Assembly (NCBI RefSeq): GCF_026015985.1
Contig: NZ_CP110389.1
Location: forward strand, 2,202,001-2,266,000
DNA from: Rhodopseudomonas sp. P2A-2r
GTDB taxonomy: Bacteria > Pseudomonadota > Alphaproteobacteria > Rhizobiales > Xanthobacteraceae
Reading direction: 5' to 3'
DNA: 64,000 nt
Shown in pieces: positions 1 through 64,000 of this stretch (within the stretch, counting starts at the first letter, position 1; each line of letters starts with the position of its first letter). Both the position numbers and the translations under genes were made by a program. The notes below the pieces were generated by a model, which was not told the DNA's origin, did no database searches, and saw only the letters and a list, made by a program, of their open reading frames with translations.

Positions 1-1
1 T

Positions 2-790
2 CTGGAGAAGGTCATCGCTCGTGCGCGCCATGTCGAGGTGCAGATACTCGGCGACGGCGAGAATGTCGTGCATTGTTACGAGCGTGAATGCTCGCCGCAG
101 CGCCGCCGCCAGAAGGTGTGGGAAGAAGCGCAAGCCTTCCTGCTCCCGGACAGCGTTCGCCAGGAGCTTTGCGCCAGCGCTGTGGCACTCGCGCGGGAAG
201 TGAAATATCGCGGTGCCGGAACCGTCGAATATCTCTATGACGACGAGACGCAGGAATTTTACTTCATTGAGGTGAATACCCGCATTCAGGTCGAGCATCC
301 GGTGACGGAGATGATCACCGGCATAGACCTCGTGCAGGAAATGATCCGTGTTGCCGGTGGTGCCAAGCTGTCCGTCGACCAGCGCGACATCGTACCGCGC
401 GGCCACGCCATCGAGTGCCGCATCAATGCCGAGGATGTGTCTCGCGACTTCATGCCGACGCCAGGCCGGATCACCCGACTCAACGTGCCGGAAGGCGAAG
501 GCGTCCGCTTCGATACGATGCTGTACGCCGGCTATTCGATCCCGCCCTTCTATGACTCGTTGCTGGGCAAATTGATCGTCTGGGCGGAAAGCCGCGATGC
601 GTGCCTCGATCGGCTGAGGAAGGCGTTACAACATCTGGAGATTGGCGGCGTTCCAACGACGGTTTCGCTGCATCTTGCTCTGGCCAATGACGAGAGCGTG
701 CGTCGCGGGGCGTTTCATACGCGCTTTCTCGAAGGCTGGCTCGAAGCCGAATTCAGCAGACAATCCCAATCCAAGTCCGAGGTGGCGTGA
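2..790 (+). CDS. Biotin carboxylase, C-terminal part (truncated by window edge)
   Basis: This is the last 262 residues of an ATP-grasp biotin carboxylase, the subunit that carboxylates biotin with ATP and bicarbonate. The metal- and ATP-binding signature FIEVNTRIQVEHPVTE is intact, preceded by CSPQRRRQKVWEEA and followed by the C-terminal domain (HAIECRINAED, LLGKLIVWAESR). The 5' end lies outside the window. Its stop overlaps the start of a PxpB-like gene by one base, and a PxpC-like gene follows, so it most likely charges biotin for that carboxyltransferase-type enzyme rather than for fatty acid synthesis. The family assignment is firm; the substrate is inferred from context. Confidence 0.9.
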   Translation: MEKVIARARHVEVQILGDGENVVHCYERECSPQRRRQKVWEEAQAFLLPDSVRQELCASAVALAREVKYRGAGTVEYLYDDETQEFYFIEVNTRIQVEHPVTEMITGIDLVQEMIRVAGGAKLSVDQRDIVPRGHAIECRINAEDVSRDFMPTPGRITRLNVPEGEGVRFDTMLYAGYSIPPFYDSLLGKLIVWAESRDACLDRLRKALQHLEIGGVPTTVSLHLALANDESVRRGAFHTRFLEGWLEAEFSRQSQSKSEVA

Positions 791-1665
791 TGGGTATTCG
801 ATATTCATTCGGGGGCGACGAACATCTTTTCGTTGAGTGCAACGAGGAGATGTCGCTCGATGCTTTCTTCAAAAGCCTGTCGATGACCAACGGCATCCGC
901 GACAGCAAGATCAGAGGGGTTACTGAAATATGTCCGGCCAACGCCTCGTTTCAGGTCAAGTTCGATCCAGACGTCATCAAGCCTGACGACCTGCTGCGTG
1001 AGGTGATGTCCATAGAGGGCGCGGCGGCCAATTCCGAACCGGTCATCCGCACACGCATCATCGAAATTCCGGTTTTATACAACGATCCCTGGACGCGCGA
1101 GACGCTGATGCGTTTTCGTGAACGCCACCAGGATCCGGCCAGTACCGATCTCGAATATGCTGCCCGTATCAACGACTACAATTCGGTCGACGACTTCATC
1201 GCGGCGCACGCCGGCTCGCCTTGGTTCGTATCGATGGTCGGCTTCGTGGCCGGCCTTCCGTTCATGTACCAGATGGTCGAGCGGCGGCGGCAAATTCAGG
1301 TGCCGAAATATCTGCGGCCTCGTACCGACACGCCGCGGCTCACCATCGGTCACGGCGGTTGTTTCGGTTGCATCTATTCGGTGCGCGGGGCGGGCGGTTA
1401 TCAGATGTTCGGCGTCACGCCGATGCCGATCTTCGATCCGACCCAGACCACGAGCTACCTGCGCGACTTCATGGTGTTCTTCCGGCCTGGCGACATCGTG
1501 AAGTTCAAGCCGGTCGACCGTGCCGCCTACGACCAGGCTGTCGAGGAGGTCGACAGTGGCCGGTTCGCGCCGCCCATTCGCGACGTCAGCTTCGACCTGC
1601 GCGAATTCACCAAGGACATTGACGGCTACAACGCCAAACTGGAGGGCGTTCTCAATGGCCATTAA
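790..1665 (+). CDS. PxpB/KipI-type subunit (carboxyltransferase subdomain C/D family)
   Basis: A 291-residue protein of the KipI/PxpB/allophanate hydrolase subunit 1 family. The family core is seen in GFVAGLPFMYQM and in the glycine-rich segment GHGGCFGCIYSVRGAGGY. The ATG at 790 overlaps the upstream TGA by one base, which favours it over the GTG at 787. PxpB and PxpC together act in ATP-dependent opening of 5-oxoproline and related cyclic amides. With a biotin carboxylase in the same operon the complex may resemble urea amidolyase or biotin-dependent lactam hydrolases. It is longer than typical PxpB because of an N-terminal extension of about 60 residues. Confidence 0.82.
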   Translation: MGIRYSFGGDEHLFVECNEEMSLDAFFKSLSMTNGIRDSKIRGVTEICPANASFQVKFDPDVIKPDDLLREVMSIEGAAANSEPVIRTRIIEIPVLYNDPWTRETLMRFRERHQDPASTDLEYAARINDYNSVDDFIAAHAGSPWFVSMVGFVAGLPFMYQMVERRRQIQVPKYLRPRTDTPRLTIGHGGCFGCIYSVRGAGGYQMFGVTPMPIFDPTQTTSYLRDFMVFFRPGDIVKFKPVDRAAYDQAVEEVDSGRFAPPIRDVSFDLREFTKDIDGYNAKLEGVLNGH

Positions 1666-2629
1666 GGTCGTGCATCACGGACTTTCCACCACCGTTCAGG
1701 ATCTTGGGCGTCCCGGCTACTTTCATCTCGGAATTCCGCTCGGCGGCGCGATGGATCGCTACGCCATGCGAGCGGCAAATCTGCTGGTCGGTAACGACGA
1801 GAGCGCCGCCGGGCTCGAAGCAGTTTTTGTGGGGCCTCAGCTCGAGTTCACCGCGGACGCGCTCGTCGCTGTCACTGGCGCTGCCATGCCGGTCAAACTG
1901 GACGGGGCCGAGCAGCCCGGCTGGACCGCGCTCAAAGTCAAGGCCGGCCAGACGTTGACATTCGACTTCCTCGAGTCGGGAGCGCGCATATGCATCGCTG
2001 TCAGCGGCGGCATTGACGTTCCCGTGCAGTTGGGTAGCCGCTCGACCTATCCGATCGGCGCCCTGGGTGGTTACAAGGGGCGGCCGCTTCAGCCGGGCGA
2101 CGAACTGCCGGTGGGCGACGGTAGCCTCTCGCATGAGGGCCGCAGCGTCGACAAAAGCTTGCGGCGCCAACCTGGCACACCGGCCGAACTGCGCGCCTTG
2201 CCTGGCCTTTACTGGCATCGCTTGACGGAAGCCTCGAAGGAAACATTCTTTTCCGACGAATGGAAGGTCGCCAACGAGGCAGACAGGATGGGCTATCGGT
2301 TCAAGGGCGGCCGCAAGCTCGATCTTGTCGAACGCGGGCAGCCTTTCGGCGCAGGCTCGGATCCGTCGAACATCGTCGACAGCTGCTATCCCTATGGATC
2401 GATCCAGGTGCCCGGCGGAACGGAGCCGATCATCCTGCATCGCGATGCGGTTTCCGGCGGGGGCTATTTCATGGTCGGCACGATAATCGCGGCGGACATG
2501 GATCTGATCGGACAGCTGCAGCCGCACACGCCGACGCGCTTCGTCAAAGTGAACATGGACCAGGCGTTGGCCGCGCGGGCCGACGAGGCCCGTCGTTTGG
2601 AACGTCTCCGTGCTTCTCTGAAATCGTAA
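1655..2629 (+). CDS. PxpC/KipA-type subunit, biotin-dependent carboxyltransferase family
   Basis: A 324-residue protein beginning MAIKVVHHGLSTTVQDLGRP, the hallmark opening of KipA/PxpC/allophanate hydrolase subunit 2. Other family segments are GGAMDRYAMRAANLLVGND near residue 30 and the C-terminal GGYFMVGTIIAADMDLIGQL. The start overlaps the end of the PxpB-like gene by 11 bases, so the two are translationally coupled and probably form one complex. The C-terminal region ends in an Arg/Glu-rich tail. Family assignment is firm. Whether the substrate is 5-oxoproline, allophanate or another cyclic amide cannot be read from the sequence. Confidence 0.85.
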   Translation: MAIKVVHHGLSTTVQDLGRPGYFHLGIPLGGAMDRYAMRAANLLVGNDESAAGLEAVFVGPQLEFTADALVAVTGAAMPVKLDGAEQPGWTALKVKAGQTLTFDFLESGARICIAVSGGIDVPVQLGSRSTYPIGALGGYKGRPLQPGDELPVGDGSLSHEGRSVDKSLRRQPGTPAELRALPGLYWHRLTEASKETFFSDEWKVANEADRMGYRFKGGRKLDLVERGQPFGAGSDPSNIVDSCYPYGSIQVPGGTEPIILHRDAVSGGGYFMVGTIIAADMDLIGQLQPHTPTRFVKVNMDQALAARADEARRLERLRASLKS

Positions 2630-2643
2630 CTGGGGAATGTGAA

Positions 2644-3711
2644 ATGAATCTCCGCTCAACTCTGCTGACCGGTTCTGTTTTCGCGCTTTTCGCCAGCTCG
2701 TCTTACGCAGACGATTGGTTTCCTTACAAGGCGATGAAGACCGAACCGCCCTTCGCCGCCGGAGGCAAACAGGAAGAGGTCTTGTACACGCCGCTTTCGA
2801 AGGCCAGTCAGCCCTGGAAGATCTGCGTGTCGTTTCCGCACATGAAGGACGCCTACTGGCTCGGGGTGGATTATGGCGTTGTGGACGAAGCCAAGCGGCT
2901 TGGCGTGTCGATGAATTTGCTCAACGCCGGCGGATACACCGAACTCAAGACCCAGATTTCGCAAATCGAGGATTGTGTCGCCAACGGCGCGCAGGCGGTG
3001 GTGATCGGCGCGATCTCGCTCGATGGCTTGAACAATCTGGTGGCGGAGGTGAGCAAGAAGGGGATCCCGGTCATTGATGTGGTGAACGGCATTTCATCGC
3101 CGGACGTCGCGGCCAAATCGCTCGTCTCCTTCTACACGATGGGCCATTCGGCCGGCGAATACCTTGCCAAGAAACATCCAGCCGGCAGCAAGGACGTGAA
3201 GGTTGGTTGGTTTCCGGGGCCGGCTGGCGCAGGCTGGGTCGAAGCTGCGAACAAGGGTTTTCAGGACGCTGTCAAAGATTCCGCGGTGAAAATGCTCGAT
3301 GCGAAATATGGCGATACCGGCAAGGAGGTGCAGCAGAAGCTGGTCGAGGACGTGTTGCAATCAAATCCGGATATTCGCTACGTCGCCGGCACCGCCGTGA
3401 CCGCCGAGGCGGCGCAGGGCGTCATCCGCGAACGCGGCCTGCAGGGGTCCGTCAATTTGCTGGCATTCTACATGACGCCCGGCGTCTATGACGGCATCAA
3501 GCGTGGTTTCATTCTTGCGGCGCCCGCGGACTCCATGGTCGTTCAGGGCCGAATCGCGATCGACCAGGCCGTGCGCATTCTCGAGAAGAAAGACTACATC
3601 AAACATGTCGGTCCGAAGATATTCGTTGTCGACCAGCAGAACGTGAACGGCGTTTCGCGCACGAGCATCCTGCCGCCGGAAGACTTCAAGCCCCTGTTCA
3701 AGGTGAACTGA
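2644..3711 (+). CDS. Periplasmic sugar-type/TorT-like substrate-binding protein of an ABC importer
   Basis: 355 residues with a signal peptide (MNLRSTLLTGSVFALFASSSYA, cleavage near residue 22). The mature part is a type I periplasmic binding fold: WKICVSFPHMKDAYWLGVDYG, then CVANGAQAVVIGAISLDGLN and GIPVIDVVNG. The sequence resembles TorT, the periplasmic ligand sensor of TMAO respiration, but ABC ATPase and permease genes follow immediately, so here it should be the receptor of an importer. The start is the ATG 14 bases after the PxpC stop. The ligand is unknown; the operon suggests a cyclic amide or a related nitrogen compound. Confidence 0.85.
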   Translation: MNLRSTLLTGSVFALFASSSYADDWFPYKAMKTEPPFAAGGKQEEVLYTPLSKASQPWKICVSFPHMKDAYWLGVDYGVVDEAKRLGVSMNLLNAGGYTELKTQISQIEDCVANGAQAVVIGAISLDGLNNLVAEVSKKGIPVIDVVNGISSPDVAAKSLVSFYTMGHSAGEYLAKKHPAGSKDVKVGWFPGPAGAGWVEAANKGFQDAVKDSAVKMLDAKYGDTGKEVQQKLVEDVLQSNPDIRYVAGTAVTAEAAQGVIRERGLQGSVNLLAFYMTPGVYDGIKRGFILAAPADSMVVQGRIAIDQAVRILEKKDYIKHVGPKIFVVDQQNVNGVSRTSILPPEDFKPLFKVN

Positions 3712-3754
3712 TTGTTCGGCCGGTCCAGTCCGGCAGAACCAGCGTCGGTTGGTG

Positions 3755-5293
3755 ATGATGTTGACCGTTTTGGGCGAGCCGCTTCTGGTCGAGATGACCG
3801 GGATCTCCAAGGACTTTCCGGGCGTCAAAGCCCTGTCCGGCGTCGATTTTCAACTCAGGCATGGCGAAGTCCATGTGCTGTTCGGTGAAAACGGCGCCGG
3901 CAAGTCCACGCTCATCTCGATCCTGTCCGGGGTCTATCGTCCCACGGCCGGCATCTTGCGTGTGAACGGAGAGGAAGTTCATTTCCGATCCGTGCAGGAC
4001 GCCCGCAGAGCGGGCATAGGGACGGTCTTTCAGGAGCTGTCGCTGGTTCCCACACTCACCGTGATCGAGAACGTACATCTCGGACAGGAGCTGCAGCGCG
4101 GGCTGCTGATCGATCGCAAGGCCATGGAGCGCGATACCCGTGCATTGTTCGGCACGCTTGGCTTCGACATAGACGTCGGTCTGCCCGTATCGCGGCTGTC
4201 GCGCGCTCAACAGCAGATGGTCGAGATCGCCAAGGCGATTCACGCGAAGGCCCGCGTCCTCATTCTGGACGAACCGACCGCCTCATTGACCGAACGGGAG
4301 ACGGAAAGGCTGTTCGGGTTCATCAGGCAGGCGCGCCAGCGTGGCGTCGGCATCGTCTATATCTCACACCGCATCCAGGAGTTCTCGCAAATAGCGGACC
4401 GAATAACGGTGCTGCGCGACGGCAAGCTGATCGCAACCGTCGATCAGAAGGCGACATCGGAAAGCGCTCTTGTGACCCTGATGATGGGCAGGGCGATCGA
4501 CAAGGTCTATCCGCATATCAACCGCCAGCCCGACGGCGAGACGGTCTTGTCAATGCGCGGCGTTCACGCCGCAGGCGTCAACGGCGTCGACATCGATGTG
4601 CGAGCCGGCGAAGTGCTGGGCGTGGCCGGTTTGGTCGGGTCGGGCAAATCGCGGGTCTGGCGCAGCATTCTCGGGTTGCAGCCTCTCAAGGCCGGAACGG
4701 TCGTCCTGTTCGGAAAGAACGTCAGCGGTTCGCCGACGCGCAAGCTGTTGCATTCCGGCGTCTTCTACATGTCGCCCGACCGCAAGGCGGAGGGGCTCGT
4801 GCTCTCGGCCTCCCCGCGCGACAACATACAGCTGGATTTGCTCGATCGGATTGATCTGGCCGGGCGGTTCGGTCTGAGGTCGCTGCGCCGCACGCGCGCC
4901 GTGGCCGATGCGATCGGCGCGCGCGTCGACCTCGCGCGACGTTCGATGCCGAAGACGGTCGCAGCGCTGTCCGGAGGAAATCAGCAGAAGGTCCTGTTCG
5001 GCAAGGGGCTGGGACAGGACCGCCGCATCTATATCTTCGACGAGCCGACGATCGGCGTCGATATGGGGACGCGCAGCCAGCTCTATCTTCTGATCCGCGA
5101 CCTCGCCGAGGCAGGCAAGGCCGTGGTCGTCATTTCCTCCGACCTGCCGGAGGTGATGCATTTGGCGCACCGGCTGCTCGTTTTTTCCAACGGCAGGATT
5201 TCAGCCGAGCTCGAGGGGGACGATCTCGTCGAGGACGTGGTGCTTCGTCATTTCTTCAAAGAGTCGAGGAGGCCACTGGATGAGCACGCCTGA
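3755..5293 (+). CDS. ABC importer ATPase with two nucleotide-binding domains (RbsA/MglA type)
   Basis: About 512 residues with two ABC cassettes. Domain 1 has Walker A GENGAGKST, an ABC signature LSRAQQQ (a variant of LSGGQ) and Walker B VLILDEPTASLT. Domain 2 has Walker A GLVGSGKS, signature LSGGNQQK and IYIFDEPTIGVD. This is the layout of carbohydrate-uptake ATPases of the RbsA/MglA/XylG type. The first ATG of a GTG-ATG-ATG cluster is used as start. The 3' end overlaps the permease gene by 14 bases. It energises import of whatever the upstream binding protein captures. Confidence 0.9.
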   Translation: MMLTVLGEPLLVEMTGISKDFPGVKALSGVDFQLRHGEVHVLFGENGAGKSTLISILSGVYRPTAGILRVNGEEVHFRSVQDARRAGIGTVFQELSLVPTLTVIENVHLGQELQRGLLIDRKAMERDTRALFGTLGFDIDVGLPVSRLSRAQQQMVEIAKAIHAKARVLILDEPTASLTERETERLFGFIRQARQRGVGIVYISHRIQEFSQIADRITVLRDGKLIATVDQKATSESALVTLMMGRAIDKVYPHINRQPDGETVLSMRGVHAAGVNGVDIDVRAGEVLGVAGLVGSGKSRVWRSILGLQPLKAGTVVLFGKNVSGSPTRKLLHSGVFYMSPDRKAEGLVLSASPRDNIQLDLLDRIDLAGRFGLRSLRRTRAVADAIGARVDLARRSMPKTVAALSGGNQQKVLFGKGLGQDRRIYIFDEPTIGVDMGTRSQLYLLIRDLAEAGKAVVVISSDLPEVMHLAHRLLVFSNGRISAELEGDDLVEDVVLRHFFKESRRPLDEHA

Positions 5294-6317
5294 CGCGGTG
5301 GATAACAGTCCCACCACAACGCTTGGCCAGTCCGCGGTCCACGCATTCAAGGCGCTTTTTCTGAGGATCGGTGTGTTGCCGTTCTTTCTGGCGGCCGCTC
5401 TGATCTTGTTTTCGCTGGCTTCGAGCAACTTCCTGACCGTCAGCAATCTGACCAATGTGGCGCGACAGTCGGTCTATCTGATCCTGGTATCGATCGGGCA
5501 AATGGTTGTGTTAATCACCGGCGGCTTCGATCTTGCGGTCGGCACGGCCATCGCGCTCACCTCCGTGGTCGGCGCGCTCTCCATGGTGGCGTTGGCTGTG
5601 ATGATGCCGGAACATATCTGGCTCGTGATCGTCATTGGCAGTCTGGCCGGAGTCGGTGCCGCACTGGTCATCGGCTGTACTAACGGCCTCGGCATCGCGC
5701 AATTCGCCGTATCGCCTTTCATCATGACACTTGGTGTACAGTCGGTCGGCGCGGGACTGGCGCTCTATCTGACCGGTGGTGTGCCGGTGTCGCGCCTGCC
5801 TGTCGAGTTCGGCAATACGTTCGGCTTCGGACGAATTTTCGGTGTGCCGGTTCCGGTCGTCGTTGCGGTGACTGCCATTCTCGTCACCTGGATTATGATG
5901 AACCGCACCCGACTCGGCGTGCAGATTTACGCTGTCGGCGGCAACATGAAAGCTGCACATCTGTCGGGGATCAATACGAAGAAGGTGCTGTTCCTGGCCT
6001 ATTTGTTCAGCGCGCTTCTTGCATCCATCGCCGGCCTCTTGCTCACGGCCCGCGTCGAGTCGGGAGAGTCCAATCTTGGCGGGTCGATGGCACTCGAGTC
6101 GATCGCGGCCTGCGTCATCGCGGGCGTATCATTGCGCGGTGGCATTGGGCGCGTCGAAAGCGTCGTGCTCGGTGCGTTCTTCATCGCGCTGGTCCAGAAC
6201 GGCATGAACATCGCGCAGATAGGCTCTTACTTGCAGATGGTTCTTCTCGGCGGGCTGCTCATTCTCGCGGTGATTATCGATCAGTTCCGCTACCGCATGC
6301 TGATAGGGCCCGTCTGA
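5280..6317 (+). CDS. ABC importer permease (RbsC-like)
   Basis: 345-residue inner-membrane permease with about eight to ten hydrophobic segments. The RbsC-family landmark GGFDLAVGTAIALTSVVGAL lies near residue 80, followed by NRTRLGVQIYAVGGNMKAAHLSGIN, the coupling-loop region that contacts the ATPase, and a final VLLGGLLILAVIIDQFR. It overlaps the ATPase gene by 14 bases, which supports coupled translation. With the binding protein and the ATPase this makes a complete importer. One permease gene suggests a homodimer. Confidence 0.9.
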   Translation: MSTPDAVDNSPTTTLGQSAVHAFKALFLRIGVLPFFLAAALILFSLASSNFLTVSNLTNVARQSVYLILVSIGQMVVLITGGFDLAVGTAIALTSVVGALSMVALAVMMPEHIWLVIVIGSLAGVGAALVIGCTNGLGIAQFAVSPFIMTLGVQSVGAGLALYLTGGVPVSRLPVEFGNTFGFGRIFGVPVPVVVAVTAILVTWIMMNRTRLGVQIYAVGGNMKAAHLSGINTKKVLFLAYLFSALLASIAGLLLTARVESGESNLGGSMALESIAACVIAGVSLRGGIGRVESVVLGAFFIALVQNGMNIAQIGSYLQMVLLGGLLILAVIIDQFRYRMLIGPV

Positions 6318-6577
6318 GATGTGCTTCAGGATTGCAAGACAGCCGAAAGATGAAATCGTGGGTTCTGGATGCCGCGCTGAGCCCAAGGTTGACCGGGGGC
6401 AGACTTCAGGCCGCAAAATGTCCGCTCGGTCCGCCGTGGCCGGTTCATCTGTGAGCCAACACGAGCGCGCAGGTACCATCTATCGCGTCCCAATCGCTAC
6501 GCAGATCCTCGGTGTGTCGCCCATTGGATCGGCGATAGCGAACTGAGAAGTTCACCCACCAACAAGTTGGAGCAGAC

Positions 6578-6787
6578 ATGCCTTTCATTCGTGTAGACTG
6601 GTTTCCAGGACGGACTCTCGAGCAGAAGCGTGAGCTTGCAGAGGTGCTGACGCGGGAGTTCGCGCGCATCGCGAAGTGCAAACCCGAGACCATCAATTTC
6701 ATTTTCACAGAGGTCAAGCGAGACGATTGGGGGCGCAACGGAAGACTCTTCTGCGATGCATACGAGTACGAAAACGATCCAGAGTAG
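6578..6787 (+). CDS. 4-oxalocrotonate tautomerase family enzyme
   Basis: 69 residues beginning MPFIRVDWFPGRTLEQKRELA. Proline directly after the initiator Met is the catalytic general base of the 4-OT superfamily. The segment CKPETINFIFTEVKRDDWGRNG matches the family core. Small tautomerases of this type interconvert enol and keto forms in catabolic pathways. It lies 260 bases after the permease gene in the same direction and may be the last gene of the catabolic operon. Substrate unknown. Confidence 0.8.
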   Translation: MPFIRVDWFPGRTLEQKRELAEVLTREFARIAKCKPETINFIFTEVKRDDWGRNGRLFCDAYEYENDPE

Positions 6788-7149
6788 GTCGACGGGCATT
6801 TGCAACGAGGCAGTTCCTGACGGCTTCTGTTATTTGGCGCGCCGTTTGTATCGGCCTACCGCGCAGTAGCGACTTCGTGGCCCTCCACACGCAAAGCCGC
6901 CGCACAGTGGCCGCGCCCCTGAACTCAATGCGGCAGCCGAAAGTCGGGCCTCTGCGTTGAATCAAGGCGTCGCTGTAGATGTCGGTGCCGAACGAAAGCC
7001 GGAGGGACCGCTAACCCGCGACGACGTTGCATCTCAGTTTGCTCGAATTGCTTCGACGAGATGGGCCACGATCACGTTTGTGGGGGTCTGGGACACGGTT
7101 GCGAGTGTTATCGTCCCGCGGCCGGACAGATTTTATACATTCAGTCTAG

Positions 7150-8436
7150 CAGTCTGCTGAAAAACCAGCTCGCCAAGCGGTTTTCTTGATGATTCACTTT
7201 GTCATCTCGAATCGGTGGAGACGAGCATGCGCGGCAATTTTGTGGATCAGGGCGGGTTGTTTTCGTACATTTCACCAGACAAGCGGGTGCCGACGAACCA
7301 CCCTCTGAGGAAGATCCGCGAGCTTGTCCGGGATGTGCTGGGTGAGTTGAGCCGTAGCCTGGCGAAGCTTTACGCCAGCGAGGGACGTCCTTCGATTCCT
7401 CCCGAACAATTACTGAGCGCGCTGTTGCTGCAGGTGTTCTACGGCATCCGCTCGGAACGCCAGCTGATGGAGCAGCTGAACTATAATCTTTTATATCGCT
7501 GGTTCGTAGGGCTTTCACCGGACGATCCGGTCTGGGACCCGACCACCTTCACCAAGAACCGCGACAGGCTGCAGAACGGCGAGGTGTTTGCGAAGTTCAT
7601 GGCCAGGCTCCTGAACCATTCCCAGGTCAGGCCGCTATTGTCGAACGAGCATTTTTCGGTGGACGGGACGCTGATCGAAGCCTGGGCTTCGCAGAAGAGC
7701 TTTCGTCCCAAGGACGGCAGTGGCGACGATGACAACGGCGCCAATTTCCATGGCCAGAAGCGCAAGAACGACACCCATGCCAGCACCAGCGATCCCGACA
7801 GCAGGCTCTACCGCAAGGCGGCCGGGCGCGAGGCCAGGCTTTGCTATATGGGCCACGCGACCATGGAGAACCGGCATGGCCTGGCAGTCGCCGGCATGGT
7901 TACGCACGCCAATGGCACGGCCGAGCGCCGCGCTTCGGAGACGATGTTGAAGGCTCGGCGCAAGACGGCCCGCCGCCGCATCACGGCCGGTGAGGACAAG
8001 GCCTACGACACCGCCGATCATGTGGCCAAGCTTCGCGCCATCGACGTGACGCCGCATGTGACGCAAAACAACGCCGTCACCAAAGCCGGCAAGACCCGCA
8101 CCAGCGCCATCGACGATCGCACCACACGACATCCCGGCTATGGCATGTCGCAATCACGCCGAGCGATGATCGAGTGCATCTTCGGCTGGGGCAAACAACA
8201 CGGCACCATGCGCAAGACCAAGCATCGCGGCATCGGTCGCGTCGCCGCCGACTTTCTCCTTAACCTGATCGCCTACAATCTGATCCGCATCCCCAAACTG
8301 CTCGCAGCATAGGCCACCGGCTTCGGGGACAACCCCGGCACCCCGCCGATAAGCGCGCTCCCTCACCGCTCCCCACTTCGATAACGACCGCAGAGAGACA
8401 AGAAAACTCTCAAATCTAGGGTTTTTCAGCAGACTG
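7150..8436 (+). mobile_element. Complete IS of about 1287 bp (IS5/IS1182-like) with 17-bp perfect inverted repeats
   Basis: The left end 7150-7166 (CAGTCTGCTGAAAAACC) is the exact reverse complement of 8420-8436. CTAG occurs immediately outside both ends (7146-7149 and 8437-8440), which is a 4-bp target duplication. One DDE transposase fills the element. Perfect ends and an intact transposase suggest recent insertion. The host sequence is the DUF2235 fragment. The family label rests on the transposase sequence and the CTAG target; ISfinder placement was not checked. Confidence 0.9.
7227..8312 (+). CDS. DDE transposase of the 1.29-kb IS
   Basis: 361 residues starting MRGNFVDQGGLFSYISPDKR. The N-terminal domain (HPLRKIRELVRDVL, IPPEQLLSALLLQ) is followed by the catalytic core with HFSVDGTLIEAWAS (first Asp near residue 150), GEDKAYDTADHVAKLR (second Asp) and the C-terminal RAMIECIFGWGKQHG, which carries the Glu. 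It ends in the usual hydrophobic LLNLIAYNLIRIPKLLAA. No frameshift is present, so the protein should be active. An in-frame GTG 12 bases upstream is an alternative start. Confidence 0.9.
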   Translation: MRGNFVDQGGLFSYISPDKRVPTNHPLRKIRELVRDVLGELSRSLAKLYASEGRPSIPPEQLLSALLLQVFYGIRSERQLMEQLNYNLLYRWFVGLSPDDPVWDPTTFTKNRDRLQNGEVFAKFMARLLNHSQVRPLLSNEHFSVDGTLIEAWASQKSFRPKDGSGDDDNGANFHGQKRKNDTHASTSDPDSRLYRKAAGREARLCYMGHATMENRHGLAVAGMVTHANGTAERRASETMLKARRKTARRRITAGEDKAYDTADHVAKLRAIDVTPHVTQNNAVTKAGKTRTSAIDDRTTRHPGYGMSQSRRAMIECIFGWGKQHGTMRKTKHRGIGRVAADFLLNLIAYNLIRIPKLLAA

Positions 8437-8569
8437 CTAGAGAAGCTGGCGAATACTCAGCAGAATCCCAGCGTGAAGGCGTTCCGCCAGGCGATTGCGA
8501 TCGACGAGCGTAGACGAATGTTTCGGTTACATTCTTGGGATGAGCCCCAGAAGTATACGCACAACCGAT

Positions 8570-8819
8570 TCAGCCTGGCGCAGGAAACGGTAGGCATCTA
8601 TGGATTCTTCTCGAACCTGCTCCACAGCCGGGGCAGAGACTCGTGTCGCTGTTGGCGCGAACGGTAATCACGGTCGTGTCGCCGTCGCAGATGGCGCTCT
8701 CGACATCTAACCCGTGAGGGACCAGCGCCGATGGACGAAGGGCTCGCTGCATCTTGTTGATTCCTTTGTGAAACCAACGCGAGCCGACTCTTGAACTTCA
8801 TCAAAAGTGAGTCAGAGCC
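8570..8819 (-). mobile_element. ISL3-family remnant (5' end and transposase N terminus)
   Basis: Minus-strand translation from 8752 gives SALVPHGLDVESAICDGDTT followed by LCPGCGAGSRRIH, the zinc-finger N terminus of ISL3-family transposases. About 65 bases upstream of the start, near 8819 on the minus strand, lies GGCTCTGACTC, a plausible ISL3 inverted-repeat end. Only about 60 of the usual 400 or so residues remain. It truncates the DUF2235 fragment on its other side. Confidence 0.65.
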
Positions 8820-9136
8820 CAATATTGCAGGCCGAATGACACGAGGGGCAACGCTAAGCGACAGCCTGAAATAGCAATTTGAGATGGCTGCATGTCCCCG
8901 CTTTGAACCTGTCTGTGGCCGGCTTCGCGCACTCGGAGCCACTTAGGCAGTGCTGCGCGAAAAGGCGGTGACTCGGATCGCGAGCAGCACGCCTTGTTTC
9001 TCCATCGCGCCAGGACGGCGGTGGCGGAGGCAACTTTTAGCACCCTCCTAAACGAGCGTGCCCCTGCTGTGCCCCAGCTTTTTCGGGGTACACTCCGAGG
9101 GAGTAAGGCCGCTAAGTGTTTTGATTTCCTGGAACA
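8820..9136. other. Non-coding stretch between the ISL3 remnant and the island boundary
   Basis: No convincing gene. It contains a potential hairpin around 9068-9093 (CCCCAGCTTTTTCGGGG core) and a smaller palindrome ACTCCGAGGGAGT near 9090-9102. Before the island integrated, this sequence lay just downstream of the tRNA-Val gene, so these may be remains of its terminator region. Confidence 0.4.
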
Positions 9137-9185
9137 ATGGTGGGCGCACAAGGGATCGAACCTTGGACCTCTCCCGTGTGAAGGG
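9137..9185 (-). repeat. Island left attachment site (copy of the tRNA-Val 3' half)
   Basis: These 49 bases are identical to 33100-33148 and cover the tRNA-Val(CAC) sequence from just past the CCA end to the anticodon loop, in the same orientation. Identity stops abruptly after position 9185. This is the pattern left by site-specific integration into a tRNA gene: the intact tRNA is at the far end and the partial copy lies next to the integrase gene. Confidence 0.93.
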
Positions 9186-9261
9186 CGTGGGTCTGTTCTA
9201 TTTCACATTTAGTTTCAACGAGTTGGAATGTCGTCGGATGTGCGAACACGGCAATTGCACG

Positions 9262-10446
9262 TCAAGCTGCACGGCCTTCCTGCCATTTCAGGTACGCGGC
9301 TTCGCCCGCCTCGCGCTGGGCCTTTTTCAGTGTCGGGGCTCGGCGTCTCACAAGCTTAACGGGATCGCGCATCCAATCGGCGTCGAGCCATTCCTGAATC
9401 ACCGGAAGCGTGTTGATGGCCTCGATCAATGGGGTTTGCGGCACGTTCGTATAATGGCGGCTCATGTCGTCTGTGGCGTGGCCTAGAATCTGATCCTTCT
9501 TGTGACTGTGGACGTTGTTCATGACCAACTGCGTCGAGACGGTGTGGCGGGCGGTGTAGGGCGCCACGTCGAAAACCTGCGAGCGGAGCCGGGCGGCGGC
9601 GATCCCCTTCTTCATCTGCCCGCCGTTATCGTCATAAACTGTGAAGGGTTCGTTTTCCCATGTGCGGACCAAGCGCCCCGGCCGGTTCTCGACCATGTCG
9701 GTGAGCAGGGGAACAAGGGCCTCATGGATCGGGACGCCACGCGCCTCGCCAATTTTAGACTGCGGCAAGGTGATCCACCGGCCGGGCACGTTTACCTGCG
9801 GCGTGTTCATGACAAACAACTCGATTGGGCGCATGCCGGTGTAGAACAGGATGGTAAAGATCGCGGCATTGGCTGGCGAGCAGTCGCGGATGAAGCGCCA
9901 CGCCAGATCGTATGCGACCGGGTAGGAGCCGACTCGCTTCGGCCCGAAGCTAACGACGTTGGTGCCCTTGGGATTCTTTGGCCGTATCCACATTCGGAGG
10001 TCGGCCCATTCCATCGCGACAGCGTGACGCCATACCGCGATGAAGGGCGTCCATAACTGGCGGTTGAGCGTGTCAGGTCGGACGCCGGGATAGAGTTTCT
10101 TCCCGATGGCGTTCATGTCATTCTGGGTGATCTTGCGCAGCACAACGCCATTTAGATGGGCCATGAGGCCGGACCATTCCTGCTTCTCTTCGTCGAACGT
10201 GCCAAGGAAGCGGTGAGACCCTCCGTTCTCAAGGTAAGACTCCACGGCCTGATCGAAGGTCACCACGGCCTTCTTGCCGTGGACGACCTCGGTCAAGAGG
10301 TCACCTTCCTTCTTCGTCAGGAGGCCATGCGCCGCTTTTTTGTTAGCCGTCTTTGTAGATTCGTAGACTTCCCGGCCTTGGGCATCGGTGCCCCGAATGA
10401 TGAAGTTGCCCTTACCGGGCGTTCGCTGCCAGAGGTAGAGCCGCAT
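9262..10446 (-). CDS. int: Tyrosine site-specific recombinase (island integrase)
   Basis: 394 residues. The catalytic domain shows the first Arg in FYTGMRPIELFVMN, the second box in YTARHTVSTQLVMNN (Tyr replaces the usual His of HxxR), then ILGHATDDMSRHYTNVP with the His and the nucleophilic Tyr. The N-terminal part (GLLTKKEGDLLTEVVHGKK) is a SAM-like arm-binding region. It sits immediately inside the left att repeat and reads toward it, the standard arrangement for tRNA-targeting islands. An excisionase-like gene overlaps its 5' end. Confidence 0.93.
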   Translation of the reverse strand: MRLYLWQRTPGKGNFIIRGTDAQGREVYESTKTANKKAAHGLLTKKEGDLLTEVVHGKKAVVTFDQAVESYLENGGSHRFLGTFDEEKQEWSGLMAHLNGVVLRKITQNDMNAIGKKLYPGVRPDTLNRQLWTPFIAVWRHAVAMEWADLRMWIRPKNPKGTNVVSFGPKRVGSYPVAYDLAWRFIRDCSPANAAIFTILFYTGMRPIELFVMNTPQVNVPGRWITLPQSKIGEARGVPIHEALVPLLTDMVENRPGRLVRTWENEPFTVYDDNGGQMKKGIAAARLRSQVFDVAPYTARHTVSTQLVMNNVHSHKKDQILGHATDDMSRHYTNVPQTPLIEAINTLPVIQEWLDADWMRDPVKLVRRRAPTLKKAQREAGEAAYLKWQEGRAA

Positions 10447-10637
10447 GACTGCATTCCATTCCAGATCGTGATGATGTCTCGTTCCTCGAAGCGGTACTCA
10501 CGACCGATGCGCGCGGCATTGGCGAGATGCTTCGAGACCAAAATATAGAGCGTCTTCCGAGAGACGCGCAGCCGCGCCATTACCTCGACCGTCGTCAGAA
10601 TCGTGCCAAGCGGAATATTATCGTTATCGTGTCTCAT
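10317..10637 (-). CDS. Excisionase-like helix-turn-helix protein
   Basis: Starts MRHDNDNIPLGTILTTVEV and contains MARLRVSRKTLYILVSKHL followed by IGREYRFEERDI, the winged-helix pattern of the MerR/AlpA excisionase family (helix, 'V-S-R-x-T-L-Y' recognition helix, then the wing). Only the first 65 or so residues look family-like. The reading frame overlaps the integrase start by 130 bases, so its true 3' end may be shorter. Likely role: directing excision with the adjacent integrase. The ATG at 10637 is preferred over one 30 bases upstream because the family homology begins there. Confidence 0.7.
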   Translation of the reverse strand: MRHDNDNIPLGTILTTVEVMARLRVSRKTLYILVSKHLANAARIGREYRFEERDIITIWNGMQSCGSTSGSERPVRATSSFGAPMPKAGKSTNLQRRLTKKRRMAS

Positions 10638-10696
10638 TGGCGTCGATCCTGCAATTGTCCATTCCAATCGTCCGAACTAAAGCCTGTTTCGCCCCC

Positions 10697-11479
10697 TCAC
10701 TCGCGCGGCCAATGGGCGGTGCCGCCAGCAAATCCCGGCGGAAGGAAGATCTCGGACAGCGACGCCTCGTATCGACCGGGCCGATGGCTCGTGCGCCGAA
10801 CGACGATCTCCCGGCGTTCCAGCTTCGGCTCAGGATAATAGCCAAAGACCCGATCGAAGGTGCAGCGCGGGCGGATAAGCTCGCCATTGCTGTCCCTTTT
10901 CGCCGGCTCCATGGTCCCGTCGTGATGAACCCAAACGTCGCGCAATTCCCGATGCTCGGACGCCTCCTGATCGGGATGCTTGCGATGCACCGTATCGTAT
11001 GAAACGACGGGGGCAGCGACCGGATTGTGCCTCAATTCGGCGTTGATGGCGTTCGTCTCGGCAGCATACTGCCCAAGACGGGCCAGGCAGTCACCGAGCT
11101 TGCTGGCATGCACATCAACGGCGGTAAGCAGCGCTCCAACGTCCTTTGAGATCGCCTTGCGCAACGCTTCCGCTCTCTGACGAAGAGCTTCGTCGCCGGC
11201 CTTCTTGGCGGCGGCTTCTTCGGAAGCGATCACCTTCGGAAGTTCATCGCTCAAACGCGCAATGGCGCCGTCGAGCCGCGCGATAGCACGCTTGGTTGCC
11301 GCGTTCCCGGCTTCGGCCGCAACGTGCTGAGCGTCGGTCATCGTGGCGACATCAGCCATCTCTCCGTCCAGCTTGACCTTAAGGGCCGCGATTTCAAGTT
11401 CGCTGCGCTCGATGGCGCTGAGGATCATCGTCGACGTTGCGACCGACTTACCGCCGAAAAACTTTTGCAAAAAAACCAT
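10697..11479 (-). CDS. Hypothetical coiled-coil island protein
   Basis: 260 residues starting MVFLQKFFGGKSVATSTMIL. The first 160 residues are rich in Ala, Glu and Lys with heptad-like spacing (ALKVKLDGEMADVATMTDAQ, VIASEEAAAKKAGDEALRQR), which suggests a long coiled coil. The C-terminal third contains HHDGTMEPAKRDSNGELIRP and is more globular. I do not recognise a family. It lies in the same-direction module as the integrase. No signal peptide. Confidence 0.6.
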   Translation of the reverse strand: MVFLQKFFGGKSVATSTMILSAIERSELEIAALKVKLDGEMADVATMTDAQHVAAEAGNAATKRAIARLDGAIARLSDELPKVIASEEAAAKKAGDEALRQRAEALRKAISKDVGALLTAVDVHASKLGDCLARLGQYAAETNAINAELRHNPVAAPVVSYDTVHRKHPDQEASEHRELRDVWVHHDGTMEPAKRDSNGELIRPRCTFDRVFGYYPEPKLERREIVVRRTSHRPGRYEASLSEIFLPPGFAGGTAHWPRE

Positions 11480-11490
11480 TTCTAAAATCC

Positions 11491-11682
11491 CTACTGTGCG
11501 TCGGTCAGCGCGGCGCCAGCACGGAGCCAGGCATGATATGCGGTGTGTTCGACTGAGGTCGCGAAAGCGAGATTGTTGTCCATCCGGTTGCGCGCGCAAA
11601 ACTTCGCGTCCTCGAGAGACTGCCGCGCAATGGCGAGGTTGGTCGTTGCGGACTTCAGGTTTTCAAGAAGGAGGGTGCTCAT
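11491..11682 (-). CDS. Small hypothetical protein (63 aa)
   Basis: Begins MSTLLLENLKSATTNLAIAR and looks largely helical. Its ATG overlaps the TGA of the upstream HTH gene as ATGA once that gene's frame is repaired, so the two are probably coupled. It lies 12 bases before the coiled-coil gene. No recognised domain. Confidence 0.55.
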   Translation of the reverse strand: MSTLLLENLKSATTNLAIARQSLEDAKFCARNRMDNNLAFATSVEHTAYHAWLRAGAALTDAQ

Positions 11683-11871
11683 GATGCGCCTCCTACCGTG
11701 TGATCCGACAACCAGCGCTGGAGGTCGGCGACAGGGTAGGCGGGGCGATCACCGACCGATAATGACGATCGGTCCAAGGCCCCTGTTCTGGAGGCTTCGG
11801 AGGGTCTTGGGACAGCGTCCAAGCACCTTGGCAGCTTGGACGCGTGACAGAAATCGTTGAGATCGTTGCAT
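11679..11871 (-). pseudogene. AlpA/MerR-type HTH regulator with a 4-bp tandem duplication
   Basis: Starts MQRSQRFLSRVQAAKVLGRC and continues PKTLRSLQNRGLGPIVIIG, the DNA-binding helix and turn of excisionase-type regulators. The frame then closes. Plus strand 11751-11758 reads ACCGACCG, a tandem ACCG pair. Removing one copy gives IIGDRPAYPVADLQRWLSDH, the expected wing and C terminus, with a stop overlapping the next gene as ATGA. The result is 62 residues, the usual size. It is either a real 4-bp duplication or a sequence error. Confidence 0.65.
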
Positions 11872-12035
11872 CAGAACACCTTGTGAGCCCCGTTCGGGTA
11901 GCGGTTGCGCCATCCGTTTGGCGGTTGAGAATTGCTTCCTGAAGGGAGGAAGCAGTCGCATTATGGGGAGAACAGGGGCGGGCCACAGGACCATTCCGGT
12001 AGCCCTTAGTGGCGCAAGCCGCCGGACGCGGCGGC

Positions 12036-12455
12036 TCAGCCAGCACCGGCCGAATCACGCGCACGCTTATTGCGTTGCTGCATGCCAATATCGATCAACG
12101 CCGCCCACACCTCGGGCAGGCCGGTCGCTAACTTGGTCGCCACGGCGTCCAGTTCGCCTGCCAGGTCGGGAGACAAGACCTCCAAGGACGGCGTCGGGGT
12201 GAAATTCCAGCCAAGCGAATTGAGGACAGCTTCGAGGGATTCGAGGCCCGGCTTATTCTTGCGGCGCCAGGCCTTCATCGTTGCCCGCAGCACGCCGCTC
12301 GACTCTTGGACCTCGTCGTAGGTGCGCCCCTGCCTTCGCATTTCTGCAAAGACCAGTCGCGTGTGAGGACCGACCCTCGCGGGGATGGTCAAATTGCGGG
12401 AGCGACGATTGAGGGGCTGGCGATAAAGCGGGCCGTCTATTCGATCATATTTCAT
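12036..12455 (-). CDS. Phage-repressor-like HTH regulator of the island
   Basis: 139 residues starting MKYDRIDGPLYRQPLNRRSR. The middle segment FAEMRRQGRTYDEVQESSGV followed by LRATMKAWRRKNKPGLESLE is a helix-turn-helix of the XRE/Cro type (helix 2 TYDEVQESSGV, helix 3 LRATMKAW). EAVLNSLGWNFTPTP closes the domain. It is the most upstream gene of the minus-strand module. A perfect palindrome covers its start codon and fits autoregulation. The function as island repressor is inferred. Confidence 0.65.
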   Translation of the reverse strand: MKYDRIDGPLYRQPLNRRSRNLTIPARVGPHTRLVFAEMRRQGRTYDEVQESSGVLRATMKAWRRKNKPGLESLEAVLNSLGWNFTPTPSLEVLSPDLAGELDAVATKLATGLPEVWAALIDIGMQQRNKRARDSAGAG

Positions 12456-12461
12456 GATCGA
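12441..12461. promoter_or_regulatory. Palindromic operator candidate at the repressor start
   Basis: TCGATCAT-ATTTC-ATGATCGA: two perfect 8-bp arms and a 5-bp spacer, spanning the start codon (12453-12455) of the HTH gene. The position is typical for a dimeric regulator that represses its own gene. Confidence 0.55.
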
Positions 12462-12523
12462 ATAATGAGAGGAGGGGCCGGCTGAAGGGAGCCCAGTCGA
12501 GTAGCTCGTGTGGCGGTAGTGAA

Positions 12524-12760
12524 GTGAAATGCAGAGAACATCAACCCGACGGCGTACCTTCATGCGAAGTAATAGGGATAGTGCAGATCACCTGCCACTC
12601 GCTCAAGACCGTGCAGGAAATTCTCGACCGGCATTATCTCAATCGCAATGTTCGTTTGGCCGAGAGCGCCATGGTGAAGCTCGAAGTGAGCGAGGCATCG
12701 TCAGGATCACCGGCTTCAAGTCGCTTCGGGAGGAAGAGCGTAGACAATCGGAGCGAGTTT
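12524..12760 (+). pseudogene. Tyrosine recombinase C-terminal fragment
   Basis: One frame gives HSLKTVQEILDRHYLNRNVR followed by LAESAMVKLE. This matches the end of phage-type integrases, where the His box is followed by the catalytic Tyr and a C-terminal helix. No start or upstream catalytic residues are present in this frame. It is probably the tail of an older integrase left by a previous integration or recombination. Confidence 0.45.
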
Positions 12761-12815
12761 CACCATCCTGAGCCACCATCGCAAGACCGTACGGGTAGGA
12801 ACTGAGGGAGATGTG

Positions 12816-13181
12816 ATGCGGCTTATTCTGGTGCTGGCCTTTTGCTTCGCTAGCTCCCCTGTTTTTGGAGATGTCGAAAAACGTTGGACAAACCCGGCGG
12901 ATCATGAATTTTGCGCGAGACCGGAAACCCTACGGGCGATGGCACGCGTCGTGCCACGCATTGTCAGGATTGAGCAGGTAAAGGCTGGAGAGCAGTACTG
13001 CTTTTCCGCCGACGAGCGACTGTGCCGCCCTAATCCAAAATCTAAAGTCCGCGCTTGCCACGCCCTAACAGTTTGGGTCGACTTTCAAAAGCCGATCCCT
13101 AGCGTCTTCACTATCGACAAGGGGAATGCCCTTAACAATCGGTTCATGTCGGACTTTCAACGCAATGCAAACGGTATGTAG
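12816..13181 (+). CDS. Secreted hypothetical protein
   Basis: 121 residues starting MRLILVLAFCFASSPVFGDV, a clear signal peptide with cleavage near residue 18. The mature part contains four Cys (EFCARPE, QYCFSADERLCRPN, RACHALTVW) that could form two disulfides. A strong purine-rich site (GAGGGAG) precedes the ATG. No family recognised. It ends three bases before the stop of the IS-split membrane gene on the other strand. Confidence 0.6.
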   Translation: MRLILVLAFCFASSPVFGDVEKRWTNPADHEFCARPETLRAMARVVPRIVRIEQVKAGEQYCFSADERLCRPNPKSKVRACHALTVWVDFQKPIPSVFTIDKGNALNNRFMSDFQRNANGM

Positions 13182-13288
13182 AACTATCTATTGCTTTCTA
13201 ATAAGGGGTGGCGCGCTTTCCACGTTAGTATTGTGGTGCCGTCCCACTTTTGGAAGGTGAAGGTGCGGGTACTTGGGTCATATCCTAG

Positions 13289-14126
13289 GGTCCGGACTCA
13301 CTACAGCCACCAGATGACGGCTGCGGCGAGGCTGATGGCACTCATGAAGTTTCGGACGTTGCGGTCGAATCGGGTGGCGATGCGTCGCCAGTCTTTGAAG
13401 CGGCAGAACATACGCTCGATGACGTTGCGCTGCTTGTAGATGGCGCGGTCGTAATCGTATTGGATCTTGCGGCTCTTGCGCGGGGGAATGACGGGCTCGG
13501 TGCCACGCTCGACCAACCACTCGCGCAGCGCCTGGCTGTCGTATCCCTTGTCCGCGACGAGTTCGGCCGACGGTGGCATCGCCTCGATGCAGAGCTGCGC
13601 AACCCTGCAATCGTGAACGTTTCCGGGCGTCAGGAGCAGGACGCAGGGGCGCCCCTTTTCATCGCAGACCGCATGGAGCTTGGTGTTTCGTCCGCCTTTC
13701 GTGCGGCCGATACCATGAGCCAAGGCCCCCTTTTCCACCGCCTGCGCAGCGGTGAACCTTGATGCAGCTGCTGTCGATGAACAGCCGGTCCGGCGCATCG
13801 CCTGCTCCCGCCAGCTCACTGAAAATGCCTTGCCAGATGCCGCGTTCGGACCAGCGGACGAACCGGTTATAAAGCGTCTTCTTTGGCCCATAGACGTCGG
13901 CGCAGTCGGCCCAACGGCCGCCACAGCGCAGGGCATGGACGATCCCGCTTAGCACACGACGATCATCTACCCGGGGCTTGCCGCGCACGCCGGTCGGAAG
14001 CAGCGGCTCAATTCGAGCCCACTGCGCATCGGAAAACCAAAAGAAATCACCCATCTCACCGCCTCCTCGATGAGGCAGTGAATCACGATCAGGCTGCCAG
14101 GGGAATCCGGCTATTGGGTCCGGACC
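13289..14126 (-). mobile_element. IS5-family element, IS427-like, 838 bp, with CTAG target duplication
   Basis: The ends share GGTCCGGAC as inverted repeats (13289-13297 and 14118-14126) with weaker similarity further in. CTAG flanks both sides (13285-13288 and 14127-14130). The element holds a two-frame DDE transposase. Size, target and gene layout match the IS427 group of IS5. It interrupts the 3' end of a membrane-protein gene. Confidence 0.88.
13301..14054 (-). CDS. IS427-type transposase in two overlapping frames
   Basis: Frame A (14054 to about 13735) encodes MGDFFWFSDAQWARIEPLLP and ends its useful part at IDSSCIKVHRCAGGGKGG. Frame B continues with HGIGRTKGGRNTKLHAVCDE, LVADKGYDSQALREWLVERG and NVIERMFCRFKDWRRIATRF down to the stop at 13301. 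The DDE residues are the Asp of FIDSS, the Asp of ADKGYD and the Glu of NVIERMF. The switch lies in AAAAGGGGG (minus strand, plus 13726-13734). Joining needs a +1 shift, either programmed as in many IS5 elements or a mutation. Confidence 0.85.
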
Positions 14127-14727
14127 CTAGTATGCCTCTCTCTCCCGTGCGGAAGACTACCATATCGCGCGAAATCGGCCCAAATTCGACTTTCGTTAAA
14201 ACGGGCTGACCCTTTAATGTTTTATAGGTGCTATCAACGCCGAGGCTAAAGGAGAATAGAAGCATTGCAACAATAGACGCGAAAATTAGCGTCCCCGGCT
14301 TCCTGCTCACGTTCATCGGCGGGGCGCACGCTACCATTCCACCGACGATGATGAACGCGCCGAGGAATATTCCCGACATGTCCCGTGTGCGTGTGCTCAC
14401 TCCGGCTATGACGACGGCGACGATCAACGAACCAATTATCCAAAGACGCTTCCACTTAACGGTCCGTTTGCCGTCACTCTCCGCTTCTGCGAAGATCGAA
14501 ATTGTTCCTGTATAAACATAAAGAAGAGCCATCAGGGAAAATAGGAAAATCATCAGCAAGGCTTGAGGAATTTCAGACAGAGCAAAGCCAAGATGCTCAG
14601 TGATCGTAAAAAGGCTGTACGAGCCGACCCCAAGTGGATCAAAAGTTCCAGCGTCCCAAGCCAGGGCCATTCCAGACACGGAAGCAGGCAGGGTGACCAA
14701 CGCATCTTTTAAATTGAGTTCGGCCAT

Positions 14728-15345
14728 CTCGAATCGCCCTCGTCCAGCATTCAGTATGCCAGCCGTAGGGGTCTTGTTAGATCCATTTTCTTTGTATGAA
14801 CGCGGAAATAAGCCAAGACAATCAACGAGAGGCCACGACAGCTGTGTGCACCTAAGTGCTTGGCAGATCGACGGCGTCTACGACTCGGCTAACACTACTT
14901 CTCACGCGATGTTTTTAGCACAGAGCAACGCGAGGCGATTTGCACCTGGTCCGACCGCATGATTGAGGTCATCGAGGCCCGTACTGGCTTTATTCTGGAA
15001 GGGGACTAGATCACCTCTGAAAAGCTGCCGAGCTTTGCTCTAATCGGTCTCGTCAGGGAGGTGGCGCGTGGGCAGCCAATCACCCGCGACCGCGCGACAT
15101 AACCCACGTTGTTCAGTTTGTTCGACGGTCCGTGCAAGCTCTACTGTTCCCACAAAATAATCCAACAAAATCAGCACATTGCAGAAGGACCCTAGGGAAG
15201 GCCCATGGCTCAGTTTGCCATCCTTGACGTTTTGTTTTTGAATTGTATCAACGAGACATAACAAAATGTATCGTGGCATAACAAATAACAGCTTTCTCTA
15301 TGCAGCAGTCCGGGCCATGCTTAAGGCTCACCGGAGGTAGGCAGC
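14728..15345. other. Region without a convincing gene
   Basis: The only coding-like trace is at about 14917-15009 on the plus strand, where TEQREAICTWSDRMIEVIEA followed by RTGFILEGD and a stop resembles the tail of a small acidic protein, but no start is present. The rest has frequent stops in all frames. Probably decayed island DNA. Confidence 0.35.
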
Positions 15346-15512
15346 ATGGCTAAAGCTCAAGCGGTTGGTATCGGCGTTTATTTGGGGTCGGCGGTCGTCG
15401 TCGCCTACTGCCTGGGGTTCAACCCCCGCACGGTGTGCTTCCCGGCGCAATCTTATCGGCACTGGCCCTGTATATGTTAGCCGTGCCCGCCATGATCTAC
15501 AGCCGCGGGTAG
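15346..15512 (+). CDS. Small two-helix membrane protein, frame broken once
   Basis: A strong GGAGGT site precedes ATG at 15346. The first half reads MAKAQAVGIGVYLGSAVVVA, one membrane helix. One extra base in the GGGG or CCCCC run at 15416-15427 lets it continue into PGAILSALALYMLAVPAMIY, a second helix, and a stop at 15512, 55 residues in all. As written it stops about ten residues earlier in another frame. Possibly a holin-like or island membrane protein; function unknown. Confidence 0.5.
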
Positions 15513-15693
15513 CTGCCGATTGCTCGATGTCAGCGCCCGGTTCGCCGTGCTCTTCGGCCTCGATTGCGTGCGCCTCTTCGTGGATCTCGGCTGCATATCC
15601 CGCCAGCGAAACGCGCTCGGATTCCACCGTCATCGAGCGCGAGAGTTCGCACGCGTTCGGCTTATTCGCGGCGCTCTTTGGCTGACGGCTTTG

Positions 15694-15768
15694 TTATGCG
15701 ATCACAACGAGCAAGGCCCGCAGCGGTCGCAGGGAGGCCAAGCATTTCGAGAAGCGTTCGGGGCTCAT
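15694..15768 (-). pseudogene. Truncated paralogue of the 31.27-kb regulator-like gene
   Basis: Begins MSPERFSKCLASLR, matching MTPERFHECLASLR of the gene at 31271. Similarity then breaks off and the frame closes after 24 residues. It follows the small membrane gene on the same strand, as in the intact copy at the other end of the island. Confidence 0.6.
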
Positions 15769-15781
15769 GACCCGAACGATC

Positions 15782-15949
15782 TCAGAAGGCCGCGCCAGCG
15801 CCGAACAGGGCGGCACCGGCGGACATTCCGCCGATGGCAAGCTGCCAACTTGGGACGGCATCGCGGGACGCCTTCTGCTGTTCAGCAAGGGACTTGCGGG
15901 TCTCTTCCTGCATAAGCTCGATGCGAGTGACTTGCTCTTGAAGGTCCAT
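15782..15949 (-). CDS. Small coiled/membrane protein, left copy of a duplicated module
   Basis: 55 residues: MDLQEQVTRIELMQEETRKS, a charged helix, then WQLAIGGMSAGAALFGAGAA, one membrane helix. It is paralogous to the protein at 31098-31274 (shared QVxRIExMQEETRK and a glycine-rich helix). The 19-bp palindrome at 16012-16030 lies about 63 bases upstream, as in the other copy. Function unknown. Confidence 0.6.
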   Translation of the reverse strand: MDLQEQVTRIELMQEETRKSLAEQQKASRDAVPSWQLAIGGMSAGAALFGAGAAF

Positions 15950-16011
15950 AACGGCCAAGCACGGTGTTATCGGGGTTCCCTCACAACAGCCGAGGATCAC
16001 CTACTTCGATA

Positions 16012-16030
16012 TGTCCGCAATGCGCGGACA
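16012..16030. promoter_or_regulatory. Palindromic operator candidate, left copy
   Basis: TGTCCGCAATGCGCGGACA, with 7-bp perfect outer arms (TGTCCGC/GCGGACA). The same 19-bp pattern occurs at 31030-31048. In both places it precedes the paralogous small-membrane gene by about 50-65 bases. The likely reader is an island DNA-binding protein, identity unknown. Confidence 0.6.
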
Positions 16031-16869
16031 ATGTGGGTGTCTGTCAACACCCAAAACCCGCTAAGGTCTCATCGGCGGATGGTCCAGGTCGGGCCCCGGT
16101 CGATCTTGATGAACGTCTTAGACGCTGTGTGTCGCAGATCGAAGGCCCGTCTTTTCACCTTTCCGGCGGGTAAGAAGGCCATCAGTATTTCAACCCATCA
16201 ATTCCCGGTACTCGATTCAGGGATCTCCGACCAGACAAGCACTACAAGTAATGGTGTGCCTTGGTTCGTGCGCCGTGCCTAGGGTATGGAAGGCGAGCAG
16301 CCGCGTTGTGCCAATCGACTAAGGCGCGCAGCCACTCGGTGCGGGGAGAAGCGTGAAGTTCACCAACCACATGCTATCCTTCAGGGAGGGGAAATTGAAG
16401 AAGTCGATTCGCTTGTCATTTGTGACAGCGGCAACGCCAGTGCCGCCTGATCGTTAGGATCTGTCTTACCGGGCGCTGCGCTGCAAAATCGCTGGCGGCA
16501 ACGACGGCAATCGGCCAGATTGCCGATATCCGCAAAGGGGCAGTGGATTGCCCTGCGGACTAGGCGCGGCGTCGGTGCCGAAGGTGCAGACTGCAGCAAT
16601 TATGCCACCAACGTTGTCTCAGAATTTTGGCGCGGTAGCGCAATCTGACGCCACGAAACGTGATCTCACAAGCAAGCTGCGTTTCGCTACGCTCTTGGTT
16701 GATAGCCGATTGTGCGCCAGTGAGGCTGTTGTTGCTTGACCGGCCGCAACACTGTTGCAACATTGCGCAGCGCCACAACGGCCACCTTGTGTACATTCGA
16801 ATGGCCGCGGCTTGAACCGACCTGAGGTTTGGCGCAAACAACAAAAGCTTTGAGACTTTCGGAGGGTGA
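16031..16869. other. Long leader/intergenic region upstream of the NERD-kinase-helicase operon
   Basis: No gene with convincing protein features. A hairpin TGGGTGT-CTGTCA-ACACCCA sits near 16031-16050. A perfect 10-bp palindrome TGTTGCAACA at 16753-16762 lies about 110 bases before the NERD start, inside a GC-alternating stretch, and could be an operator. The region becomes more AT-rich toward 16840, which fits a promoter for the downstream operon. No clear -35/-10 pair could be fixed. Confidence 0.4.
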
Positions 16870-17351
16870 ATGGCCTGCAAAGTTAAGTATCTCAGTAGCG
16901 CGGGCATCCAACATCGCGAAGTCAAAGGCCTTCAGGCGCTTGCTGACGCATTTCCTATAAATTGGCTCGTTTACGCGTCGCTTAATGCGTTTCCCAAGAA
17001 TAGCGCGCCAATCGAGATCGACGTTTTCGTCGTAATGGATGATCGAATCGTACTCTTGGAGCTAAAGGACTGGAATGGGCCGCTCACCGCTAAGGGAGAT
17101 ATGTGGGTCCATGCAGGCAAGCGAGAGCGCTCGCCAGTTATCCTTGGGAACGAGAAAGCAAAAAAATAAAAGGGATAGTTAAAAATCAAATTCCACAACT
17201 CCGGGGAGTCTACGTGGACTCTCGCGTGGTGCTGACGGCGAGCTCAACCCGCGACCTATTGTCCACGGAGGAGCGGCCTCATGTTTTGACATTGGACGAG
17301 GCTAAAAACTGGGGGACCGCGGCGAAAGGAATCGCCTGCTTGGACCAGTGA
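16870..17351 (+). CDS. NERD-domain nuclease-like protein (first part of a defence operon)
   Basis: Start ATG has a strong GGAGGGTGA site. The fold signature is FPKNSAPIEIDVFVVMDDRI followed by VLLELKDWNG: Asp of EID and the ExK of ELK form the PD-(D/E)xK-type active site of nuclease-related domains. The frame breaks at an A7 run (17160-17166). One added A continues into KGIVKNQIPQLRGVYVDSRV and ends at 17351, 160 residues in all. The stop overlaps the next start as GTGA, but one more added base near 17340 would fuse it directly to the kinase-helicase, as in NERD-kinase fusion proteins such as PglW. Which state is real is open. Confidence 0.75.
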
Positions 17352-20300
17352 ACATGACGGTCACTCGACCTAATATGTTGGTCAAGGATTTTGAGAAGTT
17401 ATTTGGCAACGGATCCTATTTTCAACCGCTTAAAATGAATTGGGACGGATATGCCGTCACGGAAGAAGACTTTTACGTTCATCGCGGGGATATCTGGCGG
17501 GAGCACCGTGCTCAACTAAACAGGGAGGAGCGGGTAAAAGGGCTCCTCCGACTTTGGCGGTTCGACAAACTTCCGGTGGGGCTGAATGAGCCAGGCGGAA
17601 GACGATTGATTGCAGATAGGGAAGTCAAAACTGTTGCTTACTTGGGAGACCAAGGTAGCTGGATGGCTGAACGAGGGATTCTTAGAGAGGTAGGAACGCC
17701 ACCCGACGAAGTTTTGACCGAACATCACCAACTGCTTTCCGTGCCGCCCGGTTGGACCACTTTGCGACGTTATATCGAGCGCAATGGCGAGGAACTGCTT
17801 GGCGAGCAGCGCATCGATATCGTCCACACATTGGCTTCAATGATTGGAGAGTTGCATAGCAAGGGAGTTGCGCATCGGGATATTGGCAGCGATGCAATAT
17901 GGTTGGGTTCACCCACCAACATTGCCTTAACGGGCTTCTTTTCAGCTACGCTCCCTGATGACCAGTCGGTTTCCAATTTTCTTGAGGTGCTCGGTACGTA
18001 TTCCGAGCCGGAGCCCAAATGGGATAGCGTAGCTCCGACAGGCAAAGAAAGGGACGTCCATAGCTTGGGCGTACTCATGCGCCGCTTGACGGATCTCGGC
18101 GGAGACATTGCCGCATTTCCTTCCGGCTGGACAGAGGTAGCAGGGAACGCATTGAAGCCTCCGGGAGAGCGATACCTTGATGCCCAGGCTTTCACAGATG
18201 CAATCGGAGAGCTTCGAAGCCCTTCAGGCCCAACAGTCGATCAATCACAGCTGGATGGATATCAGACAACCACAATCCCGTACGTCTCTTACCCGCCATC
18301 TGGAGCCCCCGTAAATGGGACGCATTGTGTCCGATACGATAGCTTCAGCAACGACACTAAGGTCGTCGTAAAAGTTTGGAATGGGATCTTGAGAGGTGAT
18401 GCGCGGCGGGATCATTCCTTACTCGCAATGTTTGAATGTGCTGCTTCTTTGAAGGCGGTTCCTCTACCCGGTATAGCTCCGGTTCTAGACAGCGGGCTAT
18501 CACCGGTTGGGCCATTCGTTGTTACAAGTTGGATCGACGGAGCAACTCTCAGCACATACAAGCCAGCCGACGAAGCGGCGCTTCTCAGTGTATTGGCGAG
18601 TCTTTCAACCGTCGTTGATGCTCTTCATGCCAGTGGGTTCGCTCATGGCGACCTGCATCCCGATAACGTGCTAGTCATCAACAACACTATAGTTTTAATT
18701 GATCTAATAGATGTCTCTCCGGTCGGCGAAGGTCGAGTGCGTAGTCCTGCTTGGGCACCTCAGGATCATGAGCGCCGAACAGACCAGCAGATCGACCGCT
18801 TCGCAGTATGTCGCATGGTTGTGTACTGCATTGATCGCGCGTCCATGCCGAGCCTATCGGTACTCGCTGAAGCCGCATCCATTGAACTAGATCGTCACTC
18901 GATCGAAACATTAAACCCGTTGACTGAGGCGATTGAACGTCAGCGTCGACAACTCAATGCTCCTTCGGCGCTTGCATTCACCGTATCCTCGCCTGACCTG
19001 CGCGCTGTTTCTCTAGTAACCGACGAAGGCCACGTCTGGATAAAGGCATATCGCAATGCCGATGGCATCGAGGTCTATTGGATCACCGGCCTAAACGCGC
19101 GCATCTTGCTGCGAATGGGACCTGACGAGATCGACGGCATTGAGTTGTTGGACGCACGCTTGGCTGATCTTGGGCAGGGCATTCGTTTACCAATGCAAAT
19201 TTCGGTGGAACGAGGACCTTTAGGGGGATGGCGGGAGCTTGGTGGACATCTGCGGAGTATAGTAATAATTCCCGACGGAATAATCTCTGGGTTGAGCGAA
19301 GAACTACCAGATTGGGAGGGAGAAAAGGACGATGAAAAAGATGAGAACGAAGAGGAAACTGATCCCGAAATTGAGGTCGGCATAGCGAGATTAAAAGACC
19401 AGCGGCTCGACATATCGAGGATGTGGCTGCGCTCGGCCGAGATTGAAGAAGATACGGTTCTGCAAGTACGCCTAGATCGCCGCCTTGCCGACGCGGGCAA
19501 TTCAGCTGTTTATGAGTACGAGACGCCTCAACCACTGGAGTTCGAAGACGAGGATATCGTTGAGGTACGACAGGGAGGGATTCAGGGCCGACGTATTGGC
19601 CACCTTGATGTTTCCGGGTGCGACAGTCGCCGACTTGCAATCCGCGATCAACGGTTCCCAATCACTGAAGGTGATACCGTCGCACTCATTGATCGACGTG
19701 ATCGAGTTTCTAAGGAGAGGCGTCGCAGAGCGGTAGAACGCATCACGCGTCGCTCTGGGGTCATTCCTGGTCTGATCGACTATTTCGATTCAGCAGTGGT
19801 TGCGCCCTCCATAAAGTACGATCTGAGGGTCTCAGAAGCCCGCCTCGAAGCGTACAAGCTCAATGAAGGCCAAAGAGTGGCCTTTCATGCTTTGCTTCAA
19901 AGTGGCCCCGTCGGAATGCTGCAAGGCCCGCCTGGCTCCGGTAAGACTAAGTTTATCGCCTCGTTCGCTCATTGGCTACTTACAGAAGGTGGCGCTCGCC
20001 GAGTGCTCATCGCAAGCCAATCTCATGAAGCCGTAAACAACGGACTTGAAGAAGTTTTGAAGACGTACCGTGCCCACGGCGGGCACGCGGACCTATTGCG
20101 GGTCGGTTCGCGGGGAGCAACTGAGCGCGTCCGCCCCTACCAAGCCCGCTCTCTCAGAGAGAGATACAGACTTCGCTTCCAAAATGGGTTGAAAACCCGA
20201 GTGGCTCACGCTGCAGGCGCTGCTGGAATACCCAGAACCTTCGTTCATGATATTGTCGATGTCGATCAGCGCCTTGGAAGCATTCAACGTACGATCGAAC

Positions 20301-21595
20301 TGGCTCTGTTGGCTTTAGAATCTAACGTAGCTCAAGAGGAGCATCGTCGATCCGAAGGCCGTCTCCGAACGCTTACCAAGGCATTTTCTCGAGAGGCCTC
20401 TCGTATACTTGATCGAACAATTGAGGTTGATGTCGACGGGATATCAGCCGCACTGGAAGAAGTATATTCTGCAACTCTTGTGCGGCACGCAAAGGTAAGT
20501 CCGGGTGACCTTGTCATAGTAAGGCGCCTAATCGCTCTTGCGAAAGAGTGGAACGATACTCTCGTTTCGGGTCGTAGAAACTTCGACGAATTTCTTGCCA
20601 AAACCCGTCGGGTCGTGGCGGGCACCTGCGTCGGCTTGGGGCAATCTCAAATAAGGTTAGAAGAAGGAACATTCGATTGGGTAATCGTCGATGAGGCGGC
20701 GAGATGTACGAGCGGTGAACTTGCCGTTCCACTTCAGTTGGGTCGCCGCGTAGTCCTCGTAGGAGATCAACGTCAGCTGAGGCCGATGGTCGATCGCGCC
20801 GTTCAAGAAGGTCTTCGCGATGAGTTCAAAGGGCATTGGAATTTATTAGCAAGGTCCGATTTTGAACGGGCTTTCGAATCGCCTTACGGCAAGAAAAATG
20901 CGCTGGTTTTGGATGAGCAATATCGGATGACGCCTGTGATCAGCAATTTGGTGTCTGATACTTTTTACGCTCCTCATGGCGTTAGCTTGACGCCCTCGAA
21001 GGATCGCATTGCAGACGTCGCATTCGAAAAACTATCGGGAGTTTTAGCTACTCCGCTAGTTTGGCTCGATACGTCAGAACTGGCTGATTCTGATGAAAAG
21101 ACCCGCAATGATGGCAAGGACATTTGGAACGATGCAGAGGTTAGCGCGGTAATTTCGTTGTTGCACCGTTTTTCGCGTGAACACGATCTGACCCAAGAGC
21201 TTTATAACCGAAATGATCCGTCAATTGGCGTCATCTGCATGTACAGCGAACAGAAGCGGCGAATCGAACGAGAGTGGTCCCAGCAACCGTTTTCGGAAGC
21301 GTTTCGCAAAATCGTTACCATTGATACTGTGGACGCATATCAAGGGAAAGAGAACTCAATAGTCATCGTCACGCTCGTTCGAACTAATGATGATAAGCTG
21401 CCCGGGCATGTCGGTCGGGAGAACCGCTGCAATGTCGCGCTCTCACGCGCGAAAGAGCGACTTTACATAGTTGGCAACGTTAAAATGTGGTCGAGTTCGA
21501 AGTGCCATTCCCCCATGCGGAGCGTTTTGACCAAGATCAAGAATATGAGTGACCAAGATGGTCGGATTTGTTCCGAAAAGGAGATCAGGAAGTGA
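17348..21595 (+). CDS. Pseudokinase-kinase-SF1 helicase (UPF1/COG1112-type) defence protein
   Basis: 1415 residues from the GTG, or two fewer from the ATG at 17354. Residues about 100-290 are a degenerate kinase: AHRDIGSDAIWLG at 175 lacks the catalytic Asn and the DFG. Residues about 320-500 are a better kinase: a Lys in KVVVKVW, HGDLHPDNVLV at 433 and VLIDLID in place of DFG. After an acidic linker (near 660-680) the C-terminal half is an SF1 helicase: GPPGSGKTKF at 860, VDEAARCTSGEL at 1114, LVGDQRQLRPM, LDEQYRMTPV near 1190, TVDAYQGKENS near 1328 and NVALSRAKERLY near 1365. Kinase plus COG1112 helicase is the plan of Mokosh type I MkoA, while NERD plus kinase recalls BREX PglW. Role as anti-phage sensor or effector is inferred. 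Confidence 0.85.
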   Translation: MNMTVTRPNMLVKDFEKLFGNGSYFQPLKMNWDGYAVTEEDFYVHRGDIWREHRAQLNREERVKGLLRLWRFDKLPVGLNEPGGRRLIADREVKTVAYLGDQGSWMAERGILREVGTPPDEVLTEHHQLLSVPPGWTTLRRYIERNGEELLGEQRIDIVHTLASMIGELHSKGVAHRDIGSDAIWLGSPTNIALTGFFSATLPDDQSVSNFLEVLGTYSEPEPKWDSVAPTGKERDVHSLGVLMRRLTDLGGDIAAFPSGWTEVAGNALKPPGERYLDAQAFTDAIGELRSPSGPTVDQSQLDGYQTTTIPYVSYPPSGAPVNGTHCVRYDSFSNDTKVVVKVWNGILRGDARRDHSLLAMFECAASLKAVPLPGIAPVLDSGLSPVGPFVVTSWIDGATLSTYKPADEAALLSVLASLSTVVDALHASGFAHGDLHPDNVLVINNTIVLIDLIDVSPVGEGRVRSPAWAPQDHERRTDQQIDRFAVCRMVVYCIDRASMPSLSVLAEAASIELDRHSIETLNPLTEAIERQRRQLNAPSALAFTVSSPDLRAVSLVTDEGHVWIKAYRNADGIEVYWITGLNARILLRMGPDEIDGIELLDARLADLGQGIRLPMQISVERGPLGGWRELGGHLRSIVIIPDGIISGLSEELPDWEGEKDDEKDENEEETDPEIEVGIARLKDQRLDISRMWLRSAEIEEDTVLQVRLDRRLADAGNSAVYEYETPQPLEFEDEDIVEVRQGGIQGRRIGHLDVSGCDSRRLAIRDQRFPITEGDTVALIDRRDRVSKERRRRAVERITRRSGVIPGLIDYFDSAVVAPSIKYDLRVSEARLEAYKLNEGQRVAFHALLQSGPVGMLQGPPGSGKTKFIASFAHWLLTEGGARRVLIASQSHEAVNNGLEEVLKTYRAHGGHADLLRVGSRGATERVRPYQARSLRERYRLRFQNGLKTRVAHAAGAAGIPRTFVHDIVDVDQRLGSIQRTIELALLALESNVAQEEHRRSEGRLRTLTKAFSREASRILDRTIEVDVDGISAALEEVYSATLVRHAKVSPGDLVIVRRLIALAKEWNDTLVSGRRNFDEFLAKTRRVVAGTCVGLGQSQIRLEEGTFDWVIVDEAARCTSGELAVPLQLGRRVVLVGDQRQLRPMVDRAVQEGLRDEFKGHWNLLARSDFERAFESPYGKKNALVLDEQYRMTPVISNLVSDTFYAPHGVSLTPSKDRIADVAFEKLSGVLATPLVWLDTSELADSDEKTRNDGKDIWNDAEVSAVISLLHRFSREHDLTQELYNRNDPSIGVICMYSEQKRRIEREWSQQPFSEAFRKIVTIDTVDAYQGKENSIVIVTLVRTNDDKLPGHVGRENRCNVALSRAKERLYIVGNVKMWSSSKCHSPMRSVLTKIKNMSDQDGRICSEKEIRK

Positions 21596-22970
21596 GCAAC
21601 GCGTCGAGCCGACTACAAGTGGACGCGGCCGATTTTCAGATCGCTTGCCGTCGCTTCACCATCAGAGCGACGATAAGTCGAGATAAGCAGCTCCCCGTTG
21701 TTGACGAGTTTGTCCTGCGGTTGCTGGCGTCACTAGATCGGATCTCGGTATCAAGAATGCGAGCTTGGTTCGGGTTTAGTGCTGCAGAAATGGAGACCGT
21801 GCTCGTTGATATGGGCCGACGCAGACTTATCGAGTTCGACGGCGATGACGTTGCACTGGCAGCTGCTGGGCGCGACCTATTTCGCAATGCGGGTGACAGC
21901 AGAGTTCCTCATGTGGTCGAGGTCGCCCCTTTGGTTGGTGACGTGTGGTTCGATCTAGTTAGCCGCAGCATGGTCCCAAGTTCTCGTTCGAGAAATGTTG
22001 ACTATCTAGTAAAGCTCGCCGAAATGCAGAGCGTTCGTGAATTGCCGGAGGCATTTGCTCGGGAAGCCTTTGAGGAAAACTTCCGGGACTATGCTCGACA
22101 CGTAAGACGATTTCCGGATCCTGACGGGGTAAATCTTTACTCGATATCCGACGTAGAAGGAGGAACTTACGGTTACCAAGTTATGTCAGCAGAGCTTGTG
22201 CTTGATATGGAAAGAATGAGTGTCAGGCCAATCTTTCCGAGAGCTGCAGACGCAGCGCAGACTTTTCAAAAATTGACGGTGGCGGCGAATGAGGCTTGGC
22301 AAGCTGCCCATGGACCCGATTCGGCCACATCTATTGCCAGCGAGTTCGAGCGGCTGACTGGCGATGCGCGCCTAGCTTCATTATTCCAAGATTCGAGTAG
22401 CCCGTCTGCATGGATTGACACGTTGGGAACTTACGAGGGAATTGACCCGCTTTTCAAGCCGACGCTCGGCGCAGCATATCTCCCACAGAACTTAGCGAAG
22501 GCGCTCGAGGTTGTCGCAAAGCTGGAAGCCAGTTCCAGCGCCGTCGAGCTGCTATGGTTACGACCAGGGGGCTCAGCTTGGGGCCGGAGCATCCGCGTTG
22601 CAGAGACCCTCCTGCAGCTTCGCCAAGCTCTCCGCAATGCAGGCCGACTGTCGGTAAGCACGCATCTTTTAATGCCACGTGCGACACCCAAGGCAATCCG
22701 TCTGAATCACAAACGGGTCTTCGATAGGGGGCGTTGCTCCCTCAGGGGCATTTACCCGCAAATCTCGAAATACTTCTTGTTCCCGACATCTTCGCGTTCG
22801 TCAATGCCCACGTCCCGGTCGGTGCACACGCTGTGCCCATCGGAGGGATCGTCACCAATCCGCTACATCTAGAAAGGATAGCCGATAAGCTTTCCGCTGC
22901 GCTAACCGGTAAATGGGAGCAGATATGGCAGCCTAATGTGGAGAAAGCCAGAGTCAGTGGGACACGGTAA
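21592..22970 (+). CDS. Winged-helix-containing partner of the kinase-helicase, frame broken once
   Basis: Start GTG at 21592 overlaps the upstream TGA (GTGA) and has an AGGAGATCAGGA site, so it is translationally coupled. The N-terminal 100 residues (LPVVDEFVLRLLASLDRISV, METVLVDMGRRRLIEFDGDD) look like a winged helix. The C-terminal part (SSAVELLWLRPGGSAWGRSI) has no motif I can name, and I find no HKD phospholipase D motif. One base missing in G5 at 22727-22731 breaks the frame. Adding it continues LPANLEILLVPDIFAFVNAH to a stop at 22970, 459 residues. Its place after MkoA-like genes suggests a second defence subunit. Confidence 0.65.
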
Positions 22971-23711
22971 ACGAGAGGGTGCGTTGTGTTGATGGCCGAT
23001 AGAGTTATCCTACAGCAGTGTTTATCCCCCTTGGGCACTTCAGGCCGGTTAGGCGTGCAGGGCCGCACCACGGTGCACAGCCGCCGAGAGGCGCGCCTTT
23101 CACCCGATGGATCGGTGCTTAGCAGCCATCCAACGCATAGCCGACGGCTTGAAGCTGAAGCTCTGTCCGACTTGAGCGGGGAACGCCCGCGGATATGAAC
23201 AACAGAAACCCATCTTTTTTAGCTTATATCTAGAGTAACGGCAGGGTCGGACGTCATCCGCATGCCGCACCCCGTTCGCAGAACCTATTTTCTATGGAAG
23301 GCCCGCTGGCTGCCGCAACGTCTACCGGGCGCGTCTCTGCGACGGTCGCGCGCCAGTGCGTCGTGATTGCACGGGCGACCCAGCGCCGTCGCATTCGTGC
23401 TCGCTTGGATGAGCGCGCGCGGTGTCTTTGACGTTCTTAATTACGTCCGCTTTCAACCCAAGAACCGGCATGGCCTTGCTCGTTGCCGGTTCGGCCCGGT
23501 GGCGAATGACCCAACTCGGACATAGCGGCCTATCCCAATCACAACCAACGTGCTTTGATGATCATTCCAAGAGCTTCGCGACCTATGGAATCAAAGGAGT
23601 GGCTGTGATGGGCCGGTTACTTTGCCCACAAGGGGCAATCTATGTCCGACAATCCCACAGCTGAAAGCATGGCTGGGTCTCGTGTCCGGCAGCTTTGAAG
23701 GGGGAGCGAGG
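22971..23711. other. Non-coding region with a degenerate short repeat
   Basis: No supported gene. At 23501-23530 lies GGCGAATGACCCAACTCGGA followed by CATAGCGG, a degenerate copy of the short palindromic repeat seen again at 26051-26075 (see that entry). The rest has mixed composition and no long credible frame. Confidence 0.4.
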
Positions 23712-24305
23712 TTGAAGCAGATCGGTCTTTTCGAAATGCGTCGATTGGAGGCGTTGAGCAACACCATCTTCGGTGTTGCGATGACGCTGCTCGCCTACGA
23801 TCTGCCGAAGGCCAGCAGGTTCGCGAACGCGCCGGCCTGGATAGACCTTGTCCGTGCCTACGCACAACCTATCATCGCGCTGATGATCAGTTTTATCGTG
23901 GCCGGCGTGTTTTGGCTCAGCCATCATCGGCGACTCACCTTCGCGCCGGAAGGCAGCCGCGGCGAAGTCTTCCTCAATCTGATCTTCCTGTTATCGATTG
24001 TCATGCTTCCGGTGACGAATGGACTTTACGGCGTGTATCGGCTCGATAGCGTCGTCGCAGTAAGCGACGGCTTCCATCTGACAGTCATTGCCGGCTTGAA
24101 CGCGCTGCTATGGGTTCTGGCGCTGCGAGGTCGCCGCAATTCCGAGTTGCTGGCAATCGCGGTCTTTCCGGTCTTCGCACTCGTGTTCGCAACGGTGATG
24201 GCCGCCGTCGCTCCATTCGTTGCACAATTCATGTGGTGCCTGGCCTTTGGCGCGCCTCTGGTGGGCTGGTTGGCGGCCCGGCGTTGGCCGCCGAGAACGA
24301 ATTAG
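23712..24305 (+). CDS. TMEM175-family (DUF1211) membrane protein, putative potassium channel
   Basis: About 198 residues. The family signature RLEALSNTIFGVAMTLLAYD in the first helix corresponds to the RxxxFSD selectivity-filter helix of TMEM175, though the usual F and D are replaced (ALSN). Five further hydrophobic segments follow: PIIALMISFIVAGVFWLSHH, NLIFLLSIVMLPVTN, FHLTVIAGLNALLWVLAL, AIAVFPVFALVFATVMAAV and FMWCLAFGAPLVGWL. TTG at 23712 has a GGGGGAG site; ATG at 23736 is the alternative. Bacterial members form potassium channels. Substituted filter residues make conduction uncertain. Confidence 0.7.
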   Translation: MKQIGLFEMRRLEALSNTIFGVAMTLLAYDLPKASRFANAPAWIDLVRAYAQPIIALMISFIVAGVFWLSHHRRLTFAPEGSRGEVFLNLIFLLSIVMLPVTNGLYGVYRLDSVVAVSDGFHLTVIAGLNALLWVLALRGRRNSELLAIAVFPVFALVFATVMAAVAPFVAQFMWCLAFGAPLVGWLAARRWPPRTN

Positions 24306-24668
24306 CCAGCTCGATCTCTGCCAAAGCATCCTCGTATACAATGACTAACCGGCCTTGCGATTGGGTCTGTAGTAGCGCCGTACGGGCGTCTCGATATCGA
24401 CTATGAATCGCGACTTCCGATCCTGGCACCTTTGCGACATGCCGGAGCGGCCGGACAATGTTCGTTGTTCGGCGTTGACCGGAAGTGGGTGGCAGGGCGT
24501 CAAAACGGAGCTATTGACCCAAAGCAGGCATCAGGCCGCACGACAGCGGATTGGCACATCCACGACGGGAATTATTGAAACAGTCGAAATGTGCATCTTT
24601 GAGATCTATCCCCGCCCGTCACCGGCAACCTCGTCGAGCCGATCCTTCAAGCTCGGCCGGTCACCCCG
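24306..24668. other. Short non-coding stretch with decayed dispersed repeat
   Basis: No gene. Around 24415-24490, CTTCCGATCCTGGCACCTTT followed by GCGACATGCCGGAG resembles the short intergenic repeats scattered in Bradyrhizobiaceae genomes. This assignment is from memory of such repeats and is weak. Confidence 0.3.
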
Positions 24669-25562
24669 TCATTGACCCATTCCAGATAATGGCGCGGTTT
24701 CCCCCATCGCCTTGGAAACATAGAGGGCCTTGTCGGCGCGGTCGATGGACTGTTCCACGGGTATGTCCGGATCCAAAAGAGTCAGCCCGAACGAGGCGGT
24801 GACGTGAAATATTCCCTTGCTATCCGCCTCATGTGACAATGACCCAAGTTCCTCCCGCAACCGATCAATGATGTCGTGGCCTTTCTGCAAGTCGATATCC
24901 GGTAAACAAATCAGAAACTCCTCTCCACCGTAGCGAAATAGCTTATCATAGGGACGCAGGTGCGCCATGACGTAGCGCGCAACGCCGATCAATACCTTGT
25001 CTCCGACGGCGTGCCCATGCTTGTCGTTGACGGACTTGAAGAGATCCAAATCCATCATCGCAACGGCACACCCGTGCACCCTGCGCTTTACCAATTCGTG
25101 TTGCTCGCGGAGCTTGGTCAGCATTCCGGCGCGGCTCGGCGTTCCGGTCAACGGATCGAGATCGAAGAGCGCATCTTCGAGTTCGCGCTGAACTGTCGCG
25201 AGTTCCAACCGCATGCGTTTCAGCGCGGTCACGAAGCGTTCGTAGTCCTCAATCGGAACCGGCACACCGTCCGTGCACGATTGCAGAAGATGCGCCGCAT
25301 ATTGATGCATGTGTTCATGCTCAATGCCGAGCTCCGCAAAGCCGGGATGGTGTTCAAACGCGACAATCCCGGACTTATAATACCATTGACCAAATCGGCA
25401 CATGTGGTGAGCATCGCCGCTGGTATCCCGCTGATCCGGCGCCAAGCGGCAGATCAAGGTGCCGTAAAGCATTTCCGCCCACTGTTCGTGATTGTAAGAG
25501 GCTTGTCCGATCTCTTTCAGCGCCATGCGCATTTGCTCGTCGGACATATTGGGGATAGCCAT
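24669..25562 (-). CDS. Diguanylate cyclase with N-terminal CZB zinc-sensing domain (DgcZ-like)
   Basis: 297 residues. Residues 1-120 match a CZB domain: YNHEQWAEML (His), HHMCRFGQWYY (Cys), HHPGFAELGIEHEHMHQYA (two His), the 3His-1Cys zinc site known from E. coli DgcZ. The C-terminal GGDEF domain has MMDLDLFKSVNDKHGHAVGD, the active loop RYGGEEFL and an inhibitory-site RPYD five residues before it. It should make cyclic di-GMP from two GTP and be inhibited by zinc and product. ATG at 25562 chosen; GTG at 25571 is possible. Confidence 0.9.
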   Translation of the reverse strand: MAIPNMSDEQMRMALKEIGQASYNHEQWAEMLYGTLICRLAPDQRDTSGDAHHMCRFGQWYYKSGIVAFEHHPGFAELGIEHEHMHQYAAHLLQSCTDGVPVPIEDYERFVTALKRMRLELATVQRELEDALFDLDPLTGTPSRAGMLTKLREQHELVKRRVHGCAVAMMDLDLFKSVNDKHGHAVGDKVLIGVARYVMAHLRPYDKLFRYGGEEFLICLPDIDLQKGHDIIDRLREELGSLSHEADSKGIFHVTASFGLTLLDPDIPVEQSIDRADKALYVSKAMGETAPLSGMGQ

Positions 25563-26369
25563 TTCCTGCACCCTCGTATCTCAAACCATTGACCGTTTAT
25601 TGAATCATTATCCGACACGCGTTAAAGTTTTGATCTGCAGAAATTCTGTTGTGTGCTAGTTGGCGGTTTTGGCAACCGATTTCGCGGCATGTCCGCTATC
25701 CGGTCGGACACTGTGCGGGACGTGCCAGCTGCGCCGGGTTGTGTCCCTTATCGGCGGACGTCGTGCGCATAGGCCTCCATGTCGCATGTTTTACCCGAAC
25801 GGACAGACAATTTGCTTCCAAGAAATCGACAAATTGGCCGCCGGCATTAACTCGTGCCAATCCACGATGCACGATTTAGCGCCGCCGCGGTTGTGACAAC
25901 CTCTCTTCAACTCTCGGTCAATCGTCGTTTTGCGACACCGCTCAGGTCCCGATCACTTCCGAAACTGGCACAAAGCGTCGATTACTGCGGTGCAGCGGCA
26001 TGTCCGGAGTTGAGGGTAGACCGGGAAGATCGGCGCATAGCCAGAGTGACGCGAATGACCCAATTCGGTCATCGGCAACCTCCAAAGATATTTGGTTGGA
26101 TCGTCCCCTTCGTCTTCCCTGTGTCGAGTGTAGGCAGCTACACTGCCGCATTAGCTCAACCGGCCGCAGCGCGACGGATCGATGGCGTTTGTGCGCTCGC
26201 CCGATCTGCATTCGATCGAGCTGTTGCAGAAGGGCCAGCCGAAACCGCCCGCAGAGCCGTGGACGTCGATGCCCAACACCGGACATTGGTGAGAGGTTTT
26301 CGACTCCGCGTACTGGAACCAATCATTACCTTTTGCGTTCTCCATGCATAAGAAATCATGGAGGCTGAC
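25563..26369. other. Non-coding region with short palindromic repeat
   Basis: No gene supported. At 26055-26072, ATGACC-CAATTC-GGTCAT is a perfect 6-bp palindrome inside GCGAATGACCCAATTCGGTC; its near copy is at 23501-23530. It looks like a small dispersed repeat. The upstream 300 bases hold the promoter of the diguanylate cyclase, which I cannot place exactly. Confidence 0.4.
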
Positions 26370-26453
26370 ATGGGACGAGGGGTTCTGCTTTGGCTGCTGG
26401 GCGTGCCGATACCGGTGATCATTCTGTTGTGGCTGTTCTTTGGCCGCTCATAG
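26370..26453 (+). CDS. Tiny single-helix membrane protein (27 aa)
   Basis: Reads MGRGVLLWLLGVPIPVIILL then WLFFGRS. A GGAGG site five bases before the ATG supports translation. The peptide is one hydrophobic helix with a Gly-Val-Pro kink. Very similar short peptides (MGRGxLLWLLGVPxPxIxLL) are widespread in proteobacteria, often near stress genes. Here CsbD follows 56 bases downstream. Function unknown. Confidence 0.7.
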   Translation: MGRGVLLWLLGVPIPVIILLWLFFGRS

Positions 26454-26509
26454 TGATCGTTATAATAGTCCCTTTGTTGAGGGGATGAAGCAAGCAAGGA
26501 GAGAAACAC

Positions 26510-26692
26510 ATGAACAAAGATCGAATCGAAGGCTCCGTGGAGCAGGCCAAGGGCAAGGTGAAGGAGGTCGCGGGCAAAGTGACCGGTGACGCCAAGCTCG
26601 AAACCGAAGGCAAGACGCAGCAAGTCGCGGGCAAGATTCAGAATGCGGTCGGCGGCTTCAAGGACGCGGTCAAGAAAGCCGTCAACGATTAA
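26510..26692 (+). CDS. CsbD-family general stress protein
   Basis: 60 residues, MNKDRIEGSVEQAKGKVKEV followed by AGKVTGDAKLETEGKTQQVA, the CsbD pattern of 'ExxxKGKxKExxGKxTGD' repeats. It is small, highly charged and probably soluble. CsbD proteins are induced by general stress; their biochemical role is unknown. AAGGAGAG precedes the ATG and a strong terminator follows. Confidence 0.92.
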   Translation: MNKDRIEGSVEQAKGKVKEVAGKVTGDAKLETEGKTQQVAGKIQNAVGGFKDAVKKAVND

Positions 26693-26714
26693 CGGTGACC
26701 ACCTTCACATTTGT

Positions 26715-26746
26715 GAGGCCGCCTCAGTTGGCGGCCTCTTGCATTT
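26715..26746 (+). terminator. Rho-independent terminator after csbD
   Basis: GAGGCCGCC-TCAGTT-GGCGGCCTC, a perfect 9-bp stem, followed by TTGCATTT. It lies 22 bases after the CsbD stop. Confidence 0.8.
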
Positions 26747-26897
26747 CAAGACACAGATGCGATGTCGCCTATTGGCACATAGCAGAATTGGGCTTCTACG
26801 CGGCAAGATGTCAGCTTCCGGGGCATAGCAGACTCTCGCGAGCCGGCCGCTCGGCAGATCTATCCGTGTACGGCTGTCCACCGTAGGGGCCACTGGC

Positions 26898-29800
26898 TCA
26901 GTTGATCTTGCCTCCGGCCGCTTCGTCCGTATTGACTTGGTCGTCGTTGGCGGCTCGCCCGATGCTTTCGAGGTGAGCGGTGTTGTCCCGCCCAATGCGA
27001 GCCAGGATCGCCTGCGCGTAACGGCTGTCCTTAACTTTCACTCGTTCGATTTCCAGCATCGAAAGCGGCCCAAGCTTCCCTTCCAACGTCTCGCGCACGG
27101 CCCGTTCACCGCCGAGGACTACGCCGGGGAGGTAATGACCGTTTCCTGCCGGTCCCCGTCTTCCCAATACCCGATAGGTGAACTCACGGGTCGGGAAACT
27201 GCCCCCAAAACTCTTTAAGTTACTATATAGAGTTTTGAGGGCAGTTTGGGATACTGCCTCTGCGTCACGCTTCGAGACCCCGAACGCACCCATTGCATCC
27301 CGGCTGCTTCCAAGCACGATACCTGTCGTCATCATGTCGGCCTCTGCCCCGGGTGCCGCGTCGTCCCACTTCAGCACCTCATGCACCGTCACGGGCAGGG
27401 CCACATCACTGACGATATCCAGCCAGCATGGCTTAGCCCGGCGATGGGGGCGGATGCGGCCAATTGCCTGCTCAAGCTCCCCTCCGTCTTCCGCCAGCGG
27501 ATTGCCTCCACAAAGGAATGGATGTGCCGCTCATTGGCAACGCCGAAGATGGAACCATCCGAAAGCTGAATACCGCCGGTCTGGGGGTGTAAAAAGGACC
27601 TTCGGTTGCCACCGGCATTCCAGCGAGGACTGACGCGGCGGCTTCAATCACGGCCTTGGGCGGGCGGGGACGTCCGACCACGATCAGACCAACGACAGCC
27701 TGCATATTATTCATTCCGGCGAGATTTCCGAAATGCAGAGTAACGACATTGCTGGGAAGTTGTCCCGCGAGCTGCTCCAGCATCCCCTTATAGGTGATCA
27801 AGCCAATCTCAGCAGGTGCGGAAAGCGCAGCACGTTGCTTGATGTAGCGTAAGATGGCTTTCACATTCTGCGGCTTGGGCGTCCCTGCCAGACCAAGCTT
27901 GCCCATAGTGATAGGCGCGTGAATGATCTGGCGCACGTGGACATGCGGCGACCACTTGGCGGCAAGGTCCGGTTCGCTGGTGATCAGCGTCGTCAGGCCA
28001 GGAACGTCGATCTCGCCGAGCGCTGCCATCAACAGCTTTGCCGGTGGCGCGGTGGCGTCGAGGACCAACGTCGGGCAGGCACGCCAATCCTGATGGACAG
28101 TTCGCAACGGCGTCACAGAAACCTTGTTGCCTGCCACCGTAAGGCGGCCCGACAGCCTGCGGTCGCCGTAAATGTCCGGATAGTCACCTTCAGCAAGGAA
28201 GGCTTCCACCTCCTGCCACAGGATCGTGGCAGCACGGGCCATTGCATTCGCCTTAGCGTGACGGCGGGAAATGGTTCTGATCTCGCCTTCCTTCATGTCC
28301 GGCCGCAGCAGATGCGCAAAAAGCCGGCGGCGTTCCAGATAGCTAACGTTTGAAGCTTCCTCCGCTGCGATCCCTTGAGCGGTCAGGGCGGAACGTGACA
28401 ACGGACCATCGCAATTGGCTTTGACCGCAACGGCAAGCCGGGCACGCCACAAATCGACCGCATCCGCTTCATCCGGCGTGCATCCTTCGACCTTGAACCT
28501 GAGCAGCGCGGTCATGTCGATCTCAGCCGTCTCGCCGATGGCTCCATCAATGAACGACTCGTCGATCACAATGCCATCGGGCTCAACGATGAAGTCCGGG
28601 CGCTTGATGAAGAGCATCGCGGACGTAATGATCCAGACTTGCGGCTTAAGCTCCCGCTGGCGCTCCATGCCGCATTCCTTGGCATATGGGCATCGCACGC
28701 TCTTGCCGTCGATCCGGCGTTCACAAATCTCGGAGCGGCTGCTGACGCCAAGCGCACGCGCGGATTCGTAAGCCGGGGTGTTGCGGCACATTTGATAGGC
28801 GGGGTTAGCGGGGTCAGCTTGCTCATAGCCGCGATAGACTTTGGCCTTTACGCCGTGAGAAGAAAAATCTGCCATAACTTCGGCCGCGAGCTGATGATTG
28901 GGGACGACATAGATCATACGACGGCCAAGCGTCGCCTGCGCTGCGCAGCGGGCCTTGGCAATGGCGGACTTCCCAACACCAGCTTCAGAGCGAACGCGGA
29001 TCACCTGATGCTTCGGAACTATCAGGGACCGCTTAAGCCGCTCCCGATTCCGAATCGCGATGCCGTTTTGCACGGCTGCGTCAAAATCATCCATAACCCG
29101 CTCAAGGCGGGCCGCCGCATCCTTGAGACTGACGCGGTTATTCTGGCGACTCGGTTTAACCGAGATCTGCGGGCCGTCTTGAATACCGAGCGTATTGCGC
29201 AGCCAGGCGAATGCCTGACCATTGTCCGCGTTGAATAAGCACCGCGCAACGAGCGTGATGTCGTTGAAGCCTTCCCCGGTGCCGTGATCGACAATGGCTC
29301 CACCGTCGCGGATCGACAGACTTAGTCCCCGCTTATGTTCTGCCGTACCGCTGCCTGACTGGCGAAAGCTAGCAATTGCACGCCAGCCACCGGGAACCCG
29401 CCTCAGCTTTGCCAGACCGAGATGCCTCAAATAGGCGTCGCGCCCGGCAATACAGGCCCGGCTGAAATCGTCGTTGCTTAAAGTGCCGGCGATAGATCGG
29501 GCCGGCCACTCAATAGCTTCAGAACGCAGCTGCGCGGGCTCAGGAACGTCCCAACCGTGTGCGCGAAGGACTTCCTCCATATTGGCGCGGTGTTCGTCCG
29601 TGAACGCCGGAAGCTCATTGACGGGAGTGTCGAGCAACGTGCGAGGGGTAGTCCACTCATACGGCTTGTCGGTGTCAGGATGGATCGAAGGGGCAGAACG
29701 GACTGCGACCCGTTCGCAAGGAAGTCGAGCAGGCCGGGATAATTCTTCTTCTGCCACCAAGCGATATCGCTGCGCGGATGCTCCCCGCGATAGAACGCGG

Positions 29801-30178
29801 TCAGACCTTTGCGGCCCCGCTTCGCCACCACGATCGATGGCAAGACGGCCTGCAGCGGTCGGATCAGTGCCTCTTCGTCAATGTCGATGCCAATCAGGTC
29901 GTTATAACCGCAGGCTACCCCGAGGCCCCCGCCCTGGCTGTCCACCATGCGGCCCCACGCACGGGCGCGATGGATGGTAACGCGCTCAACACAGTGAGTC
30001 TGCCACCCCTTCAGAAGAAACCATCGAGCCTCCCCGTCTCGGGGGCAACGCCGCCATAGATGCCTGGAGCCTTGCCGAAAGCCTTCGGGTCGGAGGGATA
30101 CAGACGCCGTGAAATCGGCAGGGGGCTGTGGCCGCGCTCATGGAGCGCGGCGAAGATAGATCCGTTGGAAAGCGTCAC
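26898..30178 (-). CDS. Primase-polymerase/helicase replication protein (1094 aa after repairing four frame breaks)
   Basis: The frame starts at GTG 30178 (VTLSNGSIFAALHERGHSPL) and shows a prim-pol N domain: GLGVACGYNDLIGIDIDEE with the catalytic Asp pair. A helicase follows: Walker A SEAGVGKSAIAK, Walker B GIVIDESFIDGA and a C-terminal motif VI-like ELEQAIGRIRPHRRA. Four single-base gaps at plus-strand A3 30018-30020, G4 29690-29693, G5 27583-27587 and C4 27479-27482 break it; one base added at each gives 1095 codons without internal stops. As written the longest intact piece is 27472-29760. Likely role: replication of the excised island, as in phage satellites and integrative plasmids. Confidence 0.75.
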
Positions 30179-30181
30179 CCG

Positions 30182-30481
30182 TTAGCCCCACATCCAAAAG
30201 ACGTGCTGCCAAAGATCGCGGTGCGGACTCAGCCAGAAGTAGCGCGACTTTTCTTGGATCTGAACAAGCGTGAAACGGTTTTCCAATCCAGACTGGATGA
30301 CATTGCGAAAGAATACGCTGCCATCTTCGAAGAAGCGCATCTCATAGTCGCAGAGCGGTACAGTCTTGAGAAGTCGCGCGTGCCGACGTGCCGCTGCCAA
30401 CATGTGGTCACGGGTAATGGTCGGATAGGGGATATTGGAACGAGCCTGCTTTTCGGTAAGGTTGGGGTATCGTGCTTGCAC
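30182..30481 (-). CDS. Hypothetical protein upstream of the replication gene
   Basis: 99 residues from GTG 30481 (MQARYPNLTEKQARSNIPYP). It is rich in aromatic residues (RYFWLSPHRDLWQHVFWMWG) at the C terminus and has a short helix-turn-like MLAAARRHARLLKTVPLCDY. The stop is three bases before the primase start, so the two are one transcription unit. AAAGGAAT precedes the start. No family recognised. Confidence 0.5.
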   Translation of the reverse strand: MQARYPNLTEKQARSNIPYPTITRDHMLAAARRHARLLKTVPLCDYEMRFFEDGSVFFRNVIQSGLENRFTLVQIQEKSRYFWLSPHRDLWQHVFWMWG

Positions 30482-30500
30482 TTCGCTATTCCTTTATTGA

Positions 30501-30534
30501 CCCGCCAGCGTGGCAACGCTTGGCGGGTTTTTCG
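30501..30534 (+). terminator. Hairpin with T-tract between small island genes
   Basis: CCCGCCAGCG-TGGCAA-CGCTTGGCGGG with a one-base bulge, followed by TTTTTCGTT on the plus strand. Both neighbouring genes are on the minus strand, so it would end antisense transcripts or act weakly in reverse. Confidence 0.5.
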
Positions 30535-30537
30535 TTG

Positions 30538-30723
30538 TTAGGATTTTGCTTGGTTGATCCACTCAGCAATGTCGTCGAGTGAATAACGCGGGCTAGTACC
30601 TACGCGAACGTGTCGCGGCCCAATATTCAACCGGCGCCACCGCGCGAGTGTCTTTTCTGACTTTCCAGTGAAGTCTGCCAACCAATGCTCGTTTTTCAAT
30701 TCGGAGAGATTCTCATGCGACAT
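30538..30723 (-). CDS. AlpA/MerR-type HTH protein
   Basis: 61 residues, MSHENLSELKNEHWLADFTG then KSEKTLARWRRLNIGPRHVR and VGTSPRYSLDDIAEWINQAK. This is the complete winged-helix pattern of AlpA/excisionase-type regulators: helix, 'K-T-L-x-R-W' recognition helix, wing 'P-R-Y', closing helix. It lies upstream of the replication genes and could control them or promote excision. Confidence 0.75.
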   Translation of the reverse strand: MSHENLSELKNEHWLADFTGKSEKTLARWRRLNIGPRHVRVGTSPRYSLDDIAEWINQAKS

Positions 30724-31029
30724 GCTGATGGGTCCTGCTGAGCGATAGGTGGACATTGATGCGCATGCGCGGCGTTGAGGAGCCCATTTGAGTCTCCTTT
30801 GAAGAAACGGGCTTGGCGGCGACGAAATGGGCGGCCGCGAGGCGGGGGCAGGGTGACAGTGACAACCTGCCGGCTGGAGCATTCTGGCCCTGCGGACCCC
30901 ACCCGCGCCTCCACCGGGCGCCTGTCGCCCCAGCCTCGATTCTTGGAGGTGCCGCCTCTGGGCGACATTGGTCAACCGCGTGGCCATATCTTTAAGAGAG
31001 GCCATTTCCTCGTTGACGGCAGATTAAAA

Positions 31030-31048
31030 TGTCCGCAAATTGCGGACA
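31030..31048. promoter_or_regulatory. Palindromic operator candidate, right copy
   Basis: TGTCCGCAA-A-TTGCGGACA, perfect 9-bp arms around one base. The same motif with two changes occurs at 16012-16030. It lies 49 bases before the start of the small coiled/membrane gene. A shared regulator for both modules is inferred. Confidence 0.65.
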
Positions 31049-31097
31049 CGTCGGGCGAATTATGCTCGGCCGCGTGCGGTAGGGATTTCAGCTCGGC

Positions 31098-31274
31098 ATG
31101 ATGAACCGTGAAGAGCAAGTCGCCCGGATCGAGCGGATGCAGGAAGAAACTCGTAAGTTTGTCGCAGAGACACGCGACAATGGCCCGTCTGGCGGGGCGC
31201 TTGTGATCATCGGCATGATCGCAGGCGCGACGTTGGTCGGGGCGACCGCTGCATTTATGAAGTGGGTCACATGA
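31098..31274 (+). CDS. Small coiled/membrane protein, right copy of a duplicated module
   Basis: 58 residues, MMNREEQVARIERMQEETRK, a charged helix, then GGALVIIGMIAGATLVGATA, one membrane helix. It is a paralogue of the protein at 15782-15949. The stop overlaps the next ATG as ATGA, so the two genes are coupled. Function unknown; small proteins of this shape are common in alphaproteobacterial phages and islands. Confidence 0.65.
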   Translation: MMNREEQVARIERMQEETRKFVAETRDNGPSGGALVIIGMIAGATLVGATAAFMKWVT

Positions 31275-31570
31275 CCCCGGAACGCTTTCACGAATGCTTG
31301 GCCTCGCTGCGGTGGACGCAGCGGGGCCTTGCCACGATCCTCGAATGCGACGACAGGCTGATCCGCCGATGGGCGGGCGGTCAGGCGGATATCCCGGCCA
31401 GCGTCGCAGCGTGGCTAGAGACCCTTGCGCAGGCCCACGATGCGATCCCGCCGCCCTTGGGGTGGAAGAGACGCGCGACCATTCCATCGATCAGTGACCC
31501 GCCGGGGCGACCCGAGCGGGTCTCTTTGTCTAGCGATGGCGAACCTATCGAGTTTCGCCATCGGCAATGA
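31271..31570 (+). CDS. HTH-like small island protein
   Basis: 99 residues, MTPERFHECLASLRWTQRGL followed by ATILECDDRLIRRWAGGQAD. The latter fits a helix-turn-helix (turn 'ECDDRLIRRW', as in plasmid/XRE regulators 'S..TVRRWxxG..xxP'). It continues PASVAAWLETLAQAHD. Coupled to the upstream membrane peptide. Its C-terminal 25 residues overlap the convergent hydrolase gene. A candidate reader of the 19-bp palindrome, by position only. Confidence 0.6.
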   Translation: MTPERFHECLASLRWTQRGLATILECDDRLIRRWAGGQADIPASVAAWLETLAQAHDAIPPPLGWKRRATIPSISDPPGRPERVSLSSDGEPIEFRHRQ

Positions 31571-32546
31571 GACGTTGATGGAAAAACCGCTCGACGCTCG
31601 CGTTGAAATCGCGGTGGAAGGCTGCCCTATCGAAACCCGGTGGCATGTCGGTGCAAATGCGCGGTATGGCCGTGGCGAGTTTTGGCTGGCAGGGCGCAAG
31701 AAATGCGAAGTGCCCCGCTGGCACTATGCGAATGTCGGGCTGGCCCGGTAGCTGGCTCGCAGTGAGCGCGGTGCCCTTTGCGCTGACACCATTGCCACCA
31801 AGCTCGGAACGCCAGATCTGTATTGGAATATGGACGCCGCTGAGGCCTTCGGGGGTGAAGGCGAATGACATCGCGGTGTCCGCTAAGACCGCGACCTTGA
31901 TGCGCGGATCAGATTGCGGGCTTGCTGGGACATCGCCGCGGCGCGCCCGCTCGCAGTTCTCTCCTTTCTCCGTCTCTTTGCAAAACAAGGCCAGCCTGAG
32001 GAAATCCGCATGAGCACCCGAGAGCACCAGCCCGGTGTAACCGCCCAAAGAAAAGCCGAACAGGCCAACTCGGTCAGCGTTGATGACAGCCTTGTCCTTC
32101 CAATCTCGCAACAGAAAATCTAGCAGATGCACCATGTCCGTTGGACGTGAGGCCCAAAGGGACATCTTGTCAGTCTGCGAGGGGTCGCTCCCGTTGTCCC
32201 CCGGATGGTTGATCGCCGCTACGACAAATCCGGCGTCAGCCAAAGCCTCCGCAGTATCATGGTGAGCGCCAAACCAGCCGCCACGACCGTGCGAAATGAT
32301 GATTAGCGGCAGCTTGGCTCTTGTTACGGGGCAATCCTTCACGCCCATCAAACCAAAATCTTCAGCCATTGAGAGGTTGCCGAGTGCGATTTTTTCTGGC
32401 TTCCCGGCGCAAGGATACCAGATCGCACCTGACATGCTGGGGTCGGCATTGAGAAGCTGAATACCGGCTGCCCTCGCTGACGAGGACAGACAGAACAATA
32501 CGATAGCCAAAGCCGAAAATTTAATAAGCAATGCTTGGCGCCCCAT
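31545..32546 (-). CDS. Secreted alpha/beta hydrolase (dienelactone hydrolase-like)
   Basis: 333 residues with a signal peptide (LLIKFSALAIVLFCLSSSARA, cut near residue 27). The fold shows PLIIISHGRGGWFGAHHDTA (oxyanion region), the nucleophile elbow GLFGFSLGGYTGL, and a late His in PAGHFAFLAP. Two Cys pairs (YPCAG, DCPVT, LFCKETEKGENC) suggest periplasmic disulfides. Family members cleave esters or lactones; substrate unknown. The 3' end overlaps a convergent island gene by 26 bases. Confidence 0.8.
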   Translation of the reverse strand: MGRQALLIKFSALAIVLFCLSSSARAAGIQLLNADPSMSGAIWYPCAGKPEKIALGNLSMAEDFGLMGVKDCPVTRAKLPLIIISHGRGGWFGAHHDTAEALADAGFVVAAINHPGDNGSDPSQTDKMSLWASRPTDMVHLLDFLLRDWKDKAVINADRVGLFGFSLGGYTGLVLSGAHADFLRLALFCKETEKGENCERARRGDVPASPQSDPRIKVAVLADTAMSFAFTPEGLSGVHIPIQIWRSELGGNGVSAKGTALTASQLPGQPDIRIVPAGHFAFLAPCQPKLATAIPRICTDMPPGFDRAAFHRDFNASVERFFHQRLIADGETR

Positions 32547-32606
32547 TTGGGGCGCAACTTATCGATGAATGAGGGAACGGGCCAGACCATTAGTCGCTAA
32601 ACGCTC

Positions 32607-32843
32607 CTAGCGATCCCGCACCAGCCTGTGGCGATTCCGCCAGACCGGCTCTTTCGACCGGGAGCGGTAGGCCGGTTCGCCCTTGGGATGAAGCGCCTGC
32701 ATCAGACCGATTCGCGCAAAGTCCACCGGCCCGCCGTTGGCGGCGAGCAGCAAGGTCTCGATGGCCGCCTGCCATTCCTTCTTGTCGGCGGTGGCCTTCG
32801 GAAGCTTCAGGATGAAGTCGCGGGCGTCGTGCAGCGTGCGCAA
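32607..32843 (-). CDS. Small hypothetical protein
   Basis: 78 residues, MRTLHDARDFILKLPKATAD followed by KKEWQAAIETLLLAANGGPV. Basic, probably helical, without membrane segments. It resembles short conserved proteins seen in Bradyrhizobiaceae but I cannot name a family. Last gene before the right att site. Confidence 0.5.
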   Translation of the reverse strand: MRTLHDARDFILKLPKATADKKEWQAAIETLLLAANGGPVDFARIGLMQALHPKGEPAYRSRSKEPVWRNRHRLVRDR

Positions 32844-32981
32844 GCTGCCCCTTCGGGGAGCGGCACTGGGTCAGCGAAATACGCACGCCATGACATGCCG
32901 ACTCAAGCAGTATCGGGGCTTCGGTTCCGGCCGTTGACGGCCTTGCCATCGAGAACACGGGCAGAACCTTTGTGTAGTTCG

Positions 32982-33011
32982 TGCACGGATTTTGCACGGA
33001 TATGCACGGAT
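32982..33011 (+). repeat. Three direct repeats near the right attachment site
   Basis: TGCACGGAT occurs at 32982, 32993 and 33003, spaced by 11 and 10 bases (about one helical turn), roughly 90 bases inside the right att core. Such phased repeats are typical arm-type sites for integrase or excisionase. Confidence 0.5.
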
Positions 33012-33047
33012 ATCCCCGGTCTGTTCTACCCTTCAAAGCACTTTAGT

Positions 33048-33069
33048 CCTCTCTGGCATGCCAGAGAGG
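33048..33069. repeat. Perfect 22-bp palindrome beside the right attachment site
   Basis: CCTCTCTGGCA-TGCCAGAGAGG, perfect inverted repeat, 31 bases from the att core and followed on the plus strand by an AT-rich tract ending in TTTTTT. It could be a bidirectional terminator downstream of the tRNA or a recombination-protein site. Confidence 0.5.
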
Positions 33070-33099
33070 CTGAATTAATTAATTTTTTCAAGGGCTTTG

Positions 33100-33148
33100 A
33101 TGGTGGGCGCACAAGGGATCGAACCTTGGACCTCTCCCGTGTGAAGGG
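33100..33148 (-). repeat. Island right attachment site, inside tRNA-Val
   Basis: Identical over 49 bases to 9137-9185. It overlaps the 3' half of the intact tRNA gene, so integration kept the tRNA functional. Confidence 0.93.
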
Positions 33149-33175
33149 AACGCTCTCCCGCTGAGCTATGCGCCC
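33101..33175 (-). tRNA. tRNA-Val (anticodon CAC)
   Basis: Read on the minus strand: acceptor GGGCGCA pairs with TGCGCCC. D arm GCTC/GAGC, anticodon stem TTCCC/GGGAG with loop TTCACAC giving anticodon CAC, T arm CAAGG-TTCGATC-CCTTG, and an encoded CCA end. 75 bases including CCA. It decodes GUG and is the integration target of the island. Confidence 0.96.
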
Positions 33176-33563
33176 GGGACATCGTGCACGGAAGGTGTCG
33201 GGGCGGATCGGCCCCGGCGGTGCAGACGTGAGCGGGATTTACGGAGTCGGGGTGGGGGTGTCAACCCTGACGCGGGAAATGGGACGGGTTTCGTGGCGCG
33301 GCGGTCGACAAACCGGCTGGGCGGCAGGTCTCGTTCCCCGGGCGCGATGCAGCGCGCGGCCGGCGATGCGCAGCATCGCGGGCGGCGTGGTGCGTCGCAG
33401 ACCAGGGGCCCACGCTTGAATAAGGTGTACCGGGATCGCGGATCTGCGCAGCAGCATGCGATGCTGCGCATCCCAGCGAAGCTTTGCTTCGCGAGGCCGC
33501 AGCGCGTCCGGGAAACGGGAGCGGCGGCGCACGAGCACGGCGCAAATTTCTTCAATGTTGATA

Positions 33564-33592
33564 TTGACAAAAATCCTATATAAGACTTATAG
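33564..33592 (+). promoter_or_regulatory. Sigma-70-type promoter candidate
   Basis: TTGACA at 33564-33569 and TTATAG at 33587-33592 with a 17-base spacer, in an AT-rich pocket within very GC-rich DNA. It would transcribe rightward into the structured repeat-like region at 33600-34010. Confidence 0.55.
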
Positions 33593-33599
33593 TCCTCTC

Positions 33600-34010
33600 G
33601 TCCTGCTCGACGAGGGGCGCTGTCATGAGGCGTCTTGAGAGTGGAGGAGGATGCGGTGTCCCGCGCATGCGCCTCGCAAGCGCATCCCGGGAGGCTGGGG
33701 TCACCGTCCGGGCCCTACTACGGGGGCTCTGCCTTGAGTGGCTGGACGCGGATGGCGAAAGGCGGGCGAAATCCCGCCGGAGTGGCTTCCAAAGGGAGTT
33801 CACGTGCCAGCCCGGAAGCACGGTCCCCTCGCCATAAACCCAGCGGTGGCGCGCCGGCAGGCGCCGCGACCCGCTTCGCCGTTGTGACGGCGGCGTGGAT
33901 CGCGTCCCAACCACCACAACCGCGTCTGCCGGCGCGCCGCTCCCCTCATGTCCGAGGGGAGGACTGCTCACACCTCGGACGCCATCGGCGCCGCGAGAAC
34001 GAGAGCACTT
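33600..34010 (+). other. GC-rich structured region, probable dispersed repeat or non-coding RNA
   Basis: Several frames are open on both strands but none looks like protein (runs of Arg, Ser, Pro, Ala). Local inverted repeats are dense, for example GGCGGGCGAAATCCCGCC at about 33761 and GCGCGCCGGCAGGCGCC near 33851. A good promoter precedes it. From memory, nearly the same spurious translations appear in many Bradyrhizobiaceae annotations, which points to a multi-copy element. Upstream, 33176-33563 carries no supported gene. Confidence 0.4.
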
Positions 34011-34064
34011 GGCTGTTTGACATTCGAATCAGGATCGGCAGCGCCGTGACCGGCGAGCTTGCGG

Positions 34065-35315
34065 CTAGCCCGGCTGCGGGGCGCGGGAGGCGTGTGACTG
34101 CAGCGCGCGGATGCGGTCGGCGAGGGTGCCGCCGGCGTTGGCACCGTTGCCATTCCGCTGCGCCTTCGCCGGCTCGGCAGCCAGGATGGCCTCGATGGGC
34201 GAGTTCGGCCCTTCCAGGGTCATGGCCAGCTTGGCGACTTCGGCGGCGATGTCGTTGATGCGCTCGCGCAGCAGCGCGTTTTCGACGCGCTCGGTGGCCC
34301 AGGCGCTTTCGGCCTGCTGCTGAACGGCATTGAACTCGCGCTGCAATTTGCTGCGCGCCTCCTGGGCGAAGCGCAGTTGCTGCTCGAGGTCGGCCTTCTC
34401 GGCGCGCAGCCGGTCGGCCACCGGCGACTTGCCGCCGCCGTTCAGCGCCGCCAGTTCAACGCGCAGGTCCTGCGCGATCTGTTCGGCGGCCTCGTTGGCT
34501 TGGCGCAACTGGCTGTTCTCGAATTCGCGGTCGGCCAGCGCCTTCGACTGGGTGGCAAGCTGCGCCTCGAGCTCGGCGACGCGGCCGCCGAGCAGTTCGG
34601 CCTCCCTGACCTGGATCATCAGCTGGCCGTCGAGGTCGGTGACGCGCTGGCTGAGGTTCTCGACCCGGCCGCGGGCTTCCGTCAGTTCGCGGGTCGCGGT
34701 GTCGGATTCGCCGCGCTGCAGTTCGAGCCGGTGCTGGGTGGCGGCGAATTCCTTCTCGGCGTCGTCGACACGGTTCTTCAGCGCATCGATCTGGGCGTGC
34801 ACCGCCACCAGTTCGATCTGGCGGCTGTCGGCCAGCAGCGAGCGGTCGGACAATTCGTGGGTCAGCCGGGCCAGCTCGGCCTGCTTGTCGGCGAGGGCCT
34901 GTTCGGCCGATCGCAGCGAGTCGGTCTTGACGGCGAAGTCGGTCTCGGTACGCGCCAGCTGCTCCTTGACCGCGGTCTCGCGGGCTTCCAGCGCATAGAT
35001 GGCGGCGTTCTTTTCGCCGAGCTCGAGCTTCATGCGGTTAATGGCGTCGGATTTCTTGCCGAGTTCGGCGAGCTGGTTGGTGGTCTTGTGCTTGAGCTGG
35101 TCGACGCTCATCTCCAGCCGCCGCGCCGACATGGCGAATTCGGCGCGCAGCTGGTCCTTGTCGGCCTGGATTTCGGCCATGGACAGCGGCGTGGCGGCCT
35201 CGAGGCGACGGGTGGTGAGCCGCACCGCGCGGTTATGCACCAGCGGTACGACCATCAGCCCGAACAGCATGGAGACCAGAAAACCGATCGCCAGATACAT
35301 GATCGGCTCAATCAT
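34065..35315 (-). CDS. Membrane-anchored long coiled-coil protein
   Basis: 416 residues. One N-terminal membrane helix (MIEPIMYLAIGFLVSMLFGL MVVPL) is followed by about 300 residues of Glu/Ala/Leu/Arg heptads (EKADLEQQLRFAQEARSKLQ) and a short flexible tail with GGTLADRIRALQSHASRAPQ. The layout is that of inner-membrane scaffold proteins with a cytoplasmic coiled coil. No enzymatic domain. Conserved in related genomes as a hypothetical protein to my knowledge; function unknown. Confidence 0.75.
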   Translation of the reverse strand: MIEPIMYLAIGFLVSMLFGLMVVPLVHNRAVRLTTRRLEAATPLSMAEIQADKDQLRAEFAMSARRLEMSVDQLKHKTTNQLAELGKKSDAINRMKLELGEKNAAIYALEARETAVKEQLARTETDFAVKTDSLRSAEQALADKQAELARLTHELSDRSLLADSRQIELVAVHAQIDALKNRVDDAEKEFAATQHRLELQRGESDTATRELTEARGRVENLSQRVTDLDGQLMIQVREAELLGGRVAELEAQLATQSKALADREFENSQLRQANEAAEQIAQDLRVELAALNGGGKSPVADRLRAEKADLEQQLRFAQEARSKLQREFNAVQQQAESAWATERVENALLRERINDIAAEVAKLAMTLEGPNSPIEAILAAEPAKAQRNGNGANAGGTLADRIRALQSHASRAPQPG

Positions 35316-35424
35316 GGCTGATACTCCCCGAGAAAAATCCAGTGGCTACCATGCCATGGCGGCTTCCGGGAAGGCCAGCTTCACGCCTCGTTAACCTTTA
35401 CCGGCGGCCGGGCGGCCGCGGCGG

Positions 35425-36015
35425 TCAGAACGGGTTCCAGGTCGCGCTGGGGGTGAACTTGAGGTAGCCGATATTGGCCCCCAGCCGCAGGCCGAGGCCG
35501 GAACGGATCGGCACCAGCACGATGTTGTTGGCGGTGAGCGCCGTCATGCCGAAGCCGCCGATGATGTAGGCAGAGCCGTCGATGCCGCCGAAGCGCTGGT
35601 AGATCGCGTTGGTGGCGGGCAGGTTGTAGACCAGCGTCATGGTGCGGGCGCCGTCGCCGCCCCAGTCGAAGCCCACCGACGGACCCTGCCAGTACACGCG
35701 GAGATCGCCGGCATTCTTGGTATAGAGTGTGCCTTCGCCGTAACGCAGTCCGACGGCGATGGCGCCGGACCCTTCTTCGCCGAGGATATAGCCGTTCGGC
35801 AGGCCCCATTGGCTGACCGCGCGCTCGATCACCGAGGCGAGGCCGCGCGACACGTTACCGAAGAAGCGGTGCCCGGCACCGACCAGCTCGTCCGGCCCGT
35901 ACGTGCCGGGAGCTGCCTGCTGCTGCTGCGGCGGCTGTTGCTGCGCAGCGGCCGGCAGCAAGCCAAACGTCATCGCAGCGACAACGAGCGCTGCCAGGCG
36001 TGATGCGACGGTCAT
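35425..36015 (-). CDS. DUF1134 envelope protein (EipA-like)
   Basis: 196 residues with a signal peptide ending AAAQQQP near residue 25 and a Gln/Pro-rich linker. The body matches DUF1134: GHRFFGNVSRGLASVIERAV, GYILGEEGSGAIAVGLRYGE, YWQGPSVGFDWGGDGARTMT and a C-terminal GLGLRLGANIGYLKFTP. The Brucella homologue EipA is a periplasmic beta-barrel-like protein needed for envelope integrity. Alphaproteobacterial marker gene. Confidence 0.88.
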   Translation of the reverse strand: MTVASRLAALVVAAMTFGLLPAAAQQQPPQQQQAAPGTYGPDELVGAGHRFFGNVSRGLASVIERAVSQWGLPNGYILGEEGSGAIAVGLRYGEGTLYTKNAGDLRVYWQGPSVGFDWGGDGARTMTLVYNLPATNAIYQRFGGIDGSAYIIGGFGMTALTANNIVLVPIRSGLGLRLGANIGYLKFTPSATWNPF

Positions 36016-36123
36016 GAAAGAACCCCTGGATCAAATAAATGGTGGCGCGCCTTAACCGGTTGCTGACCAGCATGGTCTAGAGCTACGCCATCGTCCCCGA
36101 CAAACATACTATCGGTTCCAACT

Positions 36124-36612
36124 ATGACGGCACAACGGCGGGAATTGACGGGCTGGCGCCGCGGAATCGCCTTGATCGCGCTGCTGTTGAGCTGCGGCGC
36201 CGTCGATGCGCTGGCCGGTCCCACCGCGCGGGTGGTCGCCAACCGCTTCAGCGGCCTGGCCATCAGCGGCTTCGACCCGGTGGCCTATTTTACCGACGGC
36301 CGCCCGCGGCAGGGCGATCCCGACATGGAATTGATGCAGGGCGGGGTGGTCTGGCGGTTCTGCAACGAGGGTAACCGGGCTTTCTTTGCGGCCAATCCCG
36401 AGGTCTACGGCCCGCAGTTCGGCGGCTACGATCCGGTGGACGTGGCGCGCGGGGTGGCGTTTCCCGGCAATCCGCAGTTCTGGCTGATCAGCGGCAACAG
36501 GCTCTATCTGTTCGGCCGCGAGCAGACCCGCGATGCCTTCGCCGCGGCGCCCGCCGATATCCTGAAGGAAGCCCGCAAAGGCTGGGACGAGGTGCAGAAG
36601 GATCTGCCGTAA
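36124..36612 (+). CDS. YHS-domain periplasmic protein
   Basis: 162 residues. An N-terminal membrane or signal segment (RGIALIALLLSCGAVDALAG) is followed by AISGFDPVAYFTDGRPRQGD and WRFCNEGNRAFFAANPEVYG, the YHS core (Tyr-His-Ser family, here with Cys), and GGYDPVDVARGVAFPGNPQF. YHS domains bind metals. Function in the periplasm is unknown. Stands alone between divergent and convergent neighbours. Confidence 0.8.
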   Translation: MTAQRRELTGWRRGIALIALLLSCGAVDALAGPTARVVANRFSGLAISGFDPVAYFTDGRPRQGDPDMELMQGGVVWRFCNEGNRAFFAANPEVYGPQFGGYDPVDVARGVAFPGNPQFWLISGNRLYLFGREQTRDAFAAAPADILKEARKGWDEVQKDLP

Positions 36613-36628
36613 AGGCGATTCGCCGTAC

Positions 36629-37468
36629 TCAGGCGCGCGCGGCGGCGGGATCGCCCCAGGCGATGAATTCCGGCACGATATAGCCCTTGCAGGCCCCGCC
36701 GAAGCGGATCGGTGCGCCGTGGCCATCGGTCACGATGCCGCCGGCTGCCACCACGACAGCATGGCCGGCCGCCACATCCCATTCGCAGGTCGGCGCCAGC
36801 CGCGGATAGATGTCGGCGCCGCCTTCGGCGATCCGGCAGAACTTGACGGCCGAGCCCAGTTCTTTGCGCACCGCGCCGGGGCGCGCGGCGATGAAGGCCT
36901 CGGTGCGGCTGTCGCCGTGGGAGCGACTGACGGCGGCGATCCATGGCGCGCCAGCGGCGGGGGCTGCGCTGGTGTGGATGGCCGTGACGCTGTGAATCGA
37001 CAGGTCCGGCGCCACCGCGACGCGTTCCGCCCCCACGCCCACCAGGCCGCGCCAGATCAGGCCCAGGGCCGGGGCGCCGACAATGCCGAGCAGCGGCACG
37101 CCGTCCTGCAGCAGAGCGATGTTGACGGTGAACTCCTCGCGACCGCCGACGAACTCCTTGGTGCCGTCAAGCGGATCGATCAGAAAGAAACTGCCGGCAT
37201 AGGATGGCGTCGCCGCATCGGCGCGTTCCTCGGACAAAGCCGGGATACCGGGCGCCAGCTGCGCCAGCCCGTCGGCAATGATCCGGTCGGCGGCCAGATC
37301 GGCTTCGGTGACAGGCGAGCCGTCGGCCTTGCCGTCCACTGCCATGGTACCGCGGTCGACCGCGAGGATGGCGGCGCCCGCGCGGGCCACCAGATCGGTC
37401 AGGGGCCCCATCAGCGCCGCTGCCGATGCGCGATCAATCGCCGGGCTTGTGGAACGTCCATCGGTCAT
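36629..37468 (-). CDS. cysQ: 3'(2'),5'-bisphosphate nucleotidase
   Basis: 279 residues from ATG 37468. Inositol-monophosphatase-fold motifs: ALSEERAD (metal ligand Glu), FFLIDPLDGTKEFVGGREEF (Asp-Pro-Leu-Asp-Gly-Thr) and CEWDVAAGHAVVVAAGG at the C terminus (Trp-Asp-x-Ala-Ala-Gly-His). Together these define CysQ. It removes the 3'-phosphate from PAP, a by-product of sulfate assimilation. An in-frame upstream ATG at 37516 is less likely because homology starts at MTDGRS. Confidence 0.92.
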   Translation of the reverse strand: MTDGRSTSPAIDRASAAALMGPLTDLVARAGAAILAVDRGTMAVDGKADGSPVTEADLAADRIIADGLAQLAPGIPALSEERADAATPSYAGSFFLIDPLDGTKEFVGGREEFTVNIALLQDGVPLLGIVGAPALGLIWRGLVGVGAERVAVAPDLSIHSVTAIHTSAAPAAGAPWIAAVSRSHGDSRTEAFIAARPGAVRKELGSAVKFCRIAEGGADIYPRLAPTCEWDVAAGHAVVVAAGGIVTDGHGAPIRFGGACKGYIVPEFIAWGDPAAARA

Positions 37469-37619
37469 CGAAAAGCCTCGTCCGCCGCAGTCGATCGGCT
37501 GCGTTGGCGCTCCCATTCGGCCCGGTCCGGGTGGCCGCGCCAGCGCCCGCAGTGTATCTACCGTAAATCAATTGCTTGATTCGCCGTTCATGTTGTGCGG
37601 CCACCCAGGAGCATATCCC

Positions 37620-38291
37620 ATGTCTGGCACAACTCTTCCCGGTCTGGCTCCCGATGCGCTCGAACTGGCCGCCTTGCTGTGTTCGCGGGTCTGCCACGAT
37701 TTGATCAGCCCGGTCGGCGCCATCGTCAACGGGCTCGAAGTGCTTGACGACAATCCCAAGCCGGACGACCGCGAATTCGCCCTCGATTTGATCCGCAAGA
37801 GCGCCAAGACCGCGTCGGCCCGGCTGCAGTTCTGCCGGCTTGCCTTCGGCGCCGCGGGCTCCGCTGGCGCCCAGATCGATCTCGGCGATGCGGAGAAAAT
37901 GGCACGCGGTCATCTTGAAGACGCCAAGACCAAGATCGAATGGAATCCGCCGCGCGCCTACCTTCCGAAGAACAAGGTCAAGCTGCTGCTCAACATGCTG
38001 GTGATCGCCCAACAGACGATTCCGCGCGGCGGCGTGCTGACGGTGGACCAGGTCGGCGAGGGCGAAGTGATCGGCTTCCGCGTCAAGGCGAACGGCCACA
38101 ATGCCCGGCTGCCGCTCAACATTGTCGAACTGCTGAAGGCCGACCATGCCGGCGCGATCGACGCCCACGCGGTGCAGCCCTATTATACGCGGCTGTTGGC
38201 GCAGTCCTGCGGCCTCACCGTGGCCCTCGCCGCCGACGGCGACGCAGTGGTCATTACGGCTTCGATCCCGGAGACGGCCCCGCAGGGTTAA
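37620..38291 (+). CDS. chpT: Histidine phosphotransferase ChpT
   Basis: 223 residues. The N-terminal helical hairpin carries the phosphorylatable His in ALLCSRVCHDLISPVGAIVN, followed by a degenerate GHKL-like domain (KNKVKLLLNMLVIAQQTIPR, GFRVKANGHNARLPLNIVEL) without ATP-binding boxes. This is the ChpT architecture: a dimeric relay from the kinase CckA to CtrA and CpdR. ctrA lies 8 kb downstream. The start is the ATG that begins MSGTTLPGLAPDALEL. Confidence 0.9.
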   Translation: MSGTTLPGLAPDALELAALLCSRVCHDLISPVGAIVNGLEVLDDNPKPDDREFALDLIRKSAKTASARLQFCRLAFGAAGSAGAQIDLGDAEKMARGHLEDAKTKIEWNPPRAYLPKNKVKLLLNMLVIAQQTIPRGGVLTVDQVGEGEVIGFRVKANGHNARLPLNIVELLKADHAGAIDAHAVQPYYTRLLAQSCGLTVALAADGDAVVITASIPETAPQG

Positions 38292-38470
38292 CGAAGCGTG
38301 TAGGTAATGCCCCGTACTCACCCGTAAGTACCGACCTGCGGCGCAATATCCCATTCGATCGGAGCGTTATTTCCGATTGCTCAACCAATATTAAACGCTT
38401 TGCCTAGAGACTGGCCCCACTCCGAAAGGCGTAACGAAGTCGTACGTCCGCGAGTCCGAAGGCCAATTTC

Positions 38471-41170
38471 ATGGATGATCTTCTGCGCGAATTTTTGACG
38501 GAAACCAACGAAAGTCTGGATACCGTCGACAATCAATTGGTCCGATTTGAGCAGGACCCGAACAACGCGAAAATATTGGATAATATTTTCAGGCTGGTTC
38601 ACACCATCAAGGGGACCTGCGGGTTCCTCGGTCTGCCGCGCCTCGAAGCCTTGGCGCATGCCGCCGAGACGCTGATGGGCAAATTCCGCGACGGAATGCC
38701 GGTGACCGGCGAGGCGGTGACGCTGATCCTCACCACCATCGACCGCATCAAGGAAATTCTCGGTCAGCTCGAAGCCACTGAGGCCGAGCCCGAGGGTGTC
38801 GATCAGGACCTGATCGACGAACTTCATCATATGGTCGAGAAGGGCATGGCATCGATGACTGCAGCACCACCGATCGCGCCAGTCGCCGTCGAATCCGCCC
38901 CGCTGGTGGTACCGACCCTGGAACGAGAATTGCGCCCCGGCGAAGTATCGCTGGATGAACTTGAGCGCGCCTTCCAGGAAACGGCGATTGAAGTGGCTCC
39001 GCCGATCGCTCCCGTCGAACAGGCCGCGCCCGTCGAGGCCCCCAAGGAAGCGCCGAAGCCCGCAGCCAAGCCTGTCGTCAAGAAGAGCGTGGTCGAGCTC
39101 GATCATCCCGCGGAAAGCGACAAGGTTGCCAACCAGTCGATCCGCGTCAACGTCGATACGCTCGAACACCTGATGACCATGGTGTCCGAGCTGGTGCTGA
39201 CCCGCAACCAGCTGCTGGAAATCAGCCGTCGTCACGAGGACACTGAATTCAAGGTGCCGCTGCAGCGGCTGTCGACCGTCACCGCCGAACTCCAGGACGG
39301 CGTGATGAAGACGCGCATGCAGCCGATCGGCAACGCATGGCAGAAGCTGCCGCGCATCGTGCGCGATCTGGCCGGCGAACTCGGCAAGCAGATCGAACTC
39401 GAAATGCACGGCGCCGATACCGAGCTCGATCGCCAGGTGCTCGACCTGATCAAGGATCCGTTGACGCACATGGTGCGCAACTCCGCCGATCACGGCCTCG
39501 AAACCCCGGCCGAGCGCCTCAAGGCCGACAAGCCTGAGCAGGGTACCATTCGTCTGTCCGCCTATCACGAAGGCGGTCACATCATCATCTGCATCGCCGA
39601 CAACGGCCGCGGTCTCGATACCGATCGCATCAAGGCCAAGGCGATCTCGAACGGTCTCGCCTCCGAGGCAGACATCGAGAAGATGTCGGAATCGCAGATC
39701 CACAAATTCATCTTCGCACCGGGCTTCTCCACCGCTGCGGCGATCACCAGCGTCTCCGGACGCGGTGTCGGCATGGATGTGGTTCGGACCAATATCGACC
39801 AGATCGGCGGCACCATCGACATCAAGTCGGTGGCCGGCGAGGGCTCCAGCGTCACCATCAAGATCCCGCTGACGCTGGCCATCGTCTCGGCGCTGATCGT
39901 CGAAGCCGGCGGCGACCGCTTCGCCATTCCGCAGCTTGCGGTGGTCGAACTGGTGCGTGCACGAGCCAATTCCGAGCATCGCATCGAGCGCATCAAGGAC
40001 ACTCCGGTGCTCCGCCTGCGCAACAAGTTGCTGCCGCTGATGCATCTGAAGAAGCTGCTCGGCATCGATGACGGCACCAATTCGGATCCCGAAAACGGCT
40101 TCATCGTGGTGACGCAGGTCGGCAACCAGACCTTCGGCATCGTCGTCGACGGCGTGTTCCACACCGAGGAAATCGTCGTCAAGCCGATGTCGACCAAGTT
40201 GCGGCATATCGGCATGTTCTCCGGCAACACCATCCTCGGCGACGGCGCGGTGATCATGATCATCGATCCCAATGGCATCGCTCAGGAACTGGGCGCGGCG
40301 GGTTCGGCGGTGACCGAGATCTCCAACGAGAACGCCTCCAAGCATCCCAACGCGTCCGAGCAGCTGACCTCGCTGCTGGTCTTCCGTGCGGGATCGTCGC
40401 AGCCGAAGTCGGTGCCGCTGGCACTCGTCACGCGCCTCGAGGAAATTGCCGCCGACAAGATCGAAACGTCGAACGGCCGCTACATGGTGCAGTACCGCGA
40501 TCAGCTGATGCCGCTGGTGCAGATGGACGGCGTCGTCATCAACACGGTCGGCACGCAGCCGATCCTGGTGTTCGCCGACGAGCAGCGCTCGATGGGTCTG
40601 GTGGTCGACGAGATCATCGACATCGTCGAGGAACGCCTCAACATCGAGGTGGCGGGCGCGCAGCCCGGCATTCTCGGTTCCGCCGTCATCAAGGGGCAGG
40701 CGACAGAGGTGATCGACGTCGGCCACTTCCTGCCGATGGCCTTCGCCGACTGGTTCACGCGCAAGGAAATGAAGGACTTCGCCACCACGCAGTCGATCCT
40801 GCTGGTCGATGACTCCGCATTCTTCCGCAACATGCTGGCGCCGGTCCTCAAGGCGGCGGGCTACAAGGTTCGTGTCGCGATCAACGCTCAGGAAGGCCTC
40901 GTCGTGCTGCGCTCCGGCCAGGAATTCGATGCCATCCTGACCGACATCGAAATGCCCGACATGAACGGCTTCGAGTTTGCCGAAGCTATTCGCGCGGACC
41001 AGAAGATGGCCAGCACGCCGATCATCGCGCTGTCCTCCATGATCTCGCCCGCGGCGATCGAGCGCGGCCGTCAGGCCGGCCTCAACGACTACGTCGCGAA
41101 GTTCGACCGGCCGGGCCTGATTGCCTCGCTGAAGGAACAGACCAACCAAACCACCAGCCAGGCGGCGTGA
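38471..41170 (+). CDS. cheA: Chemotaxis hybrid histidine kinase CheA with C-terminal receiver
   Basis: 899 residues. Hpt domain with His-44 in LVHTIKGTCGFLG, Pro/Ala-rich linker (about 130-215), dimerisation helices, then the kinase core with N box HMVRNSADHGLETPAERLKA, G1 IADNGRGLD and GRGVGMDVVRTN. CheW-like regulatory domains follow (about 470-760) and a receiver domain at about 775-899 with LLVDDSAFFRN and DIEMPD. A CheA-REC fusion is common in alphaproteobacteria and suggests a phosphate sink. First gene of the che operon. Confidence 0.96.
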   Translation: MDDLLREFLTETNESLDTVDNQLVRFEQDPNNAKILDNIFRLVHTIKGTCGFLGLPRLEALAHAAETLMGKFRDGMPVTGEAVTLILTTIDRIKEILGQLEATEAEPEGVDQDLIDELHHMVEKGMASMTAAPPIAPVAVESAPLVVPTLERELRPGEVSLDELERAFQETAIEVAPPIAPVEQAAPVEAPKEAPKPAAKPVVKKSVVELDHPAESDKVANQSIRVNVDTLEHLMTMVSELVLTRNQLLEISRRHEDTEFKVPLQRLSTVTAELQDGVMKTRMQPIGNAWQKLPRIVRDLAGELGKQIELEMHGADTELDRQVLDLIKDPLTHMVRNSADHGLETPAERLKADKPEQGTIRLSAYHEGGHIIICIADNGRGLDTDRIKAKAISNGLASEADIEKMSESQIHKFIFAPGFSTAAAITSVSGRGVGMDVVRTNIDQIGGTIDIKSVAGEGSSVTIKIPLTLAIVSALIVEAGGDRFAIPQLAVVELVRARANSEHRIERIKDTPVLRLRNKLLPLMHLKKLLGIDDGTNSDPENGFIVVTQVGNQTFGIVVDGVFHTEEIVVKPMSTKLRHIGMFSGNTILGDGAVIMIIDPNGIAQELGAAGSAVTEISNENASKHPNASEQLTSLLVFRAGSSQPKSVPLALVTRLEEIAADKIETSNGRYMVQYRDQLMPLVQMDGVVINTVGTQPILVFADEQRSMGLVVDEIIDIVEERLNIEVAGAQPGILGSAVIKGQATEVIDVGHFLPMAFADWFTRKEMKDFATTQSILLVDDSAFFRNMLAPVLKAAGYKVRVAINAQEGLVVLRSGQEFDAILTDIEMPDMNGFEFAEAIRADQKMASTPIIALSSMISPAAIERGRQAGLNDYVAKFDRPGLIASLKEQTNQTTSQAA

Positions 41171-41174
41171 GGAC

Positions 41175-41651
41175 ATGACGATGACCAGCAAGACGACCAC
41201 TGCCGACGGCGCCGTCACCGAATACGTCACGACCATGATCGGCGGCCAGCTGTTCGGCATGCCGATCTCCCGGGTGCAGGACGTGTTCATGCCTGAGCGT
41301 CTGACTCGCGTGCCGCTCGCTTCTAGCGACGTTGCCGGTGTGCTCAACCTGCGCGGCCGGATCGTCACGGCGATCGATATGCGCTCGCGCCTCGGTCTGC
41401 CGAAGAACGAGGACGGCAAGCCGCCGATGGCGGTTGGTGTCGATCTGCGCGGCGAATCCTACGGCCTGCTGATCGACTCGATCGGAGAAGTCCTCAAGCT
41501 CGCCGACGACAGCCGTGAAGTGAACCCGGTCAATCTCGACCCGCGCATGGCCAAAATGGCCGATGGCGTGCATCGGCTGGACGGCCAGTTGATGGTGGTG
41601 CTGGACGTCGATCGCATTCTTGAAATCGCTCCCGACAAACTCGCCGCGTAA
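41175..41651 (+). CDS. cheW: Chemotaxis coupling protein CheW
   Basis: 158 residues, four bases after cheA. CheW-domain landmarks: TMIGGQLFGMPISRVQDVFM, VAGVLNLRGRIVTAIDMRSR and YGLLIDSIGEVLKLADDSRE. It couples chemoreceptors to CheA at the inner membrane. No extra domains. Confidence 0.95.
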   Translation: MTMTSKTTTADGAVTEYVTTMIGGQLFGMPISRVQDVFMPERLTRVPLASSDVAGVLNLRGRIVTAIDMRSRLGLPKNEDGKPPMAVGVDLRGESYGLLIDSIGEVLKLADDSREVNPVNLDPRMAKMADGVHRLDGQLMVVLDVDRILEIAPDKLAA

Positions 41652-41722
41652 CGTCGGCAGCAGCCAAATCCGGCCCGCGACGGAAATCTTCCATCCGGGA
41701 TCTGACAGCAGCAGAGGCTAAA

Positions 41723-42088
<366 letters not shown>

Positions 42089-42171
42089 CGGCGGCGGCAG
42101 GACGGTCTCCTGCCTCCACCCGCAGAATTTGATTTATAGCGTTTTGTTGCGTCCGTTGTGTTCGGTGAGTG

Positions 42172-43347
42172 ATGAGTATTGATGTGATCAATCCCTCTGT
42201 TTCGGATTCGACGCGGTATGAGCCGCTTCGGATCATGGTGGTTGATGACTCAGTCGTCATTCGCGGCCTGATTTCGCGCTGGATCGAGGCCGAGCCCGAC
42301 ATGACCGTGGCGGCCTCGCTGCGCACGGGACTCGATGCGGTCAACCAGCTTGAGCGCGTCAATCCCGACGTCGCCGTGCTCGACATCGAAATGCCGGAGC
42401 TTGACGGCATCCAGGCGTTGCCGCAGTTGCTCGCCAAGAAGCGCAATCTGATTGTCATCATGGCGTCGACGCTGACCCGGCGCAACGCCGAGATCAGCTT
42501 CAAGGCGCTCTCGCTGGGCGCCGCCGACTACATTCCGAAACCCGAGAGCACCCGCGAGGCGTCCGCCGCCGATAACTTCCGGCACGACCTGCTGCAGAAG
42601 ATCCGCAGCCTCGGCGCCAAGGTCCGCCGGCTGCATTCCGCCACAACGCCACCGCTGGCACCGGCCATCGGCCGCCCCCGCGATCCGGCGCCGGCGCCGG
42701 TACGTGCGCCGGTATCGGTCGCCAGTCAGGCCGCGCTGCTGAAGCGCGCTTTCAGCGCGATCGCGCCGCGCGTGTTGCTGATCGGATCCTCCACCGGCGG
42801 ACCGCAGGCGTTGATGACCGTGGTCGCCGAAATCGGCGCGGTGATCGATCGCGTGCCGGTGTTGATCACCCAGCATATGCCGCCGACCTTCACGACCATT
42901 CTCGCAGAGCATCTCTCGCGCGCCAGCCACAGACCGGCCCGCGAAGGCATTGACGGCGAAATCGTCAAGGCCGGCCAGATCTACCTGGCGCCGGGCGGCA
43001 AGCACATGCGTGTGGCCAAGCAGGGCGCCAATATCGTGATCGCGCTCGATGACGGCCCGCCCGTGAATTTCTGCAAGCCCGCGGTCGATCCGCTTTTCAA
43101 TTCCGCAATCGATGTCTGGCAGGGCGCCATCATGGCGGTCATCCTGACCGGCATGGGTTCAGACGGCATGCGTGGCGGCAAGGATATCGTCGCCGCCGGC
43201 GGCAACGTCATCGCACAGGACGAAGCCACCAGCGTGGTGTGGGGCATGCCCGGCGCCGCCGCCAATGCCGGAATTTGCTCTGCCATCCTGCCACTCAATC
43301 AGATCGCACCGAAACTGGTTCGGCTGTTTTCGGGAGATCGCTCGTGA
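42172..43347 (+). CDS. cheB: Protein-glutamate methylesterase/deamidase CheB
   Basis: 391 residues. N-terminal receiver domain ([18 protein letters not shown], Asp in [11 protein letters not shown]), an Ala/Pro linker near 165-185, and a C-terminal methylesterase with the catalytic Ser in [12 protein letters not shown], His in [10 protein letters not shown] and Asp in [12 protein letters not shown]. It removes methyl groups from receptor glutamates for adaptation. ATG 42172 is used; GTG 42169 directly precedes it. Confidence 0.95.
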
Positions 43348-44219
43348 CGCCAGTTGATTATGAGTTTCTGCGCAAGTTCCTCAAGGAGCGTTCCGGCCTC
43401 GATCTGTCTGCGGACAAGCAGTACCTCGTGGAGAGCCGGCTGGTTCCGCTGGCGCGCAAGGCTGGTCTCGCCGGAATCGACGAACTGGTGCAGCAGATCA
43501 AGAACGGCTCTGCGGCCCTCGCGTCCGACGTGGTCGAGGCGATGACCACCAACGAGACATTCTTCTTTCGCGACAAGGTTCCTTTCGATCATCTGCGCGA
43601 GATGATCATTCCGGAATTGCTGCAGGCCCGCGCCAGCAAGCGCAGCCTGCGGATCTGGTGTGCGGCGGCGTCCACCGGTCAGGAACCCTATTCGATCGCC
43701 ATGTGCCTGAAGGAAATGGGCGCAGCCCTCGCCGGCTGGCGGATCGAGATCATTGGCACCGACATCTCGCAGCAGGTGCTGGAAAAATCCAAGTCCGGCA
43801 TCTACAGCCAGTTCGAGGTCCAGCGCGGGCTGCCGATCCAGCTGCTGGTGAAATACTTCAAGCAGTCCGGCGAGATGTGGCAGATCAATCCGGACATCCG
43901 CTCGATGATCCAGTATCGGCCGCTCAATCTGCTGCAGGACTTCTCCAGCATGGGCAAGTTCGACCTGATCTTCTGCCGCAACGTGTTGATCTATTTCGAT
44001 CAGGAGATGAAGACGTCGATCTTCAACCGGCTGGCCAAGACCATGGAACCCGACGGCTTCCTGGCGCTCGGCGCCGCAGAGACGGTCGTCGGCCTGACCG
44101 ACGCGTTCAAGCCGCATCCCGACCGTCGCGGCATCTACCGGCCCAACACGGTTCGCGCCGCCCCCTCGATCGTGCCGGCCATGGCCTCCGCGGGATTGAA
44201 GACGTTCGCCGCGCGCTGA
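43344..44219 (+). CDS. cheR: Chemotaxis methyltransferase CheR
   Basis: 291 residues from GTG 43344, which overlaps the cheB stop as GTGA. N-terminal helical domain, then [20 protein letters not shown], the SAM-binding [18 protein letters not shown] and the CheR signature [17 protein letters not shown]. It methylates receptor glutamates using SAM, opposing CheB. Last gene of the operon. In-frame sequence upstream of the GTG lies inside cheB and is not family-like. Confidence 0.94.
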
Positions 44220-44335
44220 GGCCGGGATACGCGTCCGCAGATCCCGCACAGCCATTTCCAGCCACGCTTATTGCGTGGCTGAGGGTGCACGCCGGTCGGC
44301 GAGGCCGGATTTGTCAGGCTCGCAATGACCGCGTC

Positions 44336-45487
44336 CTACAGAATCGCGTGTGGCACGAAGCGAGACATGTTGCCGGTGATCGGCGTGTCATCCTCGCGGA
44401 TCGACAGCCCGCACGGCGTGCCGTCGACCATCCAGCTGCCGAGCACTGGATACTGTCCCGAAAAATTCGGTAGGGTTGCCAGCGCCTGGCACACGAATCC
44501 TTCCGCACCATATGGTCCGGGTTTTTCATGGATCGCGTTGCCGCCGACCAGCGTGATATTGGCGCCCTCGCGCGAGTACATCGGCTTTCGCGCATAGGTC
44601 GGGCCAAGTTGCGCCGCTGCCGGATCGTCGTCGAAATACGCCGCCAATAGATTCGGGTGGTTCGGAAACATCTCCCATAGCAGCGGCAGGATGCCCTTGT
44701 TAGACAGGATCGTCTTCCACGGCGGCTCGATCCAGCGCGTCGATGCACCTTTCAGTCGCGCACCGAAGGTTTCGCGGAACAACCACTCCCAGGGATACAG
44801 TTTGAACGCCAGCTCGATGAGGGAGTCGTCGAGATCGACAAAGGCGCCATCATTGCGCAGTCCGATCTCGGCAATGTCGAGCAGCACCGGATCGAGTCCG
44901 GCCTGCTTTGCCGTGTCGGCCAGATAATGCAACGTGCCGCGGTCCTCTGCGCCGCTCATTGTGGCGGCGAAATGCACGCGACCGCTACCTGTCCGGCGCC
45001 ATGCGTCGATCAAAGATTCATGCAGCGTGTTGAACTGGTCGGCGCGCCTGGGAATGATCTGGCGGTCAATCGCCTGTTCGAGCCAGGTCCACTGAAACAC
45101 CGCGGCCTCGAACAGCGATGTCGGTGTGTCCGCATTGTACTCCAGAAGCTTTGCCGGACCCTTGCCGTCAAAGCACAGATCGAACCGGCCATACAGGCTT
45201 CTGTCGCCGCGCTGCCAGCTTGCGGCGATGTAGCTCCAGTACGCCCTTGGGATTTTCAGCTGATGCAGGAGGCGGTCGTCGTTTACGACACGGCCGACCA
45301 GTTCGCGGCACATGGCGTGGAGTTCGGCGGTGGGTGCCTCGATCTGCCGCTCGATCTCGTCGAGGGTGAAGGCGTAGTAGGCGCGCTCGTCCCAGTAGCG
45401 CTGGCCGTCGTCGCTGTGAAACGCAAAACCGGTGGCGGCCGCGGTGGCCTCCCAGTCATCGCGCTCGGGGCAGGCAATGCGCTGCAT
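44336..45487 (-). CDS. Glutathionylspermidine synthase-family ATP-grasp protein (YgiC/YjfC-like)
   Basis: 383 residues starting MQRIACPERDDWEATAAATG. Family features: DLCFDGKGPAKLLEYNADTP (ATP-grasp metal/substrate region), IEPPWKTILSNKGILPLLWE and a C-terminal KPMYSREGANITLVGG. The homologues YgiC and YjfC lack the amidase half of E. coli Gss and their in vivo substrate is unsettled. Two bases separate it from an upstream DUF1190-like gene, and a DUF350 gene precedes that, the same trio as E. coli yjfL-yjfM-yjfC. Confidence 0.88.
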   Translation of the reverse strand: MQRIACPERDDWEATAAATGFAFHSDDGQRYWDERAYYAFTLDEIERQIEAPTAELHAMCRELVGRVVNDDRLLHQLKIPRAYWSYIAASWQRGDRSLYGRFDLCFDGKGPAKLLEYNADTPTSLFEAAVFQWTWLEQAIDRQIIPRRADQFNTLHESLIDAWRRTGSGRVHFAATMSGAEDRGTLHYLADTAKQAGLDPVLLDIAEIGLRNDGAFVDLDDSLIELAFKLYPWEWLFRETFGARLKGASTRWIEPPWKTILSNKGILPLLWEMFPNHPNLLAAYFDDDPAAAQLGPTYARKPMYSREGANITLVGGNAIHEKPGPYGAEGFVCQALATLPNFSGQYPVLGSWMVDGTPCGLSIREDDTPITGNMSRFVPHAIL

Positions 45488-45489
45488 GC

Positions 45490-45885
45490 TCAGCCGCCGC
45501 CGGAGAAGTGCGACATGAACGAGCCGAATCCGCCGCGCGACACGTGGCTGGAGTTGCTGTCCGAGCTTGAGCCGGAAGAGGAATGGCTGGAGGAATCCGT
45601 GCTGGCAAAATTGCTGCGCGACGACGATCCGCCCGAACCGCCGTGGGCGCCGGACGATGAAGAACCGTGCTGCCGGCAGTCGGCAGGCTGGTCGGCGTGC
45701 AGCACAGGCTGGTTCGGGTCGCATTTTTCCCGCGGCATCAGCGCGTAGGCGCCGCCGCCGATCGCCATGGTGCCCATCAGCAGCAGCGCCACATGATTGG
45801 AGCGCTTCTTCGCCAGTTGCGGCGGTTCGTCGGGCGGCAACCGCGGCAGGCGCTTGCCGAACTCGTTGCCCGGCTTCGGCGTCAT
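45490..45885 (-). CDS. Ser-rich membrane-anchored protein (DUF1190/YgiB-like)
   Basis: 131 residues. A single membrane helix near residues 32-48 (VALLLMGTMAIGGGAYALMP) follows a basic, Pro-rich N terminus. After REKCDPNQPVLHADQPADCR comes a low-complexity Ser/Gly tail (about 45 residues) ending SHFSGGG. The Cys and Ser-rich tail and gene position match the DUF1190 proteins YgiB/YjfM. ATGA overlap with the upstream DUF350 gene. Function unknown. Confidence 0.7.
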   Translation of the reverse strand: MTPKPGNEFGKRLPRLPPDEPPQLAKKRSNHVALLLMGTMAIGGGAYALMPREKCDPNQPVLHADQPADCRQHGSSSSGAHGGSGGSSSRSNFASTDSSSHSSSGSSSDSNSSHVSRGGFGSFMSHFSGGG

Positions 45886-46292
45886 GGATTGTACACCATC
45901 GACGCGGCATTGAGCACGCCGGCGGCGAGCGAGGCGAGGCCCAGCCAGATCGCCGGCGCCAGATGGCCGGCGTCGATCCGCTCCGACAGTTTCGGCACCG
46001 GAATGCGCACGATGAAATACACCGCCATTTGCACCACCAGCGCGATGACGCTCCAGATCAGGCAGTCCAGCACGTTGGCGGAGTGGATGATGGCGCTGGC
46101 CACTGGCAGCACGAAGCCGAGCAGGCTCATGCCGAGTGCCACGGCGGCGGACGGAACGTTGTCACGGATCAGCCGGAATTCGTCATGCGCGGTGACGCGG
46201 GTGTAGACGAATAGATACAGCATCACGGCAAAGAGGCCGGTGCAGAAATAGACTAAAAAGGCCGGCAGACCGGCCAGGGATTGCACAACCAT
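45882..46292 (-). CDS. DUF350 inner-membrane protein (YjfL-like)
   Basis: 136 residues with four hydrophobic segments: LVYFCTGLFAVMLYLFVYTR, SAAVALGMSLLGFVLPVASA, DCLIWSVIALVVQMAVYFIV and AIWLGLASLAAGVLNAASMV. The pattern matches DUF350/UPF0719. First gene of a three-gene unit with a DUF1190-like protein and an ATP-grasp enzyme. The unit may modify an envelope component; this is inference. Confidence 0.8.
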   Translation of the reverse strand: MVVQSLAGLPAFLVYFCTGLFAVMLYLFVYTRVTAHDEFRLIRDNVPSAAVALGMSLLGFVLPVASAIIHSANVLDCLIWSVIALVVQMAVYFIVRIPVPKLSERIDAGHLAPAIWLGLASLAAGVLNAASMVYNP

Positions 46293-46373
46293 TCCGCCCC
46301 CGAAGTTCGACTGATGTCGAACGGTATTCGCGCACGTCAGAATGGTCGTAGCAAGCGGGCGCTGGGTTCATCC

Positions 46374-46405
46374 CAAACAAAAACCCCGCCGTTTCCGGCG
46401 GGGTT
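46374..46405 (-). terminator. Rho-independent terminator after ctrA
   Basis: Minus strand: AACCCCGCC-GGAAAC-GGCGGGGTT followed by TTTGTTT. Perfect 9-bp stem with a T tract, 39 bases after the ctrA stop. Confidence 0.88.
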
Positions 46406-46443
46406 CAGTCGGGAGGTGAGCCTCGCGGCTCCGACAATCGATC

Positions 46444-47145
46444 TTAAGCGGGAATGCGGACTTCTTCTTCGTGCGGCTCGCGCAGCACGCAGCCGCGGCC
46501 CCAGACGGTTTCGATGAAGTTGCGGCCGTCCGACGCATTCGCCAGCTTCTTGCGCAGCTTGCAGATGAACACGTCGATGATCTTCAGTTCCGGTTCGTCC
46601 ATGCCGCCGTAGAGATGGTTGAGGAACATTTCCTTGGTGAGGGTGGTTCCCTTGCGGAGCGAGAGCAGCTCCAGCATCTGGTATTCCTTGCCGGTCAGAT
46701 GCACGCGCTGGCCGCCGACTTCCACCGTCTTGGTATCGAGATTGACCACCAGATCGCCGGTCTGGATCACCGACTGGGCATGGCCCTTGGAGCGGCGCAC
46801 GATCGCATGAATGCGGGCAACCAGCTCGTCCTTGTGGAAAGGCTTGGTCATGTAGTCGTCGGCGCCGACGCCGAGACCCTTGACCTTGTCCTCGATGCCG
46901 GCGAGGCCGGAGAGGATCAGGATCGGTGTCTTGATCTTCGATACCCGCAGCTGCTTGAGGACATCGTAACCGGACATGTCCGGAAGATTCAGATCAAGTA
47001 AAATGATATCGTAGTCGTAAAGCTTGCCGAGATCGACGCCCTCCTCTCCGAGATCCGTCGTGTAGACGTTAAAGCTCTCGGATTTGAGCATCAGCTCAAT
47101 CGACTGCGCGACCGCACTATCATCTTCGATTAACAAAACGCGCAT
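46444..47145 (-). CDS. ctrA: Cell-cycle master regulator CtrA
   Basis: 233 residues. Receiver domain [20 protein letters not shown] with phospho-acceptor Asp in [17 protein letters not shown] (Asp-51) and Lys in [10 protein letters not shown]. OmpR-type winged-helix domain with [35 protein letters not shown] and TVWGRGCVL. Near full identity to known CtrA. The C terminus ends RIPA, with hydrophobic-small character as needed for ClpXP turnover. Controls flagella, chemotaxis and division genes in this group; ChpT is its phosphodonor. Confidence 0.97.
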
Positions 47146-47220
47146 GCCAGTCCCCTTTAGTCGCCGCTCCGGGCGTCAGGTCGGCCGCACTTGCGGCACC
47201 AAAAACGCCTTTGAACAACT

Positions 47221-47389
47221 GATTCGGATCCTGACGACATATGGTTAACAAAACCTGATTCCTTCGCGCAAGTACTAACCGTGCAATTTTTGTCGAATCG
47301 CCGTAAGATATTGCGGTAGAGACGTTTTTTGTTCCCGTAGCCGTTCAAGTTCCACATTAGGAGACGGGCCTAACCGACTCCATCGACTC
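47221..47389 (-). promoter_or_regulatory. ctrA/fliI divergent regulatory region: CtrA half-site and four GANTC sites
   Basis: Minus strand TTAACCAT (plus 47241-47248) equals a CtrA half-site. GANTC methylation sites (CcrM targets) lie at 47221-47225, 47257-47261, 47376-47380 and 47385-47389. Autoregulation and methylation-timed expression of ctrA are known in Caulobacter; the same is inferred here. The whole 47146-47511 gap holds no gene. Confidence 0.55.
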
Positions 47390-47511
47390 ACGCCTTCGTT
47401 CTGAAGGGCAAGCGCTCTCAGTCACCAAGACAATGACGTAATGATTAACGATGCGGGTAAACACCAAGTTAAGACCGCGGCAGCAACACGCAGAAACTTA
47501 AGGGTTTCGAA

Positions 47512-48837
47512 ATGAAAGCGCTGGCGGAGCAGATCGCCGATCTCGACGGCGTGAACATCTACGGCCGGGTGGTCGGCGTGCGCGGTCTGATGGTGGAGAT
47601 CGCGGGGCCCATCCACGCCATGTCGGTGGGGGCACGCATTGTCATCGAGACTGGAACCAACCGTTTCATCCCCGCCGAGGTGATCGGCTTTTCCGGCAAC
47701 AATGCCGTGGTGATGCCGTTCGCCGGTCTTGAAGGCGTCCGCCGTGGTTGCCGCGCGGTGATCGCCAACGCCGCCAGCCAGGTCCGGCCGTCAATCTCCT
47801 GGCTCGGCCGGGTGGTCAACGCCATGGCCGAGCCGATCGACGGCAAGGGGCCGCTGCAGCAGGGGCCGGCGCCGATGCCCTACCGCAATTCGCCGCCGCC
47901 GGCGCATTCGCGCAAGCGCGTCGGGGAACCGCTCGATCTTGGCGTGAGGTCCCTGAACACCTTCCTGACCTGCTGCCGCGGCCAGCGCATGGGCATTTTC
48001 GCCGGCTCCGGCGTCGGCAAGTCGGTGTTGCTGTCGATGCTGGCGCGCAACGTCGATGCCGACGTCTCGGTGATTGGGCTGATCGGCGAGCGCGGCCGCG
48101 AGGTGCAGGAGTTCCTGCAGGAGGATCTCGGCGAGGAGGGTCTGGCACGCGCGGTTGTCGTGGTCGCGACCTCCGACGAACCGGCGCTGATGCGGCGGCA
48201 GGCGGCCTATCTGACCATGTCGATCTCCGAATACTTCCGGGACGAAGGCAAGGACGTCATGTGCATGATGGACTCCGTGACCCGCTTTGCCATGGCGCAG
48301 CGCGAGATCGGCCTGTCCGTCGGCGAGCCGCCGACCGCCAAGGGCTATACGCCGACCGTCTTCACCGAGTTGCCGAAGCTGCTGGAGCGGGCCGGGCCGG
48401 GCACCAATGAGGGCTCGATCACCGGTATTTTCACCGTGCTGGTCGATGGCGACGACCACAACGAACCGGTCGCCGACGCCGTGCGCGGCATTCTCGACGG
48501 CCATATCGTGATGCAGCGGGCGATCGCTGAACGCGGCCGCTACCCGGCCATCAACATCCTCAAATCGGTATCGCGGACCATGCCGAAATCCTGCGATCCG
48601 GTTTATCTGCCGACCATCACGCGGGCGCGCCAGATCATGGCGACCTATGCCGACATGGAGGAACTGATCCGGCTCGGCGCCTACCGCGCTGGTTCCAGCC
48701 CGGAGGTCGACGAGGCGATCCGCCTGCACGAGCCGCTCGAGAGCTTCCTGCGCCAGCGCAAGGACGAAGTGGCGGGATTGACCGAGGGATACATGCAACT
48801 GGAGAAAATCGTTGGTAGTTTGGAAACGGAACGCTAA
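47512..48837 (+). CDS. fliI: Flagellar export ATPase FliI
   Basis: 441 residues. Walker [16 protein letters not shown] near residue 164, [19 protein letters not shown] motif ([16 protein letters not shown]), Walker [16 protein letters not shown] and [15 protein letters not shown], the F1-beta-like ATPase signature. It powers the flagellar type III export gate together with FliJ, which follows. FlhA, the export gate it serves, is 3 kb downstream. Confidence 0.95.
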
Positions 48838-48946
48838 CTTTGTCCGGTCATCATCCCGCTCAGAGACACAATTCTGCCGGTAGGGTTCTTGCGCACCACC
48901 GGTCCCGTCCCGCGTTGAAGTTGGGACTTCTGGGGAGTACGAGTCG

Positions 48947-49363
48947 ATGAAGTCACGTGAAACGCTGATCCGCCTGAAGAAATTCCAGGTCGACGAGAAG
49001 CGCCGCAGGGTCAACCAGATTGAAGGCATGATCGCCGATTTCCAGCGCATGTCGGTCGATCTTGAGCGCGAAATTCACACCGAACAGGAGCGCGCCGGGA
49101 TCAACGATCCCACGCACTTCGCCTATCCCACCTATGCCAAGGCGGCGATCCAGCGCCGCGAGAACCTGACGCGCTCGGCCGACGAGCTGCGCATCCAGCT
49201 CGAGGACGCCAAGAGCCTGCTCACCGAAGCTTTCGAGGAACTCAAGAAGGTCGAGTTGCTCGACGAGCGCGACCAGGCCCGCGAACGCGCCGAGGAAAGC
49301 GCCCGTGAGCAGGCCGATCTCGACAGCATCGGACTGATGCGCGCGCGCATTGCCGTCGCCTGA
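48947..49363 (+). CDS. fliJ: Flagellar export protein FliJ
   Basis: 138 residues, almost entirely helical: LIRLKKFQVDEKRRRVNQIE and then FQRMSVDLEREIHTEQERAG. The small two-helix coiled coil and the position right after fliI identify it as FliJ, the stalk of the export ATPase. Contains FAYPTYAKAAIQRRENL, common to alphaproteobacterial FliJ. Confidence 0.85.
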   Translation: MKSRETLIRLKKFQVDEKRRRVNQIEGMIADFQRMSVDLEREIHTEQERAGINDPTHFAYPTYAKAAIQRRENLTRSADELRIQLEDAKSLLTEAFEELKKVELLDERDQARERAEESAREQADLDSIGLMRARIAVA

Positions 49364-49551
49364 AACACCGGTGGACGGCAGCGTCCGCCGTCAAGCCAGA
49401 TACGCTGAACCCGGGCCGCGAGGTCCGGGTTTGTCGTTTGCCAGATCGCCACATCCGCGGTGACATGGTGCGTCCGATCCATAGTATGGTATGGCCATTG
49501 GATGAGGGCGGCGGGATCGTTCGCATCGGGGATTTGAGTTGGGGATATTGA

Positions 49552-50099
49552 ATGCTGACGCCGGCTGAGCTGGTCTGGCTGATCGCTGCGGTTGCCAAGG
49601 GGATGAGGTCGCGTTCGAGCGCCTTTATGCGGCGACGCGCGCGAAACTGTTTGGCGTGGTGCTCCGTATCTTGCGCAGACAGGATCTCGCGGAGGAAGTC
49701 ATCCAAGAGGCCTATGTGAAGATCTGGAACAGTGCGGGACAGTTCAATCCCGGCCTGGCTTCACCGATTACATGGATGGCGTCGATTGCCCGCAACCGGG
49801 CCATCGACGTGGTGCGCAAGCGCACTGAAGTATCAATCGAGGAAGAGCCGGCCGCGATGGAAGTGGCCGCCGATACGCCTGATCCTCTGGCGCGTCGCGA
49901 AATGACCGAAGAATTGAAGCGCCTGCTGGAGTGTGTGGGACGGCTTGAACCGGACCGGCAGAAGCTTGTGCTGCTCGCTTACTACAATGGCTGGAGCCGC
50001 GATCAACTGGCGGCAAAGTTCGAGGCGCCGGTCAATACGATCAAGACCTGGCTGCGTCGCAGCATGATGGACATCCGGGAGTGTCTGGGACTGACATGA
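49552..50099 (+). CDS. ECF RNA polymerase sigma factor, frame broken once
   Basis: Start ATG 49552 (MLTPAELVWLIAAVAKG). One base missing in G4 at 49599-49602 breaks the frame; adding it gives DEVAFERLYAATRAKLFGVV, 182 residues. Region 2: LRILRRQDLAEEVIQEAYVK and WMASIARNRAIDVVRKR. Region 4: VLLAYYNGWSRDQLAAKFEA followed by PVNTIKTWLRRSM. As written, the intact frame begins at 49656. The stop overlaps the anti-sigma start (ATGA). Confidence 0.87.
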
Positions 50100-50989
50100 T
50101 GGCCTACAGCGAAGACCATATCGCGCTTGCCGCGGAATATGCGCTCGGCACACTGGATGCCGAAGAGCGTACACAGGTCGAGGCCATGATGTCCGTCGAC
50201 AAGGACTACGCGGCTCTGGTCGAGGCGTGGGAGCGCAAGCTCGGCGTCTTGAATCAGATGGTCGGGCTGGTCGAGCCGCGTCCCGAGGTCTGGGAGAAGA
50301 TCCGCGCGGCGATCGGGCTGGCGGGCGCGCAGCAGGCGCTGGTGCTGCCCGATGCGCCGCAGCAGGCGACAGCCGACGTGGTCGACGAAAAGGCATCCGC
50401 TGAAAGCGCTGATGCGCTGGCCGCAAACGATGCCAATGTGCTGATATTCGCGCGGCAGGTCAGGCGCTGGCGCAACATCGCCACCGGCATGACCGCGATG
50501 GCTGCGGCCCTGGTGACCATGATCGCGGTGCAGGCCTACCGACCTGATTTGTTGCCCCAGGGCCTGCGTCCCAAGGTGACCCAGCAAGTCGCTCAGGTGC
50601 AGCCGCCGGCAGCACCCGCGACTGCTGTAGCGCAGGCGCAATACGTCGCCTTGTTGCAGACCGACGCCAGTTCGCCGGCATTCATCCTCACTGTCGATGC
50701 TACCACCAAGAGTTTTACCGTCCGCAGGGTCGGCGCCGAGCAGCAGCCGGGCAAAGACTATGAGCTCTGGATCGTGTCCGACAAATTGCCGGCACCGCGC
50801 TCGCTCGGCGTGATCGGCAGCAGCGACTTTACGACGGCCGCGGCGCTGGCCGCCTATGATCCGGCGATGGTGAGCCAGGCGACCTACGCTGTCACCGTCG
50901 AGCCCGTCGGAGGTTCACCCACCGGGAAGGCTACTGGCCCGATCGTGTTCACCGGCAAGCTGATCGAGACGGTGCCGCCAGCAAAGTAA
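50096..50989 (+). CDS. Membrane anti-sigma factor (RskA-like)
   Basis: 297 residues. N-terminal cytoplasmic anti-sigma helices (IALAAEYALGTLDAEERTQV, ALVEAWERKLGVLNQMVGLV), one membrane helix near residues 128-145 (NIATGMTAMAAALVTMIAVQ), and a periplasmic RskA domain (YELWIVSDKLPAPRSLGVIG). The start codon overlaps the sigma stop, so expression is coupled. It should hold the sigma factor inactive until a periplasmic signal triggers release. ATG 50099 is an alternative start. Confidence 0.85.
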   Translation: MMAYSEDHIALAAEYALGTLDAEERTQVEAMMSVDKDYAALVEAWERKLGVLNQMVGLVEPRPEVWEKIRAAIGLAGAQQALVLPDAPQQATADVVDEKASAESADALAANDANVLIFARQVRRWRNIATGMTAMAAALVTMIAVQAYRPDLLPQGLRPKVTQQVAQVQPPAAPATAVAQAQYVALLQTDASSPAFILTVDATTKSFTVRRVGAEQQPGKDYELWIVSDKLPAPRSLGVIGSSDFTTAAALAAYDPAMVSQATYAVTVEPVGGSPTGKATGPIVFTGKLIETVPPAK

Positions 50990-51094
50990 ATGCGTTCAAT
51001 CGGGATAGGCGAAAGATACATCTCCCGAGAGGAGAGGTGAATAAACCCGAGCGCTCTGCTGTAAGCGAAGTAAACTTCCAAACTGCAGACAAAG

Positions 51095-51123
51095 AAAAAC
51101 GCCCGTGGGGGGCGGGCGTTTTT
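51095..51123 (+). terminator. Rho-independent terminator after the sigma/anti-sigma operon
   Basis: AAAAACGCCCG and CGGGCGTTTTT pair across a G-rich loop (51106-51112). T tract on the plus side and A tract on the other, so it can act in both directions. Confidence 0.85.
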
Positions 51124-51213
51124 CATGAGGTCTTCACTTTGGGGGAAGTGAAGTGTCCTGCATACTCACGCGGCGGCTTGGGGGCGAACCGCTGCGTGAA
51201 TTCCTGAAATCAT

Positions 51214-51414
51214 TCAGCGAACCATGTTTGCGTTCGAACTCGTGATGGTGACTGGCTGGCCGGCCTTCACCACGCGCGCGGTCTGGGTATAGCCGTCGCT
51301 GCTGTTGACCCGTGCCGAAATGCCGAAGCCTGCAACCGTGATTCCGGCGATCAGAGCAACCACCACGACCTTGAGGTGGGTGGTGCGATCGGCGCTGTAA
51401 ATCGAATGGTTCAT
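51214..51414 (-). CDS. Small membrane protein (66 aa)
   Basis: MNHSIYSADRTTHLKVVVVA followed by LIAGITVAGFGISARV gives one membrane helix after a short basic N terminus. The tail TARVVKAGQPVTITSSNANM is extended and probably periplasmic. Purine-rich AGGAGGCTCCCA precedes the ATG. No named family. The 332 bases between it and flhA hold no gene. Confidence 0.6.
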   Translation of the reverse strand: MNHSIYSADRTTHLKVVVVALIAGITVAGFGISARVNSSDGYTQTARVVKAGQPVTITSSNANMVR

Positions 51415-51746
51415 TGGGAGCCTCCTGCCGTCTGACTGCCGTTGCCGATTTGTGTCGGCGCTTCAACGGCTGGTTCAACGTCTCGTGCAGAAAACATGGT
51501 GACTCGGCTTTCCGTTCCGAAGGGGAGATCACAAGTAGGTGAAAAGACGTGATCGGTCGCGATGCCTAGCTGAGATGAAAATTAAAAATCAATATTTTCA
51601 ATTAGATAGCTGCGTTGCCAATCCGCGTCCGCCGAACCCGCCGGACCCGATCTTCATCTAACTGCTTGGCTGTGGCCGATTTGCATCTGTATTTTCCGCG
51701 ATTTCCCACAACTTGGCCGACGGCGGTTACACGCTCCCGACCGTTT

Positions 51747-53855
51747 TCAGCCGTGCGCGGGGTGGATTTCGGCCTGCGACAGGACGGTGGTCTGGGCGCG
51801 GAAACGTTCCACCAGCGAACGCACGAACGGCCGGATCGCGGCCGAGGTCACCAGCACCGGCGCCTCGCCTTCGCGCGCGGCCTGTTCGAAGCGGTCGCGT
51901 ACGGTGGTCATGAACTCCGACAGTTTCGACGGCTGCATCGCCAGGCTGCGTTCTTCGCCCTGGCCGATGATGGATTCGGCGAAGGCCTGCTCCCACTTCG
52001 CCGACAGCGCGATCAACGGCAGATAGCCGTTGTGCGACGTGTTCTGTGCGCAGATCTGGCGGGCCAGACGGGCGCGGACGTGCTCGACCACGGTCGACGG
52101 ATTGCGCGAGAACGCCAGCGCGTCGGCGACGCCTTCGAGAATGGTCGAGAGATCGCGGATCGAGATCCGTTCGGTGAGCAGCAGCTGCAGCACGCGCTGG
52201 ATGCCCGACACGGTGATCATGCTCGGCACGATGTCCTTGACCAGTTCGCCCTGTTCCTTCGGCAGATCCTTCAGCAGCTTCTGTACTTCGCCGTAGGACA
52301 GCAGGTCCGACATGTTGCCCTTCAGGAGCTCGGTCAGATGCGTCGACAGCACGGTGGCGGCATCGACCACGGTGTAGCCCTTCAGCGATGCTTCTTCCTT
52401 CAGGCCGGCATCGACCCAGGTGGCGGGCAGGCCGAAGGTCGGCTCGGTGGTGTGGATGCCGGGCACGTTGACCTGGTTGCCGCCGGGATCCATGACCATG
52501 AACTGGTTGGGCCAGATCCGGCCGGTGCCGGCGTCCACTTCCTTGATCTTGATGATGTAGGTGTTGGCCTCGAGTTGCACGTTGTCGAGAATACGGACCG
52601 ACGGCATCACGAAGCCCATTTCGACGGCGAGCGAACGGCGCAGCGCCTTGATCTGCTCGGTCAGGCGGTCGTTGCCGTCCGGCCCGTTGACCAGCGGCAG
52701 CAGCGCGTAGCCGAGTTCGATCTTGAGGTCGTCGATCTTGAGCGCGGCGGAGATCGGCTCGTCGGCGGCGGCGCTGGCGGCGGCCGCGGCGGCTGGCGCA
52801 GCGGCGGCCGTGTCCTCGGCCGCCTTGGTGACCTTGTTGTGGCGACCGGCCTTGACAGCGAGCCAGCCGGCGCCGCCGCCCAGCACCAGGAACGGCAGCA
52901 TCGGGATGCCCGGCAGCATCGCCAGCATCAGCATGACGCCGGACGACATGCCGAGCGCCTGCGGATAGAACGACAGCTGCTTCATCAGCGCCTTGTCAGC
53001 GGCGCCGGAAATGCCGGCCTTCGACACCAGCAGGCCGGCCGCGGTGGAGACGATCAGCGCCGGGATCTGGGTGACCAGACCGTCGCCGACGGTCAGCAGG
53101 GTGTAGGTGCGTGCCGCCTCGCCGAACGACAGGCCCTGCTGGGCCACGCCGATGATGATGCCGCCGATGATGTTGATGAACACGACGAGCAGGCCGGCGA
53201 TGGCGTCGCCGCGCACGAACTTGCTGGCGCCGTCCATGGCGCCGAAGAAGCCGCTTTCGTCCTCGAGGTCCTTGCGGCGCTTCTTGGCGGTGGCTTCGTC
53301 GATCAGGCCGGCGGACAGGTCGGCGTCGATGGCCATCTGCTTGCCGGGCATGGCATCGAGGGTGAAGCGGGCCGCGACTTCGGCGATACGGCCCGAACCC
53401 TTGGTGATGACCACGAAGTTCACGATCACGAGGATGGCGAACACGATGATGCCGATGACGAAGTTGCCACCCATCACGAAATTGCCGAACGCCTCGATGA
53501 CGTGGCCGGCGGCGGCGGTGCCCTCGTGGCCATGCGACAGGATCAGCCGGGTCGACGCCATGTTCAGCGACAGCCGCATCATGGTCGAGATCAGCAGCAC
53601 GGTGGGGAACGACGAGAATTCCAGCGGCGTCTGGATGAACAGCGCGGTCATCAGGATCAGGATCGACATGGTAATCGAGATGGCCAGAAACAGATCCAGC
53701 ACCATCGACGGCAGCGGCATGATCAGCACGACCAGGATGGTCAGGACGCCGAATGCCAGTGCCAGATCGCCGCGCAGCACCATCGTGCGCAGATCGGTGA
53801 AGGTGAAGCCCGCCTTTTGCGCTCCCAGACCCGAGCCTGCTACCACATCCGTCAT
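51747..53855 (-). CDS. flhA: Flagellar export gate protein FlhA
   Basis: 702 residues from ATG 53855. About seven N-terminal membrane segments (LALAFGVLTILVVLIMPLPS and ISITMSILILMTALFI among them), the FHIPEP-type signature RIAEVAARFTLDAMPGKQMA, then a cytoplasmic domain from about residue 360 that docks export chaperones (GLPATWVDAGLKEEASLKGY, VQKLLKDLPKEQGELVKDIV). It forms the nonameric export gate. The long open frame upstream of 53855 is not family-like. A candidate CtrA site lies 165 bases upstream. Confidence 0.95.
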   Translation of the reverse strand: MTDVVAGSGLGAQKAGFTFTDLRTMVLRGDLALAFGVLTILVVLIMPLPSMVLDLFLAISITMSILILMTALFIQTPLEFSSFPTVLLISTMMRLSLNMASTRLILSHGHEGTAAAGHVIEAFGNFVMGGNFVIGIIVFAILVIVNFVVITKGSGRIAEVAARFTLDAMPGKQMAIDADLSAGLIDEATAKKRRKDLEDESGFFGAMDGASKFVRGDAIAGLLVVFINIIGGIIIGVAQQGLSFGEAARTYTLLTVGDGLVTQIPALIVSTAAGLLVSKAGISGAADKALMKQLSFYPQALGMSSGVMLMLAMLPGIPMLPFLVLGGGAGWLAVKAGRHNKVTKAAEDTAAAAPAAAAAASAAADEPISAALKIDDLKIELGYALLPLVNGPDGNDRLTEQIKALRRSLAVEMGFVMPSVRILDNVQLEANTYIIKIKEVDAGTGRIWPNQFMVMDPGGNQVNVPGIHTTEPTFGLPATWVDAGLKEEASLKGYTVVDAATVLSTHLTELLKGNMSDLLSYGEVQKLLKDLPKEQGELVKDIVPSMITVSGIQRVLQLLLTERISIRDLSTILEGVADALAFSRNPSTVVEHVRARLARQICAQNTSHNGYLPLIALSAKWEQAFAESIIGQGEERSLAMQPSKLSEFMTTVRDRFEQAAREGEAPVLVTSAAIRPFVRSLVERFRAQTTVLSQAEIHPAHG

Positions 53856-54019
53856 CACTGCTGCTTCCCCCGCGAATGCCGCTCGCGGGCGCTGAACGTC
53901 TGCGCGGTGGCCGAAGGTCCACCGGTCTGAAAGTGAGGCACCGCACTGGCATCCACGGGCACATCCCCGATCGGCTGACGACACGCGACTCCACTCGGCA
54001 ATTTTTGCCGTGTTTATGG

Positions 54020-54035
54020 TTATCAAATGGTTAAC
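54020..54035 (-). promoter_or_regulatory. Candidate CtrA-binding site upstream of flhA
   Basis: TTATCAAATGGTTAAC: two half-sites TTAT and TTAA separated by seven bases, one mismatch from the CtrA consensus TTAA-N7-TTAA. Its place upstream of a class II flagellar gene fits. Confidence 0.5.
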
Positions 54036-54199
54036 AAACGGGGGCGCGGGGCGCTCTGGGCGCTAGGCGCCGGCGTTTGGCGCCAGAGAGCCGGCCGGTT
54101 TCCCGATGGGCCGGGAGGCCCGCTGTTGCACTGCTTCTGCATGGCCACCGGTACGCTGCCGCGCTTGACCGGGCGGGTTCCAACAACGAAGTTCCGTCT

Positions 54200-55444
54200 G
54201 TGAAAAAAGATTCTACGATCAGGGAGGTTAAGCCCCCATTTGCGCCGGATTCCCGTCAGGCGTGGATCAGACTTGCCGTCGCCCTGGTGATCGGCTCGAT
54301 CGGCAGCGTCGGCATGTGGTCGGTGGTGGTGGCGCTGCCGGCGGTGCAGGCTGAGTTCGCGGCCAGCCGCGGCGACGCATCGCTCGCCTTCACGCTGACC
54401 ATGGCCGGGTTTGGCATCGGCGGCCTCGCGGCCGGCCGGCTGACCGACCGGTTCGGCATCGTTGCCGTCATCGCGCTGGCGACGGTCCTGATGGGCTGCG
54501 GCTATGTCGCCGCGGCGCAGGCTTCGGCGCTCTGGCAGTTCAACCTGATCGGCCTGGTGGTCGGCGCCGGCTCGTCGGCGACGTTCGGGCCGCTGATGGC
54601 CGAGTCGTCGCACTGGTTCGAGCGCCGCCGCGGCATCGCGGTCAGCATCGCCGCCACCGGCAGCTACATCGGCGGCACCTTCTGGCCACCGCTGGTCGGC
54701 TGGGGAATTCAGCAATTCGGCTGGCGGCCCACCCATATCGCCATCGGCGTTGTCGGCAGCGTGACGATGCTGGCCATGGTCGCCCTCCTGCGGCTGCAGA
54801 TCGGCGCGGGATCGCGCCGTAGCCATGTCGATGCGCCGCCGCCGCGGATCGATCTCCGGCTCAGCAGCAACACCCTTACGACATTGCTCTGCGTCGCCGG
54901 CATCGCCTGCTGTGTGGCAATGGCGATGCCGCAGGTGCATATCGTGGCCTATTGCGGCGACCTCGGATACGGCGTGGCGCGCGGCGCCGAGATGCTGTCG
55001 CTGATGCTGGCCTTCGGTATCGTCAGCCGGGTCGGCTCCGGATTTCTCGCTGACCGCATCGGCGGCATCCGCACCCTCCTGCTCGGCTCGGTGGCGCAGG
55101 GCTTTGCGCTGCTGTTCTATCTGTTCTTCGACAGCATGACTTCGCTTTACATCATCTCCGCGATGTTCGGACTATTCCAGGGCGGCTTGGTGCCCGGCTA
55201 CGCGATCATTATCCGCGAGGCGATGCCGGCCTCCGAGGCCGCGACCCGGGTCGGCACGGTGATCTTCGGCACCGTGGTCGGCATGTCCCTCGGCGGTTGG
55301 GTCTCGGGCATCATCTTCGACGCCACCGGCTCTTATGCAGCGGCGTTCATCAACGGTCTCGGCTGGAATGCACTCAACATCATGATTATGACGGCGCTGC
55401 TGCTGCGGGCGCGAAGCCGCTTGCAACTCGCCACAGCAAGCTGA
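54200..55444 (+). CDS. MFS transporter (oxalate/formate antiporter-like)
   Basis: About 414 residues with 12 predicted helices. MFS signatures: GRLTDRFGIVAVIALATVLM (loop 2-3) and SGFLADRIGGIRTLLLGSVA (loop 8-9). FGPLMAESSHWFERRRGIAV is typical of the monocarboxylate/oxalate-formate MFS branch. Start GTG at 54200 is favoured because upstream in-frame sequence is not protein-like, but the start is uncertain. Substrate unknown. Confidence 0.8.
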   Translation: MKKDSTIREVKPPFAPDSRQAWIRLAVALVIGSIGSVGMWSVVVALPAVQAEFAASRGDASLAFTLTMAGFGIGGLAAGRLTDRFGIVAVIALATVLMGCGYVAAAQASALWQFNLIGLVVGAGSSATFGPLMAESSHWFERRRGIAVSIAATGSYIGGTFWPPLVGWGIQQFGWRPTHIAIGVVGSVTMLAMVALLRLQIGAGSRRSHVDAPPPRIDLRLSSNTLTTLLCVAGIACCVAMAMPQVHIVAYCGDLGYGVARGAEMLSLMLAFGIVSRVGSGFLADRIGGIRTLLLGSVAQGFALLFYLFFDSMTSLYIISAMFGLFQGGLVPGYAIIIREAMPASEAATRVGTVIFGTVVGMSLGGWVSGIIFDATGSYAAAFINGLGWNALNIMIMTALLLRARSRLQLATAS

Positions 55445-55452
55445 GCGACAGC

Positions 55453-55701
55453 TCAGCCCTGCAGCAGCATCGCATCGGTTGTATTGCGCTGCCGCCAGTA
55501 GCGCGCCTGCAACCGCGGCGCCATCCACCACGAAATGGGCGCCGAAAGCGCGAAGCTCAGCAACACCACCGTGGGGATCATCGTGAACGCATGTTGCGAC
55601 AGCGCCGGAACCAGCAGCACCGTCAGCAGTCCGATCCCGAAGACCACCGCATTGACCATCAAAGAAAGCAGCGCAGCAATTCTCAATCGTGTGCTGGACA
55701 T
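55453..55701 (-). CDS. Small two-helix membrane protein
   Basis: 82 residues, MSSTRLRIAALLSLMVNAVV with two hydrophobic helices (VFGIGLLTVLLVPAL and MIPTVVLLSFALSAPISWWM) and a basic C-terminal tail. Matches small conserved alphaproteobacterial membrane proteins; function unknown. AGGAGAGACA precedes the ATG. Convergent with the MFS gene. Confidence 0.65.
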   Translation of the reverse strand: MSSTRLRIAALLSLMVNAVVFGIGLLTVLLVPALSQHAFTMIPTVVLLSFALSAPISWWMAPRLQARYWRQRNTTDAMLLQG

Positions 55702-55951
55702 GTGTCTCTCCTGTAAGAGTTAACTGCACCACCAATTCCCACGCCCCGGGGATGTTCCTGCGGAATCTGTGCCGTGGTTGCGGTGGATCAATGTGAGCAT
55801 CACGCAGACTGATATCGATGCAATTCGAGTCAGCACTTCTCCATTCGACACTTCGCGCATGCAGCATTGACTAGGATGCGCCGCATTCACCGAGATCGAA
55901 GGCACCGCCACGGCGGTCGTGGCCATTGCCCCATAGCTTCTGGAGGTCGCA

Positions 55952-56482
55952 ATGAGCAGGATATTCACGACAGCGTTATTCGTCGCAGTCGCATTGTCGC
56001 TCGGCAGTACGATTCCGTCGGCTCAAGCCCAGGCTCAGCGTTCGGGTTCGGAGGCCGGCGATCGTGACTGGGGTTGGGGACACATGGGTCCCGGCATGAT
56101 GATGGGGCCTGGCATGATGGGCCGCGGCGGCTTCGGCCGCATGTGCAATGCTCGCGCAGTGGGATTTGCGGAGTGGCGCATCGACAGGCTCGAACAGACA
56201 CTCACTCTGACCGATGCGCAGCGCGCCAAGTTCGACGACTTCAAGGCCGCCTCGAAAAAGGCCTCGGAGACCATGCGGGCCGCCTGTCCGACAGACATTC
56301 CGGCGACGATGGTTGGTCACATGCAGGCGATGGAAACGCGTCTCGATGCCATGTCTGCGGCGGTCAAGACGATTCGCCCGGCGCTTGAGGGGTTCTATGC
56401 GACCTTGAACGACGAGCAGAAAGCGAAGCTGGATTCCAGCGGCGGTCGCGGCCGGTTCTGGCGCTGGCGTGAGCACTGGTAG
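55952..56482 (+). CDS. Spy/CpxP-family periplasmic protein (LTxxQ motif)
   Basis: 176 residues. Signal peptide ending SAQAQAQ near residue 27, a Met/Gly-rich stretch (HMGPGMMMGPGMMGRGG) that could bind metal, and two LTxxQ-type motifs (LTLTDAQRAKFDDFKAA, LNDEQKAKLD). Spy/CpxP proteins are periplasmic chaperones or stress sensors. GGAGG precedes the start. Next to a stress-related USP and MgtC-like gene. Confidence 0.85.
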   Translation: MSRIFTTALFVAVALSLGSTIPSAQAQAQRSGSEAGDRDWGWGHMGPGMMMGPGMMGRGGFGRMCNARAVGFAEWRIDRLEQTLTLTDAQRAKFDDFKAASKKASETMRAACPTDIPATMVGHMQAMETRLDAMSAAVKTIRPALEGFYATLNDEQKAKLDSSGGRGRFWRWREHW

Positions 56483-56506
56483 CGTCGTGGCTCGCCGAGG
56501 CGTTCT

Positions 56507-57754
56507 TCAGACCAAGTGAATGGCCAGCGCGCCGGCCCAGGCCGCTGCAGCGACAAGCAGCAGACCCGGGATCAGCCGCCATGCGAATGCCCGGCCGCCG
56601 CTGCGGGCGAACACCATCTTGCTGATGGTGTTCGCGGAGAGCCCTGCCAAGATCGGGAAGACGGCATCGGCGGCGGCTATCTTGCCGGACGCGACCAGCG
56701 ATGCCACCGCGATGGCAGCCGAATGGGTGTCGACGAAGCCGGACACGAACGCGGCCATGATGACTCCGGTCTCGCCGAAACTGTCCCGCAGCGCGGCCGA
56801 GGCGATCAGCATGGCGGAGACGGTCAACGCAAACACCAGCGCCACCGGCAGGCTGAACGCCTGACCCGGTTGCGGCTCGACTGCGGTCTTCTCCTGCATC
56901 GCTCGGACCGTGAAGGCCACGCCATAGACGACCGCCGCAAGTCCGGCACAAAGCAGCGGAACGGCGAGCGCGCGCAGCGCGGGCACGCTGGTGACGGCGA
57001 GCACCAGCGCCATCTGGATGATAGTGGCAACCGTCGATAGCGCGGCACCGGCCACCGTGGCCGCAAGAAGGTCCGGATTCTTCTGGGCCCGCATGCCCAT
57101 GGCGCCAATGGTCGCCGTGCTGGAGATGAAGCCGGATGCGAGGCCGGCGACGGGAAGGCCGAACCGCGCGCCGAGCAGACGCAGCGCGACATAGCCCGCC
57201 GCACCGATCGCCATCACCAGCAGGACGATGATCCAGATTGAGTGCGGGTTGAGGGCGCCGTACGGCCCCATCGCGCGATCGGGCAGAAGCGGCAGCACGA
57301 CCAGTGTGGCGCTGGCGAAGATCAGCGCGTCCCTGACTTCGGCCTCGGTGAGTATGGAGCGGATGAAATGATGTAGCGGCGCCCGCGCCGCCAGCAGCAC
57401 TGCGACGGTGACCGCGATGCCGCCAGCGAGCACCGGCCGCTGCGTCGCCAGGCCGCCAAGCAAGGCGGTGAGGATCAACGCTATCTCGGTGGTGAGGCCG
57501 GGATCGTCCTGGCGCGATCTGAAATAGGCCACGGCCGTCAGCGCGCCCACGCCGGCGACGGTAACCGCCAGAACGACTGCGCCGCCCACCATCGCGCCGA
57601 CCGCTCCGGCAAGGGCGGCCACCGAGAAGGTCCGGATGCCCGCCGGCGCGCGCGCTGGTCCTGCGCCCTTGTGACGCTCGCGTTCGGCGCCGATCAGCAT
57701 GCCGATGCCGAGGGCGACGGCAAGGTTGACCAGAACGGGGTCGAAAATCAACAT
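56507..57754 (-). CDS. MgtC/SapB N domain with DUF4010 membrane protein
   Basis: 415 residues. The N-terminal MgtC-like region LVNLAVALGIGMLIGAERER is followed by about ten further helices of the DUF4010 type (STATIGAMGMRAQKNPDLLA, ETGVIMAAFVSGFVDTHSAA, NTISKMVFARSGGRAFAWRL). Found in many proteobacteria as an uncharacterised inner-membrane protein; a transport role is assumed. Convergent with the Spy-like gene. Confidence 0.82.
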   Translation of the reverse strand: MLIFDPVLVNLAVALGIGMLIGAERERHKGAGPARAPAGIRTFSVAALAGAVGAMVGGAVVLAVTVAGVGALTAVAYFRSRQDDPGLTTEIALILTALLGGLATQRPVLAGGIAVTVAVLLAARAPLHHFIRSILTEAEVRDALIFASATLVVLPLLPDRAMGPYGALNPHSIWIIVLLVMAIGAAGYVALRLLGARFGLPVAGLASGFISSTATIGAMGMRAQKNPDLLAATVAGAALSTVATIIQMALVLAVTSVPALRALAVPLLCAGLAAVVYGVAFTVRAMQEKTAVEPQPGQAFSLPVALVFALTVSAMLIASAALRDSFGETGVIMAAFVSGFVDTHSAAIAVASLVASGKIAAADAVFPILAGLSANTISKMVFARSGGRAFAWRLIPGLLLVAAAAWAGALAIHLV

Positions 57755-57981
57755 CTGTGTCCTGTACGAAGCAGCATCAGGCGGCTGCGCGGTTCGCGGC
57801 CCGAGTTCGGTCGACGTCTCGCGAACCCACTCGTTGTGGGCGGATTTTTCATTGGATGTCCAGACCGGACTGATGCGAAGCAGGGTCCGGCTTCACGGGG
57901 GCTGCGGCTACGGGATGCTCCTTGAGCCAAATCAATGCCGAACCCGGTCGGGTCCCTAGGCTCTCCGAAAGGGAGACCGAC

Positions 57982-58833
57982 ATGGCGATCAAGCAGATTC
58001 TTTTGCCGCTGGTGAGCTACCCCAAGGCGACAGAGATGGCCGCGATCGACAAGGCCGTCGCCGTCGCCAAGCGATTGGGCGCCGGCATCACGGCGATTGC
58101 TTTCGATATCGATGTGCTGATTCCCGGAGCGCTGCAGACACGACCGCTGAATTCCGACAGCCTTGTGGTAGAGACGCCTGAACACCAGAAGAGTCGTGCG
58201 CATGCCACGAAGATGATCAAGGCCTTCGAAACTGCAGCCGACGCCGCCGCGATCAAGCACGATCAGATCGTCGGACGCTGCGTCTCGGAAGACATGCCGA
58301 CCCAGGTGGTGATGCGCGCGAGAACGCATGATCTGGCACTGGTACCAATCGCGCCATATGACGATGTCTCGGAGAAAATCGTCGAGGCGCTGATCTTCGA
58401 ATCCGGGCGCCCGCTCCTGATCTGCCCGGAGCAGTCCGTGGGGGAGCTCCCGGAGGCATTCGGGCAGGTGGCAATTGCGTGGGACAACAGCCAGCAATCC
58501 GCGCGGGCGGTGGCGGATGCGATGCCATTGCTGAAGATTGCCAAGACGGTCAGCATCTTCACGGCAGCCGACAAGAATACTGCCGCGGACATCGATTCCG
58601 GGGCGGCACTGGTCGGACACCTCGGTGCTCACGGCATCAGGGCGACGTTTGAGATCGTCAGGAAGAGCGGCAGTTCCACGGGCAAGGTGTTCGAGGCGTT
58701 TGTGCAGCAAAACCGGATCGACCTCCTGGTGATGGGGGCCTATCGGCACTCGCGCCTGCGGGAATTCATCCTGGGCGGTGCGACCTATACGGTCGTCGGG
58801 CAGCCGCCCTGTTGGGTGATGATGTCGCACTGA
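57982..58833 (+). CDS. Universal stress protein, tandem UspA domains
   Basis: 283 residues starting MAIKQILLPLVSYPKATEMA after a GGGAGACC site. Two Usp-like halves: residues 1-140 (degenerate) and 150-283, the second with VAIAWDNSQQSARAVADAMP and LVMGAYRHSRLREFILGGAT, the nucleotide-binding G-x2-G-x9-G(S/T) pattern in variant form. General stress role; convergent with the korB gene. Confidence 0.88.
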   Translation: MAIKQILLPLVSYPKATEMAAIDKAVAVAKRLGAGITAIAFDIDVLIPGALQTRPLNSDSLVVETPEHQKSRAHATKMIKAFETAADAAAIKHDQIVGRCVSEDMPTQVVMRARTHDLALVPIAPYDDVSEKIVEALIFESGRPLLICPEQSVGELPEAFGQVAIAWDNSQQSARAVADAMPLLKIAKTVSIFTAADKNTAADIDSGAALVGHLGAHGIRATFEIVRKSGSSTGKVFEAFVQQNRIDLLVMGAYRHSRLREFILGGATYTVVGQPPCWVMMSH

Positions 58834-58845
58834 CACCGGTGGCGA

Positions 58846-59694
58846 TTAACCGCATACCCTGAATTGCTCCTCCACATCCGCGAGCGACGCGAGTGGCGCG
58901 CTGCTGCGGGGCAGCGATGGCCGGTGGTCCTTGAACAGCAGGCCGAGGCTGTAGCCGTCATCGGCCAGTGTGGCGGCCTGTGCGGCAGCGCGGTCGTCGA
59001 CGATGGACAGCGACGTCGGATGCACGTTCTCCTTCCAGCCGAACGCCTCGGAGCGGAACGCCATGCACGGGCTGAGCACTTCAATGAAGGCGAATCCCGG
59101 CCAGCGAATGCCTTCCACGATGAGGTTCGCCAGTTCCTGCGAACGGCCGGCAAATCCGCGGGCAACGAAATTGGCACCGGCGGCAAGCGCCAGCGCGATC
59201 GGGTCGAACGGACGCAGGCCGAGCCCGCCCGGCGCGATGTCGCTGTCCCAGTCGGCTTCGGTGGTGGGCGAGGGCTGGCCCTTGGTCATGCCGTAAACGC
59301 GGTTGTCCATCACCAGATAGAGCATGTCGATATTGCGCCGGCAGGCGTGGATGAAATGGTTGCCGCCGATCGAGTAGCCGTCGCCGTCGCCGCCGACCGC
59401 GATCACTTCGAGGTCCGGCCGCGCCAGCTTGACGCCCGATGCGAACGGCAGCGCGCGGCCGTGCACGCCGTGAAAGCCGTAGCAGCTGGTGTAGGCCGGC
59501 AGCCGCGACGAGCAGCCGATGCCGGACACCATCACCACCTCATGCGGCGGACGGCCATGCGTGGCCAGCGCATGTTCGAGCGCCGACAGCACGCCGTAAT
59601 CGCCGCAACCCGGGCACCAGATCGGCGTGGCGCCGGAATGGAAATCATGCGCGGTAAGGGCGGCGGCAGGGGCGGCGATGTCTGTGGTGCTCAT
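58846..59694 (-). CDS. korB: 2-oxoacid:ferredoxin oxidoreductase, beta subunit
   Basis: 282 residues. The TPP-binding motif GDGDGYSIGGNHFIHACRRN is preceded by WCPGCGDYGVLSALEHALAT and GIGCSSRLPAYTSCYGFHGV (cluster-binding Cys). With the alpha/gamma subunit next to it, it should catalyse oxidative decarboxylation of 2-oxoglutarate (or a related 2-oxoacid) to acyl-CoA with reduced ferredoxin, or the reverse. Start ATG 59694 overlaps no other gene. kor is preferred over por or ior from the two-subunit organisation; substrate not proven. Confidence 0.87.
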   Translation of the reverse strand: MSTTDIAAPAAALTAHDFHSGATPIWCPGCGDYGVLSALEHALATHGRPPHEVVMVSGIGCSSRLPAYTSCYGFHGVHGRALPFASGVKLARPDLEVIAVGGDGDGYSIGGNHFIHACRRNIDMLYLVMDNRVYGMTKGQPSPTTEADWDSDIAPGGLGLRPFDPIALALAAGANFVARGFAGRSQELANLIVEGIRWPGFAFIEVLSPCMAFRSEAFGWKENVHPTSLSIVDDRAAAQAATLADDGYSLGLLFKDHRPSLPRSSAPLASLADVEEQFRVCG

Positions 59695-59705
59695 GGTGAT
59701 CTCCG

Positions 59706-61417
59706 TCACGCCAGATGCGCGGTGATTTCGGCGGGCCGGAACGGCAGCGGGCCGGGACGGGCGAGGCTTTCCGCGGTCGGCGGGATGGCCTTGAAGGCGA
59801 GCAGATGATGGTAGAGTTGCGCGCCAAAATTCTGCTCCATCACCACGATGCGGCTGGCGCCGTCGAGGGCGTGGGCGAGGGACTTCAGTGGCAGCGGCGA
59901 CAGCACACGCAGCGCAACGACGCGGACAGGCTTGCCGGCGGCCTCGAGCCGTCGCGCCGCTTCCTGCGCCGGGCCGATGCTGGAGCCGAACGCCAGGATC
60001 GCGGTGTCGCCGTCGCCCGTGACGCTGCCCCAGGCTTCGCCAGGATCGAACTGTTCGAGTTTTCGCGCGCGCTTCTTGATCTGCGCCAGATGCGCGGCGG
60101 CACCGCCGACCGGAATGCCGGTCTCGTTGTGGGTGAGGCCTTCGCCGACCCACTGGCCACCGGGCGTGCCCGGCAGCGGCATGGCGCTGACCGGATCGGT
60201 GCCGATGGCGTAGCGCTTGAACGCACCGTCGGGCAGGTCGGTCTTGCGGGTGAGCTTCTGCGGCCGTTCAGGCTTTGGATCGATCACCGTATTGGCCTGG
60301 CCGAGCGCCATGTCGGACAACACGATGACCGGCGTCTGCAGGGATTCCGCGAGATAGACGGCCCATTCGCCGGTGTACATGCAGTCGCGCACCGAGGTCG
60401 GCGCCAGCACGATGCGCGGCGCGTCGCCGTGGCCGCCATAGATGGCGATGTTGACGTCGCTTTGCTCGGTCTTGGAGGGGATGCCGGTAGACGGCCCGCC
60501 GCGCATCACGTCGACGATGACCGCAGGGACCTCGGCGGCGATGCCGAGGCCGATGGATTCGATCATCAGCGACAGGCCGGGGCCGGAGGTGACGGTCATC
60601 GACGGCACGCCGCCAAAGGAGCCGCCGAGCACCATGTTGATGGAGGACAGTTCATCCTCCGCCATCACCAGTCGGCCGCCGAGCTTCTGCAGTTGCGGCG
60701 ACATCCATTCGACGAGGTCGGTGGCCGGGGTGATCGGATAACAGCCGACGAAACGCACGCCGCCGCGCAGCGTGCCCATGGCGACCGCCTGGTTGCCGGT
60801 CAGCAGCCAGCGCGGCGCCGGATGCGGCGGATCGAGCCGGACGTCGAGATCGACGCCCGCCGCGGCCGCAATACCCGACTTGAGTGAGGCGGTGTTGGTG
60901 CGGGTGACGTCGTCGCTCTTGTCGCCGAGCACGGCGGTCAACGCCGTCTGCAGGTGGTCGACCGGCAGGCCGGCCAGGGCCGCCACCACGCCGGCAACGA
61001 ACACGTTGATATGCTTGCCGTGCAGCGCGCGCTCCAGCGGCGTGGCGTCTACCTGTCCCATGGTGAGGGCGATGGTTCGACCCTTGCATTTGGCGATGCT
61101 GGCCGGCACCGGGCCGGCCCGGGGTCGGAGATGATGACGGTCTGGTCGTCGAGCGGAATCTCATTGGCGAACTGGTCGACATTGGCCCAGTCCAGCGCCA
61201 CGAACAGGTCGAAACGGTCGGGCTGGCAGGACACCGGCGCGGTCGAGATTTGCACCAGCGCCGCCGCCTCGCCGCCGCGCACCTGGGCGCCGAACAGCTT
61301 GCTCATCATGCCGTAATAGCCGGCCTGAGCCGCGGCATTGAGCAGCAGCTCGCCCGCGCTCATGGCGCCGGCGCCGCCGCTGCCTGAAAACACCATCGCA
61401 AGGGAAGGTCTAGCCAT
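59706..61417 (-). CDS. korA: 2-oxoacid:ferredoxin oxidoreductase, fused gamma-alpha subunit, frame broken once
   Basis: From ATG 61417 the gamma domain reads MARPSLAMVFSGSGGAGAMS and LFGAQVRGGEAAALVQIS. The frame breaks at plus-strand G3 61107-61109. One added base joins it to PASIAKCKGRTIALTMGQVD and the alpha domain: GNQAVAMGTLRGGVRFVGCY, PGLSLMIESIGLGIAAEVPA and DVMRGGPSTGIPSKTEQSD. 570 residues in all, the usual size of fused KorA. Downstream gene korB follows after 11 bases. The break is probably a sequencing error. Confidence 0.85.
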
Positions 61418-63223
61418 GGGTCGTTCCTTCGATCGGTGCTTGCGACATGGCAATCAGCGGCGATCCGCCGGCGCGGGCCGTGAGCAGCAGCATGGAGTCC
61501 ATCTGCCAGGCGCCGGTCGGGCAATTCTCTGCGCACAACCCGCAATGCAGGCAGAGGTCTTCGTTCTTGACCATGACCCTGTGGCTGACCAATCGGGAGG
61601 CGACGTAGAGTTCCTGCGAAAGATTGGTCGCCGGTGACTTCAGCCGGCTGCGCAGGTCGGCTTCGTCGCCATCTTTGGTGAAGGTGATGCAATCGGTCGG
61701 GCAGACGGTCTCGCAGGCCTTGCACTCGACGCACAGAGGCGGACTGAACACCGTCTCCAGCTCGCAATGCAGGCAGCGTGCGGCTTCGGCGACGGCGTGT
61801 TCGATGTCGAAGCCGAGTTCGACCTCCTCGTGGATGTCGGAGAGCGATGTTGCCAGCGGCTGCAGCGGCACCGCATGGCGGACATTCACGGAGACCTTTG
61901 GAATATGGCGCGGCGGCAGCGGCGTGCGCTGGGTTACGAACGTCGCCGTGGCGGACGGCCGAACCGCGGGGTCGGCGCCGCTGAGCAGCAGGTCGATGGT
62001 TACGGCGGCCTGATGGCCATGCGCCACCGCGGTGATGATGTTCTTTGGACCGAAGGCCGCATCGCCGCCGAACAGCACGTGAGGAAGCGTCGACTGCAGC
62101 GTTGCCGGATCGAGCTTCGGCATCTCGCGGTCGCCAAAGGCAATGCCAAGGTCGCGCTCGATCCAGCCGAAGGCCGACTCCTGGCCGACCGCGATCACCA
62201 CGTCATCGCAGGGGAAATGTTGCAGGGGCCGGCCGATACCAGCGTGCGCTTGCCGTTCTCGAAGACGCTGGTCACCGGCTCGAAATTCACGCCGGTGAGG
62301 CGGCCGTTGTCGTGGGTGATTTCCCTCGGCACCAGATCGTTGCAGATCACGACGCCTTCACGCTGGACGTCGTCCTTCTCCCAGGCCAGTGCCTTCATGT
62401 CTCCGAAGCGCGAACGCACCACCATCCTGACGTCTTCGCCGCCGAGTCGGCGTGCGCTGCGAGCGCAGTCGATCGCGGTGTTGCCGCCGCCGATCACCAC
62501 GACGCGCTTGCCGATGCGCGTGACGTGCTTGAACCAGATGCTGGCCAGCCATTCGACGCCGATATGGATGTTGGCGTGTGCTTCGTTGCGGCCGGGGAGC
62601 GCGAGATCCTGGCCGTGCGGCGCACCGGCGCCCACGAACACCGCGTCCCAGCCCTCGGCCAGCAAGGTCTTCATGCTGTCGATGCGCGTGCCGCCGCGAA
62701 ACGCGACACCGAGATCGAGGACGTAGCCGGTCTCCTCGTCGATGACATGTTCCGGCACCCGGAAGTGCGGAATCCGCGTGCGCATCATGCCGCCGGCCTT
62801 GGGGTCGCCGTCGAAGATGGTGCATTGATAGCCAAGCGGCGCCAGATCGCGGGCCACCGTCAGCGAGGCCGGGCCGCCGCCGACCAGCGCGATGCGCTTG
62901 TCGTTGGTCTTTGTCGTTCGTTCCGGCAGGTAGCCTGCGATGTCGCCCTTGTGGTCGGCGGCGACGCGCTTCAGCCGGCAGATCGCCACCGGCTCCTTTT
63001 CGACACGGGCGCGACGGCAGGCCGGCTCGCAGGGCCGGTCGCAGGTGCGGCCGAGGATGCCGGGAAACACGTTGGCCTCCCAGTTGACCATATAGGCCTC
63101 GGCATAGCGGCCTTCGGCGATCAGGCCGATATATTGCGGCACCGGTGTGTGCGCCGGGCAGGCCCACTGGCAATCCACCACCCGGTGGAAGTGATCGGGC
63201 GTCGAGATATCGGTAGGCTTCAT
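61410..63223 (-). CDS. FAD/NAD(P) oxidoreductase with N-terminal Fe-S domain and C-terminal ferredoxin domain, frame broken once
   Basis: N-terminal Cys motif (ILGRTCDRPCEPACRR) and GltD/NfnB-like FAD site ALVGGGPASLTVARDLAPLG, then NAD(P) site VVVIGGGNTAIDCARSARRL. The frame breaks in plus-strand G4 near 62224-62227. One added base gives CDDVVIAVGQESAFGWIERD and leads into two 4Fe-4S sites, CVECKACETVCPTDC and CLHCGLCAENCPTGAW. Reconstructed length 604. It likely moves electrons between NAD(P)H and the ferredoxin used by KorAB. Overlaps the korA start by eight bases. Confidence 0.8.
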
Positions 63224-63259
63224 GACAGTGTGCCGGTTGGATGGAAGCGGGCTGCGGTC

Positions 63260-64000
63260 CTAGACATAACCGAGCCAGCGCCAGTAGGTGGCGCCCAGCA
63301 GCATCACCAGTGCGAAGGCGATCACCGTCAGCACCAGACCCGTGCGCACGAAATCCTTGGCGCTGAAGGTCTCGGTACCGTAGGCGACCATGTTCTGCGG
63401 CGCATTGACCACCAGGATGAAGCCGAAGCTCACTACGAATTGCAGCAGCATGGTCAGGCCGACGATGTTGATGCCGGGCGTGGCGACGCTCTGCAGCACT
63501 GCGATCACGATCGGGATCATCGCCGATGCCAGTGCAGTGGCGCTGGCGAAGCCGAGATGGATGACGATCAGGAACACGCTGAGCACGCCGAGGATGAACA
63601 TGCCTGTGGCATTGCGCAGGCCGAAGTCGGCGACCACGAGATCGGCGATCCAGATGGCGCCCTTGGTCTGCAGCAAAGCGGTGCCGAGGCTGATGCCGAT
63701 GCCGAACAGCACCACCGTGCCCCATGGAATCTTCGGCTGCGCCTCCTTCCATGTCATGATGCCGATGCCCGGCAGGAACATGATGGCGACCGCGGCGATG
63801 GTGGTCGACGACGTGTCGAAGCGATGCAGGATGCCTTCGGTTGCCCAGAAGCCCAGCAAAGTGAGCGAGATGATCAGCAACTTGATCTCGGACATCTTCA
63901 TCGGGCCGAGGTCCGCCAGCGACTTGCGGATGCCTTCACGGCCGCCCGGCACATCCTTGATTTCCGGCGGCATCATGCGGGTCATCACGAAATACAGCGC
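63260..64000 (-). CDS. DASS/SLC13-family sodium-dicarboxylate symporter, C-terminal part
   Basis: The last 246 residues of a transporter that continues past the window edge. At least six hydrophobic segments, with IPWGTVVLFGIGISLGTALL and the SLC13 signature VVSFGFILVVNAPQNMVAYG (Asn-Ala-Pro-x-Asn). DASS proteins import dicarboxylates such as succinate or 2-oxoglutarate, fitting a neighbour that uses 2-oxoacids. Same strand, 36 bases before the FAD oxidoreductase gene, so it probably heads that operon. Confidence 0.87.
   Translation of the reverse strand, partial: ALYFVMTRMMPPEIKDVPGGREGIRKSLADLGPMKMSEIKLLIISLTLLGFWATEGILHRFDTSSTTIAAVAIMFLPGIGIMTWKEAQPKIPWGTVVLFGIGISLGTALLQTKGAIWIADLVVADFGLRNATGMFILGVLSVFLIVIHLGFASATALASAMIPIVIAVLQSVATPGINIVGLTMLLQFVVSFGFILVVNAPQNMVAYGTETFSAKDFVRTGLVLTVIAFALVMLLGATYWRWLGYV

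Follow-up and report, generated by a model that had tools for sequence, protein, structure and literature searches.

Is the operon that Rhodopseudomonas sp. P2A-2r carries at 16870..22970 of the window (the whole 64,000-nt stretch analyzed here) an undescribed anti-phage system, and is it intact? A sequence-only reading had described three overlapping genes with GTGA junctions, encoding a NERD nuclease, a pseudokinase-kinase-helicase fusion and a winged-helix partner, and had suggested that they mix the plans of Mokosh type I and BREX PglW and may form an undescribed subtype. We read the locus as a Mokosh type I operon (mkoA-mkoB) of the branch whose MkoA bears NERD, carried by an integrative element at tRNA-Val and, in the available sequence, broken by three frame changes; taken jointly with the working proposed below for intact copies, this reading has a probability of about 0.6. 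By itself, the window locus adds little directly, since it is a known defence system in a copy that is either broken or mis-assembled; the comparison between branches of Mokosh type I is more useful.

Gene structure and identity of the operon

Intact relatives have NERD, pseudokinase, kinase and UPF1-like helicase in a single protein of about 1,540-1,710 aa, which the window encodes in three forward-strand frames. Piece 1 (16870..17169) holds NERD with its EID...ELK motif (Pfam PF08378, E 1.1e-7; PADLOC MkoA profile, 4e-23) and matches relatives as far as 17154, after which the frame is lost. Piece 2 (17103..17351), read in a second frame, completes the NERD region (conserved over 17154-17321; PADLOC MkoA profile positions 100-150), and piece 3 (17348..21595; profile 167-1603, homology from about 17309) carries the pseudokinase, kinase, acidic linker and SF1 helicase in a third. 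Alignment of an intact MkoA relative (P0096) by tblastn placed residues 1-95 at 16870-17154, 96-151 at 17154-17321 and 148-1573 at 17309-21586. MkoB also shifts frame close to its end, with residues 1-389 of a relative (P0002) at 21592-22758 and 380-452 at 22728-22946, and by tblastn the coding content is colinear with intact relatives throughout. Because the three frames carry one colinear MkoA protein, the first of the GTGA junctions (17348) is, judged from the sequence, a by-product of a frame change; the second stands, as the partner starts in a GTGA overlap at 21592. As it is, the window sequence would leave NERD unjoined from the rest of MkoA and deprive MkoB of its native C-terminus.

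PADLOC profiles were matched over almost the full length of both proteins. The MkoA model PDLC03921 covers NERD, both kinases and the helicase, and the window pieces together span its positions 2-1603 of 1607. The kinase-like domain and COG1112/UPF1-like SF1 helicase of Mokosh type I were found in MkoA both by this model (1076.8 bits for piece 3) and by Pfam (kinase, AAA_11 and AAA_12), and the NERD of the NERD branch lies at the N-terminus (profile 2-96 and 100-150), yet out of frame with the remainder. Directly downstream, the in-frame part of mkoB (21592..22758, forward strand; listed ORF 21568-22872) encodes the winged helix, the middle region and the start of the PLD-like domain and matches PADLOC's second MkoB model, PDLC03923 (7e-47; tblastn); the gene is interrupted near its end, and its tail follows in another frame of the same strand (22728..22970; MkoB profile 378-440 at 22734-22913, E 6.8e-6; tblastn). 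The end point of the operon as first delimited, 22970, is the end of this frame-changed tail. A putative anti-phage identity of the operon is supported by homology to Mokosh type I.

The order of NERD, degenerate kinase, better-preserved kinase, acidic linker and UPF1-like helicase, proposed from the letters, was confirmed by Pfam matches and motif columns. All on the forward strand, the pseudokinase core (residues 137-250) occupies 17756..18097 (Pfam and PADLOC kinase matches), the canonical-looking second kinase (about residues 334-536; PADLOC and NCBIfam kinase matches) 18347..18955 with conserved Lys, HGD..N and Asp, and the helicase core (residues 837-1378) 19856..21481 (AAA_11, E 6.1e-37; AAA_12, E 7.5e-39). 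Motif columns of alignment A3, comprising 28 MkoA rows chosen by hand from 74 hits, bear out the degenerate state of the first kinase, with HRD in 27/28, the catalytic-loop Asn in 2/28 and T or S at the DFG Asp in 28/28, as well as the preserved HGDL..xN of the second, in which both Asp and Lys are retained. In the more distant alignment A7, a loose second-kinase pattern matches 18 of 20 rows, and all 20 rows agree in the His, Gly, Asp, Asn and Asp columns. One locus (L017) has HGN where the others have HGD, so the second kinase is not intact everywhere. The helicase part is 70% identical, over 690 columns, to that of the nearest sampled relative, from Altericroceibacterium (L013).

The integrative element and the frame changes

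The placement of the operon on an integrative island was borne out: the element is about 24 kb long (9137..33148) and is flanked by 49-nt perfect direct repeats with a start-to-start distance of 23,963. One repeat (33100..33148) lies within the tRNA-Val (CAC) gene that is the integration target (33101..33175, reverse strand; ARAGORN), and three genomes of the genus have a tRNA-Val (CAC) at the equivalent position. The outer repeat (9137..9185), a copy of the tRNA-Val end, is adjoined by a tyrosine-type integrase gene (9262..10446, reverse strand; Pfam Phage_integrase, E 4.8e-14). Integrase, tRNA target and flanking direct repeat, by which tRNA-targeting integrative elements are recognized, are thus all present, and G+C is 0.569 in the element versus 0.643 in window positions 33201-64000. 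No empty site was recovered: synteny with relatives is lost on the left side of the element, where the counterpart stretch of one of them (G017) maps elsewhere in the P2A-2r genome. Among 10 further ORFs, a part of those in the element, PADLOC gave no other hit and no defence cluster was seen; a plasmid DNA search with the operon gave no match.

The three frame changes may mean that the operon is dead. According to one explanation, whose chances fall just short of even, they are mutations that became fixed in the element, a dispensable one acquired by horizontal transfer, and the strain makes no working Mokosh protein. Their density favors such decay, with three changes in about 6.1 kb versus three in 43 genes (49.9 kb) sampled elsewhere in this genome (Poisson P of three or more about 0.006), as does the lack of the operon in same-genus genomes, none of the 17 others having a full-length match. 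However, the coding segments keep a family-typical 56-88% identity to seven relatives, the 4.2-kb main MkoA piece is free of stops, and the background sample is small, with two of its three changes adjoining runs of four G; it replaced a first sample (3/18 genes) by a larger and stricter one, in which one change dropped out and one was new. All three changes at the locus, moreover, lie at homopolymers, the usual place for assembly errors. Base-count errors of this kind, with an intact two-gene operon in the strain, are the second explanation, and it too has nearly an even chance. It is favored by a run of 5-7 equal bases (in one case seven A) inside every frame-change interval, by the full colinearity with intact relatives and by background frame changes in 3/43 genes of this genome versus 1/45 in the reverse test, but the density at the locus is several times the background, and in the surroundings of the element few same-genus genes are affected (1/15, 1/16 and 0/16 against three relatives). 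Programmed frameshifting, considered for the run of seven A, is unsupported because relatives read straight through.

Relation to known systems

It is improbable that the locus is a three-gene operon of an undescribed subtype that makes NERD as a stand-alone, translationally coupled protein. The GTGA overlap at 17348 speaks for such an arrangement, as do two plasmids (L290 and L291) on which NERD is annotated as its own ORF before the kinase gene; these are two more of the 40 matches listed among 299 plasmid records, chosen for split-looking features and outside the 28-pair counts given below. Of the two, only the Pantoea locus L290 approaches a free-standing unbroken NERD gene, and L291, on a Sphingomonas plasmid, also has its kinase-helicase and MkoB in pieces. 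In the window, by contrast, the NERD gene is itself split across two frames, the residues around the supposed stop and start match the unbroken linker of relatives, and colinearity over three frames led us to reject a free-standing NERD gene. Furthermore, a NERD-less query retrieved 74 MkoA-like proteins, the window's own included, of which 72 have NERD and kinase in one protein and 66 of these the helicase domain as well (Pfam). The mixed-plan subtype was rejected because the arrangement is already on record in PADLOC (PDLC03921 and PDLC03923), in the table of a 2023 review (PMC10952713), whose available part names NERD for Mokosh type I, and in E. coli genomes; the partner, whose function the sequence-only reading had left open, is a known MkoB by its PDLC03923 match, an outcome which that reading had itself named as refuting it.

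Membership in BREX type 2 is very improbable and was rejected on the curated cut-off, since, although the NERD-pseudokinase-kinase order is that of PglW in the available part of PMC12839542 and a PglW profile matches NERD with 41 bits, NCBIfam BREX_PglW reaches 38.4 of the 990 bits required by its cut-off, an MkoA helicase makes up the C-terminal half, and none of the 10 element ORFs tested has a BREX hit. The likeness to PglW proposed earlier thus holds for the N-terminal cassette, which the available part of that source gives as common to BREX type 2 PglW and a subset of DndF, and fails for helicase and partner, as the C-terminal parts of PglW and DndF described there include no MkoA-type helicase protein with an MkoB partner. 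MADS membership was likewise rejected, as the NERD and kinase pieces match MAD6 (NCBIfam) far below the curated cut-off (the three pieces score 50.4, 20.5 and 48.1 bits versus 460).

The assignment to Mokosh type I is closest for the NERD branch (PDLC03921 and PDLC03923), with which the locus shares the full domain order, the operon order and the profile matches; three frame changes set it apart, and it is otherwise an ordinary, fairly distant member. With the PLD branch (PDLC03920 and PDLC03922) it has in common a kinase-like domain with an SF1 helicase and a winged-helix MkoB directly downstream, whereas that branch has no NERD, a single kinase-like domain as far as seen, an MkoB that is about 580-640 aa long and has two HKD motifs, and a helicase of a separate clade.

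Two proposed branches of Mokosh type I and how they may work

NERD and PLD nucleases look mutually exclusive, as far as sequences tell, among 28 sampled mkoA-mkoB pairs. No partner of the 20 NERD-bearing MkoAs has a PLD match, while seven of the eight NERD-less MkoAs have PLD partners, the eighth partner being truncated beside an IS3 element; the two kinds of MkoA form separate helicase clades. The NERD-bearing set comprises 11 loci from the genome search, L166, L167 and plasmid loci L274-L280, with L017 and L024 excluded because contig ends cut them. That search gave at least 80 loci, of which 13 (L013-L024 and L049) were taken as MkoA loci and 67 matching mainly over the helicase were dropped. 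The NERD-less set consists of L164, L165, L269-L273 and L281, the fragment L168 being excluded; L164 and L165 were found via a PLD-containing profile, so their PLD status is not independent, and the other six were found via MkoA. Plasmid loci were chosen manually, with 7 taken from 40 listed among 299 matching records and 6 from 40 listed among 278.

The lack of a phospholipase D (HKD) motif in the window partner, seen at the outset, holds: Pfam finds no PLD match in it, and alignments A1, A4 (NERD-branch MkoB rows) and A9, tested for HxK(x4)D, contain no HKD motif pair, a loose HxK pattern giving one isolated match each in three of 20 NERD-branch partners. Predicted structures of intact relatives contain a winged helix and a single PLD-like domain devoid of HKD residues, an architecture also known from archaeal TrmB; the PLD-like assignment of NERD-branch MkoB rests on this predicted fold. 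The models match TrmB and TrmBL2, in which a winged helix also precedes a PLD-like domain, in likeness of fold only. TrmB and TrmBL2 are transcription or chromatin proteins of a length different from that of MkoB, their PLD-like domain is not known to act as a nuclease, and they are not known to have a partner helicase. Foldseek with the whole MkoB model gave no match at E below 0.001, such structure searches naming families by fold only and leaving unlisted families as candidates, and a PDB sequence search with the MkoB profile gave a single match (E 1.8). When the two kinds of MkoB were compared by profile, only the winged-helix part aligned (probability 30%, E 0.00055). Among 385 genomes of the class, 17 match the MkoB family, the 16 besides this genome only over a short stretch in the winged-helix region; the MkoB structure alignment A2 holds 92 of 94 hits, P0059 and P0078 being omitted. 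The available part of the 2023 review table (PMC10952713) gives a PLD-like domain for Mokosh type I; on this evidence that feature may mark the PLD branch only, since PDLC03923 fits partners without PLD.

At even odds, "Mokosh type I" comprises two distinct systems. In one, an HKD-type PLD nuclease in MkoB would cut; the other, to which this locus belongs, would have gained NERD (PD-(D/E)XK-type) and a second, active kinase in MkoA, and its MkoB would have kept a single PLD-like domain that lost the catalytic residues and, as in archaeal TrmB, turned into a sensor or clamp. In that case, the nuclease would have shifted between subunits within a constant helicase-MkoB frame, a swap for which no description was found in the literature searched. 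If so, results from one branch could not be transferred to the other, and the label "PLD nuclease" for MkoB would be wrong in the NERD branch.

The available part of a review (PMC12926258) calls the mechanism of Mokosh unknown. The working proposed here for intact NERD-branch copies builds on demonstrated homology, fusion, operon order, loss of the PLD motif and element boundaries, and on the predicted PLD-like fold. MkoA and MkoB, kept at similar levels by translational coupling, would form a single complex in which MkoB, with its winged helix and PLD-like domain lacking catalytic residues, would bind nucleic acid and hold MkoA quiet. Engagement of invading RNA or of an R-loop/DNA by the UPF1-like helicase may be the trigger, upon which the second kinase, positioned by the pseudokinase, would phosphorylate something within the complex or elsewhere in the cell, and nucleic acid would presumably be cut by the N-terminal NERD nuclease of MkoA. 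If the two branches are real, the NERD-pseudokinase-kinase cassette common to PglW and DndF would be a transferable module, open to study of its trigger in a natural two-gene system of E. coli. In that species, 350 of 5,426 complete genomes match the NERD-type operon (query Citrobacter L015), and in 309 the match spans at least 80% of its length.

Identity of the operon and its integrative element

PADLOC assigned all four pieces of the operon to Mokosh, three to MkoA, the kinase-helicase of type I, and one to MkoB, its downstream partner. The first MkoA piece, a 99-aa ORF (16870-17169, +), contains a Pfam NERD domain and covers positions 2-96 of the 1607 in the PADLOC MkoA profile PDLC03921; an 82-aa ORF (17103-17351, +) covers positions 100-150, and a 1,415-aa ORF (17348-21595, +), with Pfam kinase-like regions and an AAA_11/AAA_12 helicase, covers positions 167-1603. 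MkoB, a 434-aa ORF (21568-22872, +) that the sequence-only reading had left as a partner of unknown function, matches the known MkoB model PDLC03923 (7e-47). Neither the 82-aa nor the 434-aa ORF has a Pfam match above the curated cut-off. Judged by its sequence, this locus is a Mokosh type I system of the NERD kind, carried by an element at tRNA-Val and interrupted in its reading frames as it stands in the assembly. Because the two PADLOC models take all four pieces, and a NERD-type operon occurs in E. coli, the proposal of an undescribed subtype is not sustained.

The suggested location on an integrative island was borne out by a perfect 49-nt direct repeat at 9137-9185 and 33100-33148, the latter copy forming the end of a tRNA-Val gene and the former lying directly outside a tyrosine integrase. 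Three same-genus genomes have tRNA-Val at the corresponding place, and their synteny with the window restarts at about 34.1 kb; none was found on the left side of the element. Among 17 further genomes of the genus that were searched, none has a full-length MkoA and one gave a weak kinase match. The element also encodes an IS5-type transposase in two overlapping frames (13301-14054, -), with related IS5 copies on rhizobial plasmids, a TMEM175-like channel protein close behind the operon (23622-24305, +), a diguanylate cyclase (GGDEF) with a CZB zinc-binding domain (24669-25571, -), an alpha/beta hydrolase, and a small HTH protein. PADLOC detected no further defence genes in 10 of the element's other ORFs.

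One mkoA gene read in three frames

The sequence-only reading had described three overlapping genes. When intact relatives were aligned to the window by tblastn, a single MkoA spanned three frames (residues 1-95, 96-151, and 148-1573) and MkoB two (residues 1-389 and 380-452), the out-of-frame MkoB tail at 22734-22913 being independently recovered by the MkoB profile. With the 1,415-aa piece as a query that lacks NERD, 82 proteins were retrieved, 74 of them MkoA-like; by Pfam annotation, NERD is fused in 72 of the 74, the window's own protein being one of the two without it. The NERD-bearing proteins are mostly 1,540-1,670 aa long (61/72), and 66 carry the helicase domain in the same protein, while the other six (P0151, P0153, P0157, and P0166-P0168; 823-994 aa) show NERD and kinase domains with no helicase domain listed, and are possibly fragments or split MkoA. 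The window MkoA thus appears to be one gene, not two, in front of MkoB. Of the reported GTGA junctions, the overlap ahead of MkoB stands as a type that relatives also have (a gap of -4 in 10 of 21 pairs measured by longest ORF), whereas the putative GTGA start of the kinase-helicase gene falls within coding sequence conserved in relatives.

Separate NERD ORFs on two plasmids count against the one-gene reading. On that of Pantoea piersonii (L290), NERD occupies its own annotated ORF, with the kinase-helicase ORF 69 bases later in the same frame; on that of Sphingomonas sp. NIC1 (L291), it has its own annotated ORF before the kinase gene, and the operon is fragmented throughout. Unrelated copies repeatedly show interruptions close to the NERD-kinase linker, which may stem from decay, from error, or from a means of discarding the nuclease.

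The frame changes in the window may be true decay or assembly error. A background sample, drawn from 43 stretches of this genome together with the window, gave 43 genes (49.9 kb) comparable with a same-genus genome, of which three had a frame change, versus 1/45 in the reverse test. Three changes in 6.1 kb at the operon exceed what this rate predicts (P about 0.006), and genes adjoining the element show few (1/15, 1/16, and 0/16 against three relatives); both observations favor decay over error. Conversely, the coding content is conserved and every frame-change interval contains a homopolymer run, which speaks for assembly error and against decay.

A pseudokinase followed by a kinase

The described pairing of a degenerate first kinase with a better second one agrees with the motif columns of 28 aligned MkoA rows. 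In the first, HRD is present in 27 rows and its His and Asp in all 28; since the catalytic-loop Asn is retained in only 2/28 and the DFG Asp is replaced by T or S in 28/28, this domain is a pseudokinase throughout the aligned set. The second kinase keeps Lys, His, Asp, and the DFG-position Asp in 28/28 and Asn in 27/28, and its columns other than Lys are also invariant in 20 NERD-bearing loci. PMC12839542 describes the same pseudokinase-kinase arrangement for BREX PglW and a subset of DndF. Outside both alignments, a NERD-type MkoA of Acinetobacter rongchengensis (L017, 2683-7917) has HGN for HGD in its second kinase, so both of its kinases may be inactive.

Two branches of Mokosh type I

Mokosh was reportedly discovered by Millman et al. 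in 2022. Loci of a second plan, found via the other PADLOC MkoB model and plasmid searches, pair a NERD-less MkoA of 1,165-1,221 aa with a 582-639-aa partner bearing two HKD motifs. In a small, hand-picked, and partly selected survey, Pfam placed NERD in 20/20 long MkoAs versus 0/8 short ones, and PLD in 0/20 partners of long MkoAs versus 7/8 partners of short ones; the window MkoB lacks the PLD motif, as noted from sequence. The eighth short-MkoA partner (356 aa) misses its C-terminal part and adjoins an IS3 transposase. A helicase-half tree separates 21 NERD-bearing rows (100/99) from eight without NERD (100/100), a split shown with long outgroup branches and without placing both clades among other UPF1-like helicases. 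The PADLOC models, two for MkoA and two for MkoB, track the division in 4/4 loci tested. Of the observations made here, it is the reciprocal distribution of the two nucleases that merits further attention. NERD-type operons are common; a Citrobacter operon of this type matches 350 of 5,426 E. coli genomes, at least 80% of the operon being covered in 309.

In the literature searched, one table assigns NERD as well as a PLD-like domain to type I Mokosh (PMC10952713), and no description of their mutual exclusion was found among the matches listed. One other paper states, on others' authority, that Mokosh degrades viral transcripts (PMC11291487), and another lists its mechanism as unknown (PMC12926258). 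Replacement of a PLD-type nuclease by PD-(D/E)XK is reported for Dpd-like systems (PMC12458937).

NERD-type Mokosh lies within a BREX-1 operon, with pglX to one side and pglZ to the other, on Polaromonas sp. JS666 plasmid 1 (L278, NC_007949.1 127611-139434), and in a defence-rich neighborhood on Pseudorhizobium flavum plasmid 2 (L275, NZ_LR723671.1 157792-169531), flanked by a patatin-like phospholipase, a nucleotidyltransferase, an AbiH-family protein, and a reverse-transcriptase-domain protein. Two PLD-type operons sit beside a divergent gene, which is SIR2-like at L164 (G672:C3) and encodes a KAP NTPase at L165 (G505:C189). Three phage records (BK061480.1, CAKLQH020000064.1, and CAKLQF020000039.1) contain distant matches, annotated as nuclease or helicase, over 63-70% of a NERD-type MkoA.
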